From Paenibacillus sp. UNC499MF (GTDB lineage: Bacteria > Bacillota > Bacilli > Paenibacillales > NBRC-103111): a stretch of 64,000 bases of DNA. Numbering within the stretch: position 1 is the stretch's first letter; every line of letters starts with the position of its first letter. The stretch is from assembly GCF_900107975.1 (NCBI RefSeq), contig NZ_FNVF01000007.1, positions 160,085 through 224,084 on the forward strand, read 5' to 3'. Of this stretch, positions 1-64,000 are shown piece after piece. Below the pieces are notes generated by a model. The model worked only from the letters and a program-made list of their open reading frames with translations. It was not told the DNA's origin and did no database searches. A program made the translations under genes and the position numbers.

Positions 1-2
1 AT

Positions 3-428
3 GCGGAAACGGCTACGCTGTTTCACGATATCCCCGTGGAAGACACGGGCTTCCTGCACGTGAAGTTCGAAAGCGGCGCCTTCGCGTCGATCGATACGAG
101 CTGGTCCCGTACCCGCTCGTTTCCTTACTGGGGAGACGTCACCCTGGAAATCGTCGGCACAGAGGGCATGCTCTCCGTCGACGCTTTCGGCCAGAAGAAC
201 GAAGTGTACAGCGACGAAGCGGACAAAGCCCGGTGGAGCTACTGGGGCGAGAACATGAACCGTTCTCTCGTCGAGGCTTTTGTCGGCTCCGTCCGGGAGG
301 GCAAAGAAGTGCCGGTTACCGGCAGGGACGGTCTCCGTTCCGCCGCCGTAGCCGCAGCGGCCTATGAATCCGTCCGCCGGGGCGGGCCGGTCGCATTAAA
401 CGAACACGGCAGATATTCCGTGGAATAG
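3..428 (+). CDS. Gfo/Idh/MocA family oxidoreductase, C-terminal part (partial)
   Basis: The reading frame is open to the left edge, so only the last ~141 residues are visible and the NAD(P)-binding Rossmann domain lies outside the window. What remains looks like the C-terminal substrate-binding domain of the family: a beta-sheet stretch (GFLHVKFESGAFASID, then a WGDVTLEIVGTEG strand pair) and the closing helix with VTGRDGLRSA followed by AAYESVRRGG. Such enzymes oxidise or reduce sugars and inositols. The HAD phosphatase gene starts 12 bases downstream, so the two are probably co-transcribed. The substrate cannot be read from this fragment. Confidence 0.85.
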   Translation, partial: AETATLFHDIPVEDTGFLHVKFESGAFASIDTSWSRTRSFPYWGDVTLEIVGTEGMLSVDAFGQKNEVYSDEADKARWSYWGENMNRSLVEAFVGSVREGKEVPVTGRDGLRSAAVAAAAYESVRRGGPVALNEHGRYSVE

Positions 429-440
429 GGGGCTTGCGGC

Positions 441-1199
441 ATGTCGGCATACAAACTGGTCGCGCTCGACCTGGACGGCACCACGCTGACCGATGACAAG
501 CGCATATCCGAGGCGAACCGGACGTGGATCCGGCGAGCGGCGGAGGCGGGCGTCACCGTGATTTTCTCGACGGGACGGGGTATCCAGACCGCTAAATCAT
601 ATTGGGACGACCTCCGGCTGGATGTGCCCATGGTGCTGCTCAACGGGGCCGAGATCTGGAAAGGGCCGGGCCGGTTGTGGGAGCGCCACTATTTGTCCCG
701 GCAGCAAATCCGCGAGCTGCATAAGCTGGCGGCCGGGGCGGACGCCTGGTACTGGGGCTACAGCGTGGAGAGCTTGACGAACCGGGAAGAGTGGACGGAA
801 GAAATGTTCGGTCGCGACTGGATGAAATTCGGCATGGGCCATCATGACCTCCGGGTCATTGCGGGGCTCCGTGAGCAGGTACGGCAGATGGGCATGCTTG
901 AAGTGACCCGTTCTGCCGATACGAACATGGAGATCTCCGCCCTCGGAGTGACGAAAGAGTCCGGCGTCCGCAAAGTATGCGGGCTCCTCGGGATCGGCAT
1001 GCACGAGGTTATGGCCATCGGCGATCATCATAACGACCGGATGCTCATTCAGGCCGCCGGCCTGGGCATCGCGATGGGCAACGCCGACGCGGAGCTGAAA
1101 GAGGTGGCGGATACCGTTACCGGCACGAACGGCGAGGACGGCGTGGCTCAGGCTATTCAGCGGTATATTTTCGGGCTGGATGGGGCTTTGGCGGATTGA
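441..1199 (+). CDS. HAD superfamily hydrolase, Cof-type phosphatase
   Basis: A 252-residue soluble protein with all Cof/HAD-IIB landmarks: motif I LDLDGTTLTDD near the N-terminus (the first Asp is the nucleophile), motif II FSTGRG around residue 42, a cap domain in the middle, the motif III Lys in the VTKESGVRKV stretch, and motif IV GDHHNDRMLIQAAG followed by the typical AMGNA. Family members dephosphorylate small phosphosugars or cofactors such as flavin or PLP intermediates; specificity is not predictable. It follows the oxidoreductase by 12 bases and precedes a clear terminator, so it closes that operon. The ATG at 441 has only a weak G-rich ribosome binding site. Confidence 0.9.
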   Translation: MSAYKLVALDLDGTTLTDDKRISEANRTWIRRAAEAGVTVIFSTGRGIQTAKSYWDDLRLDVPMVLLNGAEIWKGPGRLWERHYLSRQQIRELHKLAAGADAWYWGYSVESLTNREEWTEEMFGRDWMKFGMGHHDLRVIAGLREQVRQMGMLEVTRSADTNMEISALGVTKESGVRKVCGLLGIGMHEVMAIGDHHNDRMLIQAAGLGIAMGNADAELKEVADTVTGTNGEDGVAQAIQRYIFGLDGALAD

Positions 1200-1210
1200 T
1201 TTTGGGAATG

Positions 1211-1246
1211 AAGCTGGTTATCCGGATGGGTAACCGGCTTTTTTCA
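1211..1246 (+). terminator. intrinsic terminator after the HAD gene
   Basis: AAGCTGGTTA pairs with TAACCGGCTT (one G-T wobble) around a 10-base loop and is followed by a T run. It lies 11 bases after the HAD stop codon. Confidence 0.8.
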
Positions 1247-1560
1247 TTTTGGTGAAGGGACGTCTGAGAATCTTGGAAATGCTGGGACTTGCCATGAGTT
1301 CTGGCAGGATTAGGCGGGAGGCTTCTAGAAGGAGTAAGCGCTGGAGCAATTGAATTAAGGGCGTTCATGATAAAGGTGATGAAAGAAGATAGAACGAATG
1401 AACTGTAACCCAATCGGGATCACTTAGTGCCTGATACTGAACAACTTGAAAGCTTAGTAAGAAAGAGAAGTCAGTAGGATGGACAAAGCAGTTATTCGGA
1501 AGTATGCGATGATCGAGAGAATAAGAGTGAGAGAGCCCGGAAAAGAAGAGGAGAATAACC
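1247..1560. other. intergenic stretch without a convincing gene
   Basis: No family is recognisable. A short open frame starts at ATG 1479 and runs 36 codons across the start of the next gene, but it lacks a ribosome binding site and is probably not expressed. Base composition begins to drop towards AT-rich here. Confidence 0.4.
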
Positions 1561-1788
1561 GTGAAAACAGTTTTTTTGCTGCAGCATAGTTATGAAGTAA
1601 ACGAAATTGAGTATACCAAAGTAATTGGAATCTATTCTACAAGAGATAAAGCGCAGGACGTAATAAATACATATAAAGAATTGCCTGGTTTTAAAGAATA
1701 CCCCGAAGATTTTTATATAGATGAATATCATATGGATAAAAATGAGTGGGAAGAAGGGTTTTTGGGTTCTGCAGGACTCGAAGGTTGA
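1561..1788 (+). CDS. DUF7336-like small protein
   Basis: A 75-residue acidic protein beginning with GTG behind GAAGAGGAGA. The opening MKTVFLLQHSYE, a middle IGIYSTRDKAQDVI, and FYIDEYHMDKNEWEEGF near the end match the small uncharacterised family labelled DUF7336, as I recall it. No catalytic residues or signal peptide are evident. It is clearly more AT-rich than its neighbours and is followed 29 bases later by a HEAT-repeat gene with similar composition. Small acidic proteins of this kind often sit among orphan immunity genes of contact-dependent toxins; that role is an inference from context only. Confidence 0.7.
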   Translation: MKTVFLLQHSYEVNEIEYTKVIGIYSTRDKAQDVINTYKELPGFKEYPEDFYIDEYHMDKNEWEEGFLGSAGLEG

Positions 1789-1817
1789 TAAGTTAAACAG
1801 AAGAGGAGATATAGTGA

Positions 1818-2309
1818 GTGGAAATAATTCAATCCTTACAAGAAGAACTCTGTAAAAATAACATAGAGGAGGCAGAGTTGATTGTTGAAAAAATAGGCGA
1901 CCTCAAAATGCTTGAAGCCGTACCTATGTTAATAACCAACTTACTCGATACCGATAGTAATCAGTTAAGAAACACGATTGCGATAACGCTATCTGATATT
2001 GGGTGTAATGATGCCGTCGCACCTATAGTTAGCTTACTTAAAAGTCCCAAAACGATAAATTCCAGGGGAACTTTGCTTTATGCGTTAGAAAGCTTTGATT
2101 GCTCCCGACACGGAGAATTATTCACGGATTTGTTAATCGAAGGAAATTATGAGGTCACAATGCAAGCATTATCTCTTCTAAAAATAAATGTTCGAAATAT
2201 GTCGGAAGAAATGAAACGCAGTTGCAGAAACAAATTACAGGCAAGCCTAAAAAAACCGAATGAATACTACGAGGAAATGAATGAGGCACTCGAAATTTTC
2301 GATAATTGA
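1818..2309 (+). CDS. HEAT-repeat protein (immunity-like)
   Basis: A 163-residue all-helical protein starting with GTG behind AGAGGAGAT. Repeating helical pairs fit HEAT/PBS-lyase repeats: LKMLEAVPMLITNLLDTD, then NTIAITLSDIGCNDAVAPIV, and a third pair around GTLLYALESF. HEAT-repeat proteins are scaffolds; standalone ones of this size frequently occur as immunity proteins beside polymorphic toxins. No toxin gene is present here. The gene is AT-rich compared with the flanking chromosome, which suggests acquisition from elsewhere. It forms a pair with the DUF7336-like gene. Confidence 0.75.
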   Translation: MEIIQSLQEELCKNNIEEAELIVEKIGDLKMLEAVPMLITNLLDTDSNQLRNTIAITLSDIGCNDAVAPIVSLLKSPKTINSRGTLLYALESFDCSRHGELFTDLLIEGNYEVTMQALSLLKINVRNMSEEMKRSCRNKLQASLKKPNEYYEEMNEALEIFDN

Positions 2310-2489
2310 CTAAGATATACCTTAATTCTTTAAATCGTATTTTTTAATCTCTCGTGTCTATTTCATTCCCCAGACTTTGAACCACCTCCTCCCTTTTCAC
2401 GCCTATAGATATGTAGGACGCAGCACGGCAGCGCAAACCCGGAAGCAGTGCAATTATCCCGTCCTGCTACAGAAAAGGAGGAAGAAATC

Positions 2490-3350
2490 ATGAAAAAAAC
2501 AACACTTGCCGTATTAAGCGCCGCAATCGTATTGGGAGGAACTCTGACATCAGCAGGGCCATATGCGTCCGCTCACCAAGCTAAAACACAGCCGGCGGTA
2601 ACAGCCGCAGCTAATGACACAAACGCGGCATCCGCGTTCCAATTGACTCCTGCCTTGAAGAAACATTGGGGTGGAGTCGAGTTCACACTGGAATACCTCA
2701 ACGCTTCCGAAACCGGCACAGAGTTTATGATTTCCAGCAAATTACCGGCTAACCCGGCGGATCTGGACCCGGAAATCGACCGTAAAATCACGGACATGGA
2801 TTACCTGGTGGTAGACAGCAGCGGCTGGGTTTACGAGAGACAGAGCGGGAGCGGCGGGATGTTCTCATTCCCGGACGGTACTTTCGGCATGAGGCATGAG
2901 GAAGCTGTGGAAGCGTTGAAAGATCAGCCGCAGGAGCTGACGATCAAGCCATACATCGGCGGGTATTATGACGATGCAACGACGATGTTTGCGGACAAAG
3001 CGGATGTAAAAACGCCTCTGAAGGGAATATATCCGCTTCAAGTGGATCAGGGGAAAATCGGTAAAATATCCGTCACGGGCGTAGACTTCAGCGAGGACAA
3101 AACCGTTGTGCGGGTAGCGGCCGCGGGTGAAACGGCACCGATGCAAACGACAGGCATCTGGCTGGTCGAGAACGGTAAGAGACTGGACGAGTCCGGCAAG
3201 AAGCTGAAAAGCGTCGAGGACGGCGTCTACGAGTACGAGCTGGAATTCCCTGCGGTCAGCAAAAACGCTTCGCTGGAGCTGCTGACCAAACGGATGACGC
3301 CGGTCACTTTCCTGGACAACCTGGAAATGACCGTACAGCTTCCGCGCTAA
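2490..3350 (+). CDS. secreted protein, DUF5643-like
   Basis: I place the start at ATG 2490, behind AAAAGGAGGAAGAAATC; an upstream in-frame start at 2448 would push the signal peptide inside. The 286-residue product opens with a Sec signal peptide (MKKTTLAVLSAAIVLGG, cleavage likely after SAHQA). The mature part is beta-rich: GGVEFTLEYLNASETGTEF, a central YLVVDSSGWVYE strand, and a second domain from about residue 190 (GKISVTGVDFSEDKTVVRV). This resembles the DUF5643/DUF4179-type extracellular domains of Paenibacillus surface proteins. Function unknown; it appears monocistronic. Confidence 0.7.
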   Translation: MKKTTLAVLSAAIVLGGTLTSAGPYASAHQAKTQPAVTAAANDTNAASAFQLTPALKKHWGGVEFTLEYLNASETGTEFMISSKLPANPADLDPEIDRKITDMDYLVVDSSGWVYERQSGSGGMFSFPDGTFGMRHEEAVEALKDQPQELTIKPYIGGYYDDATTMFADKADVKTPLKGIYPLQVDQGKIGKISVTGVDFSEDKTVVRVAAAGETAPMQTTGIWLVENGKRLDESGKKLKSVEDGVYEYELEFPAVSKNASLELLTKRMTPVTFLDNLEMTVQLPR

Positions 3351-3577
3351 GCGTAGGTAGATGGCGGCCCGATAGGGTTGACCACCGTCATGTGACGCCG
3401 AACACCGAGCACCGCGTGCCGGGAGCTTCGTGCGGTCCCGATTGAACCGTCGTCGGCATCTGAATTTTTTTCGCTAACGAAGTTGAAATTCATCCCGTGG
3501 GGGAAGCCGTCCCTTTGATTCAGGACGTATATGGTTTACGCGGTTAAAATTCATACCTGGCGAAAAACCAGCTCTAC

Positions 3578-3612
3578 AAGCAGCCCGTTGCGGCTGCTTT
3601 TTTATTTTTTTT
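3578..3612 (+). terminator. intrinsic terminator
   Basis: AGCAGCC and GGCTGCT form a 7-bp stem followed by a long T-rich run. It is about 230 bases after the secreted-protein gene and overlaps the 3' end of the convergent membrane-protein gene. Confidence 0.75.
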
Positions 3613-4006
3613 CACGCGGAAAACGGGTTGCCAGAACTATATCCACAGCAAAAAACAAAACGGCCGCCGCCAGACTGGCAGGGAAAAGAATCAGCCCGAA
3701 CACTCCGTGCATGATTCCCGAAATGATAAGCCGCAGCTTGCTGTAAGGCAGGACGCAAAAGCCGATAAAGTCGCTCAGCAGAGACGTAAGGATGCCGTAT
3801 ACATAAATAACGGGAGCGGAGTAGACCAGGTAGATAAAACCGACCGACATAATCTGGGTAAAAGCCCCTGGAGCGGTTCCCGCGGACGCGCTATAAAAGA
3901 AAGGTTCATGCCGTGTGTACCAGGCGGAAAAGAACGCGAATAACAGTGAAGAAACGGTCGCGCTCAGCAGTTTTCTTTTCACAAGTCTCGTCAGGTGGAG
4001 TGTCAT
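3602..4006 (-). CDS. hypothetical multi-pass membrane protein
   Basis: A 134-residue hydrophobic protein with a good ribosome binding site (AGAAAGGAG, 12 bases before ATG). About four membrane segments can be seen: residues ~14-32, ~47-66 (ending in SAPVIYVYGIL), ~68-90, and a C-terminal pair with SGIMHGVFGLILFPA and AAVLFFAVDIVLATRF. The tail FPREKK is positively charged and probably cytoplasmic. I do not recognise the family. It is divergent from the YtrA-type ABC operon, whose promoter lies between them. Confidence 0.65.
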   Translation of the reverse strand: MTLHLTRLVKRKLLSATVSSLLFAFFSAWYTRHEPFFYSASAGTAPGAFTQIMSVGFIYLVYSAPVIYVYGILTSLLSDFIGFCVLPYSKLRLIISGIMHGVFGLILFPASLAAAVLFFAVDIVLATRFPREKK

Positions 4007-4135
4007 TCCGGATAGTCTCCTTTCTGATTTAAAAGGTCCATTCCCTACGATTTAGGGTAGCGGATGGAGGTTCCCGGTGTAAGTTCTAACTTTTATAGGT
4101 CCTCAATCAAGAAGCCGGCAAAGAAAAAATCCGGG

Positions 4136-4192
4136 TTGACACTCCCTTTGTACCAGTGTACTATTTAATTAATACAGTAACACAAAGAACTG
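4136..4192 (+). promoter_or_regulatory. promoter with a YtrA-type operator
   Basis: TTGACA (4136-4141), a 17-base spacer and TACTAT (4159-4164) make a near-consensus sigma-A promoter. Overlapping the -10 box and start site is an imperfect palindrome (about 4156-4183) with arms GTGTACTAT and ATACAGTAACAC. The downstream GntR gene is of the YtrA type, so autorepression through this site is likely (inference). Confidence 0.75.
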
Positions 4193-4210
4193 ACCGAGGA
4201 GGAATACACT

Positions 4211-4984
4211 TTGAACGCATGGTGGAATTTATTTAAGAAAGAAATCGGCTTACGGACAGCCGTGACCGGCTCTCAAAAGACCTGGGCAGCTTTTTCCGTC
4301 GGTATGATCGCTTTGATGACGTTTATGGCTTACCGATATCAGTCGGGAGTTGTCACCCCCGTGTGGCTGGGCATCATTTATCTGCATGTTTTTCTTCCAA
4401 CCGTTTATCTGCTGATCAGTTTCAGTAAAGAACGGGAGCGGGCACCGCTCTGGTTCCAGCTGCCGCAACCGGGATGGAAGCTGATCGGAGCGAAATATGC
4501 GGCTGCTCTGACGGAAATGATCGGCGGCCTGCTCGTCTCGATTACGATGTTCCTGTGGATGTACAAGGTGGAGAAAACGACGCTCATCGAACGTTCGGGA
4601 GAAGATCCGTTTTATTTAGCGGGACACGTCAGTTATTTCAGGGGTCTGCTTCACGGCTCGGGGCTCAAAGAAGCTTTTCTCTTTTTCTTCATCGCATTTT
4701 CCCTCGCCGCTTTGGCGGTTCTGGTGTACTTCATGGCGTTGGCACTAAGCAACCGGGTCGGACGGCTGCGCTGGCTGGCGGCGATTATTCTGATCGGGGC
4801 GGCCATTTTCGTGGAATTTACGTTTGAAATGAGTCCGGTGTATCAATTTTTGTTCAAATGGGGCTACGCCTTTGATTTGGACGGCGATCCTTTTTATTCG
4901 GGAGAAATGATTTGGTCGCTGGCAACTCTGGCTGTCGTCGTGTATATACCGGCCTGGCTTTTGGATCGCAAAGTGGAGGTGTAA
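4211..4984 (+). CDS. ABC-2 type membrane protein of a YtrA-like operon
   Basis: A 257-residue integral membrane protein starting at TTG 4211 behind GAGGAGGA. Six hydrophobic segments are visible (about 25-41, 52-70, 97-118, 155-180, 187-205 and 235-252). The architecture fits ABC-2 permeases that work with a separate ATPase. It is first in an operon with a GntR regulator and an ABC ATPase, an arrangement known from the B. subtilis ytr operon, which responds to cell-wall-active antibiotics. The homology is at the level of layout; the substrate is unknown. Confidence 0.75.
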   Translation: MNAWWNLFKKEIGLRTAVTGSQKTWAAFSVGMIALMTFMAYRYQSGVVTPVWLGIIYLHVFLPTVYLLISFSKERERAPLWFQLPQPGWKLIGAKYAAALTEMIGGLLVSITMFLWMYKVEKTTLIERSGEDPFYLAGHVSYFRGLLHGSGLKEAFLFFFIAFSLAALAVLVYFMALALSNRVGRLRWLAAIILIGAAIFVEFTFEMSPVYQFLFKWGYAFDLDGDPFYSGEMIWSLATLAVVVYIPAWLLDRKVEV

Positions 4985-4988
4985 GTTC

Positions 4989-5354
4989 ATGCCTGAACAG
5001 TTTTCGGGCTCGCAGCCGATTTACCTGCAGCTTGTCCAGCGGGTATGCCGGCAAATTATCCGCAAGGAATTTCCGCCGGGAGGCAAGCTGCCCTCGGTCC
5101 GGGAACTTGCCGTACAGTTCGGGGTTAATCCCAATACGGTCCAGAGAGTGAATATGGAGCTGGAGCGTATGGGCATAGTCGAAAGCCGGAGGGGACAGGG
5201 GATGTTTGTTACGGAAGACGAGTCGTTGTTAACGCGGCTCCGGGATGAGCTGAAAGAAGGAGAATTAAAAAGATTCGCGGAGGAAATGCATGATTTGGGC
5301 TATTCCAACGAGCAGATTATAGAGAATGTACAGAAATTTCTCAAACTGAATTAA
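4989..5354 (+). CDS. GntR family transcriptional regulator, YtrA subfamily
   Basis: A 121-residue protein, the size of YtrA-type GntR regulators, which have a winged helix-turn-helix plus a short dimerisation helix pair and no large effector domain. Residues ~8-75 carry the DNA-binding domain, with QPIYLQLVQRVCRQI, GGKLPSVRELAVQFGVNPNTV and the wing RRGQGMFV. It starts four bases after the permease stop and is followed by the ABC ATPase. It probably represses the operon from the palindrome at the 4136 promoter and is relieved by envelope stress or a drug. Confidence 0.88.
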   Translation: MPEQFSGSQPIYLQLVQRVCRQIIRKEFPPGGKLPSVRELAVQFGVNPNTVQRVNMELERMGIVESRRGQGMFVTEDESLLTRLRDELKEGELKRFAEEMHDLGYSNEQIIENVQKFLKLN

Positions 5355-5375
5355 GGGTCTTTCAGAGGAGAGGAA

Positions 5376-6101
5376 ATGAAAATGGCAGAAACCGGGAACG
5401 GTACGGAGCCTATCGTTGTGTTCGATGGGGTAAGCAAGAGCTTTATCGGCAAAAGGGTGCTGAAGGACGTCAGCTTCCGTATACCAAAGGGACAGATTAT
5501 CGGCATCATCGGCACGAACGGAAGCGGGAAATCGACCGTTTTGAAGCTGATGGCAGGTCTGCTGCAGCCTTCCAAAGGAAGGGTGGAGCTTGAAGGAAAG
5601 CGGGTATCGCGGATCAGTTCGCGGCGGATCGCGTTCCTGCCGGAGCAGGACGTATTTTACCCGGCTCACACCGTCGAGCGTACGCTGCGTTTTTACACGG
5701 CGATGTACCAGGACTTTGATATTGCGAAGGCGCTGGAGCTGGCCGGCTCTTTCGGGCTCGATTTGAAGACAAAAGTCAGCCGGTTGTCCAAAGGCAACCG
5801 CGCGCGCCTGAAAATCGTGCTCGTGCTCGCCAGACAGGTTCCGCTAATCGTGATGGACGAACCGCTGTCCGGCTTGGACCCGCTGGTGAGGGAATCGATC
5901 ATCCGGACCGTGATTTCTTTCGTGGACATGGAGGAACAGACGCTTGTCCTGTCCACTCACGAAGTCGACGAGATCGAGCCTTTGCTGGACCGCGTTATTC
6001 TGATCCGGGACGGTGAGGTCGCCGGGGACGAGGCGGTTGAACAGATTCAAAGCGAATACGGGATCGGACTTGTGAACTGGATGAGGCAGGCGGGCGGATA
6101 A
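5376..6101 (+). CDS. ABC transporter ATP-binding protein
   Basis: A 241-residue single nucleotide-binding domain. Walker A is G46-TNGSGKST-54, the signature is LSKGNRARLKI (an LSxGN variant of LSGGQ), Walker B is LIVMDEP followed by LSGLDPL, and the switch His sits in LSTHEVDEI. It is preceded by AGAGGAGAGG. It ends the YtrA-type operon and should energise the membrane protein encoded at 4211. The C-terminal tail is short, so there is no extra regulatory domain. The terminator stem begins inside its last codons. Confidence 0.9.
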   Translation: MKMAETGNGTEPIVVFDGVSKSFIGKRVLKDVSFRIPKGQIIGIIGTNGSGKSTVLKLMAGLLQPSKGRVELEGKRVSRISSRRIAFLPEQDVFYPAHTVERTLRFYTAMYQDFDIAKALELAGSFGLDLKTKVSRLSKGNRARLKIVLVLARQVPLIVMDEPLSGLDPLVRESIIRTVISFVDMEEQTLVLSTHEVDEIEPLLDRVILIRDGEVAGDEAVEQIQSEYGIGLVNWMRQAGG

Positions 6102-6117
6102 CGCCCGGCTGCTTTTT
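6086..6117 (+). terminator. intrinsic terminator overlapping the ATPase stop codon
   Basis: GCAGGCGGGCG pairs with CGCCCGGCTGC (one mismatch) around GATAA, followed by TTTTT. It closes the YtrA-type operon. Confidence 0.8.
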
Positions 6118-6135
6118 CTGTGTCCGGAAAGGAGA

Positions 6136-6170
6136 TTGACAATCAATCTATAAACCAATATATTGGTTTT
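6136..6170 (+). promoter_or_regulatory. promoter overlapped by an 18-bp palindrome
   Basis: TTGACA (6136-6141), 17 bases, TATATT (6159-6164). A perfect palindrome AAACCAATATATTGGTTT fills 6153-6170 and covers the -10 box. The predicted transcription start falls at about 6171, on the ATG of the GntR gene, so this looks like an autorepressor operator on a leaderless transcript. Confidence 0.7.
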
Positions 6171-6845
6171 ATGAAAACGAAACCAACCATTCAACGAATC
6201 AAACGCCAATCGTTCCGAGACGAGATTTACGAGGCGCTGCGGCAGGCGATCGTTTCGCTGGAGCTTGAGCCGGGCGCCAAGCTCAGCGACCAGGAGCTGG
6301 CCGAGCAGTTCGGCGTAAGCCGGACGCCTGTCCGGGAGGCGCTCAAGCGCCTGGAGGACGAGGGGCTTGTCGAAGCGGTTCCCGGCTCCGCGACACGCGT
6401 CACGCCGCTGAAGCCCGAGGAAGGCAGGCACGCCTTCACCGTAGTGGCGGCGCTCCATGCCTTGGCCGCCCGTCTGGCCGTGCCCTGTCTGGGCCCGGAA
6501 GACTACGAAGCGCTGGAACAGTCCAACCGTGCGCTGGAGGAGGCTCTCGGCCGGAACGACATTCCGGCGGCCATCGAGGCGGACGGCGCTTTCCACGCGG
6601 TGTTTCTGCGGGTGGCAGGTAACCCGGAAATTATGTCCGCGCTGAAAGGCATCCTGCCTAAAGTGCAGCGGCTGGAAATTTCCCGGTTCGCTTCCGTTCA
6701 CGGGCTTCAATCCGTCGAGCAGCACCGCGAAATCACCGAAGCCTGCCGGAAGGGCGATGCGGCGGCCGTCTCCCGTCTGGTCGAAGAGAACTGGCTCACC
6801 TTAGGGGAGCGGCTCGCCGGGAGCAATCAAGCAGAGAAAGGCTGA
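6171..6845 (+). CDS. GntR family transcriptional regulator, FadR/VanR type
   Basis: Winged helix-turn-helix at residues ~12-70 (SFRDEIYEALRQAI, DQELAEQFGVSRTPVREALKRLE) followed by an all-helical FCD-type ligand domain to residue 224. FadR-group regulators bind small carboxylic acids and usually repress an adjacent transport or catabolic gene. I chose ATG 6171; a GTG at 6120 is in frame and lies before the ribosome-binding-like AAAGGAG, but the promoter and palindrome lie between them, so initiation at 6171 on a leaderless mRNA is the more economical reading. The transporter gene follows after 6 bases. Confidence 0.85.
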   Translation: MKTKPTIQRIKRQSFRDEIYEALRQAIVSLELEPGAKLSDQELAEQFGVSRTPVREALKRLEDEGLVEAVPGSATRVTPLKPEEGRHAFTVVAALHALAARLAVPCLGPEDYEALEQSNRALEEALGRNDIPAAIEADGAFHAVFLRVAGNPEIMSALKGILPKVQRLEISRFASVHGLQSVEQHREITEACRKGDAAAVSRLVEENWLTLGERLAGSNQAEKG

Positions 6846-6851
6846 ACATCT

Positions 6852-7829
6852 ATGAAACCGATACTGCTGGGCATTTTATCCGCCTTTTTCTTTGCCATTA
6901 CGTTCGTGCTTAACCGCAAAATGGAGCTGGGAGGAGGGAGCTGGCTCTGGAGCGGGTCCCTGCGCTACCTGTTCATGGTCCCGTTCCTGCTCCTGATCGT
7001 AGCGGGGCGCCGCAACCTGCAGCCTCTCTTCAGGATCATGCGGCTGCATCCGTGGAAATGGCTCCTGTGGAGCACGGTCGGCTTCGGGCTGTTCTACGCG
7101 CCCATGTGCTTCGCCGCGGCCTATTCCCCCGGCTGGCTGACCGCCGGAACGTGGCAGCTCACCATCATTTCGGGCTCGCTGCTCGCCCCGCTCTTCTGGG
7201 AGACGGCCGCGACTCCGACCGGGCCCGTGAAAGTCCGCAGCCGGATTCCGCTGCGCGGACTCGCGATGTCGCTCGTCATTCTGGCCGGCATCTTCCTGCT
7301 CCAGCTTGAGCAGGCCGGATCGCTGACGGCGAAGGACCTGCTGCTCGGCGTCCTGCCGATCGTGGTCGCATCCTTCGCCTATCCGCTCGGCAACCGCAAG
7401 ATGATGGAGCTGTGCGGCGGCGAATTGGACGTGTTCCAGCGCGTGCTCGGCATGACGCTGGCCAGCCTGCCGTTCTGGCTGCTCCTCGCGGGCTGGGCTT
7501 ACGCAAGCGCGGGGCTGCCGAGCACGGAGCAGACCTTCCAGTCGCTCATCGTCGCGCTGTCCTCCGGCGTCATCGCCACGATTCTCTTCTTCCGGGCCAC
7601 GGACATGGTGCGGGAAGACGTGTCCAAGCTGGCCGCCGTGGAAGCGACGCAGTCGGGCGAAGTGCTTTTTGCCCTGGCGGGCGAGGTGCTGCTGCTGTCC
7701 GCCGATCTTCCTTCGGCGTTGTCCTGGCTTGGCATCGGGATTATTGTGGCCGGTATGGTGCTTCACAGCCATGTGTCTCATCAGCGGCCCGCAGCCCGCT
7801 CCCAGGCAGAGCTTTCGATGGAAAAGTAA
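6852..7829 (+). CDS. multidrug resistance efflux transporter family protein (DMT superfamily)
   Basis: A 325-residue membrane protein with about ten transmembrane helices, typical of EamA/DMT carriers with two five-helix repeats. It opens with MKPILLGILSAFFFAITFVLNRKME, a signature of the PF13536-type EmrE-like family, and carries the conserved YPLGNRKM stretch at the start of the second half. Members are proton-coupled exporters or metabolite carriers. It is co-transcribed with the preceding GntR gene (6-base gap), so its expression is probably controlled by that regulator's ligand. The substrate is unknown. Confidence 0.82.
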   Translation: MKPILLGILSAFFFAITFVLNRKMELGGGSWLWSGSLRYLFMVPFLLLIVAGRRNLQPLFRIMRLHPWKWLLWSTVGFGLFYAPMCFAAAYSPGWLTAGTWQLTIISGSLLAPLFWETAATPTGPVKVRSRIPLRGLAMSLVILAGIFLLQLEQAGSLTAKDLLLGVLPIVVASFAYPLGNRKMMELCGGELDVFQRVLGMTLASLPFWLLLAGWAYASAGLPSTEQTFQSLIVALSSGVIATILFFRATDMVREDVSKLAAVEATQSGEVLFALAGEVLLLSADLPSALSWLGIGIIVAGMVLHSHVSHQRPAARSQAELSMEK

Positions 7830-7852
7830 CCGCGAATTTCCGGTTATCCCCA

Positions 7853-7904
7853 GAAACCGCACTCCCAAAAAGAGATTTTTCTCTGCACGGGAGGCGGTTT
7901 TTTT
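7853..7904 (+). terminator. intrinsic terminator
   Basis: AAACCGC-A-CTCCC pairs with GGGAGGCGGTTT around a loop that itself holds a small AGAGATTTTTCTCT hairpin; a run of seven Ts follows. Confidence 0.8.
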
Positions 7905-7918
7905 CGGTTCAGCAGAAG

Positions 7919-8030
7919 TTATCAACAAAGTTATCCCCATAATCTACATATTTAAAAGCCTATCTGTGCATAGAATGAACTTTCATTATTAACATATCCA
8001 CAATGGAGTTTGTCCACAGGAATATCCCCA
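7919..8030 (+). promoter_or_regulatory. cluster of five DnaA-box-like 9-mers
   Basis: Compared with the DnaA box TTATCCACA, the 9-mers at 7919 (TTATCAACA), 7931 (TTATCCCCA), 7994 (ATATCCACA) and 8010 (TTGTCCACA) have one mismatch each and 8022 (ATATCCCCA) has two. All lie on the same strand within 112 bases of locally AT-rich DNA. The box at 8010 overlaps the -35 hexamer of the next promoter. No dnaA or dnaN is nearby, so this is not the chromosomal origin; a titration or regulatory site is possible. Confidence 0.5.
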
Positions 8031-8039
8031 TTGTATACT
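8010..8039 (+). promoter_or_regulatory. candidate promoter of the GNAT gene
   Basis: TTGTCC (8010-8015), 18 bases, TATACT (8034-8039). It leaves a leader of about 105 bases before the GNAT start and overlaps two DnaA-box-like 9-mers. Confidence 0.5.
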
Positions 8040-8151
8040 TAGAACCGGGAAAAGGAGATGGGCAGGCAAAATCGAATGTATGTAGATACACTTAAACGGG
8101 ATACATGTAAAAACTTGCAGGAAACCCGGCGGAGAAAGAAAAGGAGTGCGC

Positions 8152-8652
8152 ATGATGGAGAGTCTTACTTTAAAACACGTGGACGCCAAACATCCACATC
8201 TATGGCTGCTGATTGATAAACTGGACGAGGAGCTGCTTCAGCGCTATCCCGCCGAGGATATTTTCGGCCTTGACCGGGAAGATCCCCGTTTGGATCAGTC
8301 TGTTTTTGTGGTCGCTTATGACGGAGACCGGCCGGTCGGCTGCGGGGGAATACGACCGCTTGATGCGGAGAGCACGGAGCTTAAGCGTTTTTTTGTGGAA
8401 CGGGATTATCGCAAAAGAGGAGCCGCGGGGCGCATGCTCGCGTTTCTGGAAGAACGGGCAAGGGAGCGGAATTTCGCTTCGGTCAAACTGGAAACGGGCC
8501 CGGAACAGCCGGAATCCCTCCATTTCTATAAGAAGCACGGCTATGCGGAAATCGACAGGTACGGCGAATATATCGGCAGTGAAGCGAGTATCTGTTTCGA
8601 GAAACGTCTGGCGGACGGACCTGCCCAATCTGCCCAAGCTCCGGCGGGGTAG
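8152..8652 (+). CDS. GNAT family N-acetyltransferase
   Basis: A 166-residue single-domain GNAT enzyme, which transfers an acetyl group from acetyl-CoA to an amine. Beta-4/alpha-3 with the acetyl-CoA loop is visible as LKRFFVERDYRKRGAAGRML (Q/RxxGxG/A variant, R-K-R-G-A-A), followed by VKLETGPEQPESLHFYKKHGY, the usual beta-5/alpha-4 region. I start at ATG 8152, five bases after AAGGAG; ATG 8155 is an equal alternative. The gene stands alone behind the DnaA-box-like promoter. The substrate is not predictable. Confidence 0.88.
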   Translation: MMESLTLKHVDAKHPHLWLLIDKLDEELLQRYPAEDIFGLDREDPRLDQSVFVVAYDGDRPVGCGGIRPLDAESTELKRFFVERDYRKRGAAGRMLAFLEERARERNFASVKLETGPEQPESLHFYKKHGYAEIDRYGEYIGSEASICFEKRLADGPAQSAQAPAG

Positions 8653-8762
8653 AAGCTGAAGCAATTGGGGCTGGTTCGGCAAAGCTTCCGATTAAAGACG
8701 GCAAGCTAGAGATAAAGGCGGCAGATTACAAAGGATGAAAACAATAACGGGAGGGACACAAA

Positions 8763-9398
8763 ATGGCAGTAACGACATTATATTTGACCCGTCACGGGCA
8801 GACCGAATGGAACGTGCTCCGAAAAATGCAGGGGCATCAGGATTCTCCGCTGACCTCTCTCGGCGAAACCCAAGCGGTCTGGCTGGGCGAAGCGCTGGCG
8901 GAGGTGCCGCTGGACCGCATCTATTCCAGTTCAAGCCCAAGGGCTGTCCGGACAGCCGAGATTATACGGGGAGCGCGTAAGCTGGACATTGCGCAGCGGG
9001 ACAGCCTCAGAGAGATGAACCTCGGGGAGTGGGAAGGGCAGAGTTTATCGGATATCGAGCAGCGCGAGCCCGAGCGTCATCATGCTTTCTGGAAAGCGCC
9101 TCATGAATTTCGCGCGGGTGAAGGCGAATCGTATGAGGACGTAAGGGAGAGAGCGGTCGGAGAGATTTTGAGAATCACGAAAGAGAATCCCGGCAAAAGC
9201 ATTTTGATCGTGACTCATACGGTTGCCCTCAAGCTGATCATGGCGCATTTCGAAGGCCGCGATCTTCGCGATTTGTGGGAGCTTCCTTATATCCATCCGA
9301 CCTGCCTATGCAAGGTGGAGCTGGAGGACGGTGTTCCGCGGATCGTTCTGCACGCCGATATCTCTCATTACAAAAATGAAATCGGAGGCGCGTTCTGA
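8763..9398 (+). CDS. histidine phosphatase family protein (phosphoglycerate mutase-like)
   Basis: A 211-residue branch-1 histidine phosphatase. The catalytic RHGQTEWN motif lies at residues 9-16; a partner Arg sits in YSSSSPRAVRTAE, the acid/base region in LREMNLGEWEGQ, and the second catalytic His in LIVTHTVALKLIM. Members dephosphorylate sugar phosphates, nucleotides or cofactor precursors; as a lone protein of this length it is more likely a phosphatase than glycolytic mutase. The start follows GGGAGGGA. It stands between the GNAT gene and threonine synthase with its own spacing on both sides. Confidence 0.88.
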   Translation: MAVTTLYLTRHGQTEWNVLRKMQGHQDSPLTSLGETQAVWLGEALAEVPLDRIYSSSSPRAVRTAEIIRGARKLDIAQRDSLREMNLGEWEGQSLSDIEQREPERHHAFWKAPHEFRAGEGESYEDVRERAVGEILRITKENPGKSILIVTHTVALKLIMAHFEGRDLRDLWELPYIHPTCLCKVELEDGVPRIVLHADISHYKNEIGGAF

Positions 9399-9548
9399 GC
9401 GGAAATGATTGATTTTTTTCATAGAGTATGCAAAAATACCACAAAAGATCGCATTGGTTAATCATTCCGGTCTAGATCTGACGTAGAACTAAAAGCTGAC
9501 CCGTCCTGGTATGTCCGCCACTCTTATGAGGCGATAAATCTAATCTTG

Positions 9549-9576
9549 TGAGGAGGAAGATAGGCGCTAGTCTATC
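9549..9576 (+). promoter_or_regulatory. distant ribosome binding site plus hairpin ahead of thrC
   Basis: A strong GAGGAGGA sits about 28 bases before the thrC ATG, too far for direct use. Between them GATAG (9559-9563) and CTATC (9572-9576) can pair; folding this hairpin would shorten the effective spacing to roughly 10 bases. Confidence 0.35.
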
Positions 9577-9584
9577 GAACCGCG

Positions 9585-10838
9585 ATGAAATTTGTCTGCG
9601 TTGAGTGCAACAAGGTGTTTGCCGAATTCCGTTATACCTGTACGTGCAATGGAATGCTTGATATCTCTCAGGACTTTACCGGTCTGGACGCCGAGGAGCT
9701 GAAGCAGCGTTTCCACAATCGGCTTTCCGACAGACTTTCCCCTTATGCAAGCGGAGTATGGCGCTATAAAGAACTGATTTTCCCGGAAGTGGAAGATTCG
9801 GCGATCGTGACCAAATACGAAGGAAACACGGGGCTGTACCGGAGCGATGCGGTTGCCTCTTACGCGGGGACAAGAAGCGTCTGGCTTAAAGCTCAGAGCG
9901 AGAATCCGAGCGGTTCCTTCAAGGACAACGGTATGACCGTTGCGGTTACGCATGGCCGTTCCCTGGGCTACGACCGGTTTACCTGCACCTCCACAGGCAA
10001 CACGTCGTCTTCTCTTGCGATGTATGCCTCTCTGGCGGGCCGCAAATCTTACGTGTTCGTGCCGAACAAAAACATTTCCCTGAACAAAGTGCTGCAAACG
10101 TTAGCTTACGGCGCTAATATTTTCTCTATTGAAGGAACCTATGACCACGGCATCAAGTTTCTGGAGGAAAGCAGCGAGAAGCTTGGTTTATATATTTGCA
10201 ACTCGATCAACCCGTTCCGCATCGAAGGCCAGAAGAGCATCGTGTACGAGCTGGCGCAGGTGATGAGCTGGAAGCTGCCGGACTGGATCTTCGTGCCCGG
10301 CGGCGCGCTGAGCAATGTTTCCGCTCTCGGCAAAGGGCTCTCCGATCTTTATGCGCTCGGTCTGATCGATAAGCTGCCGCGCGTGGCGCTCGTGCAGGCG
10401 GAGGGCGCGAGTCCTTTCTACAAGATGGTCGCGGAGGGCAAAACGGCGCTGGAAGCGGAGCCGAATCCGTACACGAGAGCCTCGGCCCTCAACATCGGCG
10501 ATCCGCCAAGCTGGCGCAAAGCGCAGCGCACCCTCCAGGAGACGAACGGCGTTGCCGTATCCGTCACGGACGAGGAGATTCTAAACGCGAAAGCCGTTAT
10601 CGACGCGTCCGGTATCGGCTGCGAGCCTGCTTCCGCGGCGACGGTAGCGGGTCTGCGCAAGCTGGTTTCCCAGCAGATTGTGGACAAGGACGAGACCGTG
10701 GCCTGCATTCTGACGGGTAACATGCTGAAAGATACCGATGCGCTCCGCGAGTACCACCTGGAGGATAACAAACCGTTCTCCAACAAAATCATTCCGTCCA
10801 GTCTGACCTATGAAGATATTTTTGCCATGATTAAATAA
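9585..10838 (+). CDS. thrC: threonine synthase
   Basis: PLP-dependent fold type II enzyme making L-threonine from O-phosphohomoserine, the last step of the pathway. The 417-residue protein carries the PLP lysine at K113 in PSGSFKDNG, STGNTSSSLA for substrate phosphate and carboxylate binding, and a glycine-rich PGGALSNVSALGKG loop. The N-terminus has four cysteines (C5, C8, C19, C21) resembling a degenerate zinc ribbon, common in one branch of the family. It is longer than the ~350-residue Bacillus ThrC. No hom or thrB gene is adjacent. The ATG at 9585 has no close ribosome binding site and no alternative NTG start is in frame upstream before a stop. Confidence 0.88.
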   Translation: MKFVCVECNKVFAEFRYTCTCNGMLDISQDFTGLDAEELKQRFHNRLSDRLSPYASGVWRYKELIFPEVEDSAIVTKYEGNTGLYRSDAVASYAGTRSVWLKAQSENPSGSFKDNGMTVAVTHGRSLGYDRFTCTSTGNTSSSLAMYASLAGRKSYVFVPNKNISLNKVLQTLAYGANIFSIEGTYDHGIKFLEESSEKLGLYICNSINPFRIEGQKSIVYELAQVMSWKLPDWIFVPGGALSNVSALGKGLSDLYALGLIDKLPRVALVQAEGASPFYKMVAEGKTALEAEPNPYTRASALNIGDPPSWRKAQRTLQETNGVAVSVTDEEILNAKAVIDASGIGCEPASAATVAGLRKLVSQQIVDKDETVACILTGNMLKDTDALREYHLEDNKPFSNKIIPSSLTYEDIFAMIK

Positions 10839-10850
10839 ATGAAGTGCCAA

Positions 10851-10886
10851 GCCCCGTTTTCCCGCAAGGGAGGACGGGGTTTTTCT
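10851..10886 (+). terminator. intrinsic terminator of thrC
   Basis: CCCCGTTTTCCC pairs with GGGAGGACGGGG around GCAA (with mismatches in the middle) and is followed by TTTTTCTTT. Confidence 0.85.
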
Positions 10887-10909
10887 TTATTACGGGCGGG
10901 CCGTATAGC

Positions 10910-10941
10910 AAAAAGCCGCCTTCTCGCGAAAGCGGCTTTTA
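10910..10941. terminator. bidirectional terminator between thrC and the channel gene
   Basis: AAAAGCCGC and GCGGCTTTT form a symmetrical stem with A/T runs at both feet, so it can end transcripts from either side, chiefly the minus-strand channel gene. Confidence 0.75.
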
Positions 10942-10978
10942 CCTACGGTATTTTTCACCGCACGGGTAGGAACGGGTT

Positions 10979-11302
10979 TTATTTTTTGCTCGTCATAATA
11001 CCGTAGGCGACCCGCAGAATCAGCCCCAGGAATAGACCGGTACCGGCAATGATGTAAATGATCGTGAAGATTTTACCCAGCTCGGTATGGGGAACGAACT
11101 CCGGATGTCCGACCGTGCTCAGCGTCGCCACGCAGAAATAAAGGGCATCCAGGACGGAGAGCCCCTCCACCTGCGTGTAGAAAATCGTGCCGGACATAAG
11201 AATCAACAGAATCAGCACGAACAGAACTTGAAAATCTTTTTCTTTAAAAGCGTGCCATAAACCGCTGACGAGTCTTTTAAGGGTGAGTATAAACGATACC
11301 AT
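10979..11302 (-). CDS. two-TM potassium channel family protein
   Basis: A 107-residue protein with the ion-channel core: an N-terminal amphipathic segment, TM1 (VLFVLILLILMSGTIFY), pore helix and filter region LYFCVATLSTVGHPEF, and TM2 (IFTIIYIIAGTGLFLGLIL). The fold matches bacterial 2TM K+ channels without a cytoplasmic RCK domain. The filter reads TVGH rather than the canonical TVGYG, so potassium selectivity is uncertain. It would tetramerise in the cytoplasmic membrane. It starts with ATG after AGGAGTG and ends before the bidirectional terminator. Confidence 0.8.
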   Translation of the reverse strand: MVSFILTLKRLVSGLWHAFKEKDFQVLFVLILLILMSGTIFYTQVEGLSVLDALYFCVATLSTVGHPEFVPHTELGKIFTIIYIIAGTGLFLGLILRVAYGIMTSKK

Positions 11303-11478
11303 GGTTTCACTCCTGCTTCAGATGAAAGTGCGGGCTGTCGATACCGGCAAAGTGTCCGTTGTCCGTGTTCCTTATTCCGTGATCCGAGCTCGTTCAGAAA
11401 GCGGTGGCGGCCGCCGTACACAGGTCCGAATCTCACTAAAGCACCGCTTGGCCCGGAAACCTCGGAACGGGTCGGCGG

Positions 11479-12120
11479 TCAGGCTTCCGGTTTAACGAGC
11501 GCCTTCTGACTCTGCACCTCGTTGTTCAGCGCAAGCATCCGGGCATCCAGCGAGGCGATCAGATCGGCAGTGTCCTTAAGCTCTTGACGAATTTCGGCCG
11601 GCACGCCTTCGTTGTATTTGTAGTAGATTTTGTGCTCCAGGCTTGCCCAGAAATCCATGGCCACCGTGCGGATCTGGATCTCCACGGGCACATGCTCGAT
11701 CCGGTTGGTGAGAAAGACGGGAATCTCAATAATAAGATGAAGGCTTTGATAGCCGTTGGGCTTCGGATGCTTGATATAGTCTTTCGTCTGGACAACCCGC
11801 ACATCGTTCTGGCCGCAGATCATGTCATGAATCCGGTAGATGTCGGTCGAGAACGAGCAGATGATGCGGATGCCGGCAATGTCACGGATATAGGCGCGGG
11901 TGTTGTCCATCGTGATTTCGAGATTTTTGCGTTTGAGCTTGGCGGCGATACTCTCGGCCGCTTTGATTCTCGTTTTCATATGCTCGATAGGGTTGTAATC
12001 GTGAATGAACTGGAACTCTTCGTTCAGGATTTGCAGCTTGGTGCCGACCTCATCCAGAGCAAATTTGTAGGTGAGCAGAAAATGCGCCCAGCTTTTCATG
12101 TTTTTTATATCCACAATCAA
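11479..12120 (-). CDS. small alarmone synthetase, RelP/YwaC type
   Basis: A single-domain GTP pyrophosphokinase that makes (p)ppGpp from GTP/GDP and ATP. Diagnostic stretches are YNPIEHMKTRIKAAESI, the YIRDIAGIRIICSF core, KDYIKHPKPNGYQSLHL and VEIQIRTVAMDFWASLEHKIYY. It has no HD hydrolase, TGS or ACT domain. I set the start at TTG 12120, seven bases after AGGAGG, giving 213 residues, close to B. subtilis YwaC; upstream codons in frame have no ribosome binding site. A TTGTGT-17-TAAAAT promoter candidate lies at 12182-12210 on the same strand. In Bacillus this enzyme is induced by cell-wall stress. Confidence 0.9.
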   Translation of the reverse strand: MIVDIKNMKSWAHFLLTYKFALDEVGTKLQILNEEFQFIHDYNPIEHMKTRIKAAESIAAKLKRKNLEITMDNTRAYIRDIAGIRIICSFSTDIYRIHDMICGQNDVRVVQTKDYIKHPKPNGYQSLHLIIEIPVFLTNRIEHVPVEIQIRTVAMDFWASLEHKIYYKYNEGVPAEIRQELKDTADLIASLDARMLALNNEVQSQKALVKPEA

Positions 12121-12306
12121 AATAAATCCTCCTAACCGGCCGGAAAGTCTGCCGGGTTTTCGAAAGGTACGGTTGGTATAAATTTTACAGGCTGCGGACC
12201 GGGAACACAAATTCCTCCGTATTTCGGCTTAAACGCAGCCGTTCCGAATACTTATCCTTGCCCTGAAAAGCGGAGACATATCCCTGCTTTACGCCGGATA
12301 TCCGAA

Positions 12307-12334
12307 ACAAGGACGTTCTGCCGAACGCCCTTGT
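12307..12334. other. inverted repeat, possible weak terminator
   Basis: ACAAGGACGTTC and GAACGCCCTTGT can pair with one mismatch around four bases. On the minus strand it follows the nucleotidyltransferase stop by 11 bases, with only a short T-rich stretch behind it. Confidence 0.4.
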
Positions 12335-12345
12335 CAGGTTTCAGG

Positions 12346-12963
12346 TCAGCTCTCGACGATATGCCCGATAAGTTTCGAGATATCCTGTTGCCCGGCGAGC
12401 GGGGAGAGAGCTTTTTTGAAAAGCAGATAAGTGCCGGGTTCATGCTGTTCCAGCCATCTCAGAGACTTTTTGGGTCCCCAATACCAGCGGCCTTTGAGCT
12501 TAAAGTAAATTTCCAGGCTGTCCGTGAGCATCCAGTGATACCTGAAATCGCCCTCGGTGTCGCCTTTTCCAGCCCGTTTCAGCATTTTTTGAAGCCAAGC
12601 CTTCTGAAAATCGGCCTCTTCCGGACTTAATTTTTCCGGTCCTTCCGCGAATATGGTTTGAATCTTCTCCAGAAAAGGAGCAGCCAGCCCGCGGCTGTCG
12701 GTCACAATTACACCATCATGAATATGCAGAAAACGGACAGGATCGTCCATGGACGATGTGGGATGAATCCAGGCATCGAGCAGCAGGCCGTCTAGCCGGG
12801 AGGTGTCGTTTCTCATGAAGTTAAAATCCGAGAAGATCATGAGATCCAGATCGCTTTCGTCTGTATAATCCCCGTTCGCATAGGAGCCATAGAGGATAAC
12901 CGAATGGCCTTCGTACTTGTCCGACAAATAGTCCGCCGCTTTTTGTATGTGTTCGTTTTTCAA
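12346..12963 (-). CDS. nucleotidyltransferase domain protein
   Basis: A 205-residue protein with an N-terminal pol-beta-type nucleotidyltransferase core: GSYANGDYTDESDLDL, with G26-S27 and metal-binding D38 and D40. The C-terminal ~100 residues are helical and unrecognised, with a WYWGPKKSLRWLEQHEPGTY stretch. The family includes aminoglycoside and lincosamide adenylyltransferases, but also MNT-type antitoxins and regulators, so resistance is only a possibility. The start is TTG 12963 with a GGGGGA ribosome binding site that can be sequestered by an upstream arm, next to an 8-codon leader ORF; this layout is typical of inducible resistance genes. Confidence 0.75.
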   Translation of the reverse strand: MKNEHIQKAADYLSDKYEGHSVILYGSYANGDYTDESDLDLMIFSDFNFMRNDTSRLDGLLLDAWIHPTSSMDDPVRFLHIHDGVIVTDSRGLAAPFLEKIQTIFAEGPEKLSPEEADFQKAWLQKMLKRAGKGDTEGDFRYHWMLTDSLEIYFKLKGRWYWGPKKSLRWLEQHEPGTYLLFKKALSPLAGQQDISKLIGHIVES

Positions 12964-12967
12964 TGAT

Positions 12968-13025
12968 ATCCCCCGCTATCTATAATATTGCGTTATTCCG
13001 CTATCTGTTAATGAAGCGGGGAGAT
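12968..13025 (-). promoter_or_regulatory. candidate translational attenuator of the nucleotidyltransferase gene
   Basis: Reading the minus strand, ATCTCCCCGCT (13025-13015) can pair with AGCGGGGGAT (12977-12968), which contains the ribosome binding site of the gene: eight consecutive pairs, one a wobble, plus two more past a bulge. A second copy of AGATAGCGG at 13006-12998 can pair with CCGCT instead, giving an alternative fold that leaves the site free. The left arm begins three bases after the stop codon of the leader ORF, where a stalled ribosome would cover it. Confidence 0.6.
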
Positions 13026-13027
13026 AA

Positions 13028-13054
13028 TCAAATGGGTGATATTCCGTATCTCAT
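13028..13054 (-). CDS. 8-codon leader peptide ORF
   Basis: ATG AGA TAC GGA ATA TCA CCC ATT TGA, encoding MRYGISPI. It has an excellent ribosome binding site (AAGGAGGA, six bases before ATG), much better than that of the gene it precedes. Position and size fit a leader peptide whose translation controls the downstream hairpin. Expression and stalling are not shown by sequence alone. Confidence 0.55.
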   Translation of the reverse strand: MRYGISPI

Positions 13055-13071
13055 GGGCAATCCTCCTTCGG

Positions 13072-13116
13072 CAAAATGAAAATGGCGTTCAAACTTTGGG
13101 AAGTTTAAACGCCATT
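13072..13116 (-). terminator. intrinsic terminator after the hybrid kinase
   Basis: AATGGCGTT-x-AAACTT and its complement form a ~15-bp stem with one mismatch around four bases; on the minus strand TTTTCATTTT follows. It would end the kinase transcript, or act within the leader of the nucleotidyltransferase gene if transcription starts further upstream. Confidence 0.75.
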
Positions 13117-13188
13117 CAGGGTAGGTTCATTTGTTTTCGACATTTCATATCGTTCTCCGCCAGCCTTTAGACAGCTATTTTAGGAAAT

Positions 13189-14931
13189 TTAGAGAAGTGC
13201 TTTGAGTTCCCGGCAAGCTTTATCGTACGCCTGCCACAGCTCTTTAAAGATGGTGCCCGATAGATGAACGTTTCCGTTCTTGGCCTGAGTTTCGATTTTC
13301 TCGATGAGTTTCGAAAATTGATCGATTCCAAGGCTAAGACTTGTCGATTTAAGGTCGTGCGAAATATATTGGACGGCGGTCAGATCGCCCGCCCGCATTT
13401 TTTCTTCAAGCTGATTCAATTTGGAAGGCGTCTGTTCCTGGTACATGCCGAGCAGCATAGCCAGCACGCCGGGAGAGCCGGGCTCATCCAGCCCGTTAAG
13501 CTCCCGGATTACCTCCGGGATAAGCACATGCTCGCTCAGGGGCTCGGGCGGACCGGCGGGAAGCCATCTGCGGATGACGGACTGGAGCTTCGAGAGCTGG
13601 ATCGGCTTCGTCAGGAAGTCGTCCATCCCGGCCTCCAGGCAGCGTAACCGGTCGCTCTGCATGGCGCTTGCCGTCAGGGCGACGATGGCGCTCCGCGGAT
13701 GCCGGCGGGCATTCTCCCATTCGCGGATGAGCTGAGTCGCCTGGAGTCCGTCCATGACCGGCATCTGCGAATCCATCAGCACGAGCGCGTAATCTTTGCG
13801 GGAGCGCGCTTCCAGAGCTTCTTCGCCATTGCTCGCCGTGTCGATGTGCATAAAGCCCAGCTTCTGAAGCTGGAGGAGGGCGACCTGCCGGTTGATGGCG
13901 TTGTCTTCGACGAGCAGGAGCGGCTGACTCCGCTCTTCGTCCGTGAAGGCGGGGCCTATGCCGTTTCCGGACGTCTGCAGAGCGGCCGCCGCTTCCTGCC
14001 GGTATTCCGCTTCGGACGGAATCGCGAGCTGCAGCTCGAACCAGAAGGAGGAGCCGATGCCCACCTTGCTCGTCACATCGATGCGTCCTTCCATCCATTC
14101 GACAAGCCGCTTGCAGATCGACAGTCCGAGGCCCGTGCTCTTCTGGGCGTCCTCACGCTGGGTATGAGCCTGGTAAAACGGTTCAAACACGCGATTAACG
14201 TGTTCTTCCGGGATACCGACACCCGTATCCGTTACTTCAAAGCGCAAAGTCTGAGAGCCGGCCGAGCTTTGCAGCAGGCGGATCCGGATGTGAACCTCGC
14301 CGCCGTCGGTGAATTTTATGGCATTTCCCGCTAAATTAATCAGAATTTGTCGGATTCTTCCTGCATCTCCGGTCAGAAATTGGCCTACGGATTCATCGAC
14401 GGTCCCCCTCAGCTTATTTCGCTTACGGGAAGCGTTCGGTTCCAGAAGTCTCAGAGCGTGATTCAGGAGTTTCCGGACCTCAAAGGTTTCCGGTTCCGGC
14501 TGCATATGGCCGGCCTCGATTTTGGAAAGATCAAGTATATCGTTAATGATCGTCAGAAGAAGCGATGCGGATTCTTCAATAATGGCTATGGATTGTTTCT
14601 GCTCTTCGGTCTGCAGAGTGTCGGCGAGGAGCTCGGCCATACCGAGAATGCCGTTCATGGGTGTGCGGATTTCATGGCTCATGGTGGCGAGAAACATGCT
14701 TTTCGCCTCGTTGGCTCTTTCGGCCTCCGCTTTGGACTGGACCAGCTCTACATTTGTTTTGGAAAGCTGTCTCTGCAGCGTAACCAGTTCGTTGTTCAGG
14801 GAGCTGAATTGGGTAAGGGCTTGTTCTTCGCGCTGTCTTGCCTGAATGACCTGCTGGGAAAGCTTCTCGATCGTTTGGCGATAATGGGCGATTTCCAGGC
14901 GTTCATCCTCTGTTTTCATATTGGGATCCAC
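13189..14931 (-). CDS. hybrid histidine kinase with REC and Hpt domains, no own sensor domain
   Basis: A 580-residue soluble phosphorelay protein. Order: N-terminal coiled coil (~8-75), HisKA with H86 in [14 protein letters not shown], HATPase with N203 box, DTGVGI and STGLGLSI, receiver domain with D387 in [13 protein letters not shown], and a C-terminal Hpt-like domain with H525 in YISHDLKST. There is no transmembrane, PAS or GAF domain, so a partner must supply the input. The gene 33 bases upstream on the same strand encodes a cobalamin-binding protein, the obvious candidate. Start is GTG 14931 behind AGGAGG. The final phosphate acceptor protein is not in the window. Confidence 0.9.
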
Positions 14932-14964
14932 GTAGAATCCTCCTTCCTCGGTAAACGAACGGTC

Positions 14965-16047
14965 TCAGTTGGACCGGGCTAGTTCGTTTCCGATACGGTG
15001 GTGTTTCCAGTGGTCCGCCAGCCGAATGGCTTCCTGCGCGTCGTTCGCATAACCGTCCGCTCCGACTTTGCGCCAGAGATCGCGGTCAATATTGAACGGC
15101 AGTCCGCCCACCAGAATGTGCACATATTGTCCTGCTTCACTGCTGCGGATTTCGGCAATTAGCTCTTCCACCAGATGCACGTGAAACGTCATCGTCGCCG
15201 AGATGGCGACTAGCTGTGCTTTCTTCTCGACAAGGGTGCGGATCAAACTGCGCGTAGGGACATTGGCGCCCAGATAGTAGGTGTCCCAACCGTTCAGTTC
15301 GAAGAGATCGGCGACCATGCGTAATCCGATTTCATGCAGCTCCTGTCCCACGCAGGCGGCCACCATCGTGTTACCGCTGCGCTCGGTTGCAAACAAGTGC
15401 GGATACAAGTGCGACATTATCATTTGTGTGGCAGCCGTGCACAAGTGTTCCTGCGCGACGGTAATCTGATTGGTCTGCCACAGCCGGCCGATTTCTCGTT
15501 GAGACGGTTGAAAGACATGGAGGTACAGGTCGGCTATAGCCATGCCTTCCTCCAGCTTCGTTAAAATGAGCTTCAACGCCTCGCGGCGGTCCGCCCGCAG
15601 GATAGCCTCGGTATAAGCGATCGCCGTTTCCGAGAAAGGCCCTTCTTCGGGCAGGAAAGTTTCCGAAGTCTGGGCGCATTGAATCTGATGAAGTCCGATT
15701 TCGAGGTACTCGCCGATCAGTGCGCGATCCGCTTCCCCGAAATGAGCGTTAATCGCTTGTTCGATCATCTGGAAATTCAGCGCCAAATCTTCCCTGGACA
15801 CTTGGTAGCCGGACAGCAGCTCCGTCATCCAGGATGTGTAGTGATTGAACAAGTCGGGACTTCTCATATATACGCTCTCGGCCAAGTACTTGATGCTGTA
15901 ACCGGAGTCTTGAATCGTCAGCAAACGTCCGCGCTCGCCGAACCGTTCCACAAGATCCGGCTGCTGCTTGTATTGAAGCTGAGTCACATACTCCGCTAAA
16001 TTCTCCGCCATTTGAAAAAGGCGTCTGCCCGTTTCCTCATGATTCAT
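14965..16047 (-). CDS. CarH-like cobalamin-binding protein, candidate photoreceptor
   Basis: A 360-residue soluble protein. The N-terminal ~130 residues are helical and unrecognised. Residues ~140-220 form a B12-binding-2 helical cap and ~225-345 a Rossmann-like B12-binding domain. The cap carries W190-x9-E200-H201, the WX9EH signature of light-sensing cobalamin domains such as CarH; the binding domain carries E236-L-H238-E-I-G241, where H238 would be the lower cobalt ligand, and a GGLPFN loop. CarH proteins bind adenosylcobalamin and change assembly when light breaks the Co-C bond. Here a MerR DNA-binding domain is absent and a sensorless hybrid kinase follows, suggesting a B12/light-controlled phosphorelay. 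Start ATG 16047 follows AAAGGAGGT. Confidence 0.85.
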   Translation of the reverse strand: MNHEETGRRLFQMAENLAEYVTQLQYKQQPDLVERFGERGRLLTIQDSGYSIKYLAESVYMRSPDLFNHYTSWMTELLSGYQVSREDLALNFQMIEQAINAHFGEADRALIGEYLEIGLHQIQCAQTSETFLPEEGPFSETAIAYTEAILRADRREALKLILTKLEEGMAIADLYLHVFQPSQREIGRLWQTNQITVAQEHLCTAATQMIMSHLYPHLFATERSGNTMVAACVGQELHEIGLRMVADLFELNGWDTYYLGANVPTRSLIRTLVEKKAQLVAISATMTFHVHLVEELIAEIRSSEAGQYVHILVGGLPFNIDRDLWRKVGADGYANDAQEAIRLADHWKHHRIGNELARSN

Positions 16048-16120
16048 GATAGGGTGACCTCCTTTATAGGCATCGCCGATACCACATTTTTAGTAGACGA
16101 AAAACTCGGACGTTTCTACC

Positions 16121-16149
16121 ATTATACCCTTTTTCGGCATAATTGGAAA
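16121..16149 (-). promoter_or_regulatory. promoter of the cobalamin-binding/hybrid kinase operon
   Basis: On the minus strand TTTCCA, 17 bases, TATAAT (16126-16121). The -10 box is perfect. It leaves a leader of about 70 bases before the ATG at 16047. Confidence 0.6.
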
Positions 16150-16267
16150 TTGTCTGGCTCGCGGAAAGGCTTAAAAAGTTAAGATAATGGACCGAAATGT
16201 ATGTTAGGATGGTGCTATCTGTATGTTTCGACATGATCTGAACAACTTATCAAGCGGGGGATAGACA

Positions 16268-18028
16268 ATGAGGCGCTGGCTGGATCGTTCGCTGAAGCGG
16301 AAACTATCATTTCTGATGCTGGTATCCATAGGGATTCCGCTGTTGTCTTTCGGAATATTTTCTTATCAAATCGCTTCGTCGGTAACGGAAGAGAAGGCGA
16401 AGCAGTCCGGTTTCGGGCTTCTGACCCAGATGAGGACCAACATGGAGCTTATGGTCCAGGACGTAGAAAATATGTCCATCTTTCTGATCGGGCAGCGGGA
16501 CGTGCAGCAGTATTTGTCCGATACCCAATGGGATGCGCTAAGGCCCACCATTATTATAGGGTTTCTGACCAACCTGGCGTTCTCGAAACCTTATATTGCC
16601 GAAATTACGATAGAGTCGGCGAGAGACCTGCCTTCTTTATCCAATACCAGCATCGTCAGTTCCGGCATGCCCGACTGGCCGGGACCCAAAGACGCCGAAC
16701 CCGGAAACCGTCCGAAATGGTGGACGCCGATGTATAAGAACCAGACGACGATCGGCGAGAAAACGGTGATTTCCCTCGTGCGGCCCATCCGCAGCGTGAA
16801 TACGTTCGCCCATCTGGGCAGCCTCACGATCAGCCTGGATCAGAAAGTGATTGCCGACACCTTGCAAAAATCGAACATCAGCGAAGGCGGCAGCGTCCTG
16901 CTTGTGAACGAACAGGGCAAGATCATCGCCGGTGCCGGCATGGAATGGCTGAACCGCCCCTTGTCCGAATGGATGCCGGGAATGCCCGCGATAACAGGGA
17001 CCTCGGGTTCCTTTAATGTGGGAGAGGGCGCCGACAGGAACACGGTTCTGTACGATACGGTGCCCGGCGTGGACTGGAAGCTGGTCGGTACTATGCCGTA
17101 CAAAAACTTCCGCGAGCAGAACCGTTACGTGCTGCTCTTAACGGCGGCGGCCGTTGCGATCGCGGTAGTTCTCGTCGCTTCACTCGTCATTTTCTTCGTC
17201 CAGCGCGTGACGAAGCCGCTGCTTATGCTGACCCGCTTCCTCAAGGATACCGATCCGGAGGAACCTATGAAAGCTCTTCCGGTCACGTCGGCCGACGAGG
17301 TCGGACAGCTGATGCGGAGCTATAACCGGCTAAGCGACCGGATAGAGCGGCTGACCGAGCAGGTGAAGCTGAACGAAGCGCGGAAGAAGGAGACCGACAT
17401 GCTCGCTCTTCAAGCGCAGATTCATCCGCATTTTCTGTACAATACGCTCTCTTCGGTCCACTGGATGGCTCTGATGAGCCAGGATATGAAAATTGCCGAG
17501 ATGGTCGGCCACCTCAGTGATTTTCTGCGGTTCAGCCTGAACAAGGGGGCGGAATACTGCGAGGTGCAGCAGGAAGTTTCCCACGCGGAGCACTATGCCG
17601 CCATCCAGGCCGTCCGCTATCCGGACAAATTCGATATCGAGTTTGTCGTGGACCCGGATATCCGCCAGAAGCCGGTCTTGAAGCTGCTGCTTCAGCCGCT
17701 CATTGAGAACGCGCTCATACACGGCATTCAGAAGCGGCGCGAAAAAGGCAGCATCCGCGTCTACGCGCAGCGGATGGGCACGGAGCTGACTTTTATGGTG
17801 GAAGATACCGGAGTCGGAATCGAGCCCGATAAGTTGAACGAAATCCGGGCGGCCTTGTCGGCCGCGGACGAGCCTGTCGTGCCGGGCAGCTACGGTTTGC
17901 GCAACGTTCACCGCAGACTCCAGCTTCATTACGGCAGCGAGGCGGGGCTGCATATCCGCAGTATCGTGGGAGAAGGCACGGTGATCACATTTATGATACC
18001 GATTGTGGAGAGGGCGGGGACAATATGA
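16268..18028 (+). CDS. sensor histidine kinase, YesM family
   Basis: A 586-residue membrane kinase: TM1 ~15-35, extracytoplasmic Cache-like domain ~36-285, TM2 ~290-315, HAMP ~316-370, then His_kinase domain with the phosphoacceptor H388 in QIHPHFLYNTL and an HATPase with DTGVGI and YGLRNVHRRL. The HPHFLYNTL form is diagnostic of the YesM/LytS class. It overlaps the response regulator gene by 4 bases (ATGA). YesM/YesN pairs usually sense an extracellular sugar and activate the neighbouring carbohydrate ABC importer, which here starts 345 bases downstream. Confidence 0.92.
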   Translation: MRRWLDRSLKRKLSFLMLVSIGIPLLSFGIFSYQIASSVTEEKAKQSGFGLLTQMRTNMELMVQDVENMSIFLIGQRDVQQYLSDTQWDALRPTIIIGFLTNLAFSKPYIAEITIESARDLPSLSNTSIVSSGMPDWPGPKDAEPGNRPKWWTPMYKNQTTIGEKTVISLVRPIRSVNTFAHLGSLTISLDQKVIADTLQKSNISEGGSVLLVNEQGKIIAGAGMEWLNRPLSEWMPGMPAITGTSGSFNVGEGADRNTVLYDTVPGVDWKLVGTMPYKNFREQNRYVLLLTAAAVAIAVVLVASLVIFFVQRVTKPLLMLTRFLKDTDPEEPMKALPVTSADEVGQLMRSYNRLSDRIERLTEQVKLNEARKKETDMLALQAQIHPHFLYNTLSSVHWMALMSQDMKIAEMVGHLSDFLRFSLNKGAEYCEVQQEVSHAEHYAAIQAVRYPDKFDIEFVVDPDIRQKPVLKLLLQPLIENALIHGIQKRREKGSIRVYAQRMGTELTFMVEDTGVGIEPDKLNEIRAALSAADEPVVPGSYGLRNVHRRLQLHYGSEAGLHIRSIVGEGTVITFMIPIVERAGTI

Positions 18029-19635
18029 ATATTCTGATTGTCGATGACGAAGTCATTATCCGCACCGGCTTAAGCACGGTCATTCAGTGGGAGGAGCTGG
18101 GCTTCCGCCTGCTTCCGGCCGCGGAGTCGGCGGAAGAAGCGCTGGAACGCGCAGCCGCCGAGCATCCCCATATCGTGCTGACGGACATCCGGATGGGCGG
18201 CATGGACGGAATCACGATGTCCGAGAAGATAAAACAAATGCTCCCGGACAGTGAAATTATCGTGCTGACGGGCTACGACGATTTTGCTTATGTCCAGCAG
18301 GCTATCCGCGGCGGCATCGGCGATTATTTGCTGAAATCGAGCCGGCCGGAAGAAATTATCCGGGCCGTGATGAAAGCGAAGCAACGGATTGTGAGCAAGT
18401 GGGACGCCCGCAAGGCGGACAACATGCAGCGCGGCGCCTTCCGCAGCAGGCTGCTGGAGCGTCTGGTGACCGAAGGCATCGACGACGCCGATTCGCTGGA
18501 GCAGGTGCCCCAGGTGCTGACCAAGCTCGGCCTTCCTCATCTGCCGGAAGCGTCCGCGGGCGTGTGCCTGCAGGTCATCCTGATCAGCGTGCAGGGCTGG
18601 GGCGACAGCCGCGCGGCGGGAAGCCTGCTCCAGTTCGCCGTCGACAACATGCTCGGCGAGCTGCTGCCCTGCGAGACCCTGCGGCGCAGAGACGACATCG
18701 TCGTTCTGCTCCGGGCGGACGGCAGAGACGCGGATGCGCTGCGGGGCAGGCTCGGCCGCGTCTCGGACAAGCTCAAGTGCGTGCTGTTCACCGCCGCAGG
18801 CTCGCGGGTAACCGGGCTGGGGCAGGTGCCCCGCTCCTACCGGGAAGCGGTCTATACCGCATCGTTCCGCGGCTTCGCGCGAGCGGAAACGCTGCTTGCC
18901 TACGAAGCGGTGAAGGGCCGGAAGGGCGGGCGCACGGTCTGCTCGAAGGAGGAAGAATCCAGCCTGACGATTCTCCTCAAGAACGGCAACCCGATCGAGC
19001 TGCGCAGCTTCGTGCAGAAGGCGCTGGACGGCGAGATCGCCGATGCCGGGGCAACGCCCGCTTCGCTGAAAGCCTACTCGGATTCGCTAGTCGTCGCGGC
19101 CCACCGCTGGCTGGAGCGGACGGCCGCGGCGCTCGGCATGCCGCAGCTTCCCCGCTTGCCCGAGAAGGACCCGGCCATACGCGTTCAGGGAGATCCGCTT
19201 GCGGGAGACGGAGCGGGTACCGAAGGGCAGGGCGATCTCCAGGAGAACCTGTACCTGCGGCTGCGCGTCATTATGGAAACCTATTATCAATACGTGTCGG
19301 AAGACGGCGTTCTTTATATCAAGAAGGCGATAGGCTACATCCAGGATAATCTCGACCGGACTCTGACTCTTCAGCAGGTGGCGGGACACGTTCATGTTCA
19401 TCCGAATCATTTCAGTGAAGTTTTTAAACGGGAAACGGGCGTAAACTACATTGAATTCGTCATGAGGGAGCGTATCCGCCGTGCCGCCGAAATATTAAGC
19501 GAGACCCCCGTCAAGGTCAGCGAGGTGGCCAAGAAGGTCGGTTACGAGGATATTAAATATTTCAGCCAGCTCTTCAAAAAATATACGGGACAGACGCCGA
19601 CGGAATTCCGTGCGGGACGCGAAGGCAAGCAGTAA
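18025..19635 (+). CDS. response regulator with AraC DNA-binding domain, YesN family
   Basis: 536 residues: receiver domain ~1-120 with the phosphorylated D54 in VLTDIRMGGMDG, a long variable middle region ~130-430, and an AraC-type double helix-turn-helix at ~435-535 (LTLQQVAGHVHVHPNHFSEVFKRETG, then KVSEVAKKVGYEDIKYFSQLFKKYTG). It is translationally coupled to the YesM kinase. It most likely activates the solute-binding-protein operon that follows. The middle region is unusually GC-rich and produces long open frames on other strands that are not genes. Confidence 0.93.
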   Translation: MNILIVDDEVIIRTGLSTVIQWEELGFRLLPAAESAEEALERAAAEHPHIVLTDIRMGGMDGITMSEKIKQMLPDSEIIVLTGYDDFAYVQQAIRGGIGDYLLKSSRPEEIIRAVMKAKQRIVSKWDARKADNMQRGAFRSRLLERLVTEGIDDADSLEQVPQVLTKLGLPHLPEASAGVCLQVILISVQGWGDSRAAGSLLQFAVDNMLGELLPCETLRRRDDIVVLLRADGRDADALRGRLGRVSDKLKCVLFTAAGSRVTGLGQVPRSYREAVYTASFRGFARAETLLAYEAVKGRKGGRTVCSKEEESSLTILLKNGNPIELRSFVQKALDGEIADAGATPASLKAYSDSLVVAAHRWLERTAAALGMPQLPRLPEKDPAIRVQGDPLAGDGAGTEGQGDLQENLYLRLRVIMETYYQYVSEDGVLYIKKAIGYIQDNLDRTLTLQQVAGHVHVHPNHFSEVFKRETGVNYIEFVMRERIRRAAEILSETPVKVSEVAKKVGYEDIKYFSQLFKKYTGQTPTEFRAGREGKQ

Positions 19636-19806
19636 GCGCGGGGCCCGGTCCCGGCGGCTGGCCGGATTGTGCTTTGAAGCGCGGATAACGCAACGCCGGA
19701 AGCCGGGACATTCAGGCCTTCGAATGCAGTGGATCGATGCGCTCGTGGAGTCCGGTTCATGGCAGGCGGCCCGGATGCACACGGTCTTGCCGGTGTTTAA
19801 AATAAA

Positions 19807-19852
19807 GGCTCCGTGATGCTTGCCGGCATCGCCGGGGTCTTTCTATTTTCCA
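19807..19852 (+). terminator. possible terminator after yesN-like gene
   Basis: GGCTCCGTGATGC can fold imperfectly onto GCATCGCCGGGGTC and is followed by TTTCTATTTTCC. The stem has gaps, so this is weak. Confidence 0.4.
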
Positions 19853-19921
19853 GGTATAGGATGGGGGTAATGTATAAAAGGGCTGAATTTACCCCACCCT
19901 ATCCCCGAAATCAACCCCCTT

Positions 19922-19950
19922 TTGACAATGGCTGTCCCCTTTTATACTAA
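19922..19950 (+). promoter_or_regulatory. promoter of the sugar ABC importer operon
   Basis: TTGACA (19922-19927) with TACTAA (17-base spacer) or TATACT (15-base spacer). The repeat CCCCTTTT occurs just before and just inside the promoter, and a GGGGTAA/TTACCCC inverted repeat lies at about 19865-19898; these are candidate sites for the YesN-type regulator. Confidence 0.6.
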
Positions 19951-19979
19951 AAAAGAATAGAGATAAGGAGGGGTTACAC

Positions 19980-21305
19980 ATGATGAAAAAAACGGCAAAA
20001 ACAGGTATTGCGTTGATTCTGTCACTCTCATTGTTATCCGCATGCAGCAAAGAGCCGGCAGCAACGGGCACGGGCGACGCCGCTAAAGGAACCGAGAAAG
20101 TAAAGCTTTCCCTGTGGCACAACTTTACGGGTGAAGACGCGCGCGCCAAAACGATGCGGGCTATCATCGAAGAATACAAAAAGGCGAACCCGAATGTAGA
20201 ACTTGAAGTACAGGCCATTCCGCCGGACGGTTATAAAACGCGTTTGAAAACGGTTGCAGCGGCAAACGAAATGCCGGATCTGTTCCAAATGTGGCCGGGC
20301 GCTATGACCAAAGAATTTGTAAGCGGTAACTTGCTTCAGCCTGTGGGCGATCTGCTCGACAAAAATCCGGAATGGAAGAACGGTTTCCTTCCGAACTCCT
20401 TCGACGATTTTACGGTAGACGGCAAAGTGTACAGCATTCCGATGTCGTTGTCCCCGACCTCTATCCTTTACTACAACAAGAAAATTTTTGACGATAACGG
20501 CTTAACGGTACCTAAAACTTGGGATGAAATGATGAAAGCCGTCGAAACGTTCAAATCCAAGAAAATTACCCCGATCGCTCTGGGCAATAAAGCGGCATGG
20601 CTGGCGCAGTCCAGTATCCTCAGCTCTCTGGCCGACCGTTACACAGGTACGGAATGGTTTATGAAAGCGGCGGCGCAGGACGGCGCGAAGTTCACGGATC
20701 CCGAATTCGTAGCCGCTCTGAAAGCGCTGCAGGATCTCGGCAAGGCGGGAGCTTTCCAGGAAGGCTTCAACTCCATCGACAACACGCAAATGGAGCAAAT
20801 GTTTGCACAAGGCAAAGCGGCTATGATGATCGACGGCGGATGGGCGTTGACCAACCTGACCAACGGCGCGCAGCCGGAAGCGTTGAACAACATCGAAGTC
20901 ACGGTGCTGCCTTCCGTTCCTAACGGCAAAGGCGATCCGCAATCCCTCTCCGGCGTTGTAGGCATAGGCCTGGGCCTCAACAAGAAAGTGGAGGGCGCGA
21001 AGAAAGAAGCGGCTGACAAGCTGATCCAGGCGATGGCCGGACCGGAAGCGCAGAAGCGCACGCTGGAGTCCAACCAGTTGGTCGCCTATAAAGTCGAGCT
21101 CGATAAGAGCAAAGTTTCCACTCTTTTCGCGAAAGTGAACGACCTTGTCGGCCAAGTAAAACGTACGCCGGTTTATGATTCCCAGCTTTCCTCGGCGGCT
21201 TCCGAAGTGATCAACAACGGCATTCAGGAGCTTCTGATGGGCGGCAAGCCGGAAGAAGTAGCGAAGAAACTGCAGGACGCACAGGCAAAATCCCTCGGTA
21301 AATAA
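19980..21305 (+). CDS. extracellular solute-binding lipoprotein of a sugar ABC importer
   Basis: A 441-residue lipoprotein with a signal peptide and lipobox ending LLSAC22. The mature protein has the family-1 solute-binding features: LSLWHNFTGEDARAKTMRAI at the start, a central WDEMMKAVETFKSKKITPIA, and QGKAAMMIDGGWA about two-thirds along. It would capture a mono- or oligosaccharide outside the membrane and deliver it to the two permeases encoded downstream. AAGGAGGGG precedes the ATG. A hairpin with a T run 23 bases after the stop probably limits readthrough into the permease genes, giving an excess of binding protein. Confidence 0.93.
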   Translation: MMKKTAKTGIALILSLSLLSACSKEPAATGTGDAAKGTEKVKLSLWHNFTGEDARAKTMRAIIEEYKKANPNVELEVQAIPPDGYKTRLKTVAAANEMPDLFQMWPGAMTKEFVSGNLLQPVGDLLDKNPEWKNGFLPNSFDDFTVDGKVYSIPMSLSPTSILYYNKKIFDDNGLTVPKTWDEMMKAVETFKSKKITPIALGNKAAWLAQSSILSSLADRYTGTEWFMKAAAQDGAKFTDPEFVAALKALQDLGKAGAFQEGFNSIDNTQMEQMFAQGKAAMMIDGGWALTNLTNGAQPEALNNIEVTVLPSVPNGKGDPQSLSGVVGIGLGLNKKVEGAKKEAADKLIQAMAGPEAQKRTLESNQLVAYKVELDKSKVSTLFAKVNDLVGQVKRTPVYDSQLSSAASEVINNGIQELLMGGKPEEVAKKLQDAQAKSLGK

Positions 21306-21328
21306 AAGGATTCCGGAAGTAGAAGAAG

Positions 21329-21354
21329 CGGGGCGCTGGTCGCCCCGTTTTTAA
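21329..21354 (+). terminator. internal terminator between binding protein and permeases
   Basis: CGGGGCG, loop CTGGT, CGCCCCG, then TTTTT. It lies in a 366-base gap inside what is otherwise one operon. Confidence 0.75.
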
Positions 21355-21671
21355 CAAAGAGAATCGGAGAGAGCCTGAACGGCGGAGAAAGACCCGACGG
21401 AACAACGGACGGCCCGATGTCGGCGCCTCCGGGAAGCCGGAAAAGTTTTCGAAGGATTATACCCATACAAAGAAGGATCCCGGTGAAAAGCCGGGCACCA
21501 AAATTCCCGGTAGGAAAGCACGGCGGAAACGGACCCGCAGCCTGCCTCGCATTACGCAGTCTGCCGCTGTTTCCGTACGCTGCTTCGCCGGTGAATAACC
21601 ATGCTTCCTGATAGGTTTAGTAGATATCGTGAACCGCCTAGAAGGTACACCAACAGGAGGGGAGAGACGCC
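21355..21671 (+). other. gap inside the sugar importer operon
   Basis: No gene is evident. A second small hairpin (CCCGG/CCGGG at about 21479-21496) lies in the middle, and AGGAGGGG at the end is the ribosome binding site of the first permease. No clear promoter was found, so the permeases probably depend on readthrough. Confidence 0.45.
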
Positions 21672-22550
21672 ATGATTTCCACGTCAAGAAGGACCAACTT
21701 TATCGTACTTGGTCTCCTGCCTGCGCTGCTTATTTACAGCGTATTTGTCATTATCCCGATTTTCTGGTCGGCGTATTACGGATTTTTCGACTGGAAAGGG
21801 ATTGGAGAAGCCAAGTTCAACGGATTTGATAACTATGTCGAAGCTTTGAAGGATCCGATCTTCTGGCTCGCGTTAAAAAATAACCTGATCGTGGTAGCGG
21901 CCTCCGTCTTCGGACAAGTGCCGATCGCGCTCGTACTGGCCCTGGTGCTGCGCAAGAGCAACTTTTTCCAGCGTTTCATCCGTTCGGCGGTATTTATGCC
22001 GATGGTGCTTTCGTCGGTCGTTGTCGGAATTATTTGGAGCTATATTTATCACCCGCAAATCGGGATTCTGAATTTCTTGCTGGATGCGGTGGGGCTGGAA
22101 TCGTGGAAGAAAGCCTGGCTTTCCGACAAATCGGTATCCATGCTCGCGCTGACCGTTCCGATTATCTGGAACTATATCGGGCCTTATCTGATTATGTTTA
22201 TCGCGGCGCTTCAAAATATTCCGTCGGATATTGACGATGCCGCCATGATCGATGGGGCGACGGGAAGCCGCAAGCTGTTCTCCGTTACGCTGCCGATGAT
22301 CTGGGATACCGTGAAGGTCACGATCGTGCTCTGTATTTCGGGAAGCTTGAAAGCTTTCGACCTGATCTATGTCATGACCGGGGGCGGTCCTGCGCATTCA
22401 ACGGAACTGCTCGCCTCCTATATGTACAACAACACGTTCTCCGTCTACCGCTTCGGTTACGGCAGCGCCATTTCCACGCTGATCATTATTATCAGCCTGG
22501 TGCTGATCGCCGGAAGCCAGCGTCTCATGAGACGGAATCAGGCTGTATGA
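21672..22550 (+). CDS. carbohydrate ABC transporter permease (MalF type)
   Basis: A 292-residue permease with six transmembrane helices and the EAA loop near residues 190-215 (DIDDAAMIDGATGSRKLFSVTLPM), which contacts the ATPase. The N-terminus lacks the extra helices of true MalF, as is usual for CUT1 permeases of Firmicutes. It starts with ATG after AGGAGGGGAGAGACGCC and pairs with the second permease 19 bases downstream. No ATPase gene is linked, so a shared MsmX-type ATPase encoded elsewhere is expected (known for this class in Bacillus). Confidence 0.93.
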   Translation: MISTSRRTNFIVLGLLPALLIYSVFVIIPIFWSAYYGFFDWKGIGEAKFNGFDNYVEALKDPIFWLALKNNLIVVAASVFGQVPIALVLALVLRKSNFFQRFIRSAVFMPMVLSSVVVGIIWSYIYHPQIGILNFLLDAVGLESWKKAWLSDKSVSMLALTVPIIWNYIGPYLIMFIAALQNIPSDIDDAAMIDGATGSRKLFSVTLPMIWDTVKVTIVLCISGSLKAFDLIYVMTGGGPAHSTELLASYMYNNTFSVYRFGYGSAISTLIIIISLVLIAGSQRLMRRNQAV

Positions 22551-22569
22551 CGAAAGGAGGAGGGCTAGT

Positions 22570-23463
22570 ATGCCACAGATGACCGGAACCGCCGTTCCTC
22601 CCGTGAAAGGGACGGAACCCGCCCGCAGAGAGAGCGTTTTTGGCAAGTTTGCCAAAAGCTCGATTTTGAATATTTTGCTCGCGATATATGCGCTCGTTAC
22701 GCTGTACCCGCTGATCTGGCTGTTTATCAGCGCATTCAAGACCAACGACGAATTTTTCGCTAGGCCGTTCGGCCTTCCGGCGGAATGGAAATGGGACAAC
22801 TTCGTGCAGGCCTGGAAAGTGGCCGACATCGAGACGGCCGTCATCAACTCGGCGATCGTCACGCTGGTCGCGCTGGTGCTTACCCTGGCGATCGGCGCAC
22901 TTACCGCGTTCGTGCTATCCCGCTTCTCGTTCCGCATGCGCGGACCGCTGATGGGCTACTTCCTGCTCGGCATGCTCATTCCCGTGCACAGTACGCTTGT
23001 GCCGCTGTTCATCATGCTGAAGAAAATCGGCATGCTCGATACGTACGGCGCGCTGATCCTGCCGTACGTCGCCTTCGAGCTGCCGGTAGCCATCTTCATC
23101 ATCGCGGCTTACATGACGTCGGTGCCGAAGGAAATCGAGGAAGCGGCGCTGATCGACGGTACGGGCTACTGGGGCATTTTCACCAAAATGCTGCTGCCCC
23201 TGTCCGTTCCCGCGCTGTCCACCGTCGGAATTCTCGCGTTCCTGCGCTACTGGAACGATTTTGCGTTCGCGCTCGTGTTTATTAACAAGCCGTCTCTCAA
23301 GACGCTTCCGCTCAGTTTGTCGCAGTTCGCTACCGGCTTTGGCACGGACTACAGTCTGACAATGGCGGCCATGGCCATCTCGGTCATCCCGACCATTCTG
23401 ATCTACCTGGCGTTCCAGGAGCAGATCATGAAGGGCATGGTTGCCGGGGCGGTCAAGGGGTAA
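22570..23463 (+). CDS. carbohydrate ABC transporter permease (MalG type)
   Basis: A 297-residue permease with six membrane helices after a ~35-residue cytoplasmic tail. The EAA motif is KEIEEAALIDGTGYWGIFTKMLLPLS. The motif LYPLIWLFISAFKTNDEFF near residues 50-68 is typical of MalG-like CUT1 subunits. It forms the heterodimeric pore with the preceding permease and closes the operon before a strong terminator. No glycoside hydrolase accompanies this operon, so the transported sugar cannot be deduced from neighbours. Confidence 0.93.
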   Translation: MPQMTGTAVPPVKGTEPARRESVFGKFAKSSILNILLAIYALVTLYPLIWLFISAFKTNDEFFARPFGLPAEWKWDNFVQAWKVADIETAVINSAIVTLVALVLTLAIGALTAFVLSRFSFRMRGPLMGYFLLGMLIPVHSTLVPLFIMLKKIGMLDTYGALILPYVAFELPVAIFIIAAYMTSVPKEIEEAALIDGTGYWGIFTKMLLPLSVPALSTVGILAFLRYWNDFAFALVFINKPSLKTLPLSLSQFATGFGTDYSLTMAAMAISVIPTILIYLAFQEQIMKGMVAGAVKG

Positions 23464-23493
23464 GGAATACACGTACGCACAGCAATAAATATC

Positions 23494-23545
23494 AAAAAGC
23501 CTCCGTAAAGCGGACACATCCGAGTGTTCCGCGAGGAGGCTTTTT
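23494..23545 (+). terminator. intrinsic terminator of the sugar importer operon
   Basis: AAAAAGCCTCC/GGAGGCTTTTT outer stem with an inner GCGGACAC/GTGTTCCGC stem; T run at the end. A/T at both feet means it may act in both directions. Confidence 0.85.
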
Positions 23546-23581
23546 GTGCTGGGTAGGTAGGAACAGCAGCAGGCCGTGCAC

Positions 23582-23815
23582 CTAAAGACTCGCTGCCACA
23601 TATGCGAAAATCACGATGAAAATCAAATACGTTATCCCGGCGTTTTTCATGTAAGAGTTAAAGCCGTTGTTTCTTTTGTAATCCAGGTACGCACACAGGA
23701 AGGCGGCAGCGATAAGCAAGCAGGACATAGTAAGTGTAAACAGGGGACTGAAATTCAGGAATTTTACGATAAGCAGCACGGCAATACTTAACAACGAATA
23801 GAGAAGAGCAGTCAA
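23582..23815 (-). CDS. small membrane protein of unknown function
   Basis: A 77-residue protein with three hydrophobic segments (about 4-20, 26-43, 58-75) and a short charged loop LDYKRNNGFNSYMKN. It starts at TTG 23815 behind GGAGGTGATGAT. I do not recognise the family. It lies convergent to the sugar importer and shares the terminator at 23494. Confidence 0.6.
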   Translation of the reverse strand: MTALLYSLLSIAVLLIVKFLNFSPLFTLTMSCLLIAAAFLCAYLDYKRNNGFNSYMKNAGITYLIFIVIFAYVAASL

Positions 23816-23922
23816 ATCATCACCTCCAAGCCATCGAACTACGCCAAAATTACGATTTTATTTGTATATTTTACCATAAATTCTATCTGGGAGAGCGCTT
23901 TATCCGCACGCGTAAATACAGG

Positions 23923-23970
23923 AAAAAATCCCTTCCAAGCAAACGATGTTTACTCGGCAAGGGATTTTTC
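23923..23970. terminator. bidirectional terminator
   Basis: AAAAATCCCTT and AAGGGATTTTT form an 11-bp stem around a 24-base loop. On the minus strand it follows the 38-codon ORF at 24074-24190. Confidence 0.75.
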
Positions 23971-24073
23971 CCGCTTTCTTCTATGCGAACGTTCCGGCCT
24001 TGTACAGCGCGCCTGACAGGCAGGAACGGTGTGAGGGAATCAGCTGCCCGGAGGCAGGCAGGGCCGTGGTCCG

Positions 24074-24190
24074 TTACTGGACGCGGCTCTGTTTTTTGTT
24101 TCTCATTTTTTCGAAGGCCATGTCAACGAGTTTCGGGAGCACCGCCACTAAAACTCCTGTCGCAACCTTTTGCATCAAGGAAGATTTCAT
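24074..24190 (-). CDS. 38-residue small protein
   Basis: Too short for ordinary gene calling but well formed: AGAGAGGAG eight bases before ATG 24190, stop at 24074, then a terminator. The product MKSSLMQKVATGVLVAVLP... has a hydrophobic middle (about 9-25) flanked by lysines and a very basic C-terminus (MRNKKQSRVQ), consistent with a membrane-associated or amphipathic peptide. Not recognised; a toxin-like or phage-holin-like peptide is possible but unsupported. Confidence 0.5.
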   Translation of the reverse strand: MKSSLMQKVATGVLVAVLPKLVDMAFEKMRNKKQSRVQ

Positions 24191-24390
24191 GACTCATTCT
24201 CCTCTCTTGTTCTGTTGTATCTCTTCTTAACCGGAGGGGAAAAGGATGAAACGGAAACAAAACTTTTAACACAAAATTCCATAAATGACTATTCTCCCAT
24301 GGCTCTATAAAAGGGTGAAAAATGTCAGAATAAGCCCCTTTTTTAATATTTCTGTAAACAAAACTTAATAAATATACAGGTTTGTAAACA
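24191..24390 (+). promoter_or_regulatory. upstream region of the biosynthetic cluster with TGTAAACA repeats
   Basis: AT-rich, no gene. TGTAAACA occurs at 24353-24360 and 24383-24390, 30 bases apart (about three helical turns) and directly upstream of the -35 box, as expected for an activator or repressor site. An AAAAGGG/CCCCTTTTTT hairpin at about 24309-24345 could be a weak terminator. Confidence 0.4.
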
Positions 24391-24419
24391 TTGACAGCTT
24401 TTAACAGTGGGAGGATAAT
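24391..24419 (+). promoter_or_regulatory. promoter of the ACP/ATP-grasp/radical SAM cluster
   Basis: TTGACA (24391-24396), 17 bases, GATAAT (24414-24419). It gives an untranslated leader of about 110 bases before the acyl carrier protein gene. Confidence 0.65.
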
Positions 24420-24536
24420 AATTGTAACTTATGGAAAAAGGAGGGGTGACAGCGAGCAGGTTATCGTTGTATTGGAGTTTGTGAACGCAAGAATCGGTTG
24501 TACCCACACACATTAACCCTTTAAAGGAGTGTAGAC

Positions 24537-24812
24537 ATGTACGATAAAATCGTAGATATTTTGTGCGCTATCAAAGAAGATCAACCGGAACTCCGTCATT
24601 CCCTGTCCCCCGAAACGGACCTTAATAACGATATAGGCCTCGATTCTCTGCAAATGATCCAGTTTATGCTGAAAGTCGAGGATCAGCTGAACGTGGCCAT
24701 CGACTACGACCAATTCGATTACGAGCATCTCCAGTCGATCGAAGCGTTTATCTCTTTTTTGAAAAGCTGCCAGTCTCAGGCGCAGCCGCTGTACGAAGAT
24801 GTCAAGCAGTGA
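24537..24812 (+). CDS. acyl carrier protein
   Basis: A 91-residue four-helix carrier protein. The phosphopantetheine serine is S37 in IGLDSLQMIQF, and the helix-II/III region VEDQLNVAIDYDQFDYEHLQS fits stand-alone carrier proteins rather than fatty acid AcpP. AAAGGAGTG precedes the ATG. The stop overlaps the ATP-grasp gene by 14 bases, so the two are translationally coupled. Stand-alone carrier proteins next to ATP-grasp ligases carry amino acids or small acyl units as thioesters (as BtrI in butirosin biosynthesis). The native cargo is unknown. Confidence 0.88.
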   Translation: MYDKIVDILCAIKEDQPELRHSLSPETDLNNDIGLDSLQMIQFMLKVEDQLNVAIDYDQFDYEHLQSIEAFISFLKSCQSQAQPLYEDVKQ

Positions 24813-26310
24813 GGCGGGCGTGATTCCGAAAACCGTTATGGGAACCTTCGATCCCGAAACGCGCTGGAGGGATCCGGAGCTGGCCCGGCTGCCGGCTATG
24901 CCCGATAAGGACCGCGAATCGATCGTCCTGTGTATGGACGACCTGTTGTTTCCGTTCTGCGGACCGGACGATATTTTATACAGCCGATGCAAAATCGACC
25001 CGGAGCTGCACGAGTACCTGGACGGGTTAGGCTTCTCCTTCCGGAACCGTTATCTCTACGATTTGAACGACGAGAGGGAGCCCGTGCCCGGACCGGAAGA
25101 CTTCAGGCGGTGCGTGTTCCGGATCGCAGCCGATAAGGCCGCGCCCGGCGCTCCGGATAACCGGGTGCTGCAGGCCGCCGGTTCCGGTTATTCCGCCGGA
25201 GCGTCGCAGCCGCCGGAATCCCCCGCAGCTTTAGCGGGAGCTTCCCGGCAAGCGCAGCCGGCCGAAGAAACCGCGGGCGCCGGTGCCGCCGGAATCTTGT
25301 CTCCGTACGCCATTACGGCGGAGACGGAAGAATACGTGCGGGCTGCCGGACCGCTGGGGTCCCTGCCGGACCTGGAGACGGTCGTGCGCGTCAATTCGAA
25401 GATGTACTCCAACCGTCTCCTGGCCGCAATCGGCGAGAAGTGCTACGGCACGGAAGCGGGCAGCGCAGCGGAAGTGGAGGCCGCCGGGAACGAGCTTCTG
25501 AAGCAGGGGCCCTACCTGCTGAAAGATCCCTTCGGCGTTTCGGGCAAAGGCAATCTGCTCATCGACAGCGAAGCGATGCAGCGAAGGATCGCGGAGCATC
25601 TGCACAAACAGGAGAGAAGCGGACTGCGCTCTCATTTCCTGCTGGAGCCCCTGCTGAATAAAGCGGTGGATTTCAGCTCTCACTGGCTCATCCGGGAGAG
25701 CGGTGAAACGGAATTCATCTCCGTTCAGCGGATGATTAACCACCAGCAAAATTACGGCGGGTCGATCAAAGCGGATGAACCGTTTATTTCCCTGCTGGAA
25801 ACCGCCGGCTATTTCGGTAGCATGCAGAAGGCTCTCCGGCTGCTGGCGGAGGACGGCTATCACGGCTTCGTCTGCTTTGATTCCATGATACTGGAAAACG
25901 GAGAAGTCGTATCCATCGTGGAAATCAACGCCCGCAAGTCGATGGGCCTCATTAACGCTTATCTCGATAAATGCTGGGAAAAGCAGGGCCGTACGGGCTG
26001 GCTTACGTTCCTTTCCCTCGGGCTTCCGGAAGGCTTCGCGTTCGGCAGTCTGCTGCACGCTCTGCGGGCATCCGGTCTGCTGCTGGCGGACTCCGGCGGG
26101 TACGGGATCGTTCCTCTCTCATCCAACACGGTGATGGTCAACGAGGTTCTGACCCGCCGCCGCATGGCCGAGGGAACGCTGAGCAAGCGGGGGATGCCGA
26201 AGGGGCGGCTGTACGTATCGGTAGTCGGCCGTGACGACGAACACCGCAGCGGGCTGATCGAAGGCCTGCGGCACGTTCTCGCCGACTTGTCCGTTAAAGT
26301 ATATAACTAA
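24799..26310 (+). CDS. ATP-grasp ligase
   Basis: A 503-residue protein. An N-terminal ~110-residue region (ESIVLCMDDLLFPFCGPDD) is followed by an Ala/Gly/Pro-rich linker (~115-165) and an ATP-grasp fold: LLKDPFGVSGKGNLLI (ATP-binding lysine and glycine loop), FLLEPLLNKAVDFS, and VVSIVEINARKSMGLIN, where E and N would bind magnesium. ATP-grasp enzymes activate a carboxylate as acyl phosphate. Coupled to a carrier protein gene, the natural reading is amino acid loading or extension on that carrier, as BtrJ does in butirosin biosynthesis (analogy by family and context). The start could also be GTG 24820. The low-complexity linker is unusual. Confidence 0.75.
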   Translation: MSSSEAGVIPKTVMGTFDPETRWRDPELARLPAMPDKDRESIVLCMDDLLFPFCGPDDILYSRCKIDPELHEYLDGLGFSFRNRYLYDLNDEREPVPGPEDFRRCVFRIAADKAAPGAPDNRVLQAAGSGYSAGASQPPESPAALAGASRQAQPAEETAGAGAAGILSPYAITAETEEYVRAAGPLGSLPDLETVVRVNSKMYSNRLLAAIGEKCYGTEAGSAAEVEAAGNELLKQGPYLLKDPFGVSGKGNLLIDSEAMQRRIAEHLHKQERSGLRSHFLLEPLLNKAVDFSSHWLIRESGETEFISVQRMINHQQNYGGSIKADEPFISLLETAGYFGSMQKALRLLAEDGYHGFVCFDSMILENGEVVSIVEINARKSMGLINAYLDKCWEKQGRTGWLTFLSLGLPEGFAFGSLLHALRASGLLLADSGGYGIVPLSSNTVMVNEVLTRRRMAEGTLSKRGMPKGRLYVSVVGRDDEHRSGLIEGLRHVLADLSVKVYN

Positions 26311-26332
26311 ATCTGCAACTCGGGAGCTGCGC

Positions 26333-27439
26333 ATGAACTCATCTTCGGTAACCTTGCTGGCGTCGGGGAATTCACTCGGCGCATACATTCCGGCTATGCA
26401 TCTGCACACGTATCTGCAGGGCAGGGGAGTCGGATCGGACGTTCAAGTTCTGGAGAACTTGTATCACGAAGAAGTCAGGAACAAGATCCGGGCTACCAAA
26501 AAAGCGTTTCATGCGGACTTCTCCGTAGCCCGTATGGGGCATAAGCTGGCCAGACCCGTCGACACTTCCCTGAACGAAGAAGCGGTCCGGAGGCTGCTGG
26601 AGGACTGGATGCGGGCCGGCATTACGCGGTTTGCGGTGTTCACCGGCTTCTGGCTGCCGATTCTGGAGCGTTACAAGGCGGCCGCCGGCCGGTCCCTGGA
26701 TATCCGGCTGATCCGGCTTGACGCTTGGGATACGCCGTCGTTCAAGGTGCACAAGCAGCTTTATCCCGGCTACGACAACGTCTGGTTCTATGAGCCCTCG
26801 GGCTTGTCCCCCAGCGGCTACATCGCTTCGGACGAAGCGGAGCCCCTGCCTTACGGGCAGCGCGCCGGACGCATCCTGATCCACGGAGGAGGCTGGGGGA
26901 TCGGCACTTACGCCGAGACGATCCGCGAACTCCGCGCGCTGGGACGCCGGCTTGATGTGATCGTCTACGACCCCTCCGAAGTGGAGGAGGACGACGGGAT
27001 TACGCGTTACTTCGGAACGGATGCCTCCTGGGACCCGTGGAGCCGGGACGCGCAGGGGCGGCACACGTTTCCGCCGATGGTCCGCTATGTCCGCGAGCAG
27101 GGGGTTCTCCGGGAGTATCCGCTCCGGGATTACTCCGTTTACACGGACTTGATGCGAGACTGCGCAGCAATCATCAGCAAGCCCGGGGGAGCTACCTTGA
27201 ACGACTCGCTTTCGTTCGGAATCCCTTTTGTCATGCTGGAGCCGTTCGGCGACCACGAGCTTCATAATTCGGCCTACTGGGAATCATGCGGTTTCGGTAT
27301 CCGGTTTGCGGAGTGGCAAGCCCGGAATTTTTCGGAGCATCTGCTGGAAGGGATTTGCACGCGATTGCTGGAACAGCGGTCGAAAATCAACCATTTTGGG
27401 AGGAATACTTATGCAGCCGAAAACAGCAGTTACGTTTGA
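26333..27439 (+). CDS. GT-B fold glycosyltransferase
   Basis: A 368-residue protein with two Rossmann-like halves. The N-terminus VTLLASGNSLGAYIPAMHL resembles the acceptor-side glycine loop of MurG/UGT-type enzymes; the C-terminal half has ILIHGGGWGIGTYAETI and the donor-binding region IISKPGGATLNDSLSFGIPFVML followed by EPFGDHELHNSAYWE. These are the hallmarks of nucleotide-sugar-dependent GT-B transferases. It sits between the ATP-grasp and radical SAM genes, overlapping the latter by 29 bases, so it probably glycosylates the cluster's product. Donor and acceptor are unknown. Confidence 0.8.
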   Translation: MNSSSVTLLASGNSLGAYIPAMHLHTYLQGRGVGSDVQVLENLYHEEVRNKIRATKKAFHADFSVARMGHKLARPVDTSLNEEAVRRLLEDWMRAGITRFAVFTGFWLPILERYKAAAGRSLDIRLIRLDAWDTPSFKVHKQLYPGYDNVWFYEPSGLSPSGYIASDEAEPLPYGQRAGRILIHGGGWGIGTYAETIRELRALGRRLDVIVYDPSEVEEDDGITRYFGTDASWDPWSRDAQGRHTFPPMVRYVREQGVLREYPLRDYSVYTDLMRDCAAIISKPGGATLNDSLSFGIPFVMLEPFGDHELHNSAYWESCGFGIRFAEWQARNFSEHLLEGICTRLLEQRSKINHFGRNTYAAENSSYV

Positions 27440-28586
27440 CCAACTTACGTTCCGTAATATGAAAAGAACCCTGGTTCCCTTGGCGGAAACGGGAAGGAAG
27501 CGCAGGGAAGATCCGGCTTATGCGGCGCCTGTGCCTTACGAGATCGGAATCAAGCTTAATAACGGCTGTAACCTGCGCTGCAAGCACTGCTTCGAATGGA
27601 ACCCGGAAGGCTTTCACCACGGCTTCGCCAAAGAAGTGAAGAACGACGAAATCGAAATTCCCGTCGTGGAGAAGCTGCTGGCCGAAACGAGAGAACGCAA
27701 ATCGCGCGTGTTCCTGTGGGGCGGCGAGCCGCTTTTCTACTCCAAGTTCGATGAACTGGCGGAACTGCTGGCCAAAGAAGACCGGTACACGACCATTTGT
27801 ACGAATGCGATTCTTATCGAGCAGAAACTGGATTCCATTCTGAAAATGTCGGAGAACCTGGTCATGCTGGTCAGCCTGGAAGGCTTCGAGAAGGAGAACG
27901 ACGCGATCCGGGGCAAAGGCACCTTCAAGAAAGTGATTCATGCCGTCAAGCTGCTGCTGGATCTGCAAAAGCAGGGTATCTACAAAGGCAAGGTGTCCGT
28001 AGCCTTGACCGTAAACGACCAGATGGTCGGGCAGCTTTACGATTTTATGGAATACTTCGAAGAGATGGGCGTCGATTCCGTTTACTTCTGCTTTCCTTGG
28101 TACATCCCCAACGACACGGCCGAGAAAATGGACACCTACTTCGATGCCCATTTCCCGCACCTGGCCGCCCGTTTCGAGGAAGGGCACAAAAACAGCTGGC
28201 ATTCGTTCACGTTCCACATCTCTCCCGACAATTTCGACACGCTGATCGAAGATCTGAACCGTGTCAATTCCCGGGTATGGAATGTGCGCGTCCGCTACCA
28301 GCCTGCTCTGGAGCCTGAGGAAGTGGAAGGCTTTATTCGGGGCAGCGAGAAGCCGGCCATGAAACGGACGAAATGCTTCTCAATCTCCAACCGGATGGAC
28401 GTTATGCCGGACGGCAAAGTGAATCCGTGCAAATTTTTCCCGGAATTCAGCGTCGGCAACCTGAATGAAGATAGCGTGGCGGATATTTTCCACGGCGAGG
28501 ATCTCCGCAAACAGCGTGAAGTACTGGCCTGCGGTCTGATGCCGATTTGTTCCAAATGCGTGCTGCTTTACAACAACGGAATTTAA
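27411..28586 (+). CDS. radical SAM/SPASM enzyme
   Basis: 391 residues from ATG 27411, which follows GGGAGGAA; the open frame further upstream is only overlap with the glycosyltransferase gene. The radical SAM cluster is C53-x3-C57-x2-C60 (CNLRCKHC), followed by the SAM-binding WGGEPL. The C-terminal SPASM domain supplies C322, C340, C374, C380 and C383 for an auxiliary iron-sulfur cluster. SPASM enzymes oxidise or crosslink peptides, or dehydrogenate sugars or cyclitols as BtrN does in butirosin biosynthesis. No precursor peptide gene was found next to it, which favours a small-molecule substrate. Confidence 0.9.
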   Translation: MQPKTAVTFDQLTFRNMKRTLVPLAETGRKRREDPAYAAPVPYEIGIKLNNGCNLRCKHCFEWNPEGFHHGFAKEVKNDEIEIPVVEKLLAETRERKSRVFLWGGEPLFYSKFDELAELLAKEDRYTTICTNAILIEQKLDSILKMSENLVMLVSLEGFEKENDAIRGKGTFKKVIHAVKLLLDLQKQGIYKGKVSVALTVNDQMVGQLYDFMEYFEEMGVDSVYFCFPWYIPNDTAEKMDTYFDAHFPHLAARFEEGHKNSWHSFTFHISPDNFDTLIEDLNRVNSRVWNVRVRYQPALEPEEVEGFIRGSEKPAMKRTKCFSISNRMDVMPDGKVNPCKFFPEFSVGNLNEDSVADIFHGEDLRKQREVLACGLMPICSKCVLLYNNGI

Positions 28587-28646
28587 ACGTTTAAACTTTA
28601 TGCCGCCCAATCAGGCAAAACAGGCAATCGTTCAGGAGGAGCAGGG

Positions 28647-29630
28647 ATGGACTTCATCCGTGTGCGGGAGCTGCACAAATCGTTCGTATATTACCGGAAA
28701 GAAGCCGGGCTTAAAAATTCGCTGAAAAATTTATTCGCCCGCAAGTCGCTGGTGAAGGAAGCGGTTAAATCCGTTTCCTTCGACATCGGTCCCGGCGAGT
28801 GCGTCGGATTTCTCGGCCCCAACGGGGCGGGAAAAACCACGACGCTCAAAATGCTGTCGGGCATTCTGTATCCCACGGGAGGGGAAGCCGATGTGCTCGG
28901 GTATGTGCCGTGGGAGCGGAAAAATGAGTTCAAACGGCTTTTTTCCATTGTGATGGGCCAGAAAAACCAGCTTTGGTGGGATCTTCCCGCAAGCGAATCG
29001 ATTTATCTGAACAAATGCATTTATGACGTGGACGACGATCTCTACCGCAAGAGCCTCGCCGAATTATCGGAAATGCTGGATGTTCAGGAGCTTCTGAATG
29101 TGCAGGTGCGCCGGTTATCTCTGGGTGAACGGATGAAAATGGAGCTGATCGCCGCTCTTATCCACCGGCCACGGCTGCTTTATCTCGACGAGCCGACGAT
29201 CGGCCTCGATTTTCCTTCCCAGAAGAAGGTCAGGGAGTTTTTGAAATATTACAATGAGCAGTTTGGCGCTACGATTCTGCTGACGAGCCACTACATGAAG
29301 GATGTGGAGGATCTGTGCAAGCGGACGATCATCATTAACGAAGGAAGTCTGCTGTATGACGGGGACCTCCATAAGATCAACGATCTTTTCGGCGAGCAGA
29401 AAATTATCCGGCTGCAGTTTTCCGAGCCCGTTGCGGAGCAGCGGTTGGCCAAATTCGGCAAAATCGTCAGCGGAGACGGCTACAATGCCGTTCTGGAGCT
29501 GCCGAAGCACCGCCTGAAGGAAGTATCGCGCTCCGTACTCGACGCGTTTCCGATCGTGGACTGGACGATAGAAGACGTGCCGATCGAGGAAAGCATTTCG
29601 ATGCTTTACCGCAAGGAATCCGCCGGATGA
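28647..29630 (+). CDS. ABC-2 exporter ATP-binding protein (copy A)
   Basis: 327 residues: an N-terminal extension with the AGLKNSLKNLF stretch, Walker A at 57-65 (GPNGAGKTT), a Q-loop region reading MGQKNQLWWDLP, signature RLSLGERMKMEL, Walker B LLYLDEPTIGLDF, switch TSHYMKDVE, then a ~90-residue C-terminal domain. The QLWWDLP stretch marks the ATPases that partner DUF990-like ABC-2 permeases. It overlaps the first permease by 4 bases. In the cluster it would power export of the product or provide self-protection. A close paralog is encoded at 44384. Confidence 0.92.
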   Translation: MDFIRVRELHKSFVYYRKEAGLKNSLKNLFARKSLVKEAVKSVSFDIGPGECVGFLGPNGAGKTTTLKMLSGILYPTGGEADVLGYVPWERKNEFKRLFSIVMGQKNQLWWDLPASESIYLNKCIYDVDDDLYRKSLAELSEMLDVQELLNVQVRRLSLGERMKMELIAALIHRPRLLYLDEPTIGLDFPSQKKVREFLKYYNEQFGATILLTSHYMKDVEDLCKRTIIINEGSLLYDGDLHKINDLFGEQKIIRLQFSEPVAEQRLAKFGKIVSGDGYNAVLELPKHRLKEVSRSVLDAFPIVDWTIEDVPIEESISMLYRKESAG

Positions 29631-30436
29631 ACAGACGCAAATTGTATACGGCGATTTTTTCGATGGGCGTTCAGCATTCGATGGAATACCGGTTTCACTT
29701 CTTTCTCGGTCTGCTCGGGGCCGCATTTCCGATCATGGTCCAGTATTTTATATGGACGGCGGTCTACCGGCATTCCGGACAGGCGGCGCTTTTCTCGTAT
29801 TCGTACGGCCAAATTATTTTGTATACGATTTTGGCGGGGCTGGTTTCCAAGCTGATCGCCACGCAGTTCGAGCACCAGATTGCCGACGATATCAAAAACG
29901 GCGGCCTTAACAAATATTTGATCAAACCGGTGAGTTACTTCGGTTACCGGCTGGTGTCCTTCTTCGGACAGAAGGCGATCTATTACGGAATTACGACGCT
30001 GCTGCTTATCGGGATTATCTGGATTTCGGCGGCGAGGAATGTGCTGGATGTCCAGGCCGTACGTCTGGTCTTGTTCGCCGTCACGCTGTGGGGGGCGCTC
30101 CTGCTCAATTTCCTGATTGCCTACTGCATTTGCGCCAGCGCGTTTTATTTGCACGAAATCTCATATTTTTTCGTCATTACAAGTCTGCTCGTCAATATTT
30201 TGAGCGGAGGCATGTTTCCTTTGGAAATTTTCGGGGACACGGTTGTGAAGGCGCTTCAGTACACGCCGTTTCCGTATACGATTTATTTTCCGGTCAACGT
30301 CCTCAGCGGCAAGACGGAAGCGGCGGCCATGTACCAGGGGCTGCTGATACAATGCGGATGGATTCTGCTGTTCTTCTGGCTTTCCCGCCTGACGTGGCGC
30401 GTATCCATGAAGAAATATTCGGCGGTTGGGGGGTAG
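29627..30436 (+). CDS. ABC-2 family permease (copy A, first subunit)
   Basis: A 269-residue membrane protein with six predicted helices. The N-terminus RKLYTAIFSMGVQHSMEYRFHFFLGLLG and the segment SGGMFPLEIFGDTVVKALQYTPFPYTIYFPVNVLSG are typical of DUF990-like ABC-2 permeases. It is translationally coupled to the ATPase (ATGA overlap) and followed 12 bases later by the second permease, so the pore is probably a heterodimer. The exported compound is presumably the cluster's product (inference from position). Confidence 0.85.
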   Translation: MNRRKLYTAIFSMGVQHSMEYRFHFFLGLLGAAFPIMVQYFIWTAVYRHSGQAALFSYSYGQIILYTILAGLVSKLIATQFEHQIADDIKNGGLNKYLIKPVSYFGYRLVSFFGQKAIYYGITTLLLIGIIWISAARNVLDVQAVRLVLFAVTLWGALLLNFLIAYCICASAFYLHEISYFFVITSLLVNILSGGMFPLEIFGDTVVKALQYTPFPYTIYFPVNVLSGKTEAAAMYQGLLIQCGWILLFFWLSRLTWRVSMKKYSAVGG

Positions 30437-30448
30437 CGGACGTTCCAT

Positions 30449-31252
30449 ATGGTTAAAATCGCGAGAAAATACGCGCTCCTGTACGGTATGTTCATCAAAA
30501 ACTGCCTCATCGCCCAGATGGAATTCCGGGGCAACTTTGTGATGAGCCTATTGGTCGAATCCGTCTATCTGCTGGCCAAGCTGTTGTATGTGCTCGTCGT
30601 GTTCCGTACCGATCTTCACGTAGACGGGATACCGCCCGAGGGGCTGCTTCTTTTTATCGGAATGCATACCGTGGCGACCGGTATTTATGTCGGTCTGTTT
30701 TTTACAAATTTCATGAAAATTCCGGAATATATCAAGGACGGTTCGCTTGATCTCATGCTGACGAAGCCGGTCTCCCTCCAGTTCATGGCTTCCCTGCGTT
30801 ATGTGGATCTGGCGCTTCCGATTCCCGATATTCTGGTCGGGTTCGTCATGGTCGGCATCGGCTGGCATGCGATGGACATTCCGCTGTCGTTCATGCAGCT
30901 CGCGGGATTTGCCCTGCTGCTTGTCGTCTCGGTCGTCATCACGTACTGCATAATGATTATTCCGGCGCTGTTGTCGTTCTGGTTCGTCCAGACGGGCTCG
31001 GTGTCGGAGATCGCCCATTCGGTCTGGGATGCCAACAATTTTCCGATGGCCATCTACCCGGCCTGGGTTCGCCGGATCGGCACGTTCGTTATTCCCCTGT
31101 TCCTGATTACCAATTTCGGGCCGATGTTCCTGCTGGGACAGCTCAGCTGGCTTTATGCGGGACTGGCGCTGGCCGGATCGCTGCTGCTTTTCGCTGCCGT
31201 CCGGCTGCTTTGGAAGCAGGCCGTAAGGGGCTACAGCAGCGCCAGCAGTTAG
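30449..31252 (+). CDS. ABC-2 family permease (copy A, second subunit)
   Basis: A 267-residue membrane protein, six helices, with the LIAQMEFRGNFVMSLLVES opening and a DGSLDLMLTKPVSLQFM cytoplasmic stretch shared with its paralog at 42429 (DMDALLIRPLPVLFV). It completes the exporter. A 324-base gap follows before the dehydrogenase gene, without an obvious terminator. The start is an ATG at 30449 with no strong ribosome binding site; translation is probably coupled to the preceding permease. Confidence 0.85.
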   Translation: MVKIARKYALLYGMFIKNCLIAQMEFRGNFVMSLLVESVYLLAKLLYVLVVFRTDLHVDGIPPEGLLLFIGMHTVATGIYVGLFFTNFMKIPEYIKDGSLDLMLTKPVSLQFMASLRYVDLALPIPDILVGFVMVGIGWHAMDIPLSFMQLAGFALLLVVSVVITYCIMIIPALLSFWFVQTGSVSEIAHSVWDANNFPMAIYPAWVRRIGTFVIPLFLITNFGPMFLLGQLSWLYAGLALAGSLLLFAAVRLLWKQAVRGYSSASS

Positions 31253-31576
31253 AGCGGCTCTAGGGCCGATAAACGCCGGGACAGGCAGTTGGCTTAAGAA
31301 ATCCCGCTGAAACCGATGCCCCGGGGCTTCCGCTCTCTACTTGAGCTGATGTCCGGCGGGGAGCTTCCGCTCTATATTTGAGCTGACGCTCGGCGTCGGG
31401 TGCCCGGTGATCCGCTTCGTGTCGGAGCGGCTGCCCTTGCAGCTTCGCGGCCGGTTTGTGCTTGCAGGATCAGTGATCACCACGAGCATGCCCGGTCTAC
31501 AGGAAGGTCTCATCGGCAGTGTCTTCAGGTTTTTTCCGGATTTTCATCCTACACTTAGAAAAGGAAGTGCCAAAGC
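31253..31576 (+). other. gap in the biosynthetic cluster
   Basis: No gene is evident. It holds the tandem repeat at 31326-31395. A ribosome binding site (AAAAGGAAG) ends the gap. No clear promoter or terminator was identified. Confidence 0.4.
31326..31395 (+). repeat. two tandem copies of a 33-base repeat
   Basis: Copies at 31326-31358 and 31363-31395, period 37, differ at 5 of 33 positions. Each contains GCTTCCGCTCT and TTGAGCTGA. Meaning unknown. Confidence 0.6.
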
Positions 31577-32602
31577 ATGCCGGATGTTGCGACAAGCGAG
31601 GGAATCATTTCGTTAAACTGCGTATTTCAGGAACCGGACCGGATTGAGCTGCTGGAGGAGAAGGTGCCCGAGCCGGGACCGGGACAAATTTTATGTGCGG
31701 CCAGAAAGTCGCTGATCAGTACCGGAACGGAATTGGCCTGTCTGAGAGGGCGCTTCGACGAGGGAACGGTCTGGTCCTCTTGGGTCCGCTATCCGTTCTA
31801 TCCGGGCTATTCCATGGCGGCGGAAGTGCTGCGGATTGGCAGCGGGGTTGAAGGAATCCGGGCCGGAGACAGGATTATCTGCCCTGCCGGACACCGGCAG
31901 TACTTCGTGGCGGATTCCCGGGAAGCGGCGCTTATTCCCGATACGGTTAGCGACGAAGAGGCGGTTTTTACGCAGATCGCTAAGGTCGCCCTGCTGGGTG
32001 TCCTGCGCGCGGAACCCGCATTCGGAGAAAGAGTCGGCGTCGTGGGGCTCGGCCTCATCGGCCAGCTTGTGGTCCAGTATCTGAATTCGAGCGGTGCGCG
32101 CCAGATTATCGCGATTGCGCCGGAGAACTCCCGTCTGGATCAAGCCCGCCGGAACGGGGCGACGGATCTGCTGAATCTTCCGGTGGCCGAAGCGTTCGGA
32201 TCCGTGGAAGAGCTCACCGGAGGCAGAATGCTGGACACGGTGTACGACGTCACGGGCTCCTACGCCGTACTGCCGCATTGCACGCAGCTGACCCGGGACC
32301 TCGGCAAAGTGATCCTGCTGGGCGATTCGACGGAGCCCTCGAAGCAGACGATCGGGCCGAAGGTCGTCTTTAATTCGGTCAGCATACTGGGGATTCACGG
32401 GCGGATGATGGAAGGCTTTAAAGGCTGGACGGAAGCGGACATGAACGAATTCATCTTCGAATACATCCGTTGCGGAAAACTGGACGTCGCAAGCCTCATC
32501 AGCGAAAAAGTAAGCCCGCTCGAAGCGGTATCGGTGTATACCCGGCTCGCCGGTCGGAAATCCGATGCCATGGGCGTGGTGTTCGATTGGACGCAAATGT
32601 AA
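31577..32602 (+). CDS. MDR-family zinc-binding dehydrogenase
   Basis: A 341-residue medium-chain dehydrogenase/reductase. GroES-like catalytic domain ~15-140 (SLISTGTELACLRG, PGYSMAAEVLRIG) and Rossmann domain with VGVVGLGLIGQLVVQ. The canonical catalytic Cys and the GHE motif are not visible, as in the sugar- or cyclitol-type MDR subgroup whose members read TGTE at this point. It would oxidise or reduce an alcohol using NAD(P). It is followed 19 bases later by the GH3 gene and may act on the sugar part of the cluster's product or on an unrelated sugar pathway. Confidence 0.82.
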   Translation: MPDVATSEGIISLNCVFQEPDRIELLEEKVPEPGPGQILCAARKSLISTGTELACLRGRFDEGTVWSSWVRYPFYPGYSMAAEVLRIGSGVEGIRAGDRIICPAGHRQYFVADSREAALIPDTVSDEEAVFTQIAKVALLGVLRAEPAFGERVGVVGLGLIGQLVVQYLNSSGARQIIAIAPENSRLDQARRNGATDLLNLPVAEAFGSVEELTGGRMLDTVYDVTGSYAVLPHCTQLTRDLGKVILLGDSTEPSKQTIGPKVVFNSVSILGIHGRMMEGFKGWTEADMNEFIFEYIRCGKLDVASLISEKVSPLEAVSVYTRLAGRKSDAMGVVFDWTQM

Positions 32603-32621
32603 ACGGCAGAGGGGGATACGA

Positions 32622-34280
32622 ATGAAAGCGTGTAACGAACTTACGCTGAAGGAAAAAATCGGCCAGCTTCTGATGGTAGGTTTCGAAGGACTTGTGCCGG
32701 ACGCGAATATCCGGGATCTTCTGCAGAACCATTTCGCCGGCGGGATTGTGTTTTTTTCCCGCAATCTGGACAATCCGGAACAAGCTTTCGCTTTAGCGGA
32801 AGAACTGCAGCGGATGGCTGTGTCGACGACGGGCATACCGCTGTGGCTCGGGACGGACCAGGAGGGAGGCATGGTGGTCCGGGTAAGGCAGGGGATCGCG
32901 CAGCTTCCCGCGGCAATGGCGCTGGGAGCGGCACGCAATCCCGGGCTGCTTTACGAGGCCGCCAAGGGAACGGCCGAAGAGCTGAAGGCGCTGGGCATTA
33001 ATATGAATTTCGCGCCGGTGGTGGACATCAACATCAACCCGCGAAATCCGATTATTGATGTCCGCTCGTTCGGAGACGGCGCCGAGCTTGTCTCCGAGCT
33101 GGGGATCGCCGCCATGACGGGTTTTCAGGACGGAGGAATCGCCTCCGTCATCAAGCATTTTCCCGGGCACGGAGATACGGAGACGGATTCCCACGCGGAG
33201 CTGCCGGTCGTGAGGCATTCCCTCGAACGTCTGCGGTCGGTGGAGCTCGTGCCGTTCCGGCGGGCAGCCCTGACCGGGGCCGAAGCCGTCATGACGGCGC
33301 ACGTCGGAATCCCGCTGCTCAGCGGCGGCGAGCCCGTTCCCGCGACGCTCTCCAGGGAAGTCCTGACGGGACTGCTGCGGGAGGAGCTGGGCTTCGACGG
33401 GCTCATCGTGACCGACTGTATGGAGATGGACGCGGTAACGCAGGGAATCGGCGTGGGCGAGGCGGTCGTCCGGGCCGTGCTGGCCGGGGCGGATCTCCTG
33501 CTCGTGAGCCACACGTACGACAGCCAATTGGAGGCGGTAGCCGCCCTGGAGCGTGCGGTGGCGGACGGACGCCTGCCGGAGGAGCGGATCGACGCTTCCG
33601 TGGAGCGGATTCTTCGCCTGAAGGAGCGCCGCATCGGAGAGCTGCGGGAGCGCAGCTGGGAAGAAGCGAAGCATCTGCTGGAAAATCCGCAAACACTGCG
33701 GACGATAGAGAGGCTCCGTGAAGAAAGCATCACGGCCGTCAACCGTGAACCGGATTTCTGCAGGCTGTCTCCAGGCGCCGACACGCTGGTGCTCTGGCCG
33801 CACATCACGGCTGCCTGCAAATCCGAAGACGAGCCTGTACACGATGCTACCCTGGCCGCCTTCCTGCGCCCTCTTATCGGGGCGAAGCTCACGGAGCGCG
33901 TGTACGGGACCAGCCCGGGGCCGGATGAGATTGCGGCCTTGGCATCCGAAGCGCAGCGATATGGACAGATCGTCGCGGGCATTTTTCATACGGCTTCCAA
34001 TCCGGGACAAACCGCACTGGTCCGCAAGCTGCTGGAGGGCGGCGCCAAAGTCATCCCGGTCTCCCTGCGCAATCCCGTCGATCTTGCGGCATTTCCGGAG
34101 GCCAAAGGCTTCCTGGCCTGCTACGAGCATCATCCGTATACCCTGCAGGCTTTGGCCCGTGTTCTGACGGGCACGGCGGAGCCTGTCGGAACTCTGCCGG
34201 TCACCATTCCGGCTTACATCTCAGAAAGGGGAGAATCAGATGAACGCCGTTCAGCTTCCGTTATCGAATCCGCCACTTAA
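32622..34280 (+). CDS. beta-N-acetylhexosaminidase, GH3 (NagZ-like)
   Basis: 552 residues from ATG 32622 behind GAGGGGG; the frame is open upstream but has no other good start. The GH3 barrel has the NagZ motif K178-HFPGHGDTETDSH-191, with D189/H191 as the catalytic acid/base dyad, and D265 in IVTDCMEMD as the nucleophile. A ~200-residue C-terminal domain follows, as in Bacillus NagZ, but there is no signal peptide, so it should be cytoplasmic. NagZ removes GlcNAc from muropeptides or N-acetylglucosaminides. Its 3' end overlaps the next gene by 41 bases. Here it could trim a GlcNAc-containing intermediate. Confidence 0.88.
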   Translation: MKACNELTLKEKIGQLLMVGFEGLVPDANIRDLLQNHFAGGIVFFSRNLDNPEQAFALAEELQRMAVSTTGIPLWLGTDQEGGMVVRVRQGIAQLPAAMALGAARNPGLLYEAAKGTAEELKALGINMNFAPVVDININPRNPIIDVRSFGDGAELVSELGIAAMTGFQDGGIASVIKHFPGHGDTETDSHAELPVVRHSLERLRSVELVPFRRAALTGAEAVMTAHVGIPLLSGGEPVPATLSREVLTGLLREELGFDGLIVTDCMEMDAVTQGIGVGEAVVRAVLAGADLLLVSHTYDSQLEAVAALERAVADGRLPEERIDASVERILRLKERRIGELRERSWEEAKHLLENPQTLRTIERLREESITAVNREPDFCRLSPGADTLVLWPHITAACKSEDEPVHDATLAAFLRPLIGAKLTERVYGTSPGPDEIAALASEAQRYGQIVAGIFHTASNPGQTALVRKLLEGGAKVIPVSLRNPVDLAAFPEAKGFLACYEHHPYTLQALARVLTGTAEPVGTLPVTIPAYISERGESDERRSASVIESAT

Positions 34281-35283
34281 AGGTTTTTTGCGGTGGGGCT
34301 ATACACTTTCCATTACGAGCGGACACGAAGAAACGATTCCCTGGTTTTACAGCAATTTTATCCAGTTGTCCTGCACGAAGAAATTTTTGGAGGACGGCAG
34401 GCAGTGCTACGTCGACTTTTTCCGGGGCGAGCCCAATGAACTGAATTTCAACAATCCGTTCTTGCTCACATGCACCGTCAATTATACGTTTATGGAAAAT
34501 CTGGCGCTGGATGATTGGCCGAAATTTTTTGCGGATCAGATCCGTAACGAGTATTACTGTATCGTTTTTTTGGACGAATCCAGACTGTCGCCGGCGGCTT
34601 GCTATCAGCAGGAACCGTTTCCCCATCACCTTTTTCTGTACGGATTCAATTGGGAAGAACGGGTCTTTTATGCCTCCATGTTCGACCATACGGGGGTATA
34701 TCGCAATCTGGAAATTACTTTCGAAGAGTTTCTCGATGCCGTAAATTCCATGAAAAAGCTGCTGAAGGAAGGACAAACGTCTGATCACCATACGTATTTT
34801 TACAAATACGAGGCGGAATTCCACTATCCTTTTGACAAAATAGCCGCGATCGACCAATTGCGCGACTATCTGAACGGGGAGACCCGCTTAAACCGGATCA
34901 ATTACAACCCCGACGAGAATGAAGCTTTCGGGATCAGGGTATACGACTATTTGCAGATGTACTATGACGCCGTGGAGCAAAACGATCCCCGGCTGGGAAT
35001 GCGCAACGATGTGAGGCACCTTCATCTCCTGTGGGAGCATAAAAAAATGATGAGCGACCGGATCGAATATCTGGTGAATGAAGGGATCATTCCGTATGAC
35101 GAGGAGCTTGTGGAAGGCTATAAAGATCTGGCTAAGAGAGCAATGAAGCTGAGGGACCAGTATATCCGCCATGAAATCCGCGAGGATAAGGAAGTGTTTG
35201 AACGGTTAAGGCTCCGGTTCAACCAATTCCGGGATGAAGAGCCTGCACTTCTGCAAAAGCTGATTGCACTGCTCGGAGGTTGA
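34240..35283 (+). CDS. BtrH_N-like protein, putative acyltransferase
   Basis: A 347-residue soluble protein starting inside the end of the GH3 gene, behind AAAGGGGAG. Residues ~110-180 (HHLFLYGFNWEERVFYASMFDHTGVYRNLEITFEEFLDAV) match the pattern of BtrH N-terminal-like proteins of NRPS and butirosin clusters (FxGYDWxxxxFYVxD, then xxISFEEF). BtrH transfers an acyl chain from a carrier protein to an amino sugar. The C-terminal half is helical and charged with no known domain. The family's usual N-terminal Cys could be one of two here (SCTKKF or QCYVDF); that assignment is unsure. With the carrier protein gene upstream, an acyl-carrier-dependent transferase is the leading idea. Confidence 0.6.
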   Translation: MNAVQLPLSNPPLKGFLRWGYTLSITSGHEETIPWFYSNFIQLSCTKKFLEDGRQCYVDFFRGEPNELNFNNPFLLTCTVNYTFMENLALDDWPKFFADQIRNEYYCIVFLDESRLSPAACYQQEPFPHHLFLYGFNWEERVFYASMFDHTGVYRNLEITFEEFLDAVNSMKKLLKEGQTSDHHTYFYKYEAEFHYPFDKIAAIDQLRDYLNGETRLNRINYNPDENEAFGIRVYDYLQMYYDAVEQNDPRLGMRNDVRHLHLLWEHKKMMSDRIEYLVNEGIIPYDEELVEGYKDLAKRAMKLRDQYIRHEIREDKEVFERLRLRFNQFRDEEPALLQKLIALLGG

Positions 35284-35500
35284 AAAAAGCCCCGGGGAGA
35301 GAACCGTCGGAGCCGGATGCGGCGCATACCGGAAAGCCGGGTTTCTTCATGGGGCCGGATAGATGCGGGATATGAAAAATTACGGCGGGCAGGAAAGTAC
35401 CCGGGCGAGGAGCATAGGACAAGTTCTCCGATGGTGGCCCGCCGTCATGGGATGCCGGGCGTCGCGCGCGGTGCGGAAAGCCTGACACCGATGCGAAGTT

Positions 35501-36064
35501 TCAGCCCGCTGCTCCCGCAGCCTGTACCGGTGCCGAACTTTTGATCTGCTCAGCCAGCCGGGCGACAGCCGCATCGGGTTCGGTTACGTAATACAGGTAG
35601 GACGAGCGCCCGGTATCCAGCTTCCACCAGAGCCAGTGGAGCCTTGATTCATTGCGGAGCTCCGCTTTGGATACCGGCGTATAAATCCGTCCGTCCGCGT
35701 CGACGAGAATAATCCGGCCTTTGGAATTTTCATAAGAAAGCCGGAGAGGCTCTTTGCCGGGAATAAAGGCGGAGGTTGCTTCTTCTTTCCGCAAAGCTTG
35801 CTTGGTAAGGGCCAGGCTGGTAAACGATTCAATGACACTCCGGTCACGGTAAGTGAAATCCTCATCAGGCAGATAAAAAGAAGCGGGCTGCGAGCGGGTC
35901 ATCAGGTCGCCATAACTCATGGAACCCGGCACGAGCCTGTTCAGCAGCGCGCTTAACACTAACGAGACCAGGACAACCGTGATGATCAGTCCTGCCGCTA
36001 CTCTACGCCCGAAACCTTCCGGAAAACTCCATCTACCGAACCATTGAAAGAAACGCAGTGTCAT
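35501..36064 (-). CDS. membrane-anchored hypothetical protein
   Basis: 187 residues: a short basic N-terminus, one transmembrane helix (about 22-43, RVAAGLIITVVLVSLVLSALL) and an extracytoplasmic domain with ENSKGRIILVDADGRIYTPVSK and an LHWLWWKLDTGRSSYLYYV stretch, then an Ala-rich tail. Not recognised. A possible catabolite-response site lies 24 bases upstream of the ATG. It is convergent with the BtrH_N-like gene; no clear terminator separates them. Confidence 0.65.
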   Translation of the reverse strand: MTLRFFQWFGRWSFPEGFGRRVAAGLIITVVLVSLVLSALLNRLVPGSMSYGDLMTRSQPASFYLPDEDFTYRDRSVIESFTSLALTKQALRKEEATSAFIPGKEPLRLSYENSKGRIILVDADGRIYTPVSKAELRNESRLHWLWWKLDTGRSSYLYYVTEPDAAVARLAEQIKSSAPVQAAGAAG

Positions 36065-36087
36065 TGTACCGCCTCCCGGATTGTAAT

Positions 36088-36102
36088 TGTAAGCGATTTC
36101 AA
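36088..36102 (-). promoter_or_regulatory. cre-like sequence
   Basis: TTGTAAGCGATTTCA fits the relaxed CcpA site WTGNAANCGNWNNCW. It lies 24-38 bases upstream of the minus-strand ATG at 36064. A single match in AT-rich DNA is weak evidence. Confidence 0.35.
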
Positions 36103-36403
36103 TTAATTTTGAATGTAAACCGTGGATGCTCCGATGTTGAAGCAGGTGCCTTTGAAAAGATGGTGTAAATTGACGATCTTTTCGTGCATAAATGTTGATT
36201 AGGATTCATAGGGGGCCGCCGCGCATTCGCCGCTTGCCTCTTACTACTCATATTCACCATTTACCACATCACCTGCCGGTAAGTTTATTTAAACGGATTC
36301 CGCTGGTTAGACACCGGTTTTAGGAAAAAAGTTTCTTCCGGTTTTGGATTCAAAGCACCGGTGAGTAAAAGGAGCCGTACGGTACACGGACGCCGGGGCC
36401 CGC
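36103..36403. other. intergenic stretch, nothing recognised
   Basis: AT-rich upstream region of the 35501-36064 gene. It presumably contains its promoter; no clear hexamer pair was identified. Confidence 0.35.
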
Positions 36404-36436
36404 TAAAAGGCAAGCCGCATTTTATGCAGCTTGCCT
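36404..36436 (-). terminator. intrinsic terminator after the YwmB-like gene
   Basis: On the minus strand AGGCAAGC, inner TGCAT/ATGCG pairs, GCTTGCCT, then TTTTAGC. It lies 26 bases after the stop codon. Confidence 0.7.
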
Positions 36437-36461
36437 GGCTTTCGTGGCGAAGGACAGAATT

Positions 36462-37400
36462 TCAGTATTCGGTCGTTATGACTGGGGTGCCGATTGTGAT
36501 ACGCTGCAGCCCGCTCTCGGTTAACGTATGAACCGCGGCCTGCAGGTTAACGCGTTTTCCGCCGCTGATTACGGAAGCGTGAAGCTTGGGCGCGCTCATC
36601 GTTATGCTGACGGTCTCTCCGTCGGCATAACGCTCAAGCGGAGCGGCGCCGAGCCGCTTCGCGAGCAGCGCCTGGAGCCCATCGGCCTGAGCTGCGGCCC
36701 CTGCCGAAGGCCGGGCGGCGGCGCCCTGCAGGACGACGTTGCAGTCCGCCTGCACGCCCGCCGCTTGCAGGGCGGCCTCCAGGCTTTCACGGCGCGCTTC
36801 CAGCGCCGGGAGGCCGTCGGCTGTGCGCGCCTCCAGCCGGGCGATGACGAACGCGCTGCCGTCGTCAAGGCGGGCGAGCTGCAGCGACAGCCCGCCGCCG
36901 CCCGCCGCAGAGCCGCCGCCCGCCGCAGAGCCGCCGCCCGCCGCAGAGCCGCCGCCCGCCGCAGAGCCGCCGCCCGCCGCATACACGGCGTGGCCGGAAG
37001 CGCGGCTGACGGCTCCTGCCGGCAGCGACAGCCGCGCCGCCAGCGCGTCGCCCGCTGCGGCGAGTGCGTCGTCGCCTGCCGCGGCAGGCAGCGGAGCCGC
37101 GTAGCGCAGCGTGACGGCTGCGTCCGGCGCGAGCACGCCGTCCGCGGCAGCCAGCAGCGCGGCGAGGTCGGAGCGGCCTGCGTCCGCGGGCGTCGGCTTT
37201 GCGGCGGCGGACCAGCCGGCGAGCAGCAGCGCGGCCAGCAGCGCGATGCTCCAGAGCAGCCCGCGCGCCGGTCTGCGGAGCCGCGGCTGCGCTGCGGCGG
37301 GATGCCCCGCGGCGCCGGTGCCGTTCAGCGTCAGCTCTTTCCGTGCCTGCGTCAGGGGACACTTTTGCAGGGTGCTCTTCGTCATCGCGCTTTTCATCAT
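36462..37400 (-). CDS. YwmB-like protein with GGGSAA repeats
   Basis: I start at ATG 37400 behind GGAGCGATAGAG; an upstream in-frame start at 37433 is less likely. The product has one N-terminal membrane helix ([17 protein letters not shown], about 48-64 from this start) and an Ala-rich extracytoplasmic domain. The C-terminus [12 protein letters not shown] and the preceding [13 protein letters not shown], with [16 protein letters not shown] before it, match the YwmB family, seen near murA/spoIID in bacilli. Residues ~140-168 are a GGGSAA tandem repeat inserted in the domain. Function of the family is unknown. Confidence 0.7.
36892..36981 (-). repeat. 18-bp tandem repeat within the YwmB-like gene
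   Basis: Four full units of CCCGCCGCAGAGCCGCCG at 36901-36972 plus partial units on both sides. Translated on the minus strand it encodes GGGSAA repeated. The repeat creates long spurious open frames on the other strand. Confidence 0.9.
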
Positions 37401-37530
37401 CTCTATCGCTCCGTTTCCGTTCGAATCTAGCAATCTAGTAACAGCTTTGCCGGAGCGGGCAGCTTTTATACGTTCTCCTTAGTGAATGCGGCAATTCTCC
37501 TTATCACTCCCGTGCAATCCCTCTTATGAA

Positions 37531-37587
37531 CAAAAAAAGCAGGGTTGGCCCCCAAGCGGCAAAACACGCTTGAGAACCAGCCCTGCT
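37531..37587 (-). terminator. intrinsic terminator after the general stress gene
   Basis: On the minus strand AGCAGGGCTGG and CCAACCCTGCT pair (inner part interrupted, with a GCTT/AAGC second stem) and TTTTTTT follows. Confidence 0.75.
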
Positions 37588-37652
37588 GCGCCCGCGAAAT
37601 GACCGCCGCGGGCTGCCGGATTTTTGAGCATCCGGTATAGATTTACGTTCCG

Positions 37653-38252
37653 CTACCGGCGGAAGTTTACATCTTCCTGATTGCTCAGAAGATCGGGATT
37701 GTCGTGAGCTGCATGGGGAGTGACTTCGTATACGTCACTCTTCGTTTGCCCGTCGACGGCGGGATTCTCGTCACGGTTTTCACGAAGAATCTCGTTGACC
37801 AGCTCCCACTTGTCTTCCGGAGTATCAACCACAATGAGAATATCTCCGCGTTCCACGCGGTTGTGATAATTCTCGATTTCTTCCTCCGGTATGCCCGCAC
37901 CGACCAGAGCGCCCGTTACCCCGCCCGCTCCGGCTCCGATCGCCGCGCCGGATAGAGCGGCGGCCAGCGGTCCCGCGGCAAGAATAGGGCCGATGCCGGG
38001 CACGGCCATCAGGCCGATTCCCGCGATGAGCCCCGCGGCACTGCCGATAGCGGCCCCGCCGATAGCGCCTTTTTCCGCCTTCGTATCTTCTTTGCCCGGA
38101 ATCTCCTGTCTTTCCGTATAAGGTCCGAATTCTTCTCTATGTTTGGCGAGAACGGATATATCCTCGTCTCTGTAGCCATGTTCTTTTAACGCCTCGATAG
38201 CGCGAAGGGCATCCCCGCTCGAATGAAAAACACCTCTTGCTTTTCGTGTCAT
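37653..38252 (-). CDS. general stress protein with glycine-zipper segment (YflT-like)
   Basis: 199 residues from ATG 38252 behind GGGAGG; a TTG nine bases earlier is less likely. N-terminal ~45 residues GVFHSSGDALRAIEALKEHGYRDEDISVLAK match the heat-induced YflT-type domain. Residues ~65-125 are a Gly/Ala-rich hydrophobic segment with repeated GAAIGSAAG and GAAIGAGAGG motifs, a glycine zipper likely inserting in membranes. The segment RVERGDILIVVDTPEDKWELV completes the second half. Such proteins are SigB-type general stress proteins in bacilli; no SigB promoter was identified here. Confidence 0.75.
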   Translation of the reverse strand: MTRKARGVFHSSGDALRAIEALKEHGYRDEDISVLAKHREEFGPYTERQEIPGKEDTKAEKGAIGGAAIGSAAGLIAGIGLMAVPGIGPILAAGPLAAALSGAAIGAGAGGVTGALVGAGIPEEEIENYHNRVERGDILIVVDTPEDKWELVNEILRENRDENPAVDGQTKSDVYEVTPHAAHDNPDLLSNQEDVNFRR

Positions 38253-38336
38253 TACAGGCAACCTCCCTTAAAAGTGGATTACCCATCGTTACCCGGCAGA
38301 GCCCCGAATGAATCGGAATGCCGGAGGAGAGCGGGA

Positions 38337-41300
38337 TTATTGATCCGGGCTTTCCCGGTTCTTACGGCCCCACTCTCGGAATACCCGTTTCACTTCGTCG
38401 AAGAGAATCGGCTTGGAGATGAAATCCTGCATGCCGCTCTCCAGACACTTTTCTTTATCGGCCGGACGCACGGATGCGGTAACGGCGATAATGGCGGGAT
38501 ACCGGCCGGCGGGCAGCAGCTGGCGGATCAGCCGGGTGGCCTGCAGGCCGTCCATGACAGGCATCTGCATGTCCATAAAAACAAGGTCATACTCCGTCCT
38601 TGTGACGGCCTCAACGGCTTCCATCCCGTTCTCCGCGATATCCGCCCCGTAGCCGAGCTTTTCGAGGAATTTGATGAACAACTGACGGTTTACGGGGTGA
38701 TCTTCCACCACGAGAATTTTGAGCGGAGCGGGACGGGAGTTAAGCCGGGAGATCATCCAATCCTGCTGCTCCTCGCCGAGCGCCTGTTCTTCTTCGGTTT
38801 CTTCCTTTTTTATTTGCGCGTTCGGAAGGGTGAAGCGGAACACGGACCCGGCTCCCTCCGTGCTTTCCACGGATATCGTGCCGCCCATGAGCTCGACAAG
38901 CCGTTTGCAGATTGACAGACCGAGCCCCGTACCTCCATATTTGCGGTTCAGCACCGGATGCAGCTGGGAGAAAGACTGGAACAGGTGGTCCAGCTTGCCG
39001 GCAGGAATTCCGACTCCCGTATCGGCGACGGAAAACCCGAGCAGAACGGGCTTGGAGTTCACGGCGGCCAGACTTTCCACGGAGACCGTGACAGAGCCGC
39101 TGTCCGTAAATTTCAGCGCGTTCCCGACGAGGTTAACGAGCACTTGTCTCACCCTGGAGGCATCCCCCATATACAGATGCGGAACATCGGGCTCTATTTT
39201 GGAGATAAGCTCCAGTTTTTTCTCGGCGGCTTTCGGAGCGAAGAGCTCCAGCGTGCTTTTCACGACAGCGTGAAGATCGAACGGCTCCGTGATGAGCGTC
39301 ATTTTGCCGGCATCGATTTTGCTGAAATCCAGGATGTCATTCAAAATCTGAAGCAGGGCGTCGCTGCTTTCGCGGATGATGTCGGCATAATCCCGCTGTT
39401 CATCGTCTAACCTTGTATCCAGAAGAAGGTCGGTCATCCCCATGATGCCGTTCATCGGTGTACGGATTTCATGGCTCATCATCGCGAGAAATTCCGATTT
39501 CGCCCGGGCGGCCTGCTCGGCGATTTCTTTGGCGCGGATAATTTCTCTTTCATTGGTGATGTCCGTAAAAACGACGACCGCTCCCATAATTTCCCCTTTG
39601 TCGTAGAGGGGGTTGACCCGGTATTCGACAAGGAAGCTCGATCCGTCCTTCCTCCAGAAAACCTCTTCCTGGACAAGCCGGGAAAGCCCGTCCAGCATCG
39701 TGGCGTGGATCGGACAATCTTCGTCGGGATAATCGCTTCCGTCCGCTTTCGTATGATGGATGCTGTCGTGGATATTGACCCCGATCAATTCTTCCTGCGA
39801 GTAAGCGAGCATCGACGCTCCCGCGGGATTAACGAACATGACGTTGCCGTCCCGGTCCAGGCCGTAAATGCCTTCCGACACGGACCCGAGAATCAGGGAA
39901 TGCTGATAGCTCAGGTGCTCGATTTCTTTGACATACTTTTTGCTTTCCGTAATATCGCTGGCAATTCCGTAAACGCCCACGATCTGATCGTCAACGACAA
40001 TGGGGACGTTCGTGACGCTGATATCGATGAGCGACCCGTCTTTTCGGATCAGCGTGGTTTCGTAGTTTTGCGGAATACCGCGTTTCGCGTTATGGAAATG
40101 GGTTAGGGTTTTCTCCAGCAGAGACGGTTCGATCAAGGAAGTAAACGAATGATGGAGCAGCTCTTTGCGGCTGAATCCGGTCATCCTCGCCAAGTTGGCG
40201 TTTAAGGAAACATAGTTGCCTTCGAGGTCGAACGAGTAGACGCTGGACGGATTATAGTCGAAGAGGGACTTGTATCTCTGCTCGCTTACTTTCAGTTTGT
40301 TCTCCGCTATCTTGCGTTCGGTAATATCCCGGGAAATGGCGATGATTTCCTGCATGGCCCCGCTGTTCTCGTCATAGGTGTACCGGCCGCTGCTCTCGAA
40401 CCAGATATACTCCCCGTTCTTGCACCGGATGCGGTAGGAGACGGTATACATGCCGACTTCGGCGAGATTGGCCTGTAAATATTCGGTGACGAGAAACACG
40501 TCGTCAGGGTGAAAAAAGTCGTATGCGCTCATGCCGATCAATTCTTCCGGCTCGTACCCTAGCAGAGAACGGCAGGCGGGGGAGGCATACAGATAGACGG
40601 CCTGATCGTCGGCGGAGTGCCGCGAAATGAAATCCAGTGAATTTTCGGAAATGAGCCGGTACTGCTTCTCGCTGGCCCGTATCCTTTCTTCCATTTTTTT
40701 ACGTTCGGTAATATCGCGGCCGATGCCGAGAATCTTCTCTACCTGTCCTTCGGCGTTGCGGACGGCTTTTACGGTCGTTTCGAACCAGAGGTAATGTCCC
40801 TCCTTGTGCCGGAAGCGTCCCGTCAGCAGGTCGGCGTCTTCGCTCGGATTTTCGGAGCAGCCGGGTTTGACTTCTTCGGGAATGTAATAATCGCCGATGG
40901 GGGTGCCTACGACTTCCCGGGGCTCATACCCGAGCAGTTTATAAATAGAGGGGGACACATACTCGCAAATCCCCTGTGGATTCGTAAACGTAATAATGTC
41001 GCCCGCGTTTTCGGAAATCAGGTTGTACAGCGCTTCGCACTCCAGCAGCTTGCCGCGGACGGTCTTCTGCTCCGTGATATCCCGGCCCATTCCGTAGACG
41101 CCGACTATTTCACCGTCCGCGACGATCGGAATATAAGTAATTTCCACATGGAATACGGCATCGTCTTTCCGGCAAAATTCTACCTCGAAATTCGGCGTTT
41201 CGCCCCGAAGCGCCCGCTCGAAGTAGGCCCTGCCTTGTTCGGCGTGCTCGCTAAAAAGGGTTTCCCGGCCAAGCCGTATGAATTCTTCCTTAGAGTAGCC

Positions 41301-41450
41301 GCTGATCCGCTCCGCGGCAGGGTTGGCGTCCAGATAACGTCCCTGCGTATCCATGACGTAGATAGCATCGGGATGATGCTGAAATAACGATTTATAAATG
41401 CCGCCTTCCGAGATCGCTTTTTTAAGCTTAGCGTTTTTGGTTATTTCCAC
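38337..41450 (-). CDS. hybrid histidine kinase with five PAS domains
   Basis: 1,037 residues from GTG 41450, nine bases after AAGGAA; a TTG at 41477 is in frame but poorly placed. Five PAS/PAC units precede the kinase (each with a GY or GF-x-x-EEL core such as GYEPREVVG, GYEPEELIG, GFSRKELLH), then HisKA ([15 protein letters not shown]), HATPase (DTGVGI, GTGLGLSI) and a C-terminal receiver domain with VFMDMQMPVMDG. No transmembrane segment is seen, so it is cytoplasmic. Typical multi-sensor phosphorelay kinases sense redox, oxygen or small ligands; which PAS binds a cofactor is not visible. Confidence 0.92.
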   Translation of the reverse strand: MEITKNAKLKKAISEGGIYKSLFQHHPDAIYVMDTQGRYLDANPAAERISGYSKEEFIRLGRETLFSEHAEQGRAYFERALRGETPNFEVEFCRKDDAVFHVEITYIPIVADGEIVGVYGMGRDITEQKTVRGKLLECEALYNLISENAGDIITFTNPQGICEYVSPSIYKLLGYEPREVVGTPIGDYYIPEEVKPGCSENPSEDADLLTGRFRHKEGHYLWFETTVKAVRNAEGQVEKILGIGRDITERKKMEERIRASEKQYRLISENSLDFISRHSADDQAVYLYASPACRSLLGYEPEELIGMSAYDFFHPDDVFLVTEYLQANLAEVGMYTVSYRIRCKNGEYIWFESSGRYTYDENSGAMQEIIAISRDITERKIAENKLKVSEQRYKSLFDYNPSSVYSFDLEGNYVSLNANLARMTGFSRKELLHHSFTSLIEPSLLEKTLTHFHNAKRGIPQNYETTLIRKDGSLIDISVTNVPIVVDDQIVGVYGIASDITESKKYVKEIEHLSYQHSLILGSVSEGIYGLDRDGNVMFVNPAGASMLAYSQEELIGVNIHDSIHHTKADGSDYPDEDCPIHATMLDGLSRLVQEEVFWRKDGSSFLVEYRVNPLYDKGEIMGAVVVFTDITNEREIIRAKEIAEQAARAKSEFLAMMSHEIRTPMNGIMGMTDLLLDTRLDDEQRDYADIIRESSDALLQILNDILDFSKIDAGKMTLITEPFDLHAVVKSTLELFAPKAAEKKLELISKIEPDVPHLYMGDASRVRQVLVNLVGNALKFTDSGSVTVSVESLAAVNSKPVLLGFSVADTGVGIPAGKLDHLFQSFSQLHPVLNRKYGGTGLGLSICKRLVELMGGTISVESTEGAGSVFRFTLPNAQIKKEETEEEQALGEEQQDWMISRLNSRPAPLKILVVEDHPVNRQLFIKFLEKLGYGADIAENGMEAVEAVTRTEYDLVFMDMQMPVMDGLQATRLIRQLLPAGRYPAIIAVTASVRPADKEKCLESGMQDFISKPILFDEVKRVFREWGRKNRESPDQ

Positions 41451-41655
41451 GGTGACAGCTTCCTTTCTTACCTTCAAAATCTTTCGGCCGCGGAATCCGG
41501 CTTCCTGTTTATCATCCTACATTTCTTTACTGTCGGAAAGGGTAAATTGAATCTAATTCGGGGTTGATTTTTATTGGCGGCATTTGGTAAGATGAAATCC
41601 CTCTACACGCATTTCACGCTGAAACGATCGTCTACTGATGAACCGGAGGTGTTGG

Positions 41656-42432
41656 ATGCTTTTTTCTGTCTTGGCGCGTAAAGCTTACGCGCGGAATTTG
41701 CAGTACCGGGGCGCGCACATGATTCATAACGTGTCCAGTTTTATGTTCGGTTTTGTGTACGTGTCCTTGTGGGCAGGTATAGGCGAAAGTCATTCGCTGG
41801 GCGAATACGGAGTCCAAGGAATGACCGCTTATATCGCCTTTAACCAGGCCTCTTTATGGCTGGTGCTCTTTATCACGAACGGTCTCGGCATGGAGCAGTC
41901 CGTACGTACCGGACAAATTGCCCTGGACCTGATGCGCCCCGTCCCCCTGTTTCTGCATAAGATGTACCGGGAGTGGGGGCAGATCGCTTATCAGTTCGTG
42001 TACAAATTTCTTCCGATCTACATCCTCTATTTTTTCCTGTTCTCGATCCCGGTTCCCGGGAAGCTCTCCGTTTACGGCTGGACCGCTTTATCGCTTCTGC
42101 TCGCCGCTTATATTTCCATCTGCATGAATTACCTGATCGGCGCCGCCGCCATGTGGACGACCGAATCCCGCTGGCTTTACTGGGTGAACTATGCGTTCTC
42201 CATGCTGCTTTCCGGCTTTTTTATCCCGCTGGAGTGGCTTCCCGCCTGGCTTCGCCAGCTTAGCTGGCTGACTCCGTATCCCTATCTGCTGTACGTTCCG
42301 GTGTCGCTGTTCACGGAAAGAACGACGCCTGCCGCTCTGCCGGCAGCGCTGTTTTGGTGCGTTCTTTTTACGGGGCTATGCTTGCTGGCGACAGGCGGAA
42401 TGCGCAGGAAGCTGGAGGTGCAGGGAGGATGA
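41656..42432 (+). CDS. DUF990-like ABC-2 permease (copy B, first subunit)
   Basis: 258 residues from ATG 41656 behind GGAGGTG; a start at 41638 is in frame but lies upstream of the ribosome binding site. Six membrane helices; YRGAHMIHNVSSFMFGFVYVSLWAGI and LLSGFFIPLEWLPAWLRQLSWLTPYPYLL are characteristic. It overlaps the next permease by 4 bases. Together with the ATPase at 44384 it forms a second exporter of the same type as the one at 28647-31252. Substrate unknown. Confidence 0.85.
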   Translation: MLFSVLARKAYARNLQYRGAHMIHNVSSFMFGFVYVSLWAGIGESHSLGEYGVQGMTAYIAFNQASLWLVLFITNGLGMEQSVRTGQIALDLMRPVPLFLHKMYREWGQIAYQFVYKFLPIYILYFFLFSIPVPGKLSVYGWTALSLLLAAYISICMNYLIGAAAMWTTESRWLYWVNYAFSMLLSGFFIPLEWLPAWLRQLSWLTPYPYLLYVPVSLFTERTTPAALPAALFWCVLFTGLCLLATGGMRRKLEVQGG

Positions 42433-43223
42433 GAAGCGGACTGCGGATGTATGTGCTGCTGATCCGGGCATCTTTGAGGAGCCGGATGCAGTACAAATTC
42501 AATTTTATTTTTTCTTCACTGATGGCGGCTCTCGTCAATGCGGCCGAATTTCTGATGGTGGCGCTCGTGCTGGACCGCTTCGGAAGCGTAAAGGGCTGGT
42601 CGCTGTATGAGGTGGCTTATTTGTACGCGGTTATCATGCTGTCCAAAGCGATCTACCGGTCTCTGGCTTCGGATGTCCATCATCTGGAAAAGTATCTGGT
42701 GAGCGGGGATATGGACGCTCTTCTGATCCGGCCTCTGCCGGTGCTTTTCGTACTGATGACTCAAAATTTCCGCCTGCTCGTCGGAGAATTCGGGCAGGGC
42801 CTGCTAATTCTCGCGTATGCGATGAACCATCTGATGCGGGAAGGCCAGATCGGATGGCAGGCCGTTCCGCTGACCGTCGTCGCCATCGGCTCCGGAGCCC
42901 TTATCCTGTTCGCCATAGGTCTGGCCACGGCTTCGGCCGGTTTCTGGCTGACCCGGATCGAGGAGCTGCAGAACGTAACGGAGGACGCGGCAAGATCCGC
43001 CGCCCAGTATCCGCTGGACGTGTATCCCGGCTGGCTCCGCTACATTCTGCTGACGTTCCTCCCGGTCGGACTGGCCAACTATGTGCCGGCTTCCGTCATC
43101 ATCCGGCATGAGTACGGCACATGGGCGCTGGCAGCGGTAGCGGTCATGTCCTTCGTCTTCGTCCTGCTGGCCGGAAGGCTGTGGAAGCTGGGCATTTCAC
43201 GTTACCAGAGTACGGGAACGTAG
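42429..43223 (+). CDS. DUF990-like ABC-2 permease (copy B, second subunit)
   Basis: 264 residues from ATG 42429, coupled by ATGA to the preceding permease and behind GGGAGG. The cytoplasmic stretch HHLEKYLVSGDMDALLIRPLPVLF corresponds to the DGSLDLMLTKPVSLQF region of the copy-A second subunit. Six helices. The ATPase partner lies downstream after an intervening carboxypeptidase gene, an unusual order. Confidence 0.85.
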   Translation: MRSGLRMYVLLIRASLRSRMQYKFNFIFSSLMAALVNAAEFLMVALVLDRFGSVKGWSLYEVAYLYAVIMLSKAIYRSLASDVHHLEKYLVSGDMDALLIRPLPVLFVLMTQNFRLLVGEFGQGLLILAYAMNHLMREGQIGWQAVPLTVVAIGSGALILFAIGLATASAGFWLTRIEELQNVTEDAARSAAQYPLDVYPGWLRYILLTFLPVGLANYVPASVIIRHEYGTWALAAVAVMSFVFVLLAGRLWKLGISRYQSTGT

Positions 43224-43315
43224 GAGAAGCCGCGATGCCGCTTGCCGCGGATCGTGCGCTCCGCCGCTCAGACAGACTTGCCGTGCGGCTGCGGCTGGGT
43301 GTCGGGGGAGCCTCC

Positions 43316-43362
43316 CGCCCTTCCACAACGCATTCGTGTGAACGAAGGAGGGCGAGTCTTTT
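43316..43362 (+). other. inverted repeat between permease and carboxypeptidase
   Basis: CGCCCTTCC can pair with GGAGGGCG around a loop containing a TTCGT/ACGAA mini-hairpin; GTCTTTTC follows. It may be a weak terminator splitting the operon. Confidence 0.4.
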
Positions 43363-43431
43363 CGAGGGCTTGGTTCGTCTTCTCTACATAGAGAGACAAA
43401 TAGACAAGAACCGAAGGAGCGGAGTGACGAC

Positions 43432-44352
43432 GTGAAACGGATCAAACGAGGAGCCCTGCTGATGGCTGTCCTTGCGGCGGCCGGTGTCTGGTTGTGGAAC
43501 GAAAGAAAGAATGCGGTACCCGATATTGAGGCCAGGTCCGCCTTGCTGATGGAAGCGGAGAGCGGACGCGTGATTTACGAGCGGAACGCGGAGGAGAGCC
43601 TGCCTCCGGCTTCCATGTCCAAAATGATGACGGAACTTATCGTTTACGAGGAAGTGAAGGCGGGCCGTGCTTCCTGGGAGGACCGGGTGACAACGAGCCG
43701 GTATGCCAGCGAGGTGACGGGAGCCCAGATCGGGCTTGAAGCCGGAGAGAAGCTTGCCCTTAAAGATATGCTGGCCGCGATGGCCATCGTGTCCGCCAAC
43801 GATGCCGCCGTGGCGGTGGCCGAGCACCTCGGCGGAACCGAGGATGATTTTGTCTTGAAAATGAACGCGAAGGCGAAAGAAATCGGACTGTCCGGCAAAA
43901 CGGTATTCGCCAACGCGAGCGGGCTGACACGAGCCGACCTGGGACCTTACGCTCCCAGGAAAAATTCGGATGAGACGCTCATGACGGCTAAAGACGCGGC
44001 CAAGCTCGCGGCTTATCTCATCCGGGAGCATCCCGGCATCCTGGAGCTGACCGCCAAAGCGGACTATGCCATGCCGGGCAGGTTCGGGACGCTGAAAACG
44101 ACCAACCGTATGCTTCCGAATACGAAAGATTCCTTTTCCTATACGGGGACCGACGGGCTGAAGACCGGGTTTACCGACCAGGCCGGTTACTGCTTTACGG
44201 GAACGGCGGTCCGGGACGGCAAAAGGCTCGTCTCTGTCGTAATGGGAACGGAGACGGCGGAGAAGCGGTTCGAAGAAACACGCAAGCTGTTCAATTACGG
44301 TTACGGCACAAGCCGGACTCTGACGGAATGGATCAAAGACATGATGCGCTGA
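43432..44352 (+). CDS. D-alanyl-D-alanine carboxypeptidase (peptidase S11, DacF-like)
   Basis: 306 residues, GTG start behind AAGGAG. An N-terminal membrane/signal segment (GALLMAVLAAAGVWLWNE) precedes the S11 catalytic core: S61-MSK64 (SxxK), S121-A-N123 (SxN) and K244-T-G. It trims the terminal D-alanine from peptidoglycan stem peptides outside the membrane. It lacks the long C-terminal beta domain of PBP5, as in DacF types. The gene is inserted between the permeases and ATPase of the copy-B exporter, hinting that this exporter may be linked with the envelope. Confidence 0.9.
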   Translation: MKRIKRGALLMAVLAAAGVWLWNERKNAVPDIEARSALLMEAESGRVIYERNAEESLPPASMSKMMTELIVYEEVKAGRASWEDRVTTSRYASEVTGAQIGLEAGEKLALKDMLAAMAIVSANDAAVAVAEHLGGTEDDFVLKMNAKAKEIGLSGKTVFANASGLTRADLGPYAPRKNSDETLMTAKDAAKLAAYLIREHPGILELTAKADYAMPGRFGTLKTTNRMLPNTKDSFSYTGTDGLKTGFTDQAGYCFTGTAVRDGKRLVSVVMGTETAEKRFEETRKLFNYGYGTSRTLTEWIKDMMR

Positions 44353-44383
44353 GTGAGAGCGCGAACAGAAGGAGGGGAGATGT

Positions 44384-45361
44384 TTGATTACCGCGACGAA
44401 TTTAAACAAAACGTTCCGTACGCCGGTCGTCCGTCAAGGGCGGCTTGCCGGTCTGCGGAGCCTGGTATCCAGGGAATACCTTTCCAAAACGGCGGTGAAC
44501 GACGTTAACTTCACGATCGGCCGGGGAGACTTCGTAGGGTTTATCGGTCCTAACGGAGCCGGGAAATCCACGACGATCAAAATGCTCACGGGCATTCTGC
44601 ATCCGACTTCGGGGGAGGTGCGGATTTCCGGCCTCAGCCCGCAGCGCGACCGCAGGAAGGTGGTCGCCAAGCTCGGCGTGGTATTCGGCCAGCGAAGCCA
44701 GCTCTGGTGGGACCTTCCGGTCCGGGATTCATACGAGATTCTGGGGGCTATGTACCGGGTCCGGGACGAGAACCTGAAGCGCAAGCTTGCGGAGCTCGGA
44801 GAGCTTCTCGGCCTCGGCGAATTTATGGATACGCCGGTCCGCAAGCTTTCGCTCGGTCAGAGGATGAGAGCGGATCTGGCGGCAGCCATGCTGCACGATC
44901 CCGACATCCTCTTCCTCGACGAGCCGACTATCGGCCTGGATGTGGCGGCCAAGCAGAGCATCCGCGGCTTTCTGCATAAGCTGAACAAGGAAGCGGGCAA
45001 AACGATCCTGCTCACCACGCACGATATGGACGATATCGAGCAGCTGTGCGAGAGGGTGATCGTTATCAACGGCGGAACCATCGGATACGACGGCACCGTG
45101 GATGGCATGCGGCAGCGGATCGGACTGCCGACGATCATGACGATCCGGTACCGGGGAGCGTGCGGTTTTGGCAGCGGAGAGGCGGAGAAGGCGTATCCGT
45201 TCATCATCAATACGGCCGGAAAAGAGAAGCTGGTGCTGGAATTTAACCGCACGGATATCGGCCCGATGGAGGTTCTGCAGCTTGCGGGGAGATGGGGCGA
45301 AATTGCCGACGTACATATGCAGGAGCCGGATTTCGAAGATATTGTACATCGTGTGTATTAG
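44384..45361 (+). CDS. ABC-2 exporter ATP-binding protein (copy B)
   Basis: 325 residues starting at TTG 44384 behind GGAGGGGAG. Walker A at 55-63 (GPNGAGKST), Q-loop region FGQRSQLWWDLP, signature KLSLGQRMRADL, Walker B ILFLDEPTIGLDV, switch TTHDMDDIE, then a C-terminal domain ending YRVY-like. It is a clear paralog of the ATPase at 28647 (both read QLWWDLP), and should energise the permeases at 41656 and 42429. Confidence 0.92.
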   Translation: MITATNLNKTFRTPVVRQGRLAGLRSLVSREYLSKTAVNDVNFTIGRGDFVGFIGPNGAGKSTTIKMLTGILHPTSGEVRISGLSPQRDRRKVVAKLGVVFGQRSQLWWDLPVRDSYEILGAMYRVRDENLKRKLAELGELLGLGEFMDTPVRKLSLGQRMRADLAAAMLHDPDILFLDEPTIGLDVAAKQSIRGFLHKLNKEAGKTILLTTHDMDDIEQLCERVIVINGGTIGYDGTVDGMRQRIGLPTIMTIRYRGACGFGSGEAEKAYPFIINTAGKEKLVLEFNRTDIGPMEVLQLAGRWGEIADVHMQEPDFEDIVHRVY

Positions 45362-45480
45362 TACAAAACAAGGTACAATAGACGAAGGAATCTAGAGAAA
45401 TTCCGGGCGTTCGGGACAGGTTGGAGGGCGCAGCGAGACAAGGGCGCCCGGAGTTCCATCAACGCTCAGGAGGAATTACA

Positions 45481-46221
45481 ATGACTTTTACCAAACTGGT
45501 GGATGTATTCGTGCCCGTCACCGATTTGAAGCGGTCGGTGCCCTGGTACGAACAGGTGCTGGGCCTTCGTTTACTGGGCCGGGACGAGCGGCATGCCAGA
45601 CTCTCCTTCCTCGAAGGGACCTGTCTCACCCTGGTTGAGCAGGCGGAGCTTAACAAATACGACGAGGCTCCCTTTAACGTGAACGTCTACGACGCGGAGA
45701 AGGCATACGGGGCTATGACCGGAAGCGGGGTGGAGATCGTGGAAGCGCTCGCTGCTTTTCACCATATGCAGTGCTTCAAAATCAGCGATCCGGACGGCAA
45801 TCCCATCGGCATAGTGGGCTGGAGAGAAGAAGCTCATGCCGGGAGCGAAGGAGCCATCCGGCTTGGCGGGGCGTTCCTGCCCGTCCGGGATTTGCAGCGT
45901 TCCGTGGAGTGGTATGAGAGCAAGCTGGACGCCGTGGTACTGCACCGGTTCACTTACAAGCCGCCTGCCCTGGATCAGGAAGTGGAAGCGGTTTCCTTTG
46001 AGAATATAAACGTGTGTCTGTTTGAGACTCCGCGATTCTCCGCCTTGTCTCATATGGCGTTTACAATCGGATCGACGGATCCCCGGAACGACTTCGAAAC
46101 GCTGCGGGCCGGCGGAATAAAGCTGTCCGAGCTCATCAGAGAATTTAACCGGGACCGGTTCGGTCTGCTGGATCCGGACGAGAACGAAATAGGCGTCATT
46201 GGCATTTTACAGGTAAATTGA
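45481..46221 (+). CDS. VOC family protein with two glyoxalase-like domains
   Basis: 246 residues from ATG 45481 behind CAGGAGGA; an upstream in-frame start at 45421 lacks support. Two vicinal-oxygen-chelate repeats: VFVPVTDLKRSVPWYEQVLGLRLL with FKISDPDGNPIGIVGW at the end of the first, and AFLPVRDLQRSVEWYESKLDAV with FGLLDPDENEIGVI at the end of the second. Family members include glyoxalases, dioxygenases and drug-binding resistance proteins; metal ligands are too degenerate to decide. It is monocistronic before a terminator. Confidence 0.85.
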   Translation: MTFTKLVDVFVPVTDLKRSVPWYEQVLGLRLLGRDERHARLSFLEGTCLTLVEQAELNKYDEAPFNVNVYDAEKAYGAMTGSGVEIVEALAAFHHMQCFKISDPDGNPIGIVGWREEAHAGSEGAIRLGGAFLPVRDLQRSVEWYESKLDAVVLHRFTYKPPALDQEVEAVSFENINVCLFETPRFSALSHMAFTIGSTDPRNDFETLRAGGIKLSELIREFNRDRFGLLDPDENEIGVIGILQVN

Positions 46222-46262
46222 GCGTTATCTTACGTCTTTACAAAAGGGTGTACTGTTCGGCG

Positions 46263-46303
46263 CAAGGGTCTGTTCCGGTTGAGCCGGCGGGCCCTTTTTT
46301 CTT
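46263..46303 (+). terminator. intrinsic terminator
   Basis: AAGGGTCTG-CCGG pairs with GCCGG-CGGGCCCTT and a TTTTTTC run follows, after the VOC gene. Confidence 0.75.
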
Positions 46304-46443
46304 TGCTCGTTGGGGGAACGAGCTTCCCGCACGGCCTGCGGCGTAGTATATTGAGGACATAAGCTTTTACGGCGGCGCCGGCTGCATCCGGTTAAACGAC
46401 CGGCCGGCTCACAAACGAAAATCAAAGCAAGGGAGATACGTTC

Positions 46444-47922
46444 ATGTCCATCCGTACCCGGCTGCTGCTTTCTTACATAGCCATGCTGGTTATCCCGCTT
46501 ATTCTGGTCGGACTGACGGTAACCGGGCTGTATTTTATGGTCATCCAGGACCTCAAAAGGGAATACCACATCGACATTACCCACGGCAATCCGCTTAAGG
46601 AAGTCGCCCAGATGGAAGATCACAATTACAACAAGATCCGCAGCGCCATCGCGGCGGATCCCGGAAGCGCGAGCGATCCGGGGCAGTGGAAGCAGTGGGA
46701 GGCTCTTGTGGAACGCGTGAACATGGGGCTCATTGTCCGCAAGGACGAGCAGATCCTGTATATTTCACCCACGATGAATCACCCGGACGTGCTCAATTCG
46801 CTGCCGGCGTTCAGTTACTACTCGGGCTTGACGGATTCCCAGCTCGATAACAACTATTACCTGCTGAGGCATCACGATTTTGCTTTTCCCGACGGGGGAA
46901 AAGGCAGCATTTTTATCGGGACGCACGATACGATCGGCAAAAAATATTTTATCAAATACGGTCTTATTTTTCTCGCTGTGCTGATCGCCGTGCTCGTGCT
47001 GACGAACGGGATGATGACGTATCTGATGTCGAGAAGCCTGATTACACCGATCCGTGCCCTGCAGCGTTCCGCGGAGCATATCAAGGAAGGGAGGCTGGAT
47101 ATTGAAGTGCGTCCGGCTTCCAGCGACGAGATCGGCGAACTGGCCGTATCTTTCGAAGAAATGCGCCGCAGGCTCAAAGAGTCCATCGAGCTTCAGACGC
47201 AGTATGAGGAAAACCGGAAGCAGCTGATTTCGAACATTTCCCACGATCTGAAAACGCCGGTGACGGCCATCAAAGGCTACGTCGAAGGAATTATGGACGG
47301 CGTTACGAACTCCCAGGCGAAATTTGACCGCTATCTCCAGACCGTCTATTCCAAAACGGTCGATATCGACCGGATGATCGACGAGCTGTTTTTGTACTCC
47401 AAGCTGGATTTACGGAAACTGCCTTTTCAGTTCGAGGAGGCAGATTTAACGGCTTATTTGAAGGATTGCGTCGAAGACATGCAGTTCGATATGGAGAAAA
47501 AGGGGATCCGGCTTACGCTTGAACTCTCCTCGGAGGCACCCCTTCCAGTCGTAATGGACAGGGAAAAACTGAGGAGGGTGCTCACGAATATTACGGAAAA
47601 TGCCCAGAAGTACCGGGATAAACCGGAAGGGCATATCCGTATCTTCGTTCTGGAGCGGCCTGAATTCGTGGTAATCGGCATTCACGACAACGGGCAGGGC
47701 ATCCCGTCCGATGTGCTGCCGCATATTTTCGACCGGTTTTACCGGGGGGACCCGTCGCGTAGCTCGCAAACCGGAGGGAGCGGACTGGGGCTCGCCATCG
47801 CGAAACAAATCGTGGAAGAGCACGGAGGCACGATCTGGGCCAACAGCCGGTTCGGGGAAGGGACGACCATTCAATTTACCGTGTGCAAAAACCGGAAAGA
47901 GAAAGGAAGGATGGCAACATGA
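46444..47922 (+). CDS. sensor histidine kinase
   Basis: 492 residues: TM1 ~8-32, extracytoplasmic domain ~33-175, TM2 ~178-197, HAMP ~198-250, HisKA with H267 in ISNISHDLKTPVTAIKG, then HATPase (NAQKYRDKPEG, GIHDNGQGI, GSGLGLAI). The N-terminal start follows AAGGGAGAT. It overlaps the response regulator gene by 4 bases. The external domain is not recognised, so the signal is unknown. The SHDLKTP form places it with EnvZ/PhoR-type class I kinases. Confidence 0.92.
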   Translation: MSIRTRLLLSYIAMLVIPLILVGLTVTGLYFMVIQDLKREYHIDITHGNPLKEVAQMEDHNYNKIRSAIAADPGSASDPGQWKQWEALVERVNMGLIVRKDEQILYISPTMNHPDVLNSLPAFSYYSGLTDSQLDNNYYLLRHHDFAFPDGGKGSIFIGTHDTIGKKYFIKYGLIFLAVLIAVLVLTNGMMTYLMSRSLITPIRALQRSAEHIKEGRLDIEVRPASSDEIGELAVSFEEMRRRLKESIELQTQYEENRKQLISNISHDLKTPVTAIKGYVEGIMDGVTNSQAKFDRYLQTVYSKTVDIDRMIDELFLYSKLDLRKLPFQFEEADLTAYLKDCVEDMQFDMEKKGIRLTLELSSEAPLPVVMDREKLRRVLTNITENAQKYRDKPEGHIRIFVLERPEFVVIGIHDNGQGIPSDVLPHIFDRFYRGDPSRSSQTGGSGLGLAIAKQIVEEHGGTIWANSRFGEGTTIQFTVCKNRKEKGRMAT

Positions 47923-48617
47923 AAGAAGGCGGACGCATTCTGATCGTCGAGGACGATGTAAGCATTGCCGAGCTGGAGCGTGATTATCTGGAGCTGGACG
48001 GATTTACGGTCGATATGGAGCATCACGGCGAAACGGGCCTGAAGCGGGCTCTCGTCGAACGCTACGATCTCATTTTGCTGGATGTGATGCTGCCGGGCAC
48101 CGACGGCTTTGCCATCTGCGAGCGGATCCGGGTGGAGCGGGATATTCCGATTCTTATGGTTTCCGCCAAAAAAGAGGACCTGGATAAAATACGCGGCTTC
48201 AGTCTGGGAGCCGACGATTATATCATCAAGCCGTTCAGCCCGGGAGAACTGGTAGCGCGCGTAAAGGCTCACCTGTCCCGGTATGAGAGGCTGAAAGGCC
48301 AGCAGGACCAGGACAAGGACGAAATCCGTATCCGCGGTCTCGTCATTAACCGGGCTTCCAGAAGGGTCTATGTCAACGGCAAAGAAATACCTTTCACAAC
48401 CAAGGAATTCGATCTGCTGACCCATCTGGCGATGAATCCCAACCGCGTATTCAGCAAAGATCAGCTGTTCGACCATCTGTGGGGCATGGACGCGATCGGC
48501 GATATTTCGACCGTCACGGTTCATATCCGCAAGCTGCGTGAGAAAATCGAGCCGAACCCGTCGGACCCCGCCTATATCGAGACGATTTGGGGAGCGGGCT
48601 ACCGGTTCAAGCCGTAA
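47919..48617 (+). CDS. OmpR-family response regulator
   Basis: 232 residues from ATG 47919 (AAAGGAAGGATGGCAAC upstream; an in-frame start at 47883 is inside the kinase gene without its own ribosome binding site). Receiver domain with D55 in LILLDVMLPGTDG and Lys in IIKPFS; C-terminal winged helix (FTTKEFDLLTHLAMNPNRVF, VTVHIRKLREKIE, GAGYRFKP). Partner of the kinase at 46444. The stop overlaps the 3' end of the convergent gerPE by 19 bases. Confidence 0.93.
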   Translation: MKEGGRILIVEDDVSIAELERDYLELDGFTVDMEHHGETGLKRALVERYDLILLDVMLPGTDGFAICERIRVERDIPILMVSAKKEDLDKIRGFSLGADDYIIKPFSPGELVARVKAHLSRYERLKGQQDQDKDEIRIRGLVINRASRRVYVNGKEIPFTTKEFDLLTHLAMNPNRVFSKDQLFDHLWGMDAIGDISTVTVHIRKLREKIEPNPSDPAYIETIWGAGYRFKP

Positions 48618-49084
48618 GGGTTCGAAGGGGAAGCGCCGGATTCCGGCGGCCCGCTCTCGGCCTCGAGGTTTTCTCCCGAACCGGTGTAGGCGATCGTGCC
48701 GGTCGGATTGGTGTAAGGGCCGATCGGCCGGAATTGGCGGATATGCTTGATCCGCGCCTGCAGGCTGACCGGTCCGCTGCCACCCACCTGCATCACCGAA
48801 GAGGCGGACACGCCGAGCACCTTGACGGAGCCTACCCGGATAGGGCCGAGATTGCAGGTTGTTTTAACCGCTTCCGGCGGGAACCGCACTTGGGGATACG
48901 GCCGGGAGAAGAGGGAATACGCTTCGAACGCGCCTTCATCATCCAGATAAACGGGGATTTCCCGCTGAAGGGCGAGCGCTCTGAACCGGCTGTTTATCCC
49001 GCCGTTGTCGCCGACCTGGAAAACGGAAGCGCTGGAGACCGACAGCACCTTCGCCTGAGTGAGCCAAACGAGTCTTCTGGCCAT
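48599..49084 (-). CDS. gerPE: spore germination protein GerPE
   Basis: A 161-residue protein with two GerP-like motifs: KVLSVSSASVFQVGDNGGI near the N-terminus and VKVLGVSASSVMQVGGSGPV near residue 100. GerP proteins are produced late in the mother cell and let germinants pass through the spore coat. It is the last gene of the gerPABCDE operon on the minus strand, 3 bases after gerPD. A longer tail than in Bacillus GerPE (about 40 extra residues, Gly/Ser/Pro-rich) overlaps the convergent response regulator gene. Confidence 0.85.
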   Translation of the reverse strand: MARRLVWLTQAKVLSVSSASVFQVGDNGGINSRFRALALQREIPVYLDDEGAFEAYSLFSRPYPQVRFPPEAVKTTCNLGPIRVGSVKVLGVSASSVMQVGGSGPVSLQARIKHIRQFRPIGPYTNPTGTIAYTGSGENLEAESGPPESGASPSNPYGLNR

Positions 49085-49087
49085 GGC

Positions 49088-49270
49088 TCAGGTATGTGGC
49101 AGCGGAACGAGCGGCCCCACAATGACCGATTCCGGAGGGGTGTCGAACATGGACGATGCGGTGATCGAATCGGTGTCCCCGATAAGGAAGGTCGAGGAAC
49201 TGGATACCCCGATGATATAGACGGAGCCTACCTGCAGACATTTATTTTCCACATACAAATCTACCTTCAC
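49088..49270 (-). CDS. gerPD: spore germination protein GerPD
   Basis: A 60-residue protein with the GerPD signature LQVGSVYIIGVSSSSTFLIGDTDSI and the conserved end PLVPLPHT. It overlaps gerPC by 4 bases and precedes gerPE by 3. Role as for the other GerP proteins: spore coat permeability to germinants. Its length and sequence agree well with Bacillus GerPD. Confidence 0.9.
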   Translation of the reverse strand: MKVDLYVENKCLQVGSVYIIGVSSSSTFLIGDTDSITASSMFDTPPESVIVGPLVPLPHT

Positions 49271-49965
49271 GGATGTTCATCTCCTTTTCCCTTCTGATAA
49301 TGAGCCAAATAATTGAGGATGCCGGCGCGTATGTCGGCTTTTGTTTTTTCGATAAGTTTCCACGTTGCGCTTCCCGGCGGCTCCTGCCCGCCCCCATGCA
49401 AGAGATCCGGGGAAGAAGCATACTGCCGGACTCTCGCTTCGATCTGCCGCCGCAAATCTTCCATAACCCGTCTGCTCTCATCCGCCCCTATATTCAAGTG
49501 CCGCTTGGCCGCCAGCTCAATCAGCTCTTCCATGGCTTCGCGGTCTAGAAAATCGTGAAGGTGCCCGTTGGCGGCTCCTTCGTCAGCGGACGTCCGGGCT
49601 TCGCCGGTCGGTGCAGGTTCCCGATTCTCATGCGGAGAGAAGCCGGCGGAAGACGGAGCTTCGTTATCCGGTGAATCGGCGTCCATTCCGTTTACGGCGA
49701 AATCCTCGATCTCGTCCACGGCCGCGGGCGAGACGCCGATCGTCAGTGTGCCGTCCAGCTGTTCTACTTTCAGTTGATCGAATTTGTATTCGATGCGGTC
49801 GATATGTATGCCGCGCTGCCGCTTCAGTTCCTCGATCTCTCCGCGCATCGCGGCGGCGGTTTCTTCGAGCTTGGCGATGCGGGCTTCCTGCCGCTGAATG
49901 TGCGTCCACATTTGCTGAAGCTGGTAGGCATACAGATTGGGATCGCCGGGCCCGTAGCCGTACAT
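49267..49965 (-). CDS. gerPC: spore germination protein GerPC
   Basis: 232 residues from ATG 49965 behind AGAGGTGAG; an in-frame upstream start at 49992 falls inside a terminator hairpin and is unlikely. N-terminal MYGYGPGDPN followed by a coiled coil (QQMWTHIQRQEARIAKLEETAA) and the GerPC core IDRIEYKFDQLKVEQLDGTLTIG. A hydrophilic, low-complexity middle (~95-140) precedes a helical C-terminus with HLNIGADESRRVMEDLRRQIE. GerPC interacts with other GerP proteins in the coat region; details in this organism are unknown. Confidence 0.88.
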   Translation of the reverse strand: MYGYGPGDPNLYAYQLQQMWTHIQRQEARIAKLEETAAAMRGEIEELKRQRGIHIDRIEYKFDQLKVEQLDGTLTIGVSPAAVDEIEDFAVNGMDADSPDNEAPSSAGFSPHENREPAPTGEARTSADEGAANGHLHDFLDREAMEELIELAAKRHLNIGADESRRVMEDLRRQIEARVRQYASSPDLLHGGGQEPPGSATWKLIEKTKADIRAGILNYLAHYQKGKGDEHP

Positions 49966-50258
49966 AAGCTCACCTCTCTTTCGCTTTCGCAAAAATGCCG
50001 CCGGAGCTTACCTCCGGCGGATGTGTGATGCGGCCGGGTAAACGGCGGATCGCCTGAGGCTCGCTCGCACCTTGCAGCGGTTGTGCAGGGCGCGCCGGGA
50101 AGGAGCGCTGGCCGCGCCTCGCGCGAAGCGCCAGCGACGCCCCGCGTGAGGGTCGGACCGCCTGCTGCCGTGCCGGCTGCGGGCCTCGCGGCAGGCTCCG
50201 GCCCATGAGGCGCCCGGGCAGCGCCGGGCCTCCCCGCTCCGCGAGCCGCCTCCGCGCG
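49966..50258 (-). other. GC-rich gap between gerPB and gerPC
   Basis: About 290 bases, very GC-rich. It is open in other frames but no protein family is visible; the pattern is compositional. A terminator-like hairpin at 49991-50020 lies at its 3' end. Confidence 0.5.
49991..50020 (-). terminator. terminator/attenuator upstream of gerPC
   Basis: On the minus strand CCGCCGGAG, loop GTAAG, CTCCGGCGG, then CATTTTTGC. It is inside the gerP operon, between gerPB and gerPC, 26 bases before the gerPC start. Confidence 0.7.
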
Positions 50259-50684
50259 TCAGCTGCGGCGCCCGGGCCCCCGGCCTTGCGGCGGCCGCCA
50301 CGGCATCCACGGCGGGAACGGCGGCTGCAGGTGGGGGCCCGGCCCGAGCAGGCCGCCGGCTCCGGCGCCCGCCGCCGCGCCTGCCCCGGCGGAGCCGGGT
50401 CCCGCCGCCGGATCGCCGGGCGCGCCCTGCCCGGCAGGACCGGCTGTGCCGGAAGGCTCGCCCCCCGGGGCCGCCCCGGGAGGGCCGCCGCCGGCCGCGC
50501 CGCCGAAGCCGGCCAGGCTGCCCTTGCCCACTTCCGGAGCGGGAGCGGTGAAGCCGCCCGTGTTGTACTGGTTGGATAGCGCACGGATGCTGCCCGCGCT
50601 CCCGACCTGCAGGACGGAAGAATTGGACACGGCGTCGACCCGGAGCTGATGGATCGTAATCGTCTGATGGATGGTCCAGCTCAT
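50259..50684 (-). CDS. gerPB: spore germination protein GerPB with a Gly/Pro/Ala-rich tail
   Basis: A 141-residue protein. The first ~55 residues are clearly GerPB (IHQLRVDAVSNSSVLQVGSAGSI, LSNQYNTGGFTAPAPE). The remaining ~85 residues are an unusual Gly/Pro/Ala-rich tail (for example GAGAAAGAGAGGLLGPGP), twice the length of typical ~70-residue Bacillus GerPB. It overlaps gerPA by 4 bases. A frameshift in the extremely GC-rich tail cannot be ruled out. Confidence 0.82.
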   Translation of the reverse strand: MSWTIHQTITIHQLRVDAVSNSSVLQVGSAGSIRALSNQYNTGGFTAPAPEVGKGSLAGFGGAAGGGPPGAAPGGEPSGTAGPAGQGAPGDPAAGPGSAGAGAAAGAGAGGLLGPGPHLQPPFPPWMPWRPPQGRGPGRRS

Positions 50685-50908
50685 GCCGTTGCCGTTTTAT
50701 TTGCCTCGGCTTCGATGGCATCACTGTCGTTTGTATTTGTGGCGCTGACAGCATTATATACATGCGGTAAATCACCGGTATTAAAAGAACCTGCTCCTGC
50801 ATACGTCTTTGATGTGCTGTTGGGAGATATGACCAGGCAGTCCCCGAATTGAACGACAGAGCTGGGGCCTACAGTCAGTATCTTTACGTTTCCGACGATG
50901 GCCGGCAT
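50681..50908 (-). CDS. gerPA: spore germination protein GerPA
   Basis: A 75-residue protein of the GerPA/GerPF fold, starting MPAIVGNVKILTVGPSSVVQ, with SPNSTSKTYAGAGSFNTGD and the conserved VSATNTNDSDAIE. Its place at the head of the operon supports GerPA rather than GerPF. A separate gerPF copy is not found in the window. The upstream gap to 51063 is short, about 150 bases, and should hold a late mother-cell (sigma-K) promoter; I could not identify its hexamers. Confidence 0.85.
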   Translation of the reverse strand: MPAIVGNVKILTVGPSSVVQFGDCLVISPNSTSKTYAGAGSFNTGDLPHVYNAVSATNTNDSDAIEAEANKTATA

Positions 50909-51062
50909 AGGCGTTCTCCTTTGCTGCGTCTTCTTTTATAGCTTATGTGGGGGAGCGCCCAGATGTTCATACTGCTTTCCGCGATTTAACGGTTTCTGCA
51001 AAGAATGTTCACCTCAGGGCGGGCAGCGTTCATATAATGCAGAAGAAGCGGGGGGAGCTGCG

Positions 51063-51560
51063 ATGAATCAGCCTGACATGAATAAATGGCTTAAATGGGA
51101 GCATGTCGAAAAATTTCTCGATCAGCCCCAGAAATATATTGAGAACATCAAATGGATCGAAGGGTTTGTGCGTGACGTTTTCGACCGTACACTGCCACCG
51201 CCGCCCCAGATGAACGCGGATGTTCAGCAGACGCAGTCCAAATCTCAGCAGAAGGCCCAAAGGACACCGCCCCAGCAGGGCAGAGAACCCGTAAATGGCG
51301 ATACGTTCGAAACGCATACGGACGTTTTCGTCCGCCTTAAAATTCCGAAACGCGAAGATCCGCGTTCGCTGCAGGTATTGGTGAAAACGAGCCATGTCAA
51401 AATTCTCGGACTGACGGACGAACCGAGGAAAATCATTAAGCTGCCCAGCCCGGTTCTTCCGAAGACGGCGAAGGCCACTTACAAGGAAGGCGTTCTGCAG
51501 ATACAGGTGCGCAGGCGGAGGTATAAAGACGGTTATCATGAAGCGTATATCGAGTATTAA
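51063..51560 (+). CDS. Hsp20/alpha-crystallin-like protein
   Basis: 165 residues from ATG 51063 behind GGGGGAG; the frame is open upstream to 50898 but overlaps the gerPA start region and lacks a ribosome binding site. N-terminal helix WLKWEHVEKFLDQPQKYIENIKWIEGFVRDVF, then an ACD-like beta domain (~78-160) with DVFVRLKIPKREDPRSLQVLV, a KILGLTDEP strand, and KATYKEGVLQIQVRRR. Next to gerP, a spore coat or small-heat-shock role (compare CotP-like proteins) is plausible. It is divergent from gerPA. Confidence 0.75.
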   Translation: MNQPDMNKWLKWEHVEKFLDQPQKYIENIKWIEGFVRDVFDRTLPPPPQMNADVQQTQSKSQQKAQRTPPQQGREPVNGDTFETHTDVFVRLKIPKREDPRSLQVLVKTSHVKILGLTDEPRKIIKLPSPVLPKTAKATYKEGVLQIQVRRRRYKDGYHEAYIEY

Positions 51561-51563
51561 AAT

Positions 51564-51600
51564 GAAAAAGAAACCGGCCTGCGGAGGCCGGTTTCTTTTG
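51564..51600. terminator. bidirectional terminator
   Basis: AAAGAAACCGGCCT, loop GCGG, AGGCCGGTTTCTTT: a 14-bp perfect stem with A/T feet on both sides. It ends the Hsp20-like gene and can also end the minus-strand kinase operon. Confidence 0.9.
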
Positions 51601-51906
51601 CTGTGCCGAAGGGAGACTTTAGGCCGTGGCTTTTCGTTCCGGCGGAGGCAGCGGAACGAAAAATACGGAAACGGCAATCATTCGGACAGCAGATTTTATA
51701 AGCTTACATCGTTGAGGCGGATGGTAACGAACGAAAGACGCGGAGTGCGGTCAACCAGGCGGGCCTTGCGGAAAGCGTGCCATTGGCGGTCGGAGCCGGC
51801 CGAAAAGCGCACCGCTTGCGATTCGGTAGTGAGAAGGCGCCGTTCCCCGTGTAAGCCGTCTCTTGCTTGCAGTTCAATGAGGCCGTCCCGTCAGGGCCAG
51901 GCCATC
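51601..51906. other. intergenic stretch without a gene
   Basis: No gene recognised. An inverted repeat TTTTCGTTCCG/CGGAACGAAAA (about 51629-51664) is present, but it lacks a T run on the 3' side in either direction. Confidence 0.4.
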
Positions 51907-53274
51907 CTAATCCTTCGGAAGCCGGACATGAACCTCTGTGCCGATATCCGGCTCGCTCTGGATCTTGAGAGTTCCGGCATGGAGCTTGACGATGTTCTCG
52001 GCGATGGCGAGCCCCAGTCCGACGCCTCCGTTCTTGCGGCTGCGCGCTTTATCGACGCGGTAAAAGCGGTTGAACAGCTGCGGGATGTCTTCCTGCTCAA
52101 TGCCGATCCCTTTGTCGATAACGGAGATCTGCAGGTGACGGGGCTGCTCCCGGACGATGATGTCAATCGGCAATTGACTGTACTTGATCGCGTTGTCGAG
52201 CAGAATGATCAGCAGCTGGCGGATCTTCTCGGGGTCGCCTTTCATCTTCAGAGGCGTGTCCTCTTCCGGCAGATCCAGACGGACCTCGCGGTCGAACGTC
52301 AGCTGTATGGACGCCGCCGTGGCCTGAACCAGAGGACGCAGCTCGAATTCCTGCCACTCGGTCCGCTGTCTTTCGTCCGAATCCGCAAGGGTGAGCAGGC
52401 TCTTCGTCATTTCCCGCAGCCGGACGGATTCGCTTAGAATGGCTTCAATCGCTTCCTCGCGGATTTGGGGATCGTTGCTGGCCCAGCGCTTGAGCAGCCT
52501 GGCGTAGCTCTCGATAATCGTGAGCGGGGTGCGAAGTTCGTGGGAAGCGTCCGCGAGGAACTGTTTCTGCTGCTCGAAATGCTGCTCCAGACGGCCGATC
52601 ATTTCATTGAACGTCTGGCCGAGCTGAGCGATTTCGTCTTTTTTGCGCGTCGATTTGATTTCAAGCCGCCTGAATGTTCCGCTCCGTTCAATGCTTTCCA
52701 TCGTCTGGGCAAGCCTGTGGATGGGGTTAAACACCAGACTGGCGTAGATATATCCGATGATAACGGATAAGACAAGCGCGCCGAGCGTCGTATAAAAAAG
52801 AGCGAGAAACAGCACCTGCACGTTATCGTTCAGGGTGACCAGCTTGCGGGCGATTTCCAGTGAAGCGATCTGGCGCTCGTTTTCCATGACCGGCACCTGC
52901 ACATACAGGCAAAAACCGTTGTCCGTGGAGACCAGCTTGGAGATTGAGCCCGTAGACGTTATAAACTTGGCGGGACGCTGGAGGAGCGTTTCGTCCGTGT
53001 ATATTTCTTTTTGCACCGTGGAGTCCGGTCCGATAAGCCGGATCAGTTCGTTGGCGACGAGAAAATCTTTGAGCAGAAAAGGATTTTCCCAATATTCGGG
53101 GTGCTGCACCACATTTTCCTGAAGCAGCAGCTTGGCCGCTTTGCGTTCGATATTTTGAGTTTCGTTGCGTGAGTTGTTTTCGATAAAAAGGTAGTAGATA
53201 AAAAAGTTGACCCCCAGAAGAATCAGAAAGAGCAGGGAGGTCTGAAGGAGAGCGAACCGCAGCTTAAGACTCAT
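51907..53274 (-). CDS. sensor histidine kinase
   Basis: 455 residues from ATG 53274, eight bases after AAGGAAG; GTG 53283 overlaps that site and is less likely. TM1 ~8-30, extracytoplasmic domain ~31-152, TM2 ~155-180, HAMP ~181-235, HisKA with H245 in ADASHELRTPLTIIESY, HATPase (DNAIKYS, DKGIGI, GVGLGLAIAENI). The SHELRTPL form and size fit CssS/ArlS-like kinases paired with OmpR regulators. The gene overlaps the response regulator by 11 bases. Signal unknown. Confidence 0.92.
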   Translation of the reverse strand: MSLKLRFALLQTSLLFLILLGVNFFIYYLFIENNSRNETQNIERKAAKLLLQENVVQHPEYWENPFLLKDFLVANELIRLIGPDSTVQKEIYTDETLLQRPAKFITSTGSISKLVSTDNGFCLYVQVPVMENERQIASLEIARKLVTLNDNVQVLFLALFYTTLGALVLSVIIGYIYASLVFNPIHRLAQTMESIERSGTFRRLEIKSTRKKDEIAQLGQTFNEMIGRLEQHFEQQKQFLADASHELRTPLTIIESYARLLKRWASNDPQIREEAIEAILSESVRLREMTKSLLTLADSDERQRTEWQEFELRPLVQATAASIQLTFDREVRLDLPEEDTPLKMKGDPEKIRQLLIILLDNAIKYSQLPIDIIVREQPRHLQISVIDKGIGIEQEDIPQLFNRFYRVDKARSRKNGGVGLGLAIAENIVKLHAGTLKIQSEPDIGTEVHVRLPKD

Positions 53275-53965
53275 CGGGGCCACTTCCTTTAATGAGATAA
53301 CCGACGCCCCGGATCGTATGGATCAGCTTGCCGGGAAAATTTTTTTCAAGTTTTTGCCGCAAGTAACGGATGTACACGTCCACAATGTTCGTATCGCCTA
53401 CGAAATCGTAGCCCCATACGTCGGAGATGATATCTTCCCGGGATTTCACTTCCCCTTTGTGCTGGATCAGATACTGGAGCAGATCGAATTCCTTGGGCGT
53501 AAGCTCGACGGATTTGCCCGTGCGTGTAACCTCGCGGCTCTTCAGATTCATGACGATGTCATCCGCCTGAAGAATCTGCTCGTTCTCTGGCTGGCTCTGC
53601 TGGGTCGTCAGCCGGAGCAGATTGCGGATGCGGGCGAGCAGCTCTTCGATGGCGAACGGCTTCGTCACGTAGTCGTTCGCCCCCTGGTCGAGGCCGCTTA
53701 CCCGGTCGGGCACCGCGTCCCTGGCCGTCAGGAGGATGACGGGGACCGCGGATTGCTGCCGCAGGCGGCGCAGCACTTCCAGCCCGCTCAGCTCAGGAAG
53801 CATGATATCGAGCAGGATGAGATCCCACGGCTCCGCCAGCGCCATATCCAGACCTTCGCGCCCGTCCTCGGCGAGACTGACCTCGTAGCCCTCATGCTGC
53901 AGCTCCAGCTGCAGGACGCGTGCAATTTTACTTTCGTCTTCCACCAACAAAATTTTGCTGCTCAT
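53264..53965 (-). CDS. OmpR-family response regulator
   Basis: 233 residues: receiver domain with D53 in LILLDIMLPELSG and VTKPFAIEELLARIR, then a winged helix (LTPKEFDLLQYLIQHKGEV, IVDVYIRYLRQKLEKN, GVGYLIKG). It is upstream of and overlaps the kinase gene, so the two form a regulator-first operon. The ATG is 10 bases after a GGAGGTGCGGG stretch. The AT-rich gap to the divergent TetR gene (233 bases) holds the likely promoters for both. Confidence 0.93.
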   Translation of the reverse strand: MSSKILLVEDESKIARVLQLELQHEGYEVSLAEDGREGLDMALAEPWDLILLDIMLPELSGLEVLRRLRQQSAVPVILLTARDAVPDRVSGLDQGANDYVTKPFAIEELLARIRNLLRLTTQQSQPENEQILQADDIVMNLKSREVTRTGKSVELTPKEFDLLQYLIQHKGEVKSREDIISDVWGYDFVGDTNIVDVYIRYLRQKLEKNFPGKLIHTIRGVGYLIKGSGPDES

Positions 53966-54148
53966 CCCGCACCTCCGCTTTTACAGATAGTGTTTGTGGA
54001 GGGGGCGGTTTCCATACGGAAGTGAGGAAAATTAAAGGAGAATCCAGCAAATTATTGCAAGAAGAGCCCCGCTTTTAGACAAAAGGGCAAAATTGTATAG
54101 CTGTTTTGCTGCCGCGACCCGTTGATTTTGCAAATTAAAGATGATATT

Positions 54149-54187
54149 GTTTTGACTACAGAACTAAAATAGGATTTTGGTCAAAAC
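54149..54187 (+). promoter_or_regulatory. inverted repeat upstream of the TetR gene, candidate operator
   Basis: GTTTTGAC (54149-54156) and GTCAAAAC (54180-54187) are perfect inverted arms 23 bases apart. The left arm includes a -35-like TTGACT. It ends 11 bases before the TetR ATG, whose ribosome binding site ACGGAGG begins inside the right arm. Confidence 0.5.
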
Positions 54188-54198
54188 GGAGGTGCCGA

Positions 54199-54768
54199 AT
54201 GGATCAGCGGCGCGATAACATTCTCGATGCGGCGAAAAAATCGTTTGCTTTGTTCGGATACAAAGGAACGACGGTGGATCAGATCGCCAAAATCGCCAGC
54301 GTAGGGAAGGGAACGCTGTACCTGTATTTTGAGACAAAAGAAGATTTGTTAAACGAGATCGTCAAATCCCTGATCGCCGAGATGAGAAAACTGGCCGATG
54401 CCAGCATTTCCAAGGGCGGTACAATTATGGAGAAGCTGCATTCCGCTACATACAGCATTCTGGTTTACCGCAAGGAGCACGAACTACTGCTGAAATTGTC
54501 GCAGGAAGTGGCCCAGTTCGGTACACCGGCGGCGCAGCATGCTCTCCGTGAGATCGAGGAAGGTGTCATCGGCTATATCAAGCAGCATCTGGAAATTGCC
54601 GTCGCGGACGGAAGCATCAAGCCGTGCGATCCCGAAATTACCGCGTTCGTCCTGGTGCGCATGTACCTGGTCCTGCTCGTCGACTGGGAAAGAAAGCATC
54701 CGCCTCTTACCAACGAGCAGATTTCGGATCTAATCCAGCTTTATATGATGGACGGAATCGCCCTCTAA
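54199..54768 (+). CDS. TetR/AcrR family transcriptional regulator
   Basis: 189 residues. N-terminal helix-turn-helix at ~5-50 (DNILDAAKKSFALFGYKGTTVDQIAKIASVGKGTLYLYF); the rest is a helical ligand-binding and dimerisation domain. ACGGAGG precedes the ATG. It leads an operon-like set with an HlyD-like adaptor, an ABC-2 permease and a TolC-like protein, much as CecR/YbiH precedes ybhGFSR in E. coli. It likely represses this set and binds one of its substrates. Confidence 0.92.
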   Translation: MDQRRDNILDAAKKSFALFGYKGTTVDQIAKIASVGKGTLYLYFETKEDLLNEIVKSLIAEMRKLADASISKGGTIMEKLHSATYSILVYRKEHELLLKLSQEVAQFGTPAAQHALREIEEGVIGYIKQHLEIAVADGSIKPCDPEITAFVLVRMYLVLLVDWERKHPPLTNEQISDLIQLYMMDGIAL

Positions 54769-54834
54769 GGGCGGTTTGTCCGTTTACACCCTAAATTATG
54801 AACTAGAGAAAGCATCCTGGGAGGGAAATGTTAG

Positions 54835-56124
54835 ATGAAGTTTGTTAGACCTGTTGTATACGTAGTGATGGCCGGATTGATCGGCGGGGGAACTTTCCTG
54901 CTGTCTTCCAAAGAGGCCCTGAGCAGCACCCAGAACCGTCCGGCGAATTTGCCGACCGCTTATATTGAAGCGAATCAGGTGGCCGCGAGCTTTAAAGCCG
55001 GCGGCCGCGTGACCGAAATTCTCGTCAAAGAAGGGGACACCGTGAAGAAAGGCCAGGTGCTGGCCCGGATTCAAAGTCAGGAAATCGAGGCGAAGGTAGC
55101 CCAGGCCAAAGCGGCCGTAGCGCTTTCCCAAGGAAAAATCGCCGAAGCGAAGGGCGCGGAAGCGACGGCCCAAGCGAAAAAACAGCAGGGTCAGGAAGCG
55201 GTGACGCTGACCGCGGAAACGGCCGCGAAACAAGTGAAACAGGCCGAAGCGGTAGTGAAAGCCGCTCAGACGAAGGTGGACGCGCTCAAGAACGGGGCGA
55301 GACCGGAAGAGAAAAAGCAGGCTGAAATTCAGCTGAATGCCACCAAAGAGGTTTTCCAGACAGCGGAAGAAAGCTACAACCGGGTGAAAAAAATGAAGGA
55401 AGAGGGTCTTGTCGCCCAGACGGACGTGGATAAAGCGAAAGTCAGCTACGAGGAAGCCAAAGCCAAGTACGAAGTGGCGCAGCAGCAGTACGCGCTTGCC
55501 CAGCAGGGACCGCGCGCGGAGGAAATCCAGGCCGCGGAAGCGCAGGTGGAACAGGCCAAAGCGGCCGTCGAACTGGCTAAGGCGAACATGGATCAGGTGA
55601 AAATCCGCCAAGGCGACGTGAACGCCGCTCAGGCGTCCATCCAGCAGGCGCAGGGAGCCGTCAAATCCGCCCAGTCCGGACAGCAGCAGGCCCAGGCGGC
55701 CCAAAGCGAAGCCGAGACATACTTGAGCTACACCGAGCTGCTTGCTCCTTCGGACGGGATCATCCTTTCCCAATCCGCTCAACTGGGCGAAATGGTAGGC
55801 TCCGGCTTCCCGGTGTTCACGATGGAAACTTCCGCGGATACGAAATGGGCGCGTTTCTATCTGCAGGAAACGGACGCGGCCGGTCTGAAAGCGGGCGATA
55901 CCGTGACCGTAAAAGTGACGGCTAACGGCGCCTCCGTGACCGGCAAAGTCAGCACGGTCGCACCGGCTGCGGACTTCGCCGTGAAGAAAGCGACGCAAAA
56001 CGCGTCCGATACCGATATCCGCTCGTTCGGCGTGAAAATCGAGCTGCCTCAGCTGCCGGAAACGGTTCTGACGGGAATGACCGTACAATGGGAAGGAAAA
56101 GCGGGTGATACCGTTGCCCCTTAA
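54835..56124 (+). CDS. HlyD-like efflux adaptor (membrane fusion protein)
   Basis: 429 residues. N-terminal signal or membrane anchor (VVYVVMAGLIGGGTFLL), a lipoyl half (AGGRVTEILVKEGDTVKKGQVLARI), a long Ala/Gln/Lys-rich coiled-coil hairpin (~85-295), the second lipoyl half (LLAPSDGIILSQSAQLGEMVGSG) and a beta-barrel domain (GLKAGDTVTVKV). This is the YbhG/HlyD_D23 layout. It bridges the permease and an exit component. AGGGAAATG-type spacing before ATG 54835 (GGGAGGGAAATGTTAG). It overlaps the permease by 20 bases. Confidence 0.9.
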   Translation: MKFVRPVVYVVMAGLIGGGTFLLSSKEALSSTQNRPANLPTAYIEANQVAASFKAGGRVTEILVKEGDTVKKGQVLARIQSQEIEAKVAQAKAAVALSQGKIAEAKGAEATAQAKKQQGQEAVTLTAETAAKQVKQAEAVVKAAQTKVDALKNGARPEEKKQAEIQLNATKEVFQTAEESYNRVKKMKEEGLVAQTDVDKAKVSYEEAKAKYEVAQQQYALAQQGPRAEEIQAAEAQVEQAKAAVELAKANMDQVKIRQGDVNAAQASIQQAQGAVKSAQSGQQQAQAAQSEAETYLSYTELLAPSDGIILSQSAQLGEMVGSGFPVFTMETSADTKWARFYLQETDAAGLKAGDTVTVKVTANGASVTGKVSTVAPAADFAVKKATQNASDTDIRSFGVKIELPQLPETVLTGMTVQWEGKAGDTVAP

Positions 56125-57331
56125 AGTCGGAAGCGTGATCGCCGAGGAATGGCGGCAAATTTTCAAGGACCGCCGCTTGATGGCAATTTTGTTCCTCGTG
56201 CCGATTCTTTACACAACCTTATTCGGATCGATTTATATCCAGCATAAAGTAACCGAAATGCAGACCGTCGTCTTCGACGAGGACAACAGTCAACTGAGCC
56301 GCCAGATCGTGCAGGCGTTCGACCAGAGCGAAACGTTCCAGGTCGTAAACGCCTACCATTCGGAGGCGGAGGTGACGGAAGCCATCTCCCGCGGAGAAGC
56401 GAAGGTCGGGGTCATTATCCCGAAGGAGTTCGAAGCCCGCATCAAGCACGGCGATGTGCAGCCGGTCATGACGCTTATCGACGGTGCCAACATGATGATC
56501 TCCAACTCCGCGACGCGCGCGGCCAATGAGATCGTCACGACATACAGCTACGGCGTCAGCGGCAAGAAGCTCCAGCAGCAGGGCCTTCAGGATGAACAGG
56601 TCAGCTCGACGTTCTCCGCCGTCCCGTTCCGCTACCGGGTGCTTTACAACCCGACGTTCAACTACAGCGATTTTATGATTTTCGGCCTGGCGGGCGCGAT
56701 TTTGCAGCAGGTTCTTCTGCTCGGTATCGCCCTGACCATTACCCGCGATAAGGAAAGAGGGCTCTGGAACCGCTTTGCCGAGTGGAAAAAGATGCCTTGG
56801 CGGCTCGCCTACGCGAAATCGGTCCCGTATTTTATCATCGGCATGCTGAATGCGGTCGTGGTGTTCACGATCATGCTGTTCGGCTTCGATCTTCCGATGC
56901 GCGGACAGATTCTGATGGCTATGCTGCTCTCGGCCTGCTTCAACTTTGCGGTGCTAGGCATCGGGTATTTCATCTCCCTGTTCTCAAGCGCTCAGCTCGG
57001 CTCCACCCAGATCGCGATGCTGATTGCGGTGCCGTCGTTCATGCTGTCCGGCTACACATGGCCGTTTGAAGCGATGCCGAAGGCGCTGAGCATCCTCGGA
57101 CATATGCTGCCGCTCACCTACTTCCTGGAGGGTGTCCGCCATGTGTTCGTCAAAGGCAACGGCTACGACGTGATCGTCAAGGACTGCATCGCGCTCGCTT
57201 TAACGGGATTCATCACTTATTTTGCCGCCTTCCTGCTCACCCGGTTCGCGATGTTCCGCAAGCAGACGGATGAGCCGGTTCAGGCCGGGCTGCCCGCTGT
57301 CCAGCAGGAGAGCACCTCTCTTACGGTGTAA
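56105..57331 (+). CDS. ABC-2 type permease (YbhS/YbhR-like)
   Basis: 408 residues starting at GTG 56105 behind GGAAGGAAAAGC. One helix near the N-terminus (RLMAILFLVPILYTTLFGSIY, ~26-45), an extracytoplasmic domain ~46-195 (YIQHKVTEMQTVVFDEDNSQLS to FSAVPFRYRVLYNP), then five helices (~198-380), with SFMLSGYTWPFEAMPKALSILGHMLPLTYFLEG in the fourth/fifth. This matches ABC-2 exporters of the YbhS/YhhJ group. No ATPase gene is linked. It should work with the adjacent adaptor; the ATPase must come from elsewhere. Confidence 0.88.
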   Translation: MIPLPLKVGSVIAEEWRQIFKDRRLMAILFLVPILYTTLFGSIYIQHKVTEMQTVVFDEDNSQLSRQIVQAFDQSETFQVVNAYHSEAEVTEAISRGEAKVGVIIPKEFEARIKHGDVQPVMTLIDGANMMISNSATRAANEIVTTYSYGVSGKKLQQQGLQDEQVSSTFSAVPFRYRVLYNPTFNYSDFMIFGLAGAILQQVLLLGIALTITRDKERGLWNRFAEWKKMPWRLAYAKSVPYFIIGMLNAVVVFTIMLFGFDLPMRGQILMAMLLSACFNFAVLGIGYFISLFSSAQLGSTQIAMLIAVPSFMLSGYTWPFEAMPKALSILGHMLPLTYFLEGVRHVFVKGNGYDVIVKDCIALALTGFITYFAAFLLTRFAMFRKQTDEPVQAGLPAVQQESTSLTV

Positions 57332-57375
57332 AAGCCCTATTTTGCGACCGGCACGAATGTCAAACAACGTTTCTC

Positions 57376-57418
57376 CGGCGCGCGCAAGCTGTTCTTTTAT
57401 AGTGCAGGCGCGCCGTTT
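57376..57418 (+). other. inverted repeat between permease and tolC-like gene
   Basis: CGGCGCG (57376-57382) pairs with CGCGCCG (57409-57415) around a 26-base loop; only three Ts follow. It is a possible partial terminator or processing site. Confidence 0.35.
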
Positions 57419-57507
57419 ACATAAGTTTCAGTCATCAGCGTTTTCGGTCCCATGTCCCTCAGCCTGCGTTTAGTTCTTATCATACCTTGGAAAAGAAGGG
57501 ATTTTCG

Positions 57508-58881
57508 ATGAAAAAAATCATAGCTACGCTGACCGCGTCCGCTTTTGTATTCGGCATGATGCCGGCCGCATGGGCGGCGGATACCCATTCGCCCTACTAC
57601 GAAATCAAAGACGGCAACCTTGTACAGCTTCACGCGACAACCGATAAGCCTCTCAATAAGGACGAGGTACGCCTCCCCGCGCTGGAGAAAGTCAGCAAAC
57701 TGACCCTCGACAGCGTGCTGGAACGGACGCTTAATAACTCCTACAATATGAAACTGCTCTATCTGAAAACGGCCGCGCTAGGGAACAAAAGCAGCGACCT
57801 TAAGGATCAGAGCGCCAACCTGTACGGCGGCAGCTTCGAAGGCTACAAGCTTCCGGCATCCCCGCAGGATTACATGACGCCCGAGGCGATGAAGAAGTAT
57901 CAGATCGACCCGACCAAAGCGACTCCGGACAGCTTCTTCTGGATCGGTCCGGTTGTCGAAACCAACACGGTGCTGAACAAGGTCATCGAAGGCCAGGGCC
58001 AAATGGTTAATGGCATTAACCAGATTTTGCAGGCCCAGCGCGAACAGATGAAAACAACCTCGCATCAGCTCGATACGGATATGTGGAACAACCTGCTCCA
58101 GACCGATGAAGCGATTGAGGGCATCAAGCTTCAAGTGACGGCGCAGTACGTGCAGCTTCTCGGCTCCAAGAAGCAGATCGCCCTCATGCATGAGTACAAA
58201 GGCGTGGCGGAGAAAGAGATGAGACGCGCCCAGGTGCTGAGCGACGCGGGTCTCGCTTCTCCCGAGGACGTCGAAACCGCCCGCAAAGCGGTGAACAAAA
58301 TCGGCGACGATATTCAGACGCTGGAGAGCAACTACCGCCTGGGTCTCGTGCAGCTTTGCTTCGATATCGGCGTGGAGTACACCCCGGATCTGCTGCTTGA
58401 AGAGCCGGCCGCCGTATCCGGAAACGTGCAGCCGGTTGTGAAGAAAGAAACCGAGACGCTGCTCGCCAATTCTTTTAAGCTGAAAATGGATCACAACGGC
58501 ATCGACGAAGCCATCTGGCAGCAGCAGAATACCGTGACCAAGAATACGTATGGCGGCCAGTATCAGAGCATCAACACGGGAATCGCTTACCAGAAGCAGG
58601 AACAGACGAAAGCCGAGCTGGTCAAAAAGATTTACGCGACTTACAGCGATGCCGATAACGCCTATCAGACCGTGCTGAACGAGGAGCGCAACCTCAAAGA
58701 CGCGCAGGCCGACGTCGCCAAAATGAAAATCCGCTACGAGAACGGATTTGTCTCCAAGCATGATTACGATAAATTTTCGTTCAAGCTTCAGCAGGCTCAA
58801 ACTACGCTGGAGGGTGCCCGGCTGAAATACTTCGCGCTGGTGCGTAAAGCCGAAGCGATGGATAGAGGATTTATTTCGTAA
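57508..58881 (+). CDS. TolC-family protein
   Basis: 457 residues from ATG 57508; the upstream in-frame start at 57487 is less likely because MKKIIATLTASAFVFG is a typical signal peptide start, with cleavage likely after AWA (~23). The rest is long helical hairpins: repeated segments rich in heptads with ALEKVSKLTLDSVLERTLNNSYNMK near the N-terminal half and DADNAYQTVLNEERNLKDAQADVAKMKIRYENGFVSKHDYDKFSFKLQQAQ near the end, the latter a hallmark of TolC/OEP proteins. In a monoderm, it cannot form an outer-membrane channel and probably acts in or across the cell wall. Confidence 0.85.
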   Translation: MKKIIATLTASAFVFGMMPAAWAADTHSPYYEIKDGNLVQLHATTDKPLNKDEVRLPALEKVSKLTLDSVLERTLNNSYNMKLLYLKTAALGNKSSDLKDQSANLYGGSFEGYKLPASPQDYMTPEAMKKYQIDPTKATPDSFFWIGPVVETNTVLNKVIEGQGQMVNGINQILQAQREQMKTTSHQLDTDMWNNLLQTDEAIEGIKLQVTAQYVQLLGSKKQIALMHEYKGVAEKEMRRAQVLSDAGLASPEDVETARKAVNKIGDDIQTLESNYRLGLVQLCFDIGVEYTPDLLLEEPAAVSGNVQPVVKKETETLLANSFKLKMDHNGIDEAIWQQQNTVTKNTYGGQYQSINTGIAYQKQEQTKAELVKKIYATYSDADNAYQTVLNEERNLKDAQADVAKMKIRYENGFVSKHDYDKFSFKLQQAQTTLEGARLKYFALVRKAEAMDRGFIS

Positions 58882-58974
58882 AAGGCGCCTATTCAGAAAG
58901 TATGCGGCCGAACAGATAGCGGAACTTTATGCAGTTAAATGTATAGGAGCTTTACTATGGCTGCCATGAACGGA

Positions 58975-59006
58975 AGGGACCGATCCTTGGGATCGGTCTC
59001 TTTTTG
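58975..59006 (+). terminator. intrinsic terminator of the efflux operon
   Basis: GGGACCGATCC pairs with GGATCGGTCTC (one wobble) and a TTTTT run follows. Confidence 0.85.
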
Positions 59007-59160
59007 TATCTATGGAAAGGTTGACCGCCGAAAACCGGATGACACCAACCAAGGTAAGGTGAGGAATCACCGGTATGGGGCGGCTGTATGCATGGCTTCG
59101 CATGCGGCCGTACGCCGATACCGGCGAGCGCCCGATCTGGCAGCCCCGCAGCCGAACGCA

Positions 59161-59202
59161 AAAAAGACGTACAAAATTGTTTCCAATTTTGTACGTCTTT
59201 TT
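59161..59202. terminator. bidirectional terminator of the nrd operon
   Basis: A perfect 19-bp stem (AAAAAGACGTACAAAATTG and its complement) around TTTC, with T runs at both feet. It lies 58 bases downstream of the nrdF stop on the minus strand. Confidence 0.9.
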
Positions 59203-59259
59203 CGTATACCCGGCCGATTGCGTATCCGTCCGGGCCTTGAAGGGCAGCGCCGGAGCGGT

Positions 59260-60219
59260 TTACAGCCCTTCGAAGCTGAAATCGTCGTCGCTAAGCGGCT
59301 CGACACGAAGGGCGCGGACGTAGCCGTTGCCTTTTTTCGAGAAAAAGTCATGCTGCTTCGTCTGCGTCCGGATTCCGTTCAGAACGACCGGATGAACCGG
59401 TTCTTCCGGGAAATAAGGATCGCGTCCGAGGTTCATCAGCGCTTTGTTGGCGTTGTAACGCACATAGCGCAGCACGTCGTCCTGGAGGCCGAGCGGAGTG
59501 TAGAGCTCTTCGGTGTAAAGCTTCTCGATCTCGTACAGCTCCAGGAGCAGCTTGATCTGCTCTTCGGCGGCTTCCTGCTGCTCGGTTTCGCTCAGAGTCG
59601 CGAATAGCTCCTGCGCTAGCGTACCGACGTACAGGCCGTGGATGCTTTCGTCGCGCAAAATGAGGTCGATGATCTCGCCGCTGTTCGTCATTTTGCCTTG
59701 TCCGGCCAGGTAGAGCGGATAGAAGAAGCCGCTGTAGAACAGGTAGCTTTCGAGATAAACGGAAGCCGTCATCGCCAGATACAGGTCTTTGTCGGACTGG
59801 ATGCTGTTGTAGTAGCGGTTGATGAGATCCGCTTTCTGCTGCAGGCGTCCGTTCTCTTCGACCCAGCGGAAAATGCCGTCGATCTCCTCGTTGCTCGCCA
59901 GCGTCGTGAAAATGCTGCTGTAGGACTTCGCATGAATCTGCTCCATCATGCCCATGAACGACAGCACCGCTTTGCGCTGGAGGCCGTCCATGTGCTCGAC
60001 GAGTCTCGGCATGCCGACTCCGCCTTGAAGGGTGTCCAGCAGCGTCAGGCCGCCCAGAACCTTCTTGTAGACGTCCTGCTCGTCGGGGTTCATCTCGATC
60101 CAGACCATTTTATCGTCGGAAAGGGGAATTTCTTCTTCGGTCCAGAACTGCATCACGTTCTGCTGCCAAAACGACCAGGTGTAATCGTCGTCGGGTTTAT
60201 TCCAATTGACGGCTTTCAT
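59260..60219 (-). CDS. nrdF: class Ib ribonucleotide reductase, beta subunit
   Basis: 319 residues from ATG 60219 behind AAAGGAGAG; an in-frame start at 60252 is less likely. Diiron/dimanganese site: D62, E93 and H96 in MMEQIHAKSYSS with radical-type Y100, and later E and H in DESIHGLYVG. This supplies the radical for ribonucleotide reduction by NrdE. As nrdI accompanies nrdE and nrdF, it is the class Ib enzyme, typically Mn2-Y with NrdI-delivered oxidant. It is last in the operon, separated from nrdE by a hairpin-containing gap, and ends before a perfect terminator. Confidence 0.92.
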   Translation of the reverse strand: MKAVNWNKPDDDYTWSFWQQNVMQFWTEEEIPLSDDKMVWIEMNPDEQDVYKKVLGGLTLLDTLQGGVGMPRLVEHMDGLQRKAVLSFMGMMEQIHAKSYSSIFTTLASNEEIDGIFRWVEENGRLQQKADLINRYYNSIQSDKDLYLAMTASVYLESYLFYSGFFYPLYLAGQGKMTNSGEIIDLILRDESIHGLYVGTLAQELFATLSETEQQEAAEEQIKLLLELYEIEKLYTEELYTPLGLQDDVLRYVRYNANKALMNLGRDPYFPEEPVHPVVLNGIRTQTKQHDFFSKKGNGYVRALRVEPLSDDDFSFEGL

Positions 60220-60286
60220 CGTTTTCTCTCCTTTGGATGGGGCGCGCTGCAATCCGGCATCAGTCGTTGCCGTGCATAACCATAGG

Positions 60287-60333
60287 CAGCTTTATACGGG
60301 GCTGACAAGTTCGGGCCCTGCATAAAGCTGCTT
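60287..60333. other. nrdE-nrdF intergenic hairpin
   Basis: GCAGCTTTAT-GGGGC pairs with GCCC-ATAAAGCTGC. No T run follows, so it is more likely an mRNA stability or processing element than a terminator. Confidence 0.55.
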
Positions 60334-60443
60334 ATAGGGAAAGCGCCATACGGATGTTTGCGGCCTGCCTGGAGCGTTTTTTACGTTCCTGTCGCGCAGC
60401 CGGCTTCTTTGTTAAACGAATCTATTCTTATCCCGGCTCTCGC

Positions 60444-62528
60444 TTAAACGGAGCAGCTCAGGCATTCTTCCATGGTCAGCCGCTTCGTGCGGGTGTAGTA
60501 GAGCGATTTGAGGCCTTTTTTGGCGGCGTACAGGTAGTTGCGGGCAAGCTCGCGGGTCGAGATGTCGCTGTTTACGTGCAGCACCGTTGAAATGCCCTGA
60601 TCCACATGCTCCTGGATTTCCGCGATAAGATCGATGATCTTGAACGGGTCCATCCGGTAAGCCGACTTGTAGAAGAACATGTTTTCCTTGGACAGATACG
60701 GCATCGGATAGTAAGTGGTCGAGTTCGCATACGTACGCGTTTCGATCTGATCGACGATCGGCATGACGCTGGAAGTCGCGTTTTGCACGTACGAGATGCT
60801 CTGTGTCGGCGCGATGGCCAGACGGTAAGCATGGTACAGGCCGTGCTTCATGACTTGCTCTTTCAGAGCTTTCCAGTCTTCCGGCGACGGAAGATCCATG
60901 CCTTCGAAAAGAGCTTTGATTTTATCGGATTCGGGACGGTAATCTTTCACTTCATACTTGGCAAAATAGGTGCCCTTCGCATATTCGGAGCGTTCGAAAT
61001 CGGCGAAAGTGACACCGCGGTCGCGTGCGATTTCCATGCTTTTCTCCAGCGAGTAGAAGTTGATGGCCATGAAGAAGGCGCGCGCGAATTCTTTCGCTTC
61101 CGGGCTTTCGTAAGCGATCCGGTTTTTGGACAGATAGCCGTGCAGGTTCATCGCGCCGAGACCGACGGAATGAAGCTCCTTGTTCGCTTTCACAACGCCC
61201 GGAGCGTTCGCGACCGTCGTGTTGTCGCTGACGGAAGTCAGCGCTTCGATGCCGCTGTGGACGGAGTCGCGGATGCTTTTCGTTTCCATCACGTTCACGA
61301 TATTAAGCGAAGCGAGGTTGCAGGAAATGTCCCGGCGGATAATATCGCCTTGGCCGTAATCGCCGATCTCCGTCGTTTCCTGGAGCTGGAAAATTTCCGT
61401 GCACAGGTTGGACATTTTCACTTTACCGATGTCTTTCAGAGCATGTCCGCGGTTCGCGTTGGAACGGTTCATGATGTACGGATAGCCGGATTCCAGCTGG
61501 ATAACGGCAATCTTGGTCAGCATGTCTCGGGCGCTCATGACGACTTTCTTCTTCACGTTCGGGTTGGCGAGCAGCTCTTCATACATCTCGTCGATATTCA
61601 TATCGTCGAGGTGACGGCCGTACTCCTTGTAGACGGAGAACGGGGCGAACACGTGCAGCGGCTTGTTCTGCTCGGCCAGCTCGTAAAACTTCTGCGGCAC
61701 GATCAGACCGATGGAAAGCGTTTGGATACGGGATTTCTCGTCCGCGTTGATCTTTTTGCAGTCGAGGAATTCGATGATGTCCCAGCCGAACACGGAGTAG
61801 TAGACCGCTCCGGAGCCCCGGCGCTGACCCATCTGATCGGCATAGGAGAAGGCATCCTCAAGCAGCTTCATGACGGGCATGATGCCTTTGGCGGCGCCTT
61901 CGACGCCTTTGATCGGCTCGCCGCGTCCGCGCAGCTTGGACATGTTCACGGCTACGCCGCCGCCGATTTTGGACAGCTGCATGCAGGTGCCGATGACGTA
62001 CTGAATGGAATTCAGGGAGTCGTCCATCTCCAGCAGGAAGCAGGAGACCATTTCGCCCCGGCGGCTGCGTCCGGCGTTCAGGAACGTCGGCGTAGCCGGC
62101 TGGACGCGCTGCTCGATGATCGCCTTGGCGATCCGCTGGGCTTTGCCGAAGTCGCCTTCACCGAGGTGAAGGGCGACGATGGCGGCGCGGTCCTCGTACG
62201 ATTCGAGGACTTGCTTTTTATCGTTGGTACGCAGGGCGTAATCTTTATAAAATTTCGAAGCGGCCATGTAGGACTGGAACTTAAAGCCGCTTTTGCGGAT
62301 CGTTTCGTGGATGGCTTCGATCTGCTCCAGCGTGTACTGCTCGTACACGTTTTCGTAGAAATCCTCGCCGATCAGATAATCGTAGCGTTCTTTGATGCTG
62401 CCGAAAGGGACGGTCTGCCCCTGGACTTCTTCAAGGAAGGCGTCCAGCGCTTCGCGGTCTTTCTCCAGGCGGTAAAAACCGTCTTCCCCCGGTATCATGA
62501 GTTCGTTGTTCAGTTCAATATGCTTCAA
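60444..62528 (-). CDS. nrdE: class Ib ribonucleotide reductase, alpha subunit
   Basis: 694 residues from TTG 62528 (AAAGGGG ten bases before); upstream in-frame codons overlap nrdI without a ribosome binding site. N-terminal ELNNELMIPGEDGFY; RGEMVSCFLLEMDDS carries a substrate-site Cys, MNRSNANRGHAL and MSNLCTEIFQ the second Cys region, APTQSISYVQNATSSVMPI the conserved C-terminal core, and the tail MEECLSCSV the thioredoxin-type Cys pair. No N-terminal ATP cone, as usual for NrdE. It reduces all four ribonucleotides. It overlaps nrdI by 14 bases. Confidence 0.93.
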   Translation of the reverse strand: MKHIELNNELMIPGEDGFYRLEKDREALDAFLEEVQGQTVPFGSIKERYDYLIGEDFYENVYEQYTLEQIEAIHETIRKSGFKFQSYMAASKFYKDYALRTNDKKQVLESYEDRAAIVALHLGEGDFGKAQRIAKAIIEQRVQPATPTFLNAGRSRRGEMVSCFLLEMDDSLNSIQYVIGTCMQLSKIGGGVAVNMSKLRGRGEPIKGVEGAAKGIMPVMKLLEDAFSYADQMGQRRGSGAVYYSVFGWDIIEFLDCKKINADEKSRIQTLSIGLIVPQKFYELAEQNKPLHVFAPFSVYKEYGRHLDDMNIDEMYEELLANPNVKKKVVMSARDMLTKIAVIQLESGYPYIMNRSNANRGHALKDIGKVKMSNLCTEIFQLQETTEIGDYGQGDIIRRDISCNLASLNIVNVMETKSIRDSVHSGIEALTSVSDNTTVANAPGVVKANKELHSVGLGAMNLHGYLSKNRIAYESPEAKEFARAFFMAINFYSLEKSMEIARDRGVTFADFERSEYAKGTYFAKYEVKDYRPESDKIKALFEGMDLPSPEDWKALKEQVMKHGLYHAYRLAIAPTQSISYVQNATSSVMPIVDQIETRTYANSTTYYPMPYLSKENMFFYKSAYRMDPFKIIDLIAEIQEHVDQGISTVLHVNSDISTRELARNYLYAAKKGLKSLYYTRTKRLTMEECLSCSV

Positions 62529-62874
62529 GATGGCGCACCCCTTTATGGAATCGTTCCACGTCGCTAGACGTGCCGGATAGTTCGAATTTGGCAAGCACCG
62601 GAACACCGTATGCCGATGAAATGCGGTCGGCGCTCAGGGCAAAAGATTGTCCCCAGTTCTGGTTGCCGCTTGCGGCGACACCGCGCAGAAGGGAAGAGTG
62701 ATGTTTCAGGAAGTCCAGCACTTTGCCGGGAATTTGACCGAATCCGGTCGTATAGGTAACAAGGACGAACGGCTCCTGGATCGTCAAATCCTCTTCGATC
62801 CGTACGGCCTTCAAATTGAGCTTGTTAATGAAACGTTGAACATTTCCCGTACGGGAATCGTAAACTACCAGCAT
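62515..62874 (-). CDS. nrdI: flavodoxin-like protein NrdI
   Basis: 119 residues: flavodoxin-like start LVVYDSRTGNVQRFI binding FMN phosphate, TYTTGFGQIPGKVLDFL and AASGNQNWGQSFALSAD, matching NrdI. It provides the oxidant that assembles the manganese-tyrosyl radical in NrdF. First gene of nrdIEF; GGAAAGGAAG precedes the ATG. The ~300-base leader upstream holds a B12 aptamer and a terminator immediately before the start. Confidence 0.93.
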   Translation of the reverse strand: MLVVYDSRTGNVQRFINKLNLKAVRIEEDLTIQEPFVLVTYTTGFGQIPGKVLDFLKHHSSLLRGVAASGNQNWGQSFALSADRISSAYGVPVLAKFELSGTSSDVERFHKGVRHLEAY

Positions 62875-62900
62875 GGAAGCATCTTCCTTTCCACTCTATC

Positions 62901-62944
62901 AAAAATACGGGGCGCGCCGGCTACGGGAAGTAGTCGGCGCGCCC
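62901..62944 (-). terminator. terminator just before nrdI, likely riboswitch expression platform
   Basis: On the minus strand GGGCGCGCCGACTAC, loop TTCCC, GTAGCCGGCGCGCCC (15 bp, one mismatch), then CGTATTTTTG. It lies 27 bases before the nrdI ATG. Confidence 0.8.
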
Positions 62945-62997
62945 GGATGAAAGCCGCCCCTTGTGACAAAGAGCGGCTCTGGATTCACAGTCAGCTC

Positions 62998-63040
62998 CCG
63001 GCCTTTTCGCGTGCCTCTGACGGCACGGCGAAAAGGCCGG
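62998..63040 (-). other. large hairpin in the nrd leader
   Basis: CCGGCCTTTTCGCC-GTGCC folds on GGCAC-GCGAAAAGGCCGG with one bulge. It has no T run and may be part of alternative folding between aptamer and terminator. A second small hairpin AGCCGC/GCGGCT lies at 62952-62977. Confidence 0.5.
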
Positions 63041-63173
63041 CTGAAGCCGCGCGTACAAGCCGGCTGCCCGGCTCCCCGCCCGAAGGCGGTGGAGGGACGG
63101 CCGTGTGCTATGCGGCTGCAATGTGAAAAACGTCCGGACACCTCCCTATCTCCCGTAGGTTCAGCGGTGTCTT

Positions 63174-63346
63174 TCAGACAGGCAGGTCTCCTGGCTCCAG
63201 GTTCATTGCGCCCCTCCGCGGCCTTCCCGACGGCATTCGTCAGTGGCGGTATGGGTGGGGCGCTCCCCGTTGACAGTGGCGGGACCGCGCCGGATTCGCA
63301 CCGGACTTCCCTTTTGATTCCCGCCTCCGGGGCGGGAAACCTGTCT
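63174..63346 (-). ncRNA. cobalamin (B12) riboswitch
   Basis: On the minus strand the conserved B12 elements are present in order: GGAAGTCCGGTGCGAATCC core, GCGCGGTCCCGCCACTGT, and the B12 box AGCCAGGAGACCTGCC at the 3' side, with AGACAGG/CCTGTCT closing P1 (63340-63346 and 63174-63180). It controls the nrdIEF leader, presumably switching off this B12-independent reductase when cobalamin is plentiful. A second terminator-like hairpin (GACACC/GGTGTC near 63137-63171) is also present. Confidence 0.92.
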
Positions 63347-63357
63347 AATCCATATAT

Positions 63358-63415
63358 AGTCTATATATAGTGAATATGTAGGTGATAGATATGAATTTAC
63401 CTCAATATATTGTGG
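63358..63415 (-). promoter_or_regulatory. two NrdR-box-like palindromes
   Basis: AGTCTATATATAGTGA at 63358-63373 and CCTCAATATATTGTGG at 63400-63415, both close to the palindromic NrdR box ACACTATATATAGTGT. Their centres are 42 bases apart, about four helical turns. The upstream one falls between the -35 and -10 boxes of the nrd promoter. Confidence 0.75.
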
Positions 63416-63423
63416 TTTGTCAA
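63394..63423 (-). promoter_or_regulatory. promoter of the nrdIEF operon
   Basis: On the minus strand TTGACA (63423-63418), 18 bases, TAAATT (63399-63394). The predicted start near 63387 lies just before the aptamer. Confidence 0.6.
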
Positions 63424-63614
63424 CTGTGCGTAAGGACTCAACAAGGGGAGAAAAACCGAGATAAAAGGCGAAAAAGGTGTGATAACCTGCCCATAAACGG
63501 GCGAGATTTTATTTCCGTTTCTTTTTATTTCGACAAAGTTTGCGGGCGACGGCGGGACGTGCGGCCAAGCGGGTTTTCACGCGCGGAGCGGGGTATTTTT
63601 CACGTGAGCCAATT
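63424..63614. other. intergenic stretch, nothing recognised
   Basis: Between the nrd promoter and the next terminator. Open frames here have no family resemblance or good ribosome binding site. Confidence 0.4.
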
Positions 63615-63656
63615 AAAAAAGATCAAGCTCCTTGGATGGAGCTTGATCCCTTTTTA
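63615..63656. terminator. bidirectional terminator
   Basis: AAAAAAGATCAAGCTCC, loop TTGG, then the complement ATGGAGCTTGATC and a T run; it begins at the stop codon of the minus-strand gene at the right edge. Confidence 0.85.
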
Positions 63657-63998
63657 CATGTTTACATTCTTTTTGTTGTTCTTTTTATAAAGATTCATTA
63701 TGCCTGCAAGTATCCATTCAATCACGTGCAGAGCGACAGACAAAGTGAGAGCGGACAAAAGATCCTTGATGTAAACACCGGGAATTAGATGGGCAAAAAC
63801 ATAAATCAGAAGACTGTCTGCGATTATGGTGATGATTTGTCTGCCGTAAACGGAAGGGGGCCTTTTGAGCCCGTAACGGATCATGGCATGGAGGAGGGGA
63901 TGAATAAAGGTCTCGAAGAACAGAAAGCTCAGCAAGATGACCAGAGAGAAAGTGAAGAGATCCGCTTTGCCGGAAAAACTGATCAGTGTGCTGGTATG
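63654..63998 (-). CDS. multi-pass membrane protein, unknown (partial)
   Basis: The minus-strand frame is open to the right edge, giving 114 visible C-terminal residues; a TTG at 63935 could also start a complete 93-residue protein. Hydrophobic segments: LFTFSLVILLSFLFFETFIHPLLH, IADSLLIYVFAHLIPGV and LLSALTLSVALHVIEWILAGIM, followed by a basic tail (YKKNNKKNVNM). The family is not recognised. A terminator follows directly. Confidence 0.6.
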   Translation of the reverse strand, partial: HTSTLISFSGKADLFTFSLVILLSFLFFETFIHPLLHAMIRYGLKRPPSVYGRQIITIIADSLLIYVFAHLIPGVYIKDLLSALTLSVALHVIEWILAGIMNLYKKNNKKNVNM

Positions 63999-64000
63999 CT

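Follow-up and report, generated by a model that had tools for sequence, protein, structure and literature searches.

The segment at 24537-35283 of the DNA analysed here contains ten tightly spaced genes, all on the + strand (Table 1). Four of them, encoding a carrier protein, an ATP-grasp enzyme, a glycosyltransferase (GT) and a radical SAM enzyme, form a core that is conserved as a unit, and their grouping is not a matter of chance. Our leading interpretation, to which we give an even chance, is that the operon encodes the carrier-templated synthesis of a small molecule that contains a sugar and is exported. The window, i.e. the whole stretch analysed, comprises 64,000 nucleotides of Paenibacillus sp. 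UNC499MF (NZ_FNVF01000007.1, 160,085 to 224,084 of the forward strand), and all coordinates are positions in it. The ten genes lie where the initial annotation had placed them, and its acyl carrier protein with S37 in GLDSL, its radical SAM cysteines C53/C57/C60 and its three-gene ABC-2 exporter all hold.

Table 1. Features of the cluster, with positions in the window and main support
Feature	Position	Strand	Support
Promoter TTGACA-N17-GATAAT, near-consensus	24391-24419	+	11/12 consensus positions
Acyl/peptidyl carrier protein (ACP), 91 aa, Ser37 in GLDSL	24537-24812	+	PF00550 E 1.9e-9
ATP-grasp enzyme, 503 aa, divergent PreATP-grasp/PGM1-type relative	24799-26310	+	hhalign to A9 ligases
GT-B-like glycosyltransferase, 368 aa	26333-27439	+	profile match 9wde; weak EryCIII-like_C
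Radical SAM enzyme, 391 aa, predicted twitch-like auxiliary site	27411-28586	+	Radical_SAM E 1.9e-20; SPASM model E 4.5e-12
ABC exporter ATPase	28647-29630	+	ABC_tran E 8e-23
ABC-2 permease 1, ABC2_membrane_6	29627-30436	+	E 3e-22
ABC-2 permease 2, ABC2_membrane_6	30449-31252	+	E 2e-37
MDR-type dehydrogenase	31577-32602	+	ADH_zinc_N E 1e-16
GH3 beta-N-acetylhexosaminidase-like protein, NagZ-like	32622-34280	+	PF00933 E 1e-90
BtrH-related protein (P0010), 347 aa	34240-35283	+	hhalign to BtrH family

The start of the ATP-grasp gene overlaps the end of the carrier gene by 14 bp, the radical SAM gene (for which we chose the ATG at 27411 as the start) overlaps the GT gene by 29 bp, and the BtrH-related gene overlaps the GH3 gene by 41 bp. 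Promoter-like sites are no commoner on the two strands (5 observed) than shuffling predicts (6.5 expected), so it is the quality of the match alone that makes the site upstream of the first gene noteworthy. The ABC-2 genes are separated from the MDR gene by a gap of 324 bp, but this gap holds no + strand promoter-like site, so that a single transcript for all ten genes is plausible; the "one promoter" proposed earlier thus stands as a near-consensus site, while its control over the whole cluster is a plausible reading. A search for an RNA leader that might hint at the substrate found no Rfam match at the gathering score in positions 19000-40000. Among seven relatives, a T-box (L108) and a yjdF riboswitch (L112) were detected, each encoded on the minus strand at a distance of several kb from the core.

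Conservation was analysed in the best 80 loci, with partners scored up to 9 kb from the radical SAM gene. A family line at about 178 bits left 57 in-family loci and an out-group of 23, reduced to 22 by setting aside L158, a truncated family member that falls just below 178 bits and has all three partners (it was counted as in-family, n=58, in the surveys of Gfo/Idh/MocA, AMP-ligase and accessory genes). Of the 57 in-family loci, 50 have all three partners near the radical SAM gene, versus 0/22 of the more distant radical SAM loci, which bears out the neighbourhood co-occurrence named in the initial annotation as a check. The genes keep the order ACP-ATPg-GT-rSAM in 38/63 loci, counting those that have a second radical SAM gene. 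The core is under purifying selection, and its four proteins co-diverge across 64 loci (Mantel r 0.67-0.86, with 0/999 permutations as high, in a test that ignores shared descent). This set consists of the window, 50 named loci and 13 family loci; it contains four-gene loci only, hence the invariance of active-site residues given below omits incomplete loci. Clusters marked by the core occur in five phyla among the best 80 loci, three of these being represented by one MAG locus each. The GT is sparse within its phylum (4 of 398 sampled genomes, including its own), and presence within the genus is general (5/5). Eight loci from another genus have the ATP-grasp, GT, ABC ATPase and BtrH-related genes, with a carrier found in six, and possess neither a radical SAM gene nor permeases within the stretch, which suggests that the predicted radical SAM oxidation step is dispensable in some clusters; in L069, a further locus from that genus, all ten genes are present. 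The full set of ten also occurs in the culturable relatives P. selenitireducens (L102) and P. dendrobii (L152). The BtrH-related, MDR and GH3 genes are also found at L070, where the core is absent.

Curated models describe the core poorly: the ATP-grasp enzyme and the GT reach no cutoff, and the carrier and the radical SAM enzyme reach those of generic domains only. Ser37 of the carrier is present in 64/64 aligned sequences. For the ATP-grasp enzyme, Pfam returned nothing above cutoff (best DUF3182, 16.2 bits vs 26), including no PreATP-grasp match, as the cutoffs of PF18604 and PF18105 were not reached. The ATP-grasp assignment made earlier thus fails in Pfam, but it is recovered by hhalign, which aligned the protein over its full length with the A9 ligase family (probability 100%, E 2e-61, 429 columns), a family of which the one member scanned (L119) matches PreAtp-grasp and PGM1_C. 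The profile also matches PDB 8ynd (E 1.1e-9), and a homologue of the core enzyme from L131 scores 16.4 bits with PGM1_C, below the cutoff of 22.5. Residues N199, K201, K242, G246, G249, D361, E375, N377 and R379 are kept in 64/64 sequences, and E283 in 52/64. We propose that this protein is the carrier-loading enzyme. An AMP-ligase gene lies up to 7 kb from five of the six in-family loci that have no ATP-grasp gene versus 4/52 of those that have one (best 80 loci), which counts toward a loading role. This apparent swap is weaker than its count indicates, because L148 and L149 are short contigs beyond which an ATP-grasp gene could lie, L125 and L161 may represent a single event, L122 was among the loci that built the model, and three L125-like loci (L126, L128 and L153) have both genes.

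The GT profile matches 9wde (E 6.6e-7) over the C-terminal part of the protein, and Pfam gives a weak match to EryCIII-like_C. Its HGGGW motif, K283, G285, E309 and N312 are kept in 64/64 sequences, and it accompanies the radical SAM gene in 56/57 in-family loci (best 80 loci). By analogy with a known carrier-dependent GT (see below), we propose that it glycosylates a carrier-bound acid. Its acceptor could instead be a lipid or a free molecule; the closest relative of known structure, similar in the C-terminal half, is a diacylglycerol glucosyltransferase.

Radical SAM enzymes of the SPASM type have seven auxiliary cysteines. They bind two auxiliary clusters, and the auxiliary cluster of BtrN has four Cys ligands (PMC9012708). 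In our alignment the core residues C53, C57 and C60 and the auxiliary residues C322, C340, C380 and C383 are kept in 64/64 homologues, but C374, which had also been listed among the SPASM cysteines, is kept in just 23/64. Despite the match to the Pfam SPASM model, the family therefore has four conserved auxiliary cysteines instead of seven, as expected for the single auxiliary cluster of a twitch domain, and we classify the site from its sequence as BtrN-like or twitch-like rather than full SPASM. In agreement, BtrN (4m7t) is a profile match over its C-terminal part (E 8.5e-7), while profile searches place the core domain closer to SkfB and anaerobic sulfatase-maturating enzymes than to BtrN. 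An anti-phage role was also considered: PADLOC, run on five of the ten proteins, matched viperin models only, with the radical SAM enzyme, and this reading was rejected in view of the carrier and GT context.

The remaining genes are less tightly linked to the core. Among the 57 in-family loci of the best 80, an ABC ATPase occurs within 9 kb in 32 (part of these are probably unrelated ABC proteins) and each of the two permeases in 28, while the MDR and GH3 genes are found in three each. The MDR dehydrogenase and GH3 hexosaminidase reported earlier are thus correct as families but are optional genes outside the core. The GH3 protein scores 200.3 bits against PRK05337, below the cutoff of 207, and inspection by eye reveals no evident signal peptide. 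A Gfo/Idh/MocA dehydrogenase is encoded near 29/58 in-family loci (six of them model-building loci) versus 0/22 out-group loci (best 80 loci), and some relatives have genes for UDP-glucose dehydrogenase, an epimerase and a nucleotidyltransferase; together these genes point to sugar chemistry. Ten actinobacterial loci contain an APH-type kinase, most of them with MFS pumps. In L074, L079, L119 and L123 the core is adjoined by a trio of BtrK-like decarboxylase, second ATP-grasp and BtrH-family genes, and in L077 a luciferase-type monooxygenase gene adjoins that of a BtrH-type protein without a Pfam match.

P0010 has no match in Pfam or NCBIfam, and the PF14399 cutoff is not reached, so the BtrH_N label given to it earlier finds no backing there; hhalign nevertheless relates it to the BtrH family (probability 96-98%, E 2e-9 to 5e-13), and its paralogue L085 scores 28.4 bits with BtrH_N (E 2e-6; cutoff 29.7). 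Enzymes of the papain-like superfamily use a catalytic Cys with a His. In the P0010-type set (n=52, leaving out sequences of up to 300 aa or 60 bits) the conserved residues are W35, H129, G231 and K268, with Trp35 in 51/52 and His129 in 49/52, and a search for a conserved Cys found none, the best Cys column reaching at most 25/52. In the BtrH-type comparison set a His-Cys motif occupies the aligned column in 11/15 sequences, the remaining four being unaligned there. We do not claim that Trp35 occupies the position of the BtrH Cys, as the N-terminal part of the global profile alignment is unreliable. On these alignments P0010 is a distant BtrH relative without a conserved cysteine, and thiol-based acyl transfer cannot be assumed for it.

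Combining these assignments, we suggest the following carrier-templated route. The ATP-grasp enzyme, paired with the carrier gene, would activate an amino or hydroxy acid and load it onto the carrier protein, and the GT would move a sugar from a sugar nucleotide onto the carrier-bound acid, as MitB does on MmcB. The radical SAM enzyme, with its BtrN-like auxiliary cluster, would abstract a hydrogen atom from the glycosylated intermediate in a two-electron oxidation, most simply of a sugar alcohol to a ketone, although the part of the substrate attacked could be the acid rather than the sugar. Reducing the product or setting its stereochemistry may then fall to a dehydrogenase, which would be MDR in this operon and Gfo/Idh/MocA in many of the relatives. 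The BtrH-related protein, to judge from its homology, would handle the carrier-bound product as a transferase or as a releasing or rearranging enzyme, and the ABC-2 pump, to judge from its family, would export the product; where GH3 is present, it might conceivably trim a sugar. More tentatively, these clusters may represent a widespread and apparently undescribed thiotemplated class, in which a GT sugars a carrier-bound acid, a BtrN-like dehydrogenase remodels it on the carrier and a cysteine-less BtrH relative releases or cyclises it; we regard this generalization as possible rather than expected. If the mechanism holds, glycosylation on a carrier protein would be a further route to sugar-containing antibiotics or signals, and the APH-type kinase at ten actinobacterial loci hints at antibiotics among the products, against which the producers would have to protect themselves. 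The GT and radical SAM enzyme of the core provide a simple query for locating such clusters.

Some of the same observations could be read differently. In butirosin biosynthesis the carrier BtrI, the ATP-grasp enzyme BtrJ, the acyltransferase BtrH, the radical SAM enzyme BtrN and the glycosyltransferase BtrM build an aminoacyl side chain. It is conceivable, if rather unlikely, that here too the carrier and ATP-grasp enzyme make an aminoacyl thioester which the BtrH relative transfers to an amino sugar, the GT and radical SAM enzyme making the acceptor separately. The BtrN-like region, the BtrH homology of the last protein, the trio in four related clusters and the monooxygenase of L077 all favour such a scheme, but the trio has its own second ATP-grasp, which suggests that the core ATP-grasp probably has a different job, the BtrH relative of the window has no conserved cysteine, and by Pfam the ten window genes include neither the PLP decarboxylase domain of BtrK nor the flavin monooxygenase domain of BtrO. 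The butirosin-related strategy of the initial annotation is accordingly supported in its conserved neighbours, its ATP-grasp, BtrH and BtrN homologies and the sister-cluster genes, but with no BtrK or BtrO homologue among the ten genes the aminoacyl side chain is conjectural. Its remark that 2-deoxy-scyllo-inosose synthase is missing is correct for the ten genes (Pfam). Improbable, in our view, is a role in decorating the cell envelope, with a carrier-activated acid placed on a glycolipid or wall polymer, ABC-2 flipping it out and GH3 serving as a recycling hexosaminidase: the diacylglycerol glucosyltransferase-like half of the GT, a weak similarity of the carrier to DltC, the NagZ-like GH3 and the genus-wide presence would suit it, but the GT is sparse in the phylum, the accessory tailoring genes vary among relatives, ten actinobacterial loci have an APH-type kinase (mostly with MFS pumps) and the Pfam domains of the ten genes include no polymerase or ligase for wall polymers. 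We consider it scarcely credible that the small protein is the precursor of a radical SAM-modified peptide (RiPP), for although the radical SAM enzyme has a C-terminal iron-sulfur domain and RiPP maturases appear among the NCBIfam matches listed, none of the listed matches (25 of 80) reaches cutoff, the supposed precursor is a carrier in which Ser37 is invariant, no peptidase domain was found by Pfam among the ten genes and the GT is an almost constant companion of the radical SAM gene.

A literature search by cassette parts, covering titles and the starts of abstracts of the papers listed, retrieved no such cassette or product, weak evidence of absence given this coverage; an older amidoligase survey by Iyer and colleagues may mention similar neighbourhoods. 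Compared with known systems, the window shares with butirosin the pair of carrier and ATP-grasp (the latter by profile methods only), the BtrN-like region and the BtrH relative, and in sister clusters genes for BtrK-like, second ATP-grasp and BtrH proteins, or for a luciferase-type monooxygenase, are also present. It differs in having no homologues of BtrK, BtrO or 2-deoxy-scyllo-inosose synthase among its ten genes, in its cysteine-less BtrH relative, in its ATP-grasp enzyme, which belongs to a separate divergent family, and in a core with its own GT, here also with an ABC-2 pump. With BtrN, the radical SAM enzyme shares the CxxxCxxC core, four conserved auxiliary Cys and the C-terminal match, but it is about 120 residues longer. 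The ATP-grasp enzyme is homologous over its full length to a family whose profile matches PGM1 of pheganomycin biosynthesis (3wvq, E 5e-12), yet its own family stays below the Pfam cutoffs and has a carrier gene nearby in most loci. AziU3 acts on a carrier-bound substrate. The BtrH family profile matches AziU3/Azi29 weakly in PDB (E 0.03); P0010, a distant BtrH relative, has no conserved cysteine. In the mitomycin pathway (PMC8621148), activation proceeds by a CoA ligase instead of an ATP-grasp enzyme, and MitD is proposed to form a C-C bond, not to oxidize a sugar. At the level of that pathway description, on which the comparison of MitB and MitD rests, MitB glycosylates an MmcB-bound acid, and early mitomycin biosynthesis (MitE, MmcB, MitB and MitD) unites an acid activator, a carrier, a GT and a radical SAM enzyme, as the core described here would.

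The ten genes encode a carrier protein, an ATP-grasp enzyme, a GT-B-like glycosyltransferase (GT), a radical SAM enzyme, an ABC-2 exporter, an MDR dehydrogenase, a GH3 protein and a BtrH-related last protein (P0010). They lie on one strand behind a near-consensus promoter (see the table) and overlap at four junctions: carrier/ATP-grasp (14 bp), GT/radical SAM (29 bp), ATPase/first permease (4 bp) and GH3/last gene (41 bp). A single transcript is plausible only, since 324 bp lie between the exporter genes and the MDR gene. Pfam searches bore out the carrier, radical SAM, ABC-2 exporter, MDR and GH3 assignments of the initial annotation; its ATP-grasp enzyme, like the GT, gave only sub-threshold matches in Pfam and NCBIfam, and its BtrH-like last protein gave no match in either.

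Coordinates of the features discussed
Feature	Location	Position	Strand	Remarks
Near-consensus promoter	window	24391-24419		ahead of the ten-gene set
Ten-gene set	window	24537-35283	+
BtrH-related last gene (P0010)	window	34240-35283	+
DUF1779 protein	window	36462-37433	-	tandem GGGSAA-type amino-acid repeat
Apparent second ABC2_membrane_6-type exporter	window	41638-45361		two permease-like genes and an ATPase; first permease alone Pfam-checked
Glyoxalase-domain gene	window	45421-46221		after the apparent second exporter
yjdF (azaaromatic) riboswitch	L112, related locus	18624-18732	-	several kb from the core
T-box leader	L108, related locus	3899-4114	-	several kb from the core
P0010-family paralogue and neighbours	L085 (own genome, G000:C11)	9156-14697		adjoins an NRPS, a beta-lactamase-like protein and a thioesterase
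P0010-family paralogue, tandem pair	L086 (own genome, G000:C24)	9772-11817		adjoins a protein that matches BtrH_N below the cutoff (E 2e-5)

Searching named genomes with the radical SAM alignment, we took the best 80 loci, of which 57 are in-family (178 bits or more). Within 9 kb of the radical SAM gene these carry the carrier in 55/57 cases, the ATP-grasp gene in 51/57 and the GT in 56/57. Among the remaining 23 loci all three partners occur only at L158, a truncated family member. With L158 set aside, the three are found together in 50/57 in-family loci and none of them in any of the 22 out-group loci of the best 80, so that the neighbours are indeed conserved together, as the initial annotation required for its cluster reading. 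Of the 50 complete loci, 36 are from Bacillota, 11 from Actinomycetota and one each from Cyanobacteriota, Chlorobiota and Bacteroidota, the last three being MAGs according to their record titles. The pairwise distances of the four core proteins are correlated over 64 loci (r 0.67-0.86, uncorrected for kinship; 0/999 permutations as high), and all ten genes have dN/dS values of 0.02 to 0.18 when the window is compared with its two nearest relatives. The gene unit, its component parts and their conservation are established. The radical SAM proteins of Kibdelosporangium aridum (L130) and Rhodococcus rhodnii (L132) are joined by very short branches despite belonging to different families, which suggests a recent transfer.

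Closer to the window, the full ten-gene set is present in 5/5 genomes of its genus and at two further loci of its family (L063 and L069). Homologues of the ATP-grasp enzyme and of the last protein occur in 37/104 and 36/104 genomes of the family, respectively (E up to 0.001, paralogues included), and ATP-grasp, GT and radical SAM genes occur together in 18 of 40 mapped stretches picked around ATP-grasp or last-protein matches. The GT is found in all five genomes of the genus and in only 4/398 sampled genomes of the phylum, the window's own among them (E no higher than 1e-20; no more than five candidates per genome were scored).

The four core proteins have conserved active-site residues. The carrier Ser37 is invariant (64/64 aligned loci), and of its neighbours G34 is kept in 60/64, L35 in 51/64, D36 in 58/64 and L38 in 63/64. 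Profile-profile comparison aligned the ATP-grasp enzyme with an eight-member ligase family (probability 100%, E 2e-61, 429 columns), of which the one member scanned, from L119, matches PreAtp-grasp, PGM1_C and ATP-grasp; nine of ten checked residues are kept in 64/64 loci, and E283 in 52/64. Its weak Pfam match is to DUF3182, which has been described as a family of ATP-grasp proteins related to enzymes of the BtrJ kind (PMC4431377). The GT, whose C-terminal half resembles diacylglycerol glucosyltransferases, keeps the signature HGGGW in 64/64 loci. Three core and four auxiliary cysteines of the radical SAM enzyme are likewise invariant (64/64); C374, listed by the initial annotation as one of five auxiliary cysteines, is kept in only 23/64. 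The radical SAM profile has a match in the C-terminal part of BtrN, an enzyme with a single auxiliary cluster of four cysteine ligands that carries out a two-electron oxidation of its substrate (PMC9012708).

The genes around this core vary. Eight loci of another genus (L066-L068, L090-L094) keep the ATP-grasp, GT, ABC ATPase and BtrH-related genes, with a carrier detected in 6/8, and their stretches contain no radical SAM gene and no ABC-2 permease of this type; L069, from the same genus, has all ten genes. At L101 and L104-L106 the BtrH-related gene directly follows the permeases without MDR and GH3, and at L070, where the core is absent, the BtrH-related, MDR and GH3 genes stand next to a pyruvate formate-lyase-like gene. 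Therefore the locus falls into separable modules (the core, the exporter, the MDR-GH3 pair and the BtrH-related gene), and the varying gene sets argue against one fixed pathway.

A Gfo/Idh/MocA dehydrogenase, in place of which the window has the MDR enzyme, lies within 7 kb in 29/58 in-family loci (L158 being counted here; six of the 29 had served in building the model) versus 0/22 out-group loci. APH-type kinases, Pfam-checked at L130 only, occur in 10/58 loci, all actinobacterial. Next to the core, four loci (L074, L079, L119, L123) have successive genes for a PLP decarboxylase, a second ATP-grasp enzyme and a BtrH-family protein, with Pfam support for the L123 decarboxylase, the L119 ligase and the L119 and L123 BtrH proteins only. 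Six in-family loci lack the ATP-grasp gene, and an AMP-ligase lies within 7 kb in 5/6 of these versus 4/52 others. Two of the loci concerned are short contigs (L148, L149), two resemble each other (L125, L161), and L122 was used in model building; this swap fits, without proving, a loading role of the ATP-grasp enzyme.

The last protein is a distant relative of BtrH, which has been described as an acyl-carrier:aminoglycoside acyltransferase with a domain near the papain-like families C39 and C70 (PMC10318531). The family of the last protein keeps a histidine in 49/52 members, and no conserved cysteine was found among these 52. BtrH-family proteins of other predicted clusters have been proposed to act as transacylases on carriers (PMC2922099). 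In 26/58 loci a protein of the P0010 or BtrH type is encoded no more than 10 kb from the radical SAM gene; such a protein is thus a common, not universal, neighbour of the core. At L077 a luciferase-type monooxygenase, a BtrH-type and a P0010-type protein adjoin one another; tandem pairs like that of L086 also occur in L077, L078 and L096. The P0010-family paralogue at L085 matches BtrH_N just under the cutoff, and the adjoining NRPS comprises two condensation stretches, AMP-binding and PP-binding.

The best reading of the locus is a carrier-templated pathway, each catalytic step of which we infer: the ATP-grasp enzyme would load the carrier, the GT would add a sugar on it, radical chemistry would oxidise the intermediate, a dehydrogenase might then reduce or epimerise it, and the BtrH-related protein would process the product before its export. 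Judged by titles and abstract beginnings, our searches of open-access papers for this combination of parts found no description of the cassette, and the ATP-grasp enzyme, GT and last protein of the window fall below every curated cutoff in Pfam and NCBIfam. Early mitomycin biosynthesis, in which glycosylation takes place on a carrier and the same pathway includes a radical SAM enzyme with a proposed role in C-C bond formation (PMC8621148), is the nearest precedent found for on-carrier glycosylation alongside such an enzyme; butirosin is the nearest for the combination of carrier, ATP-grasp and BtrH. We group the cassette, as a variant, among the thiotemplated small-molecule pathways.
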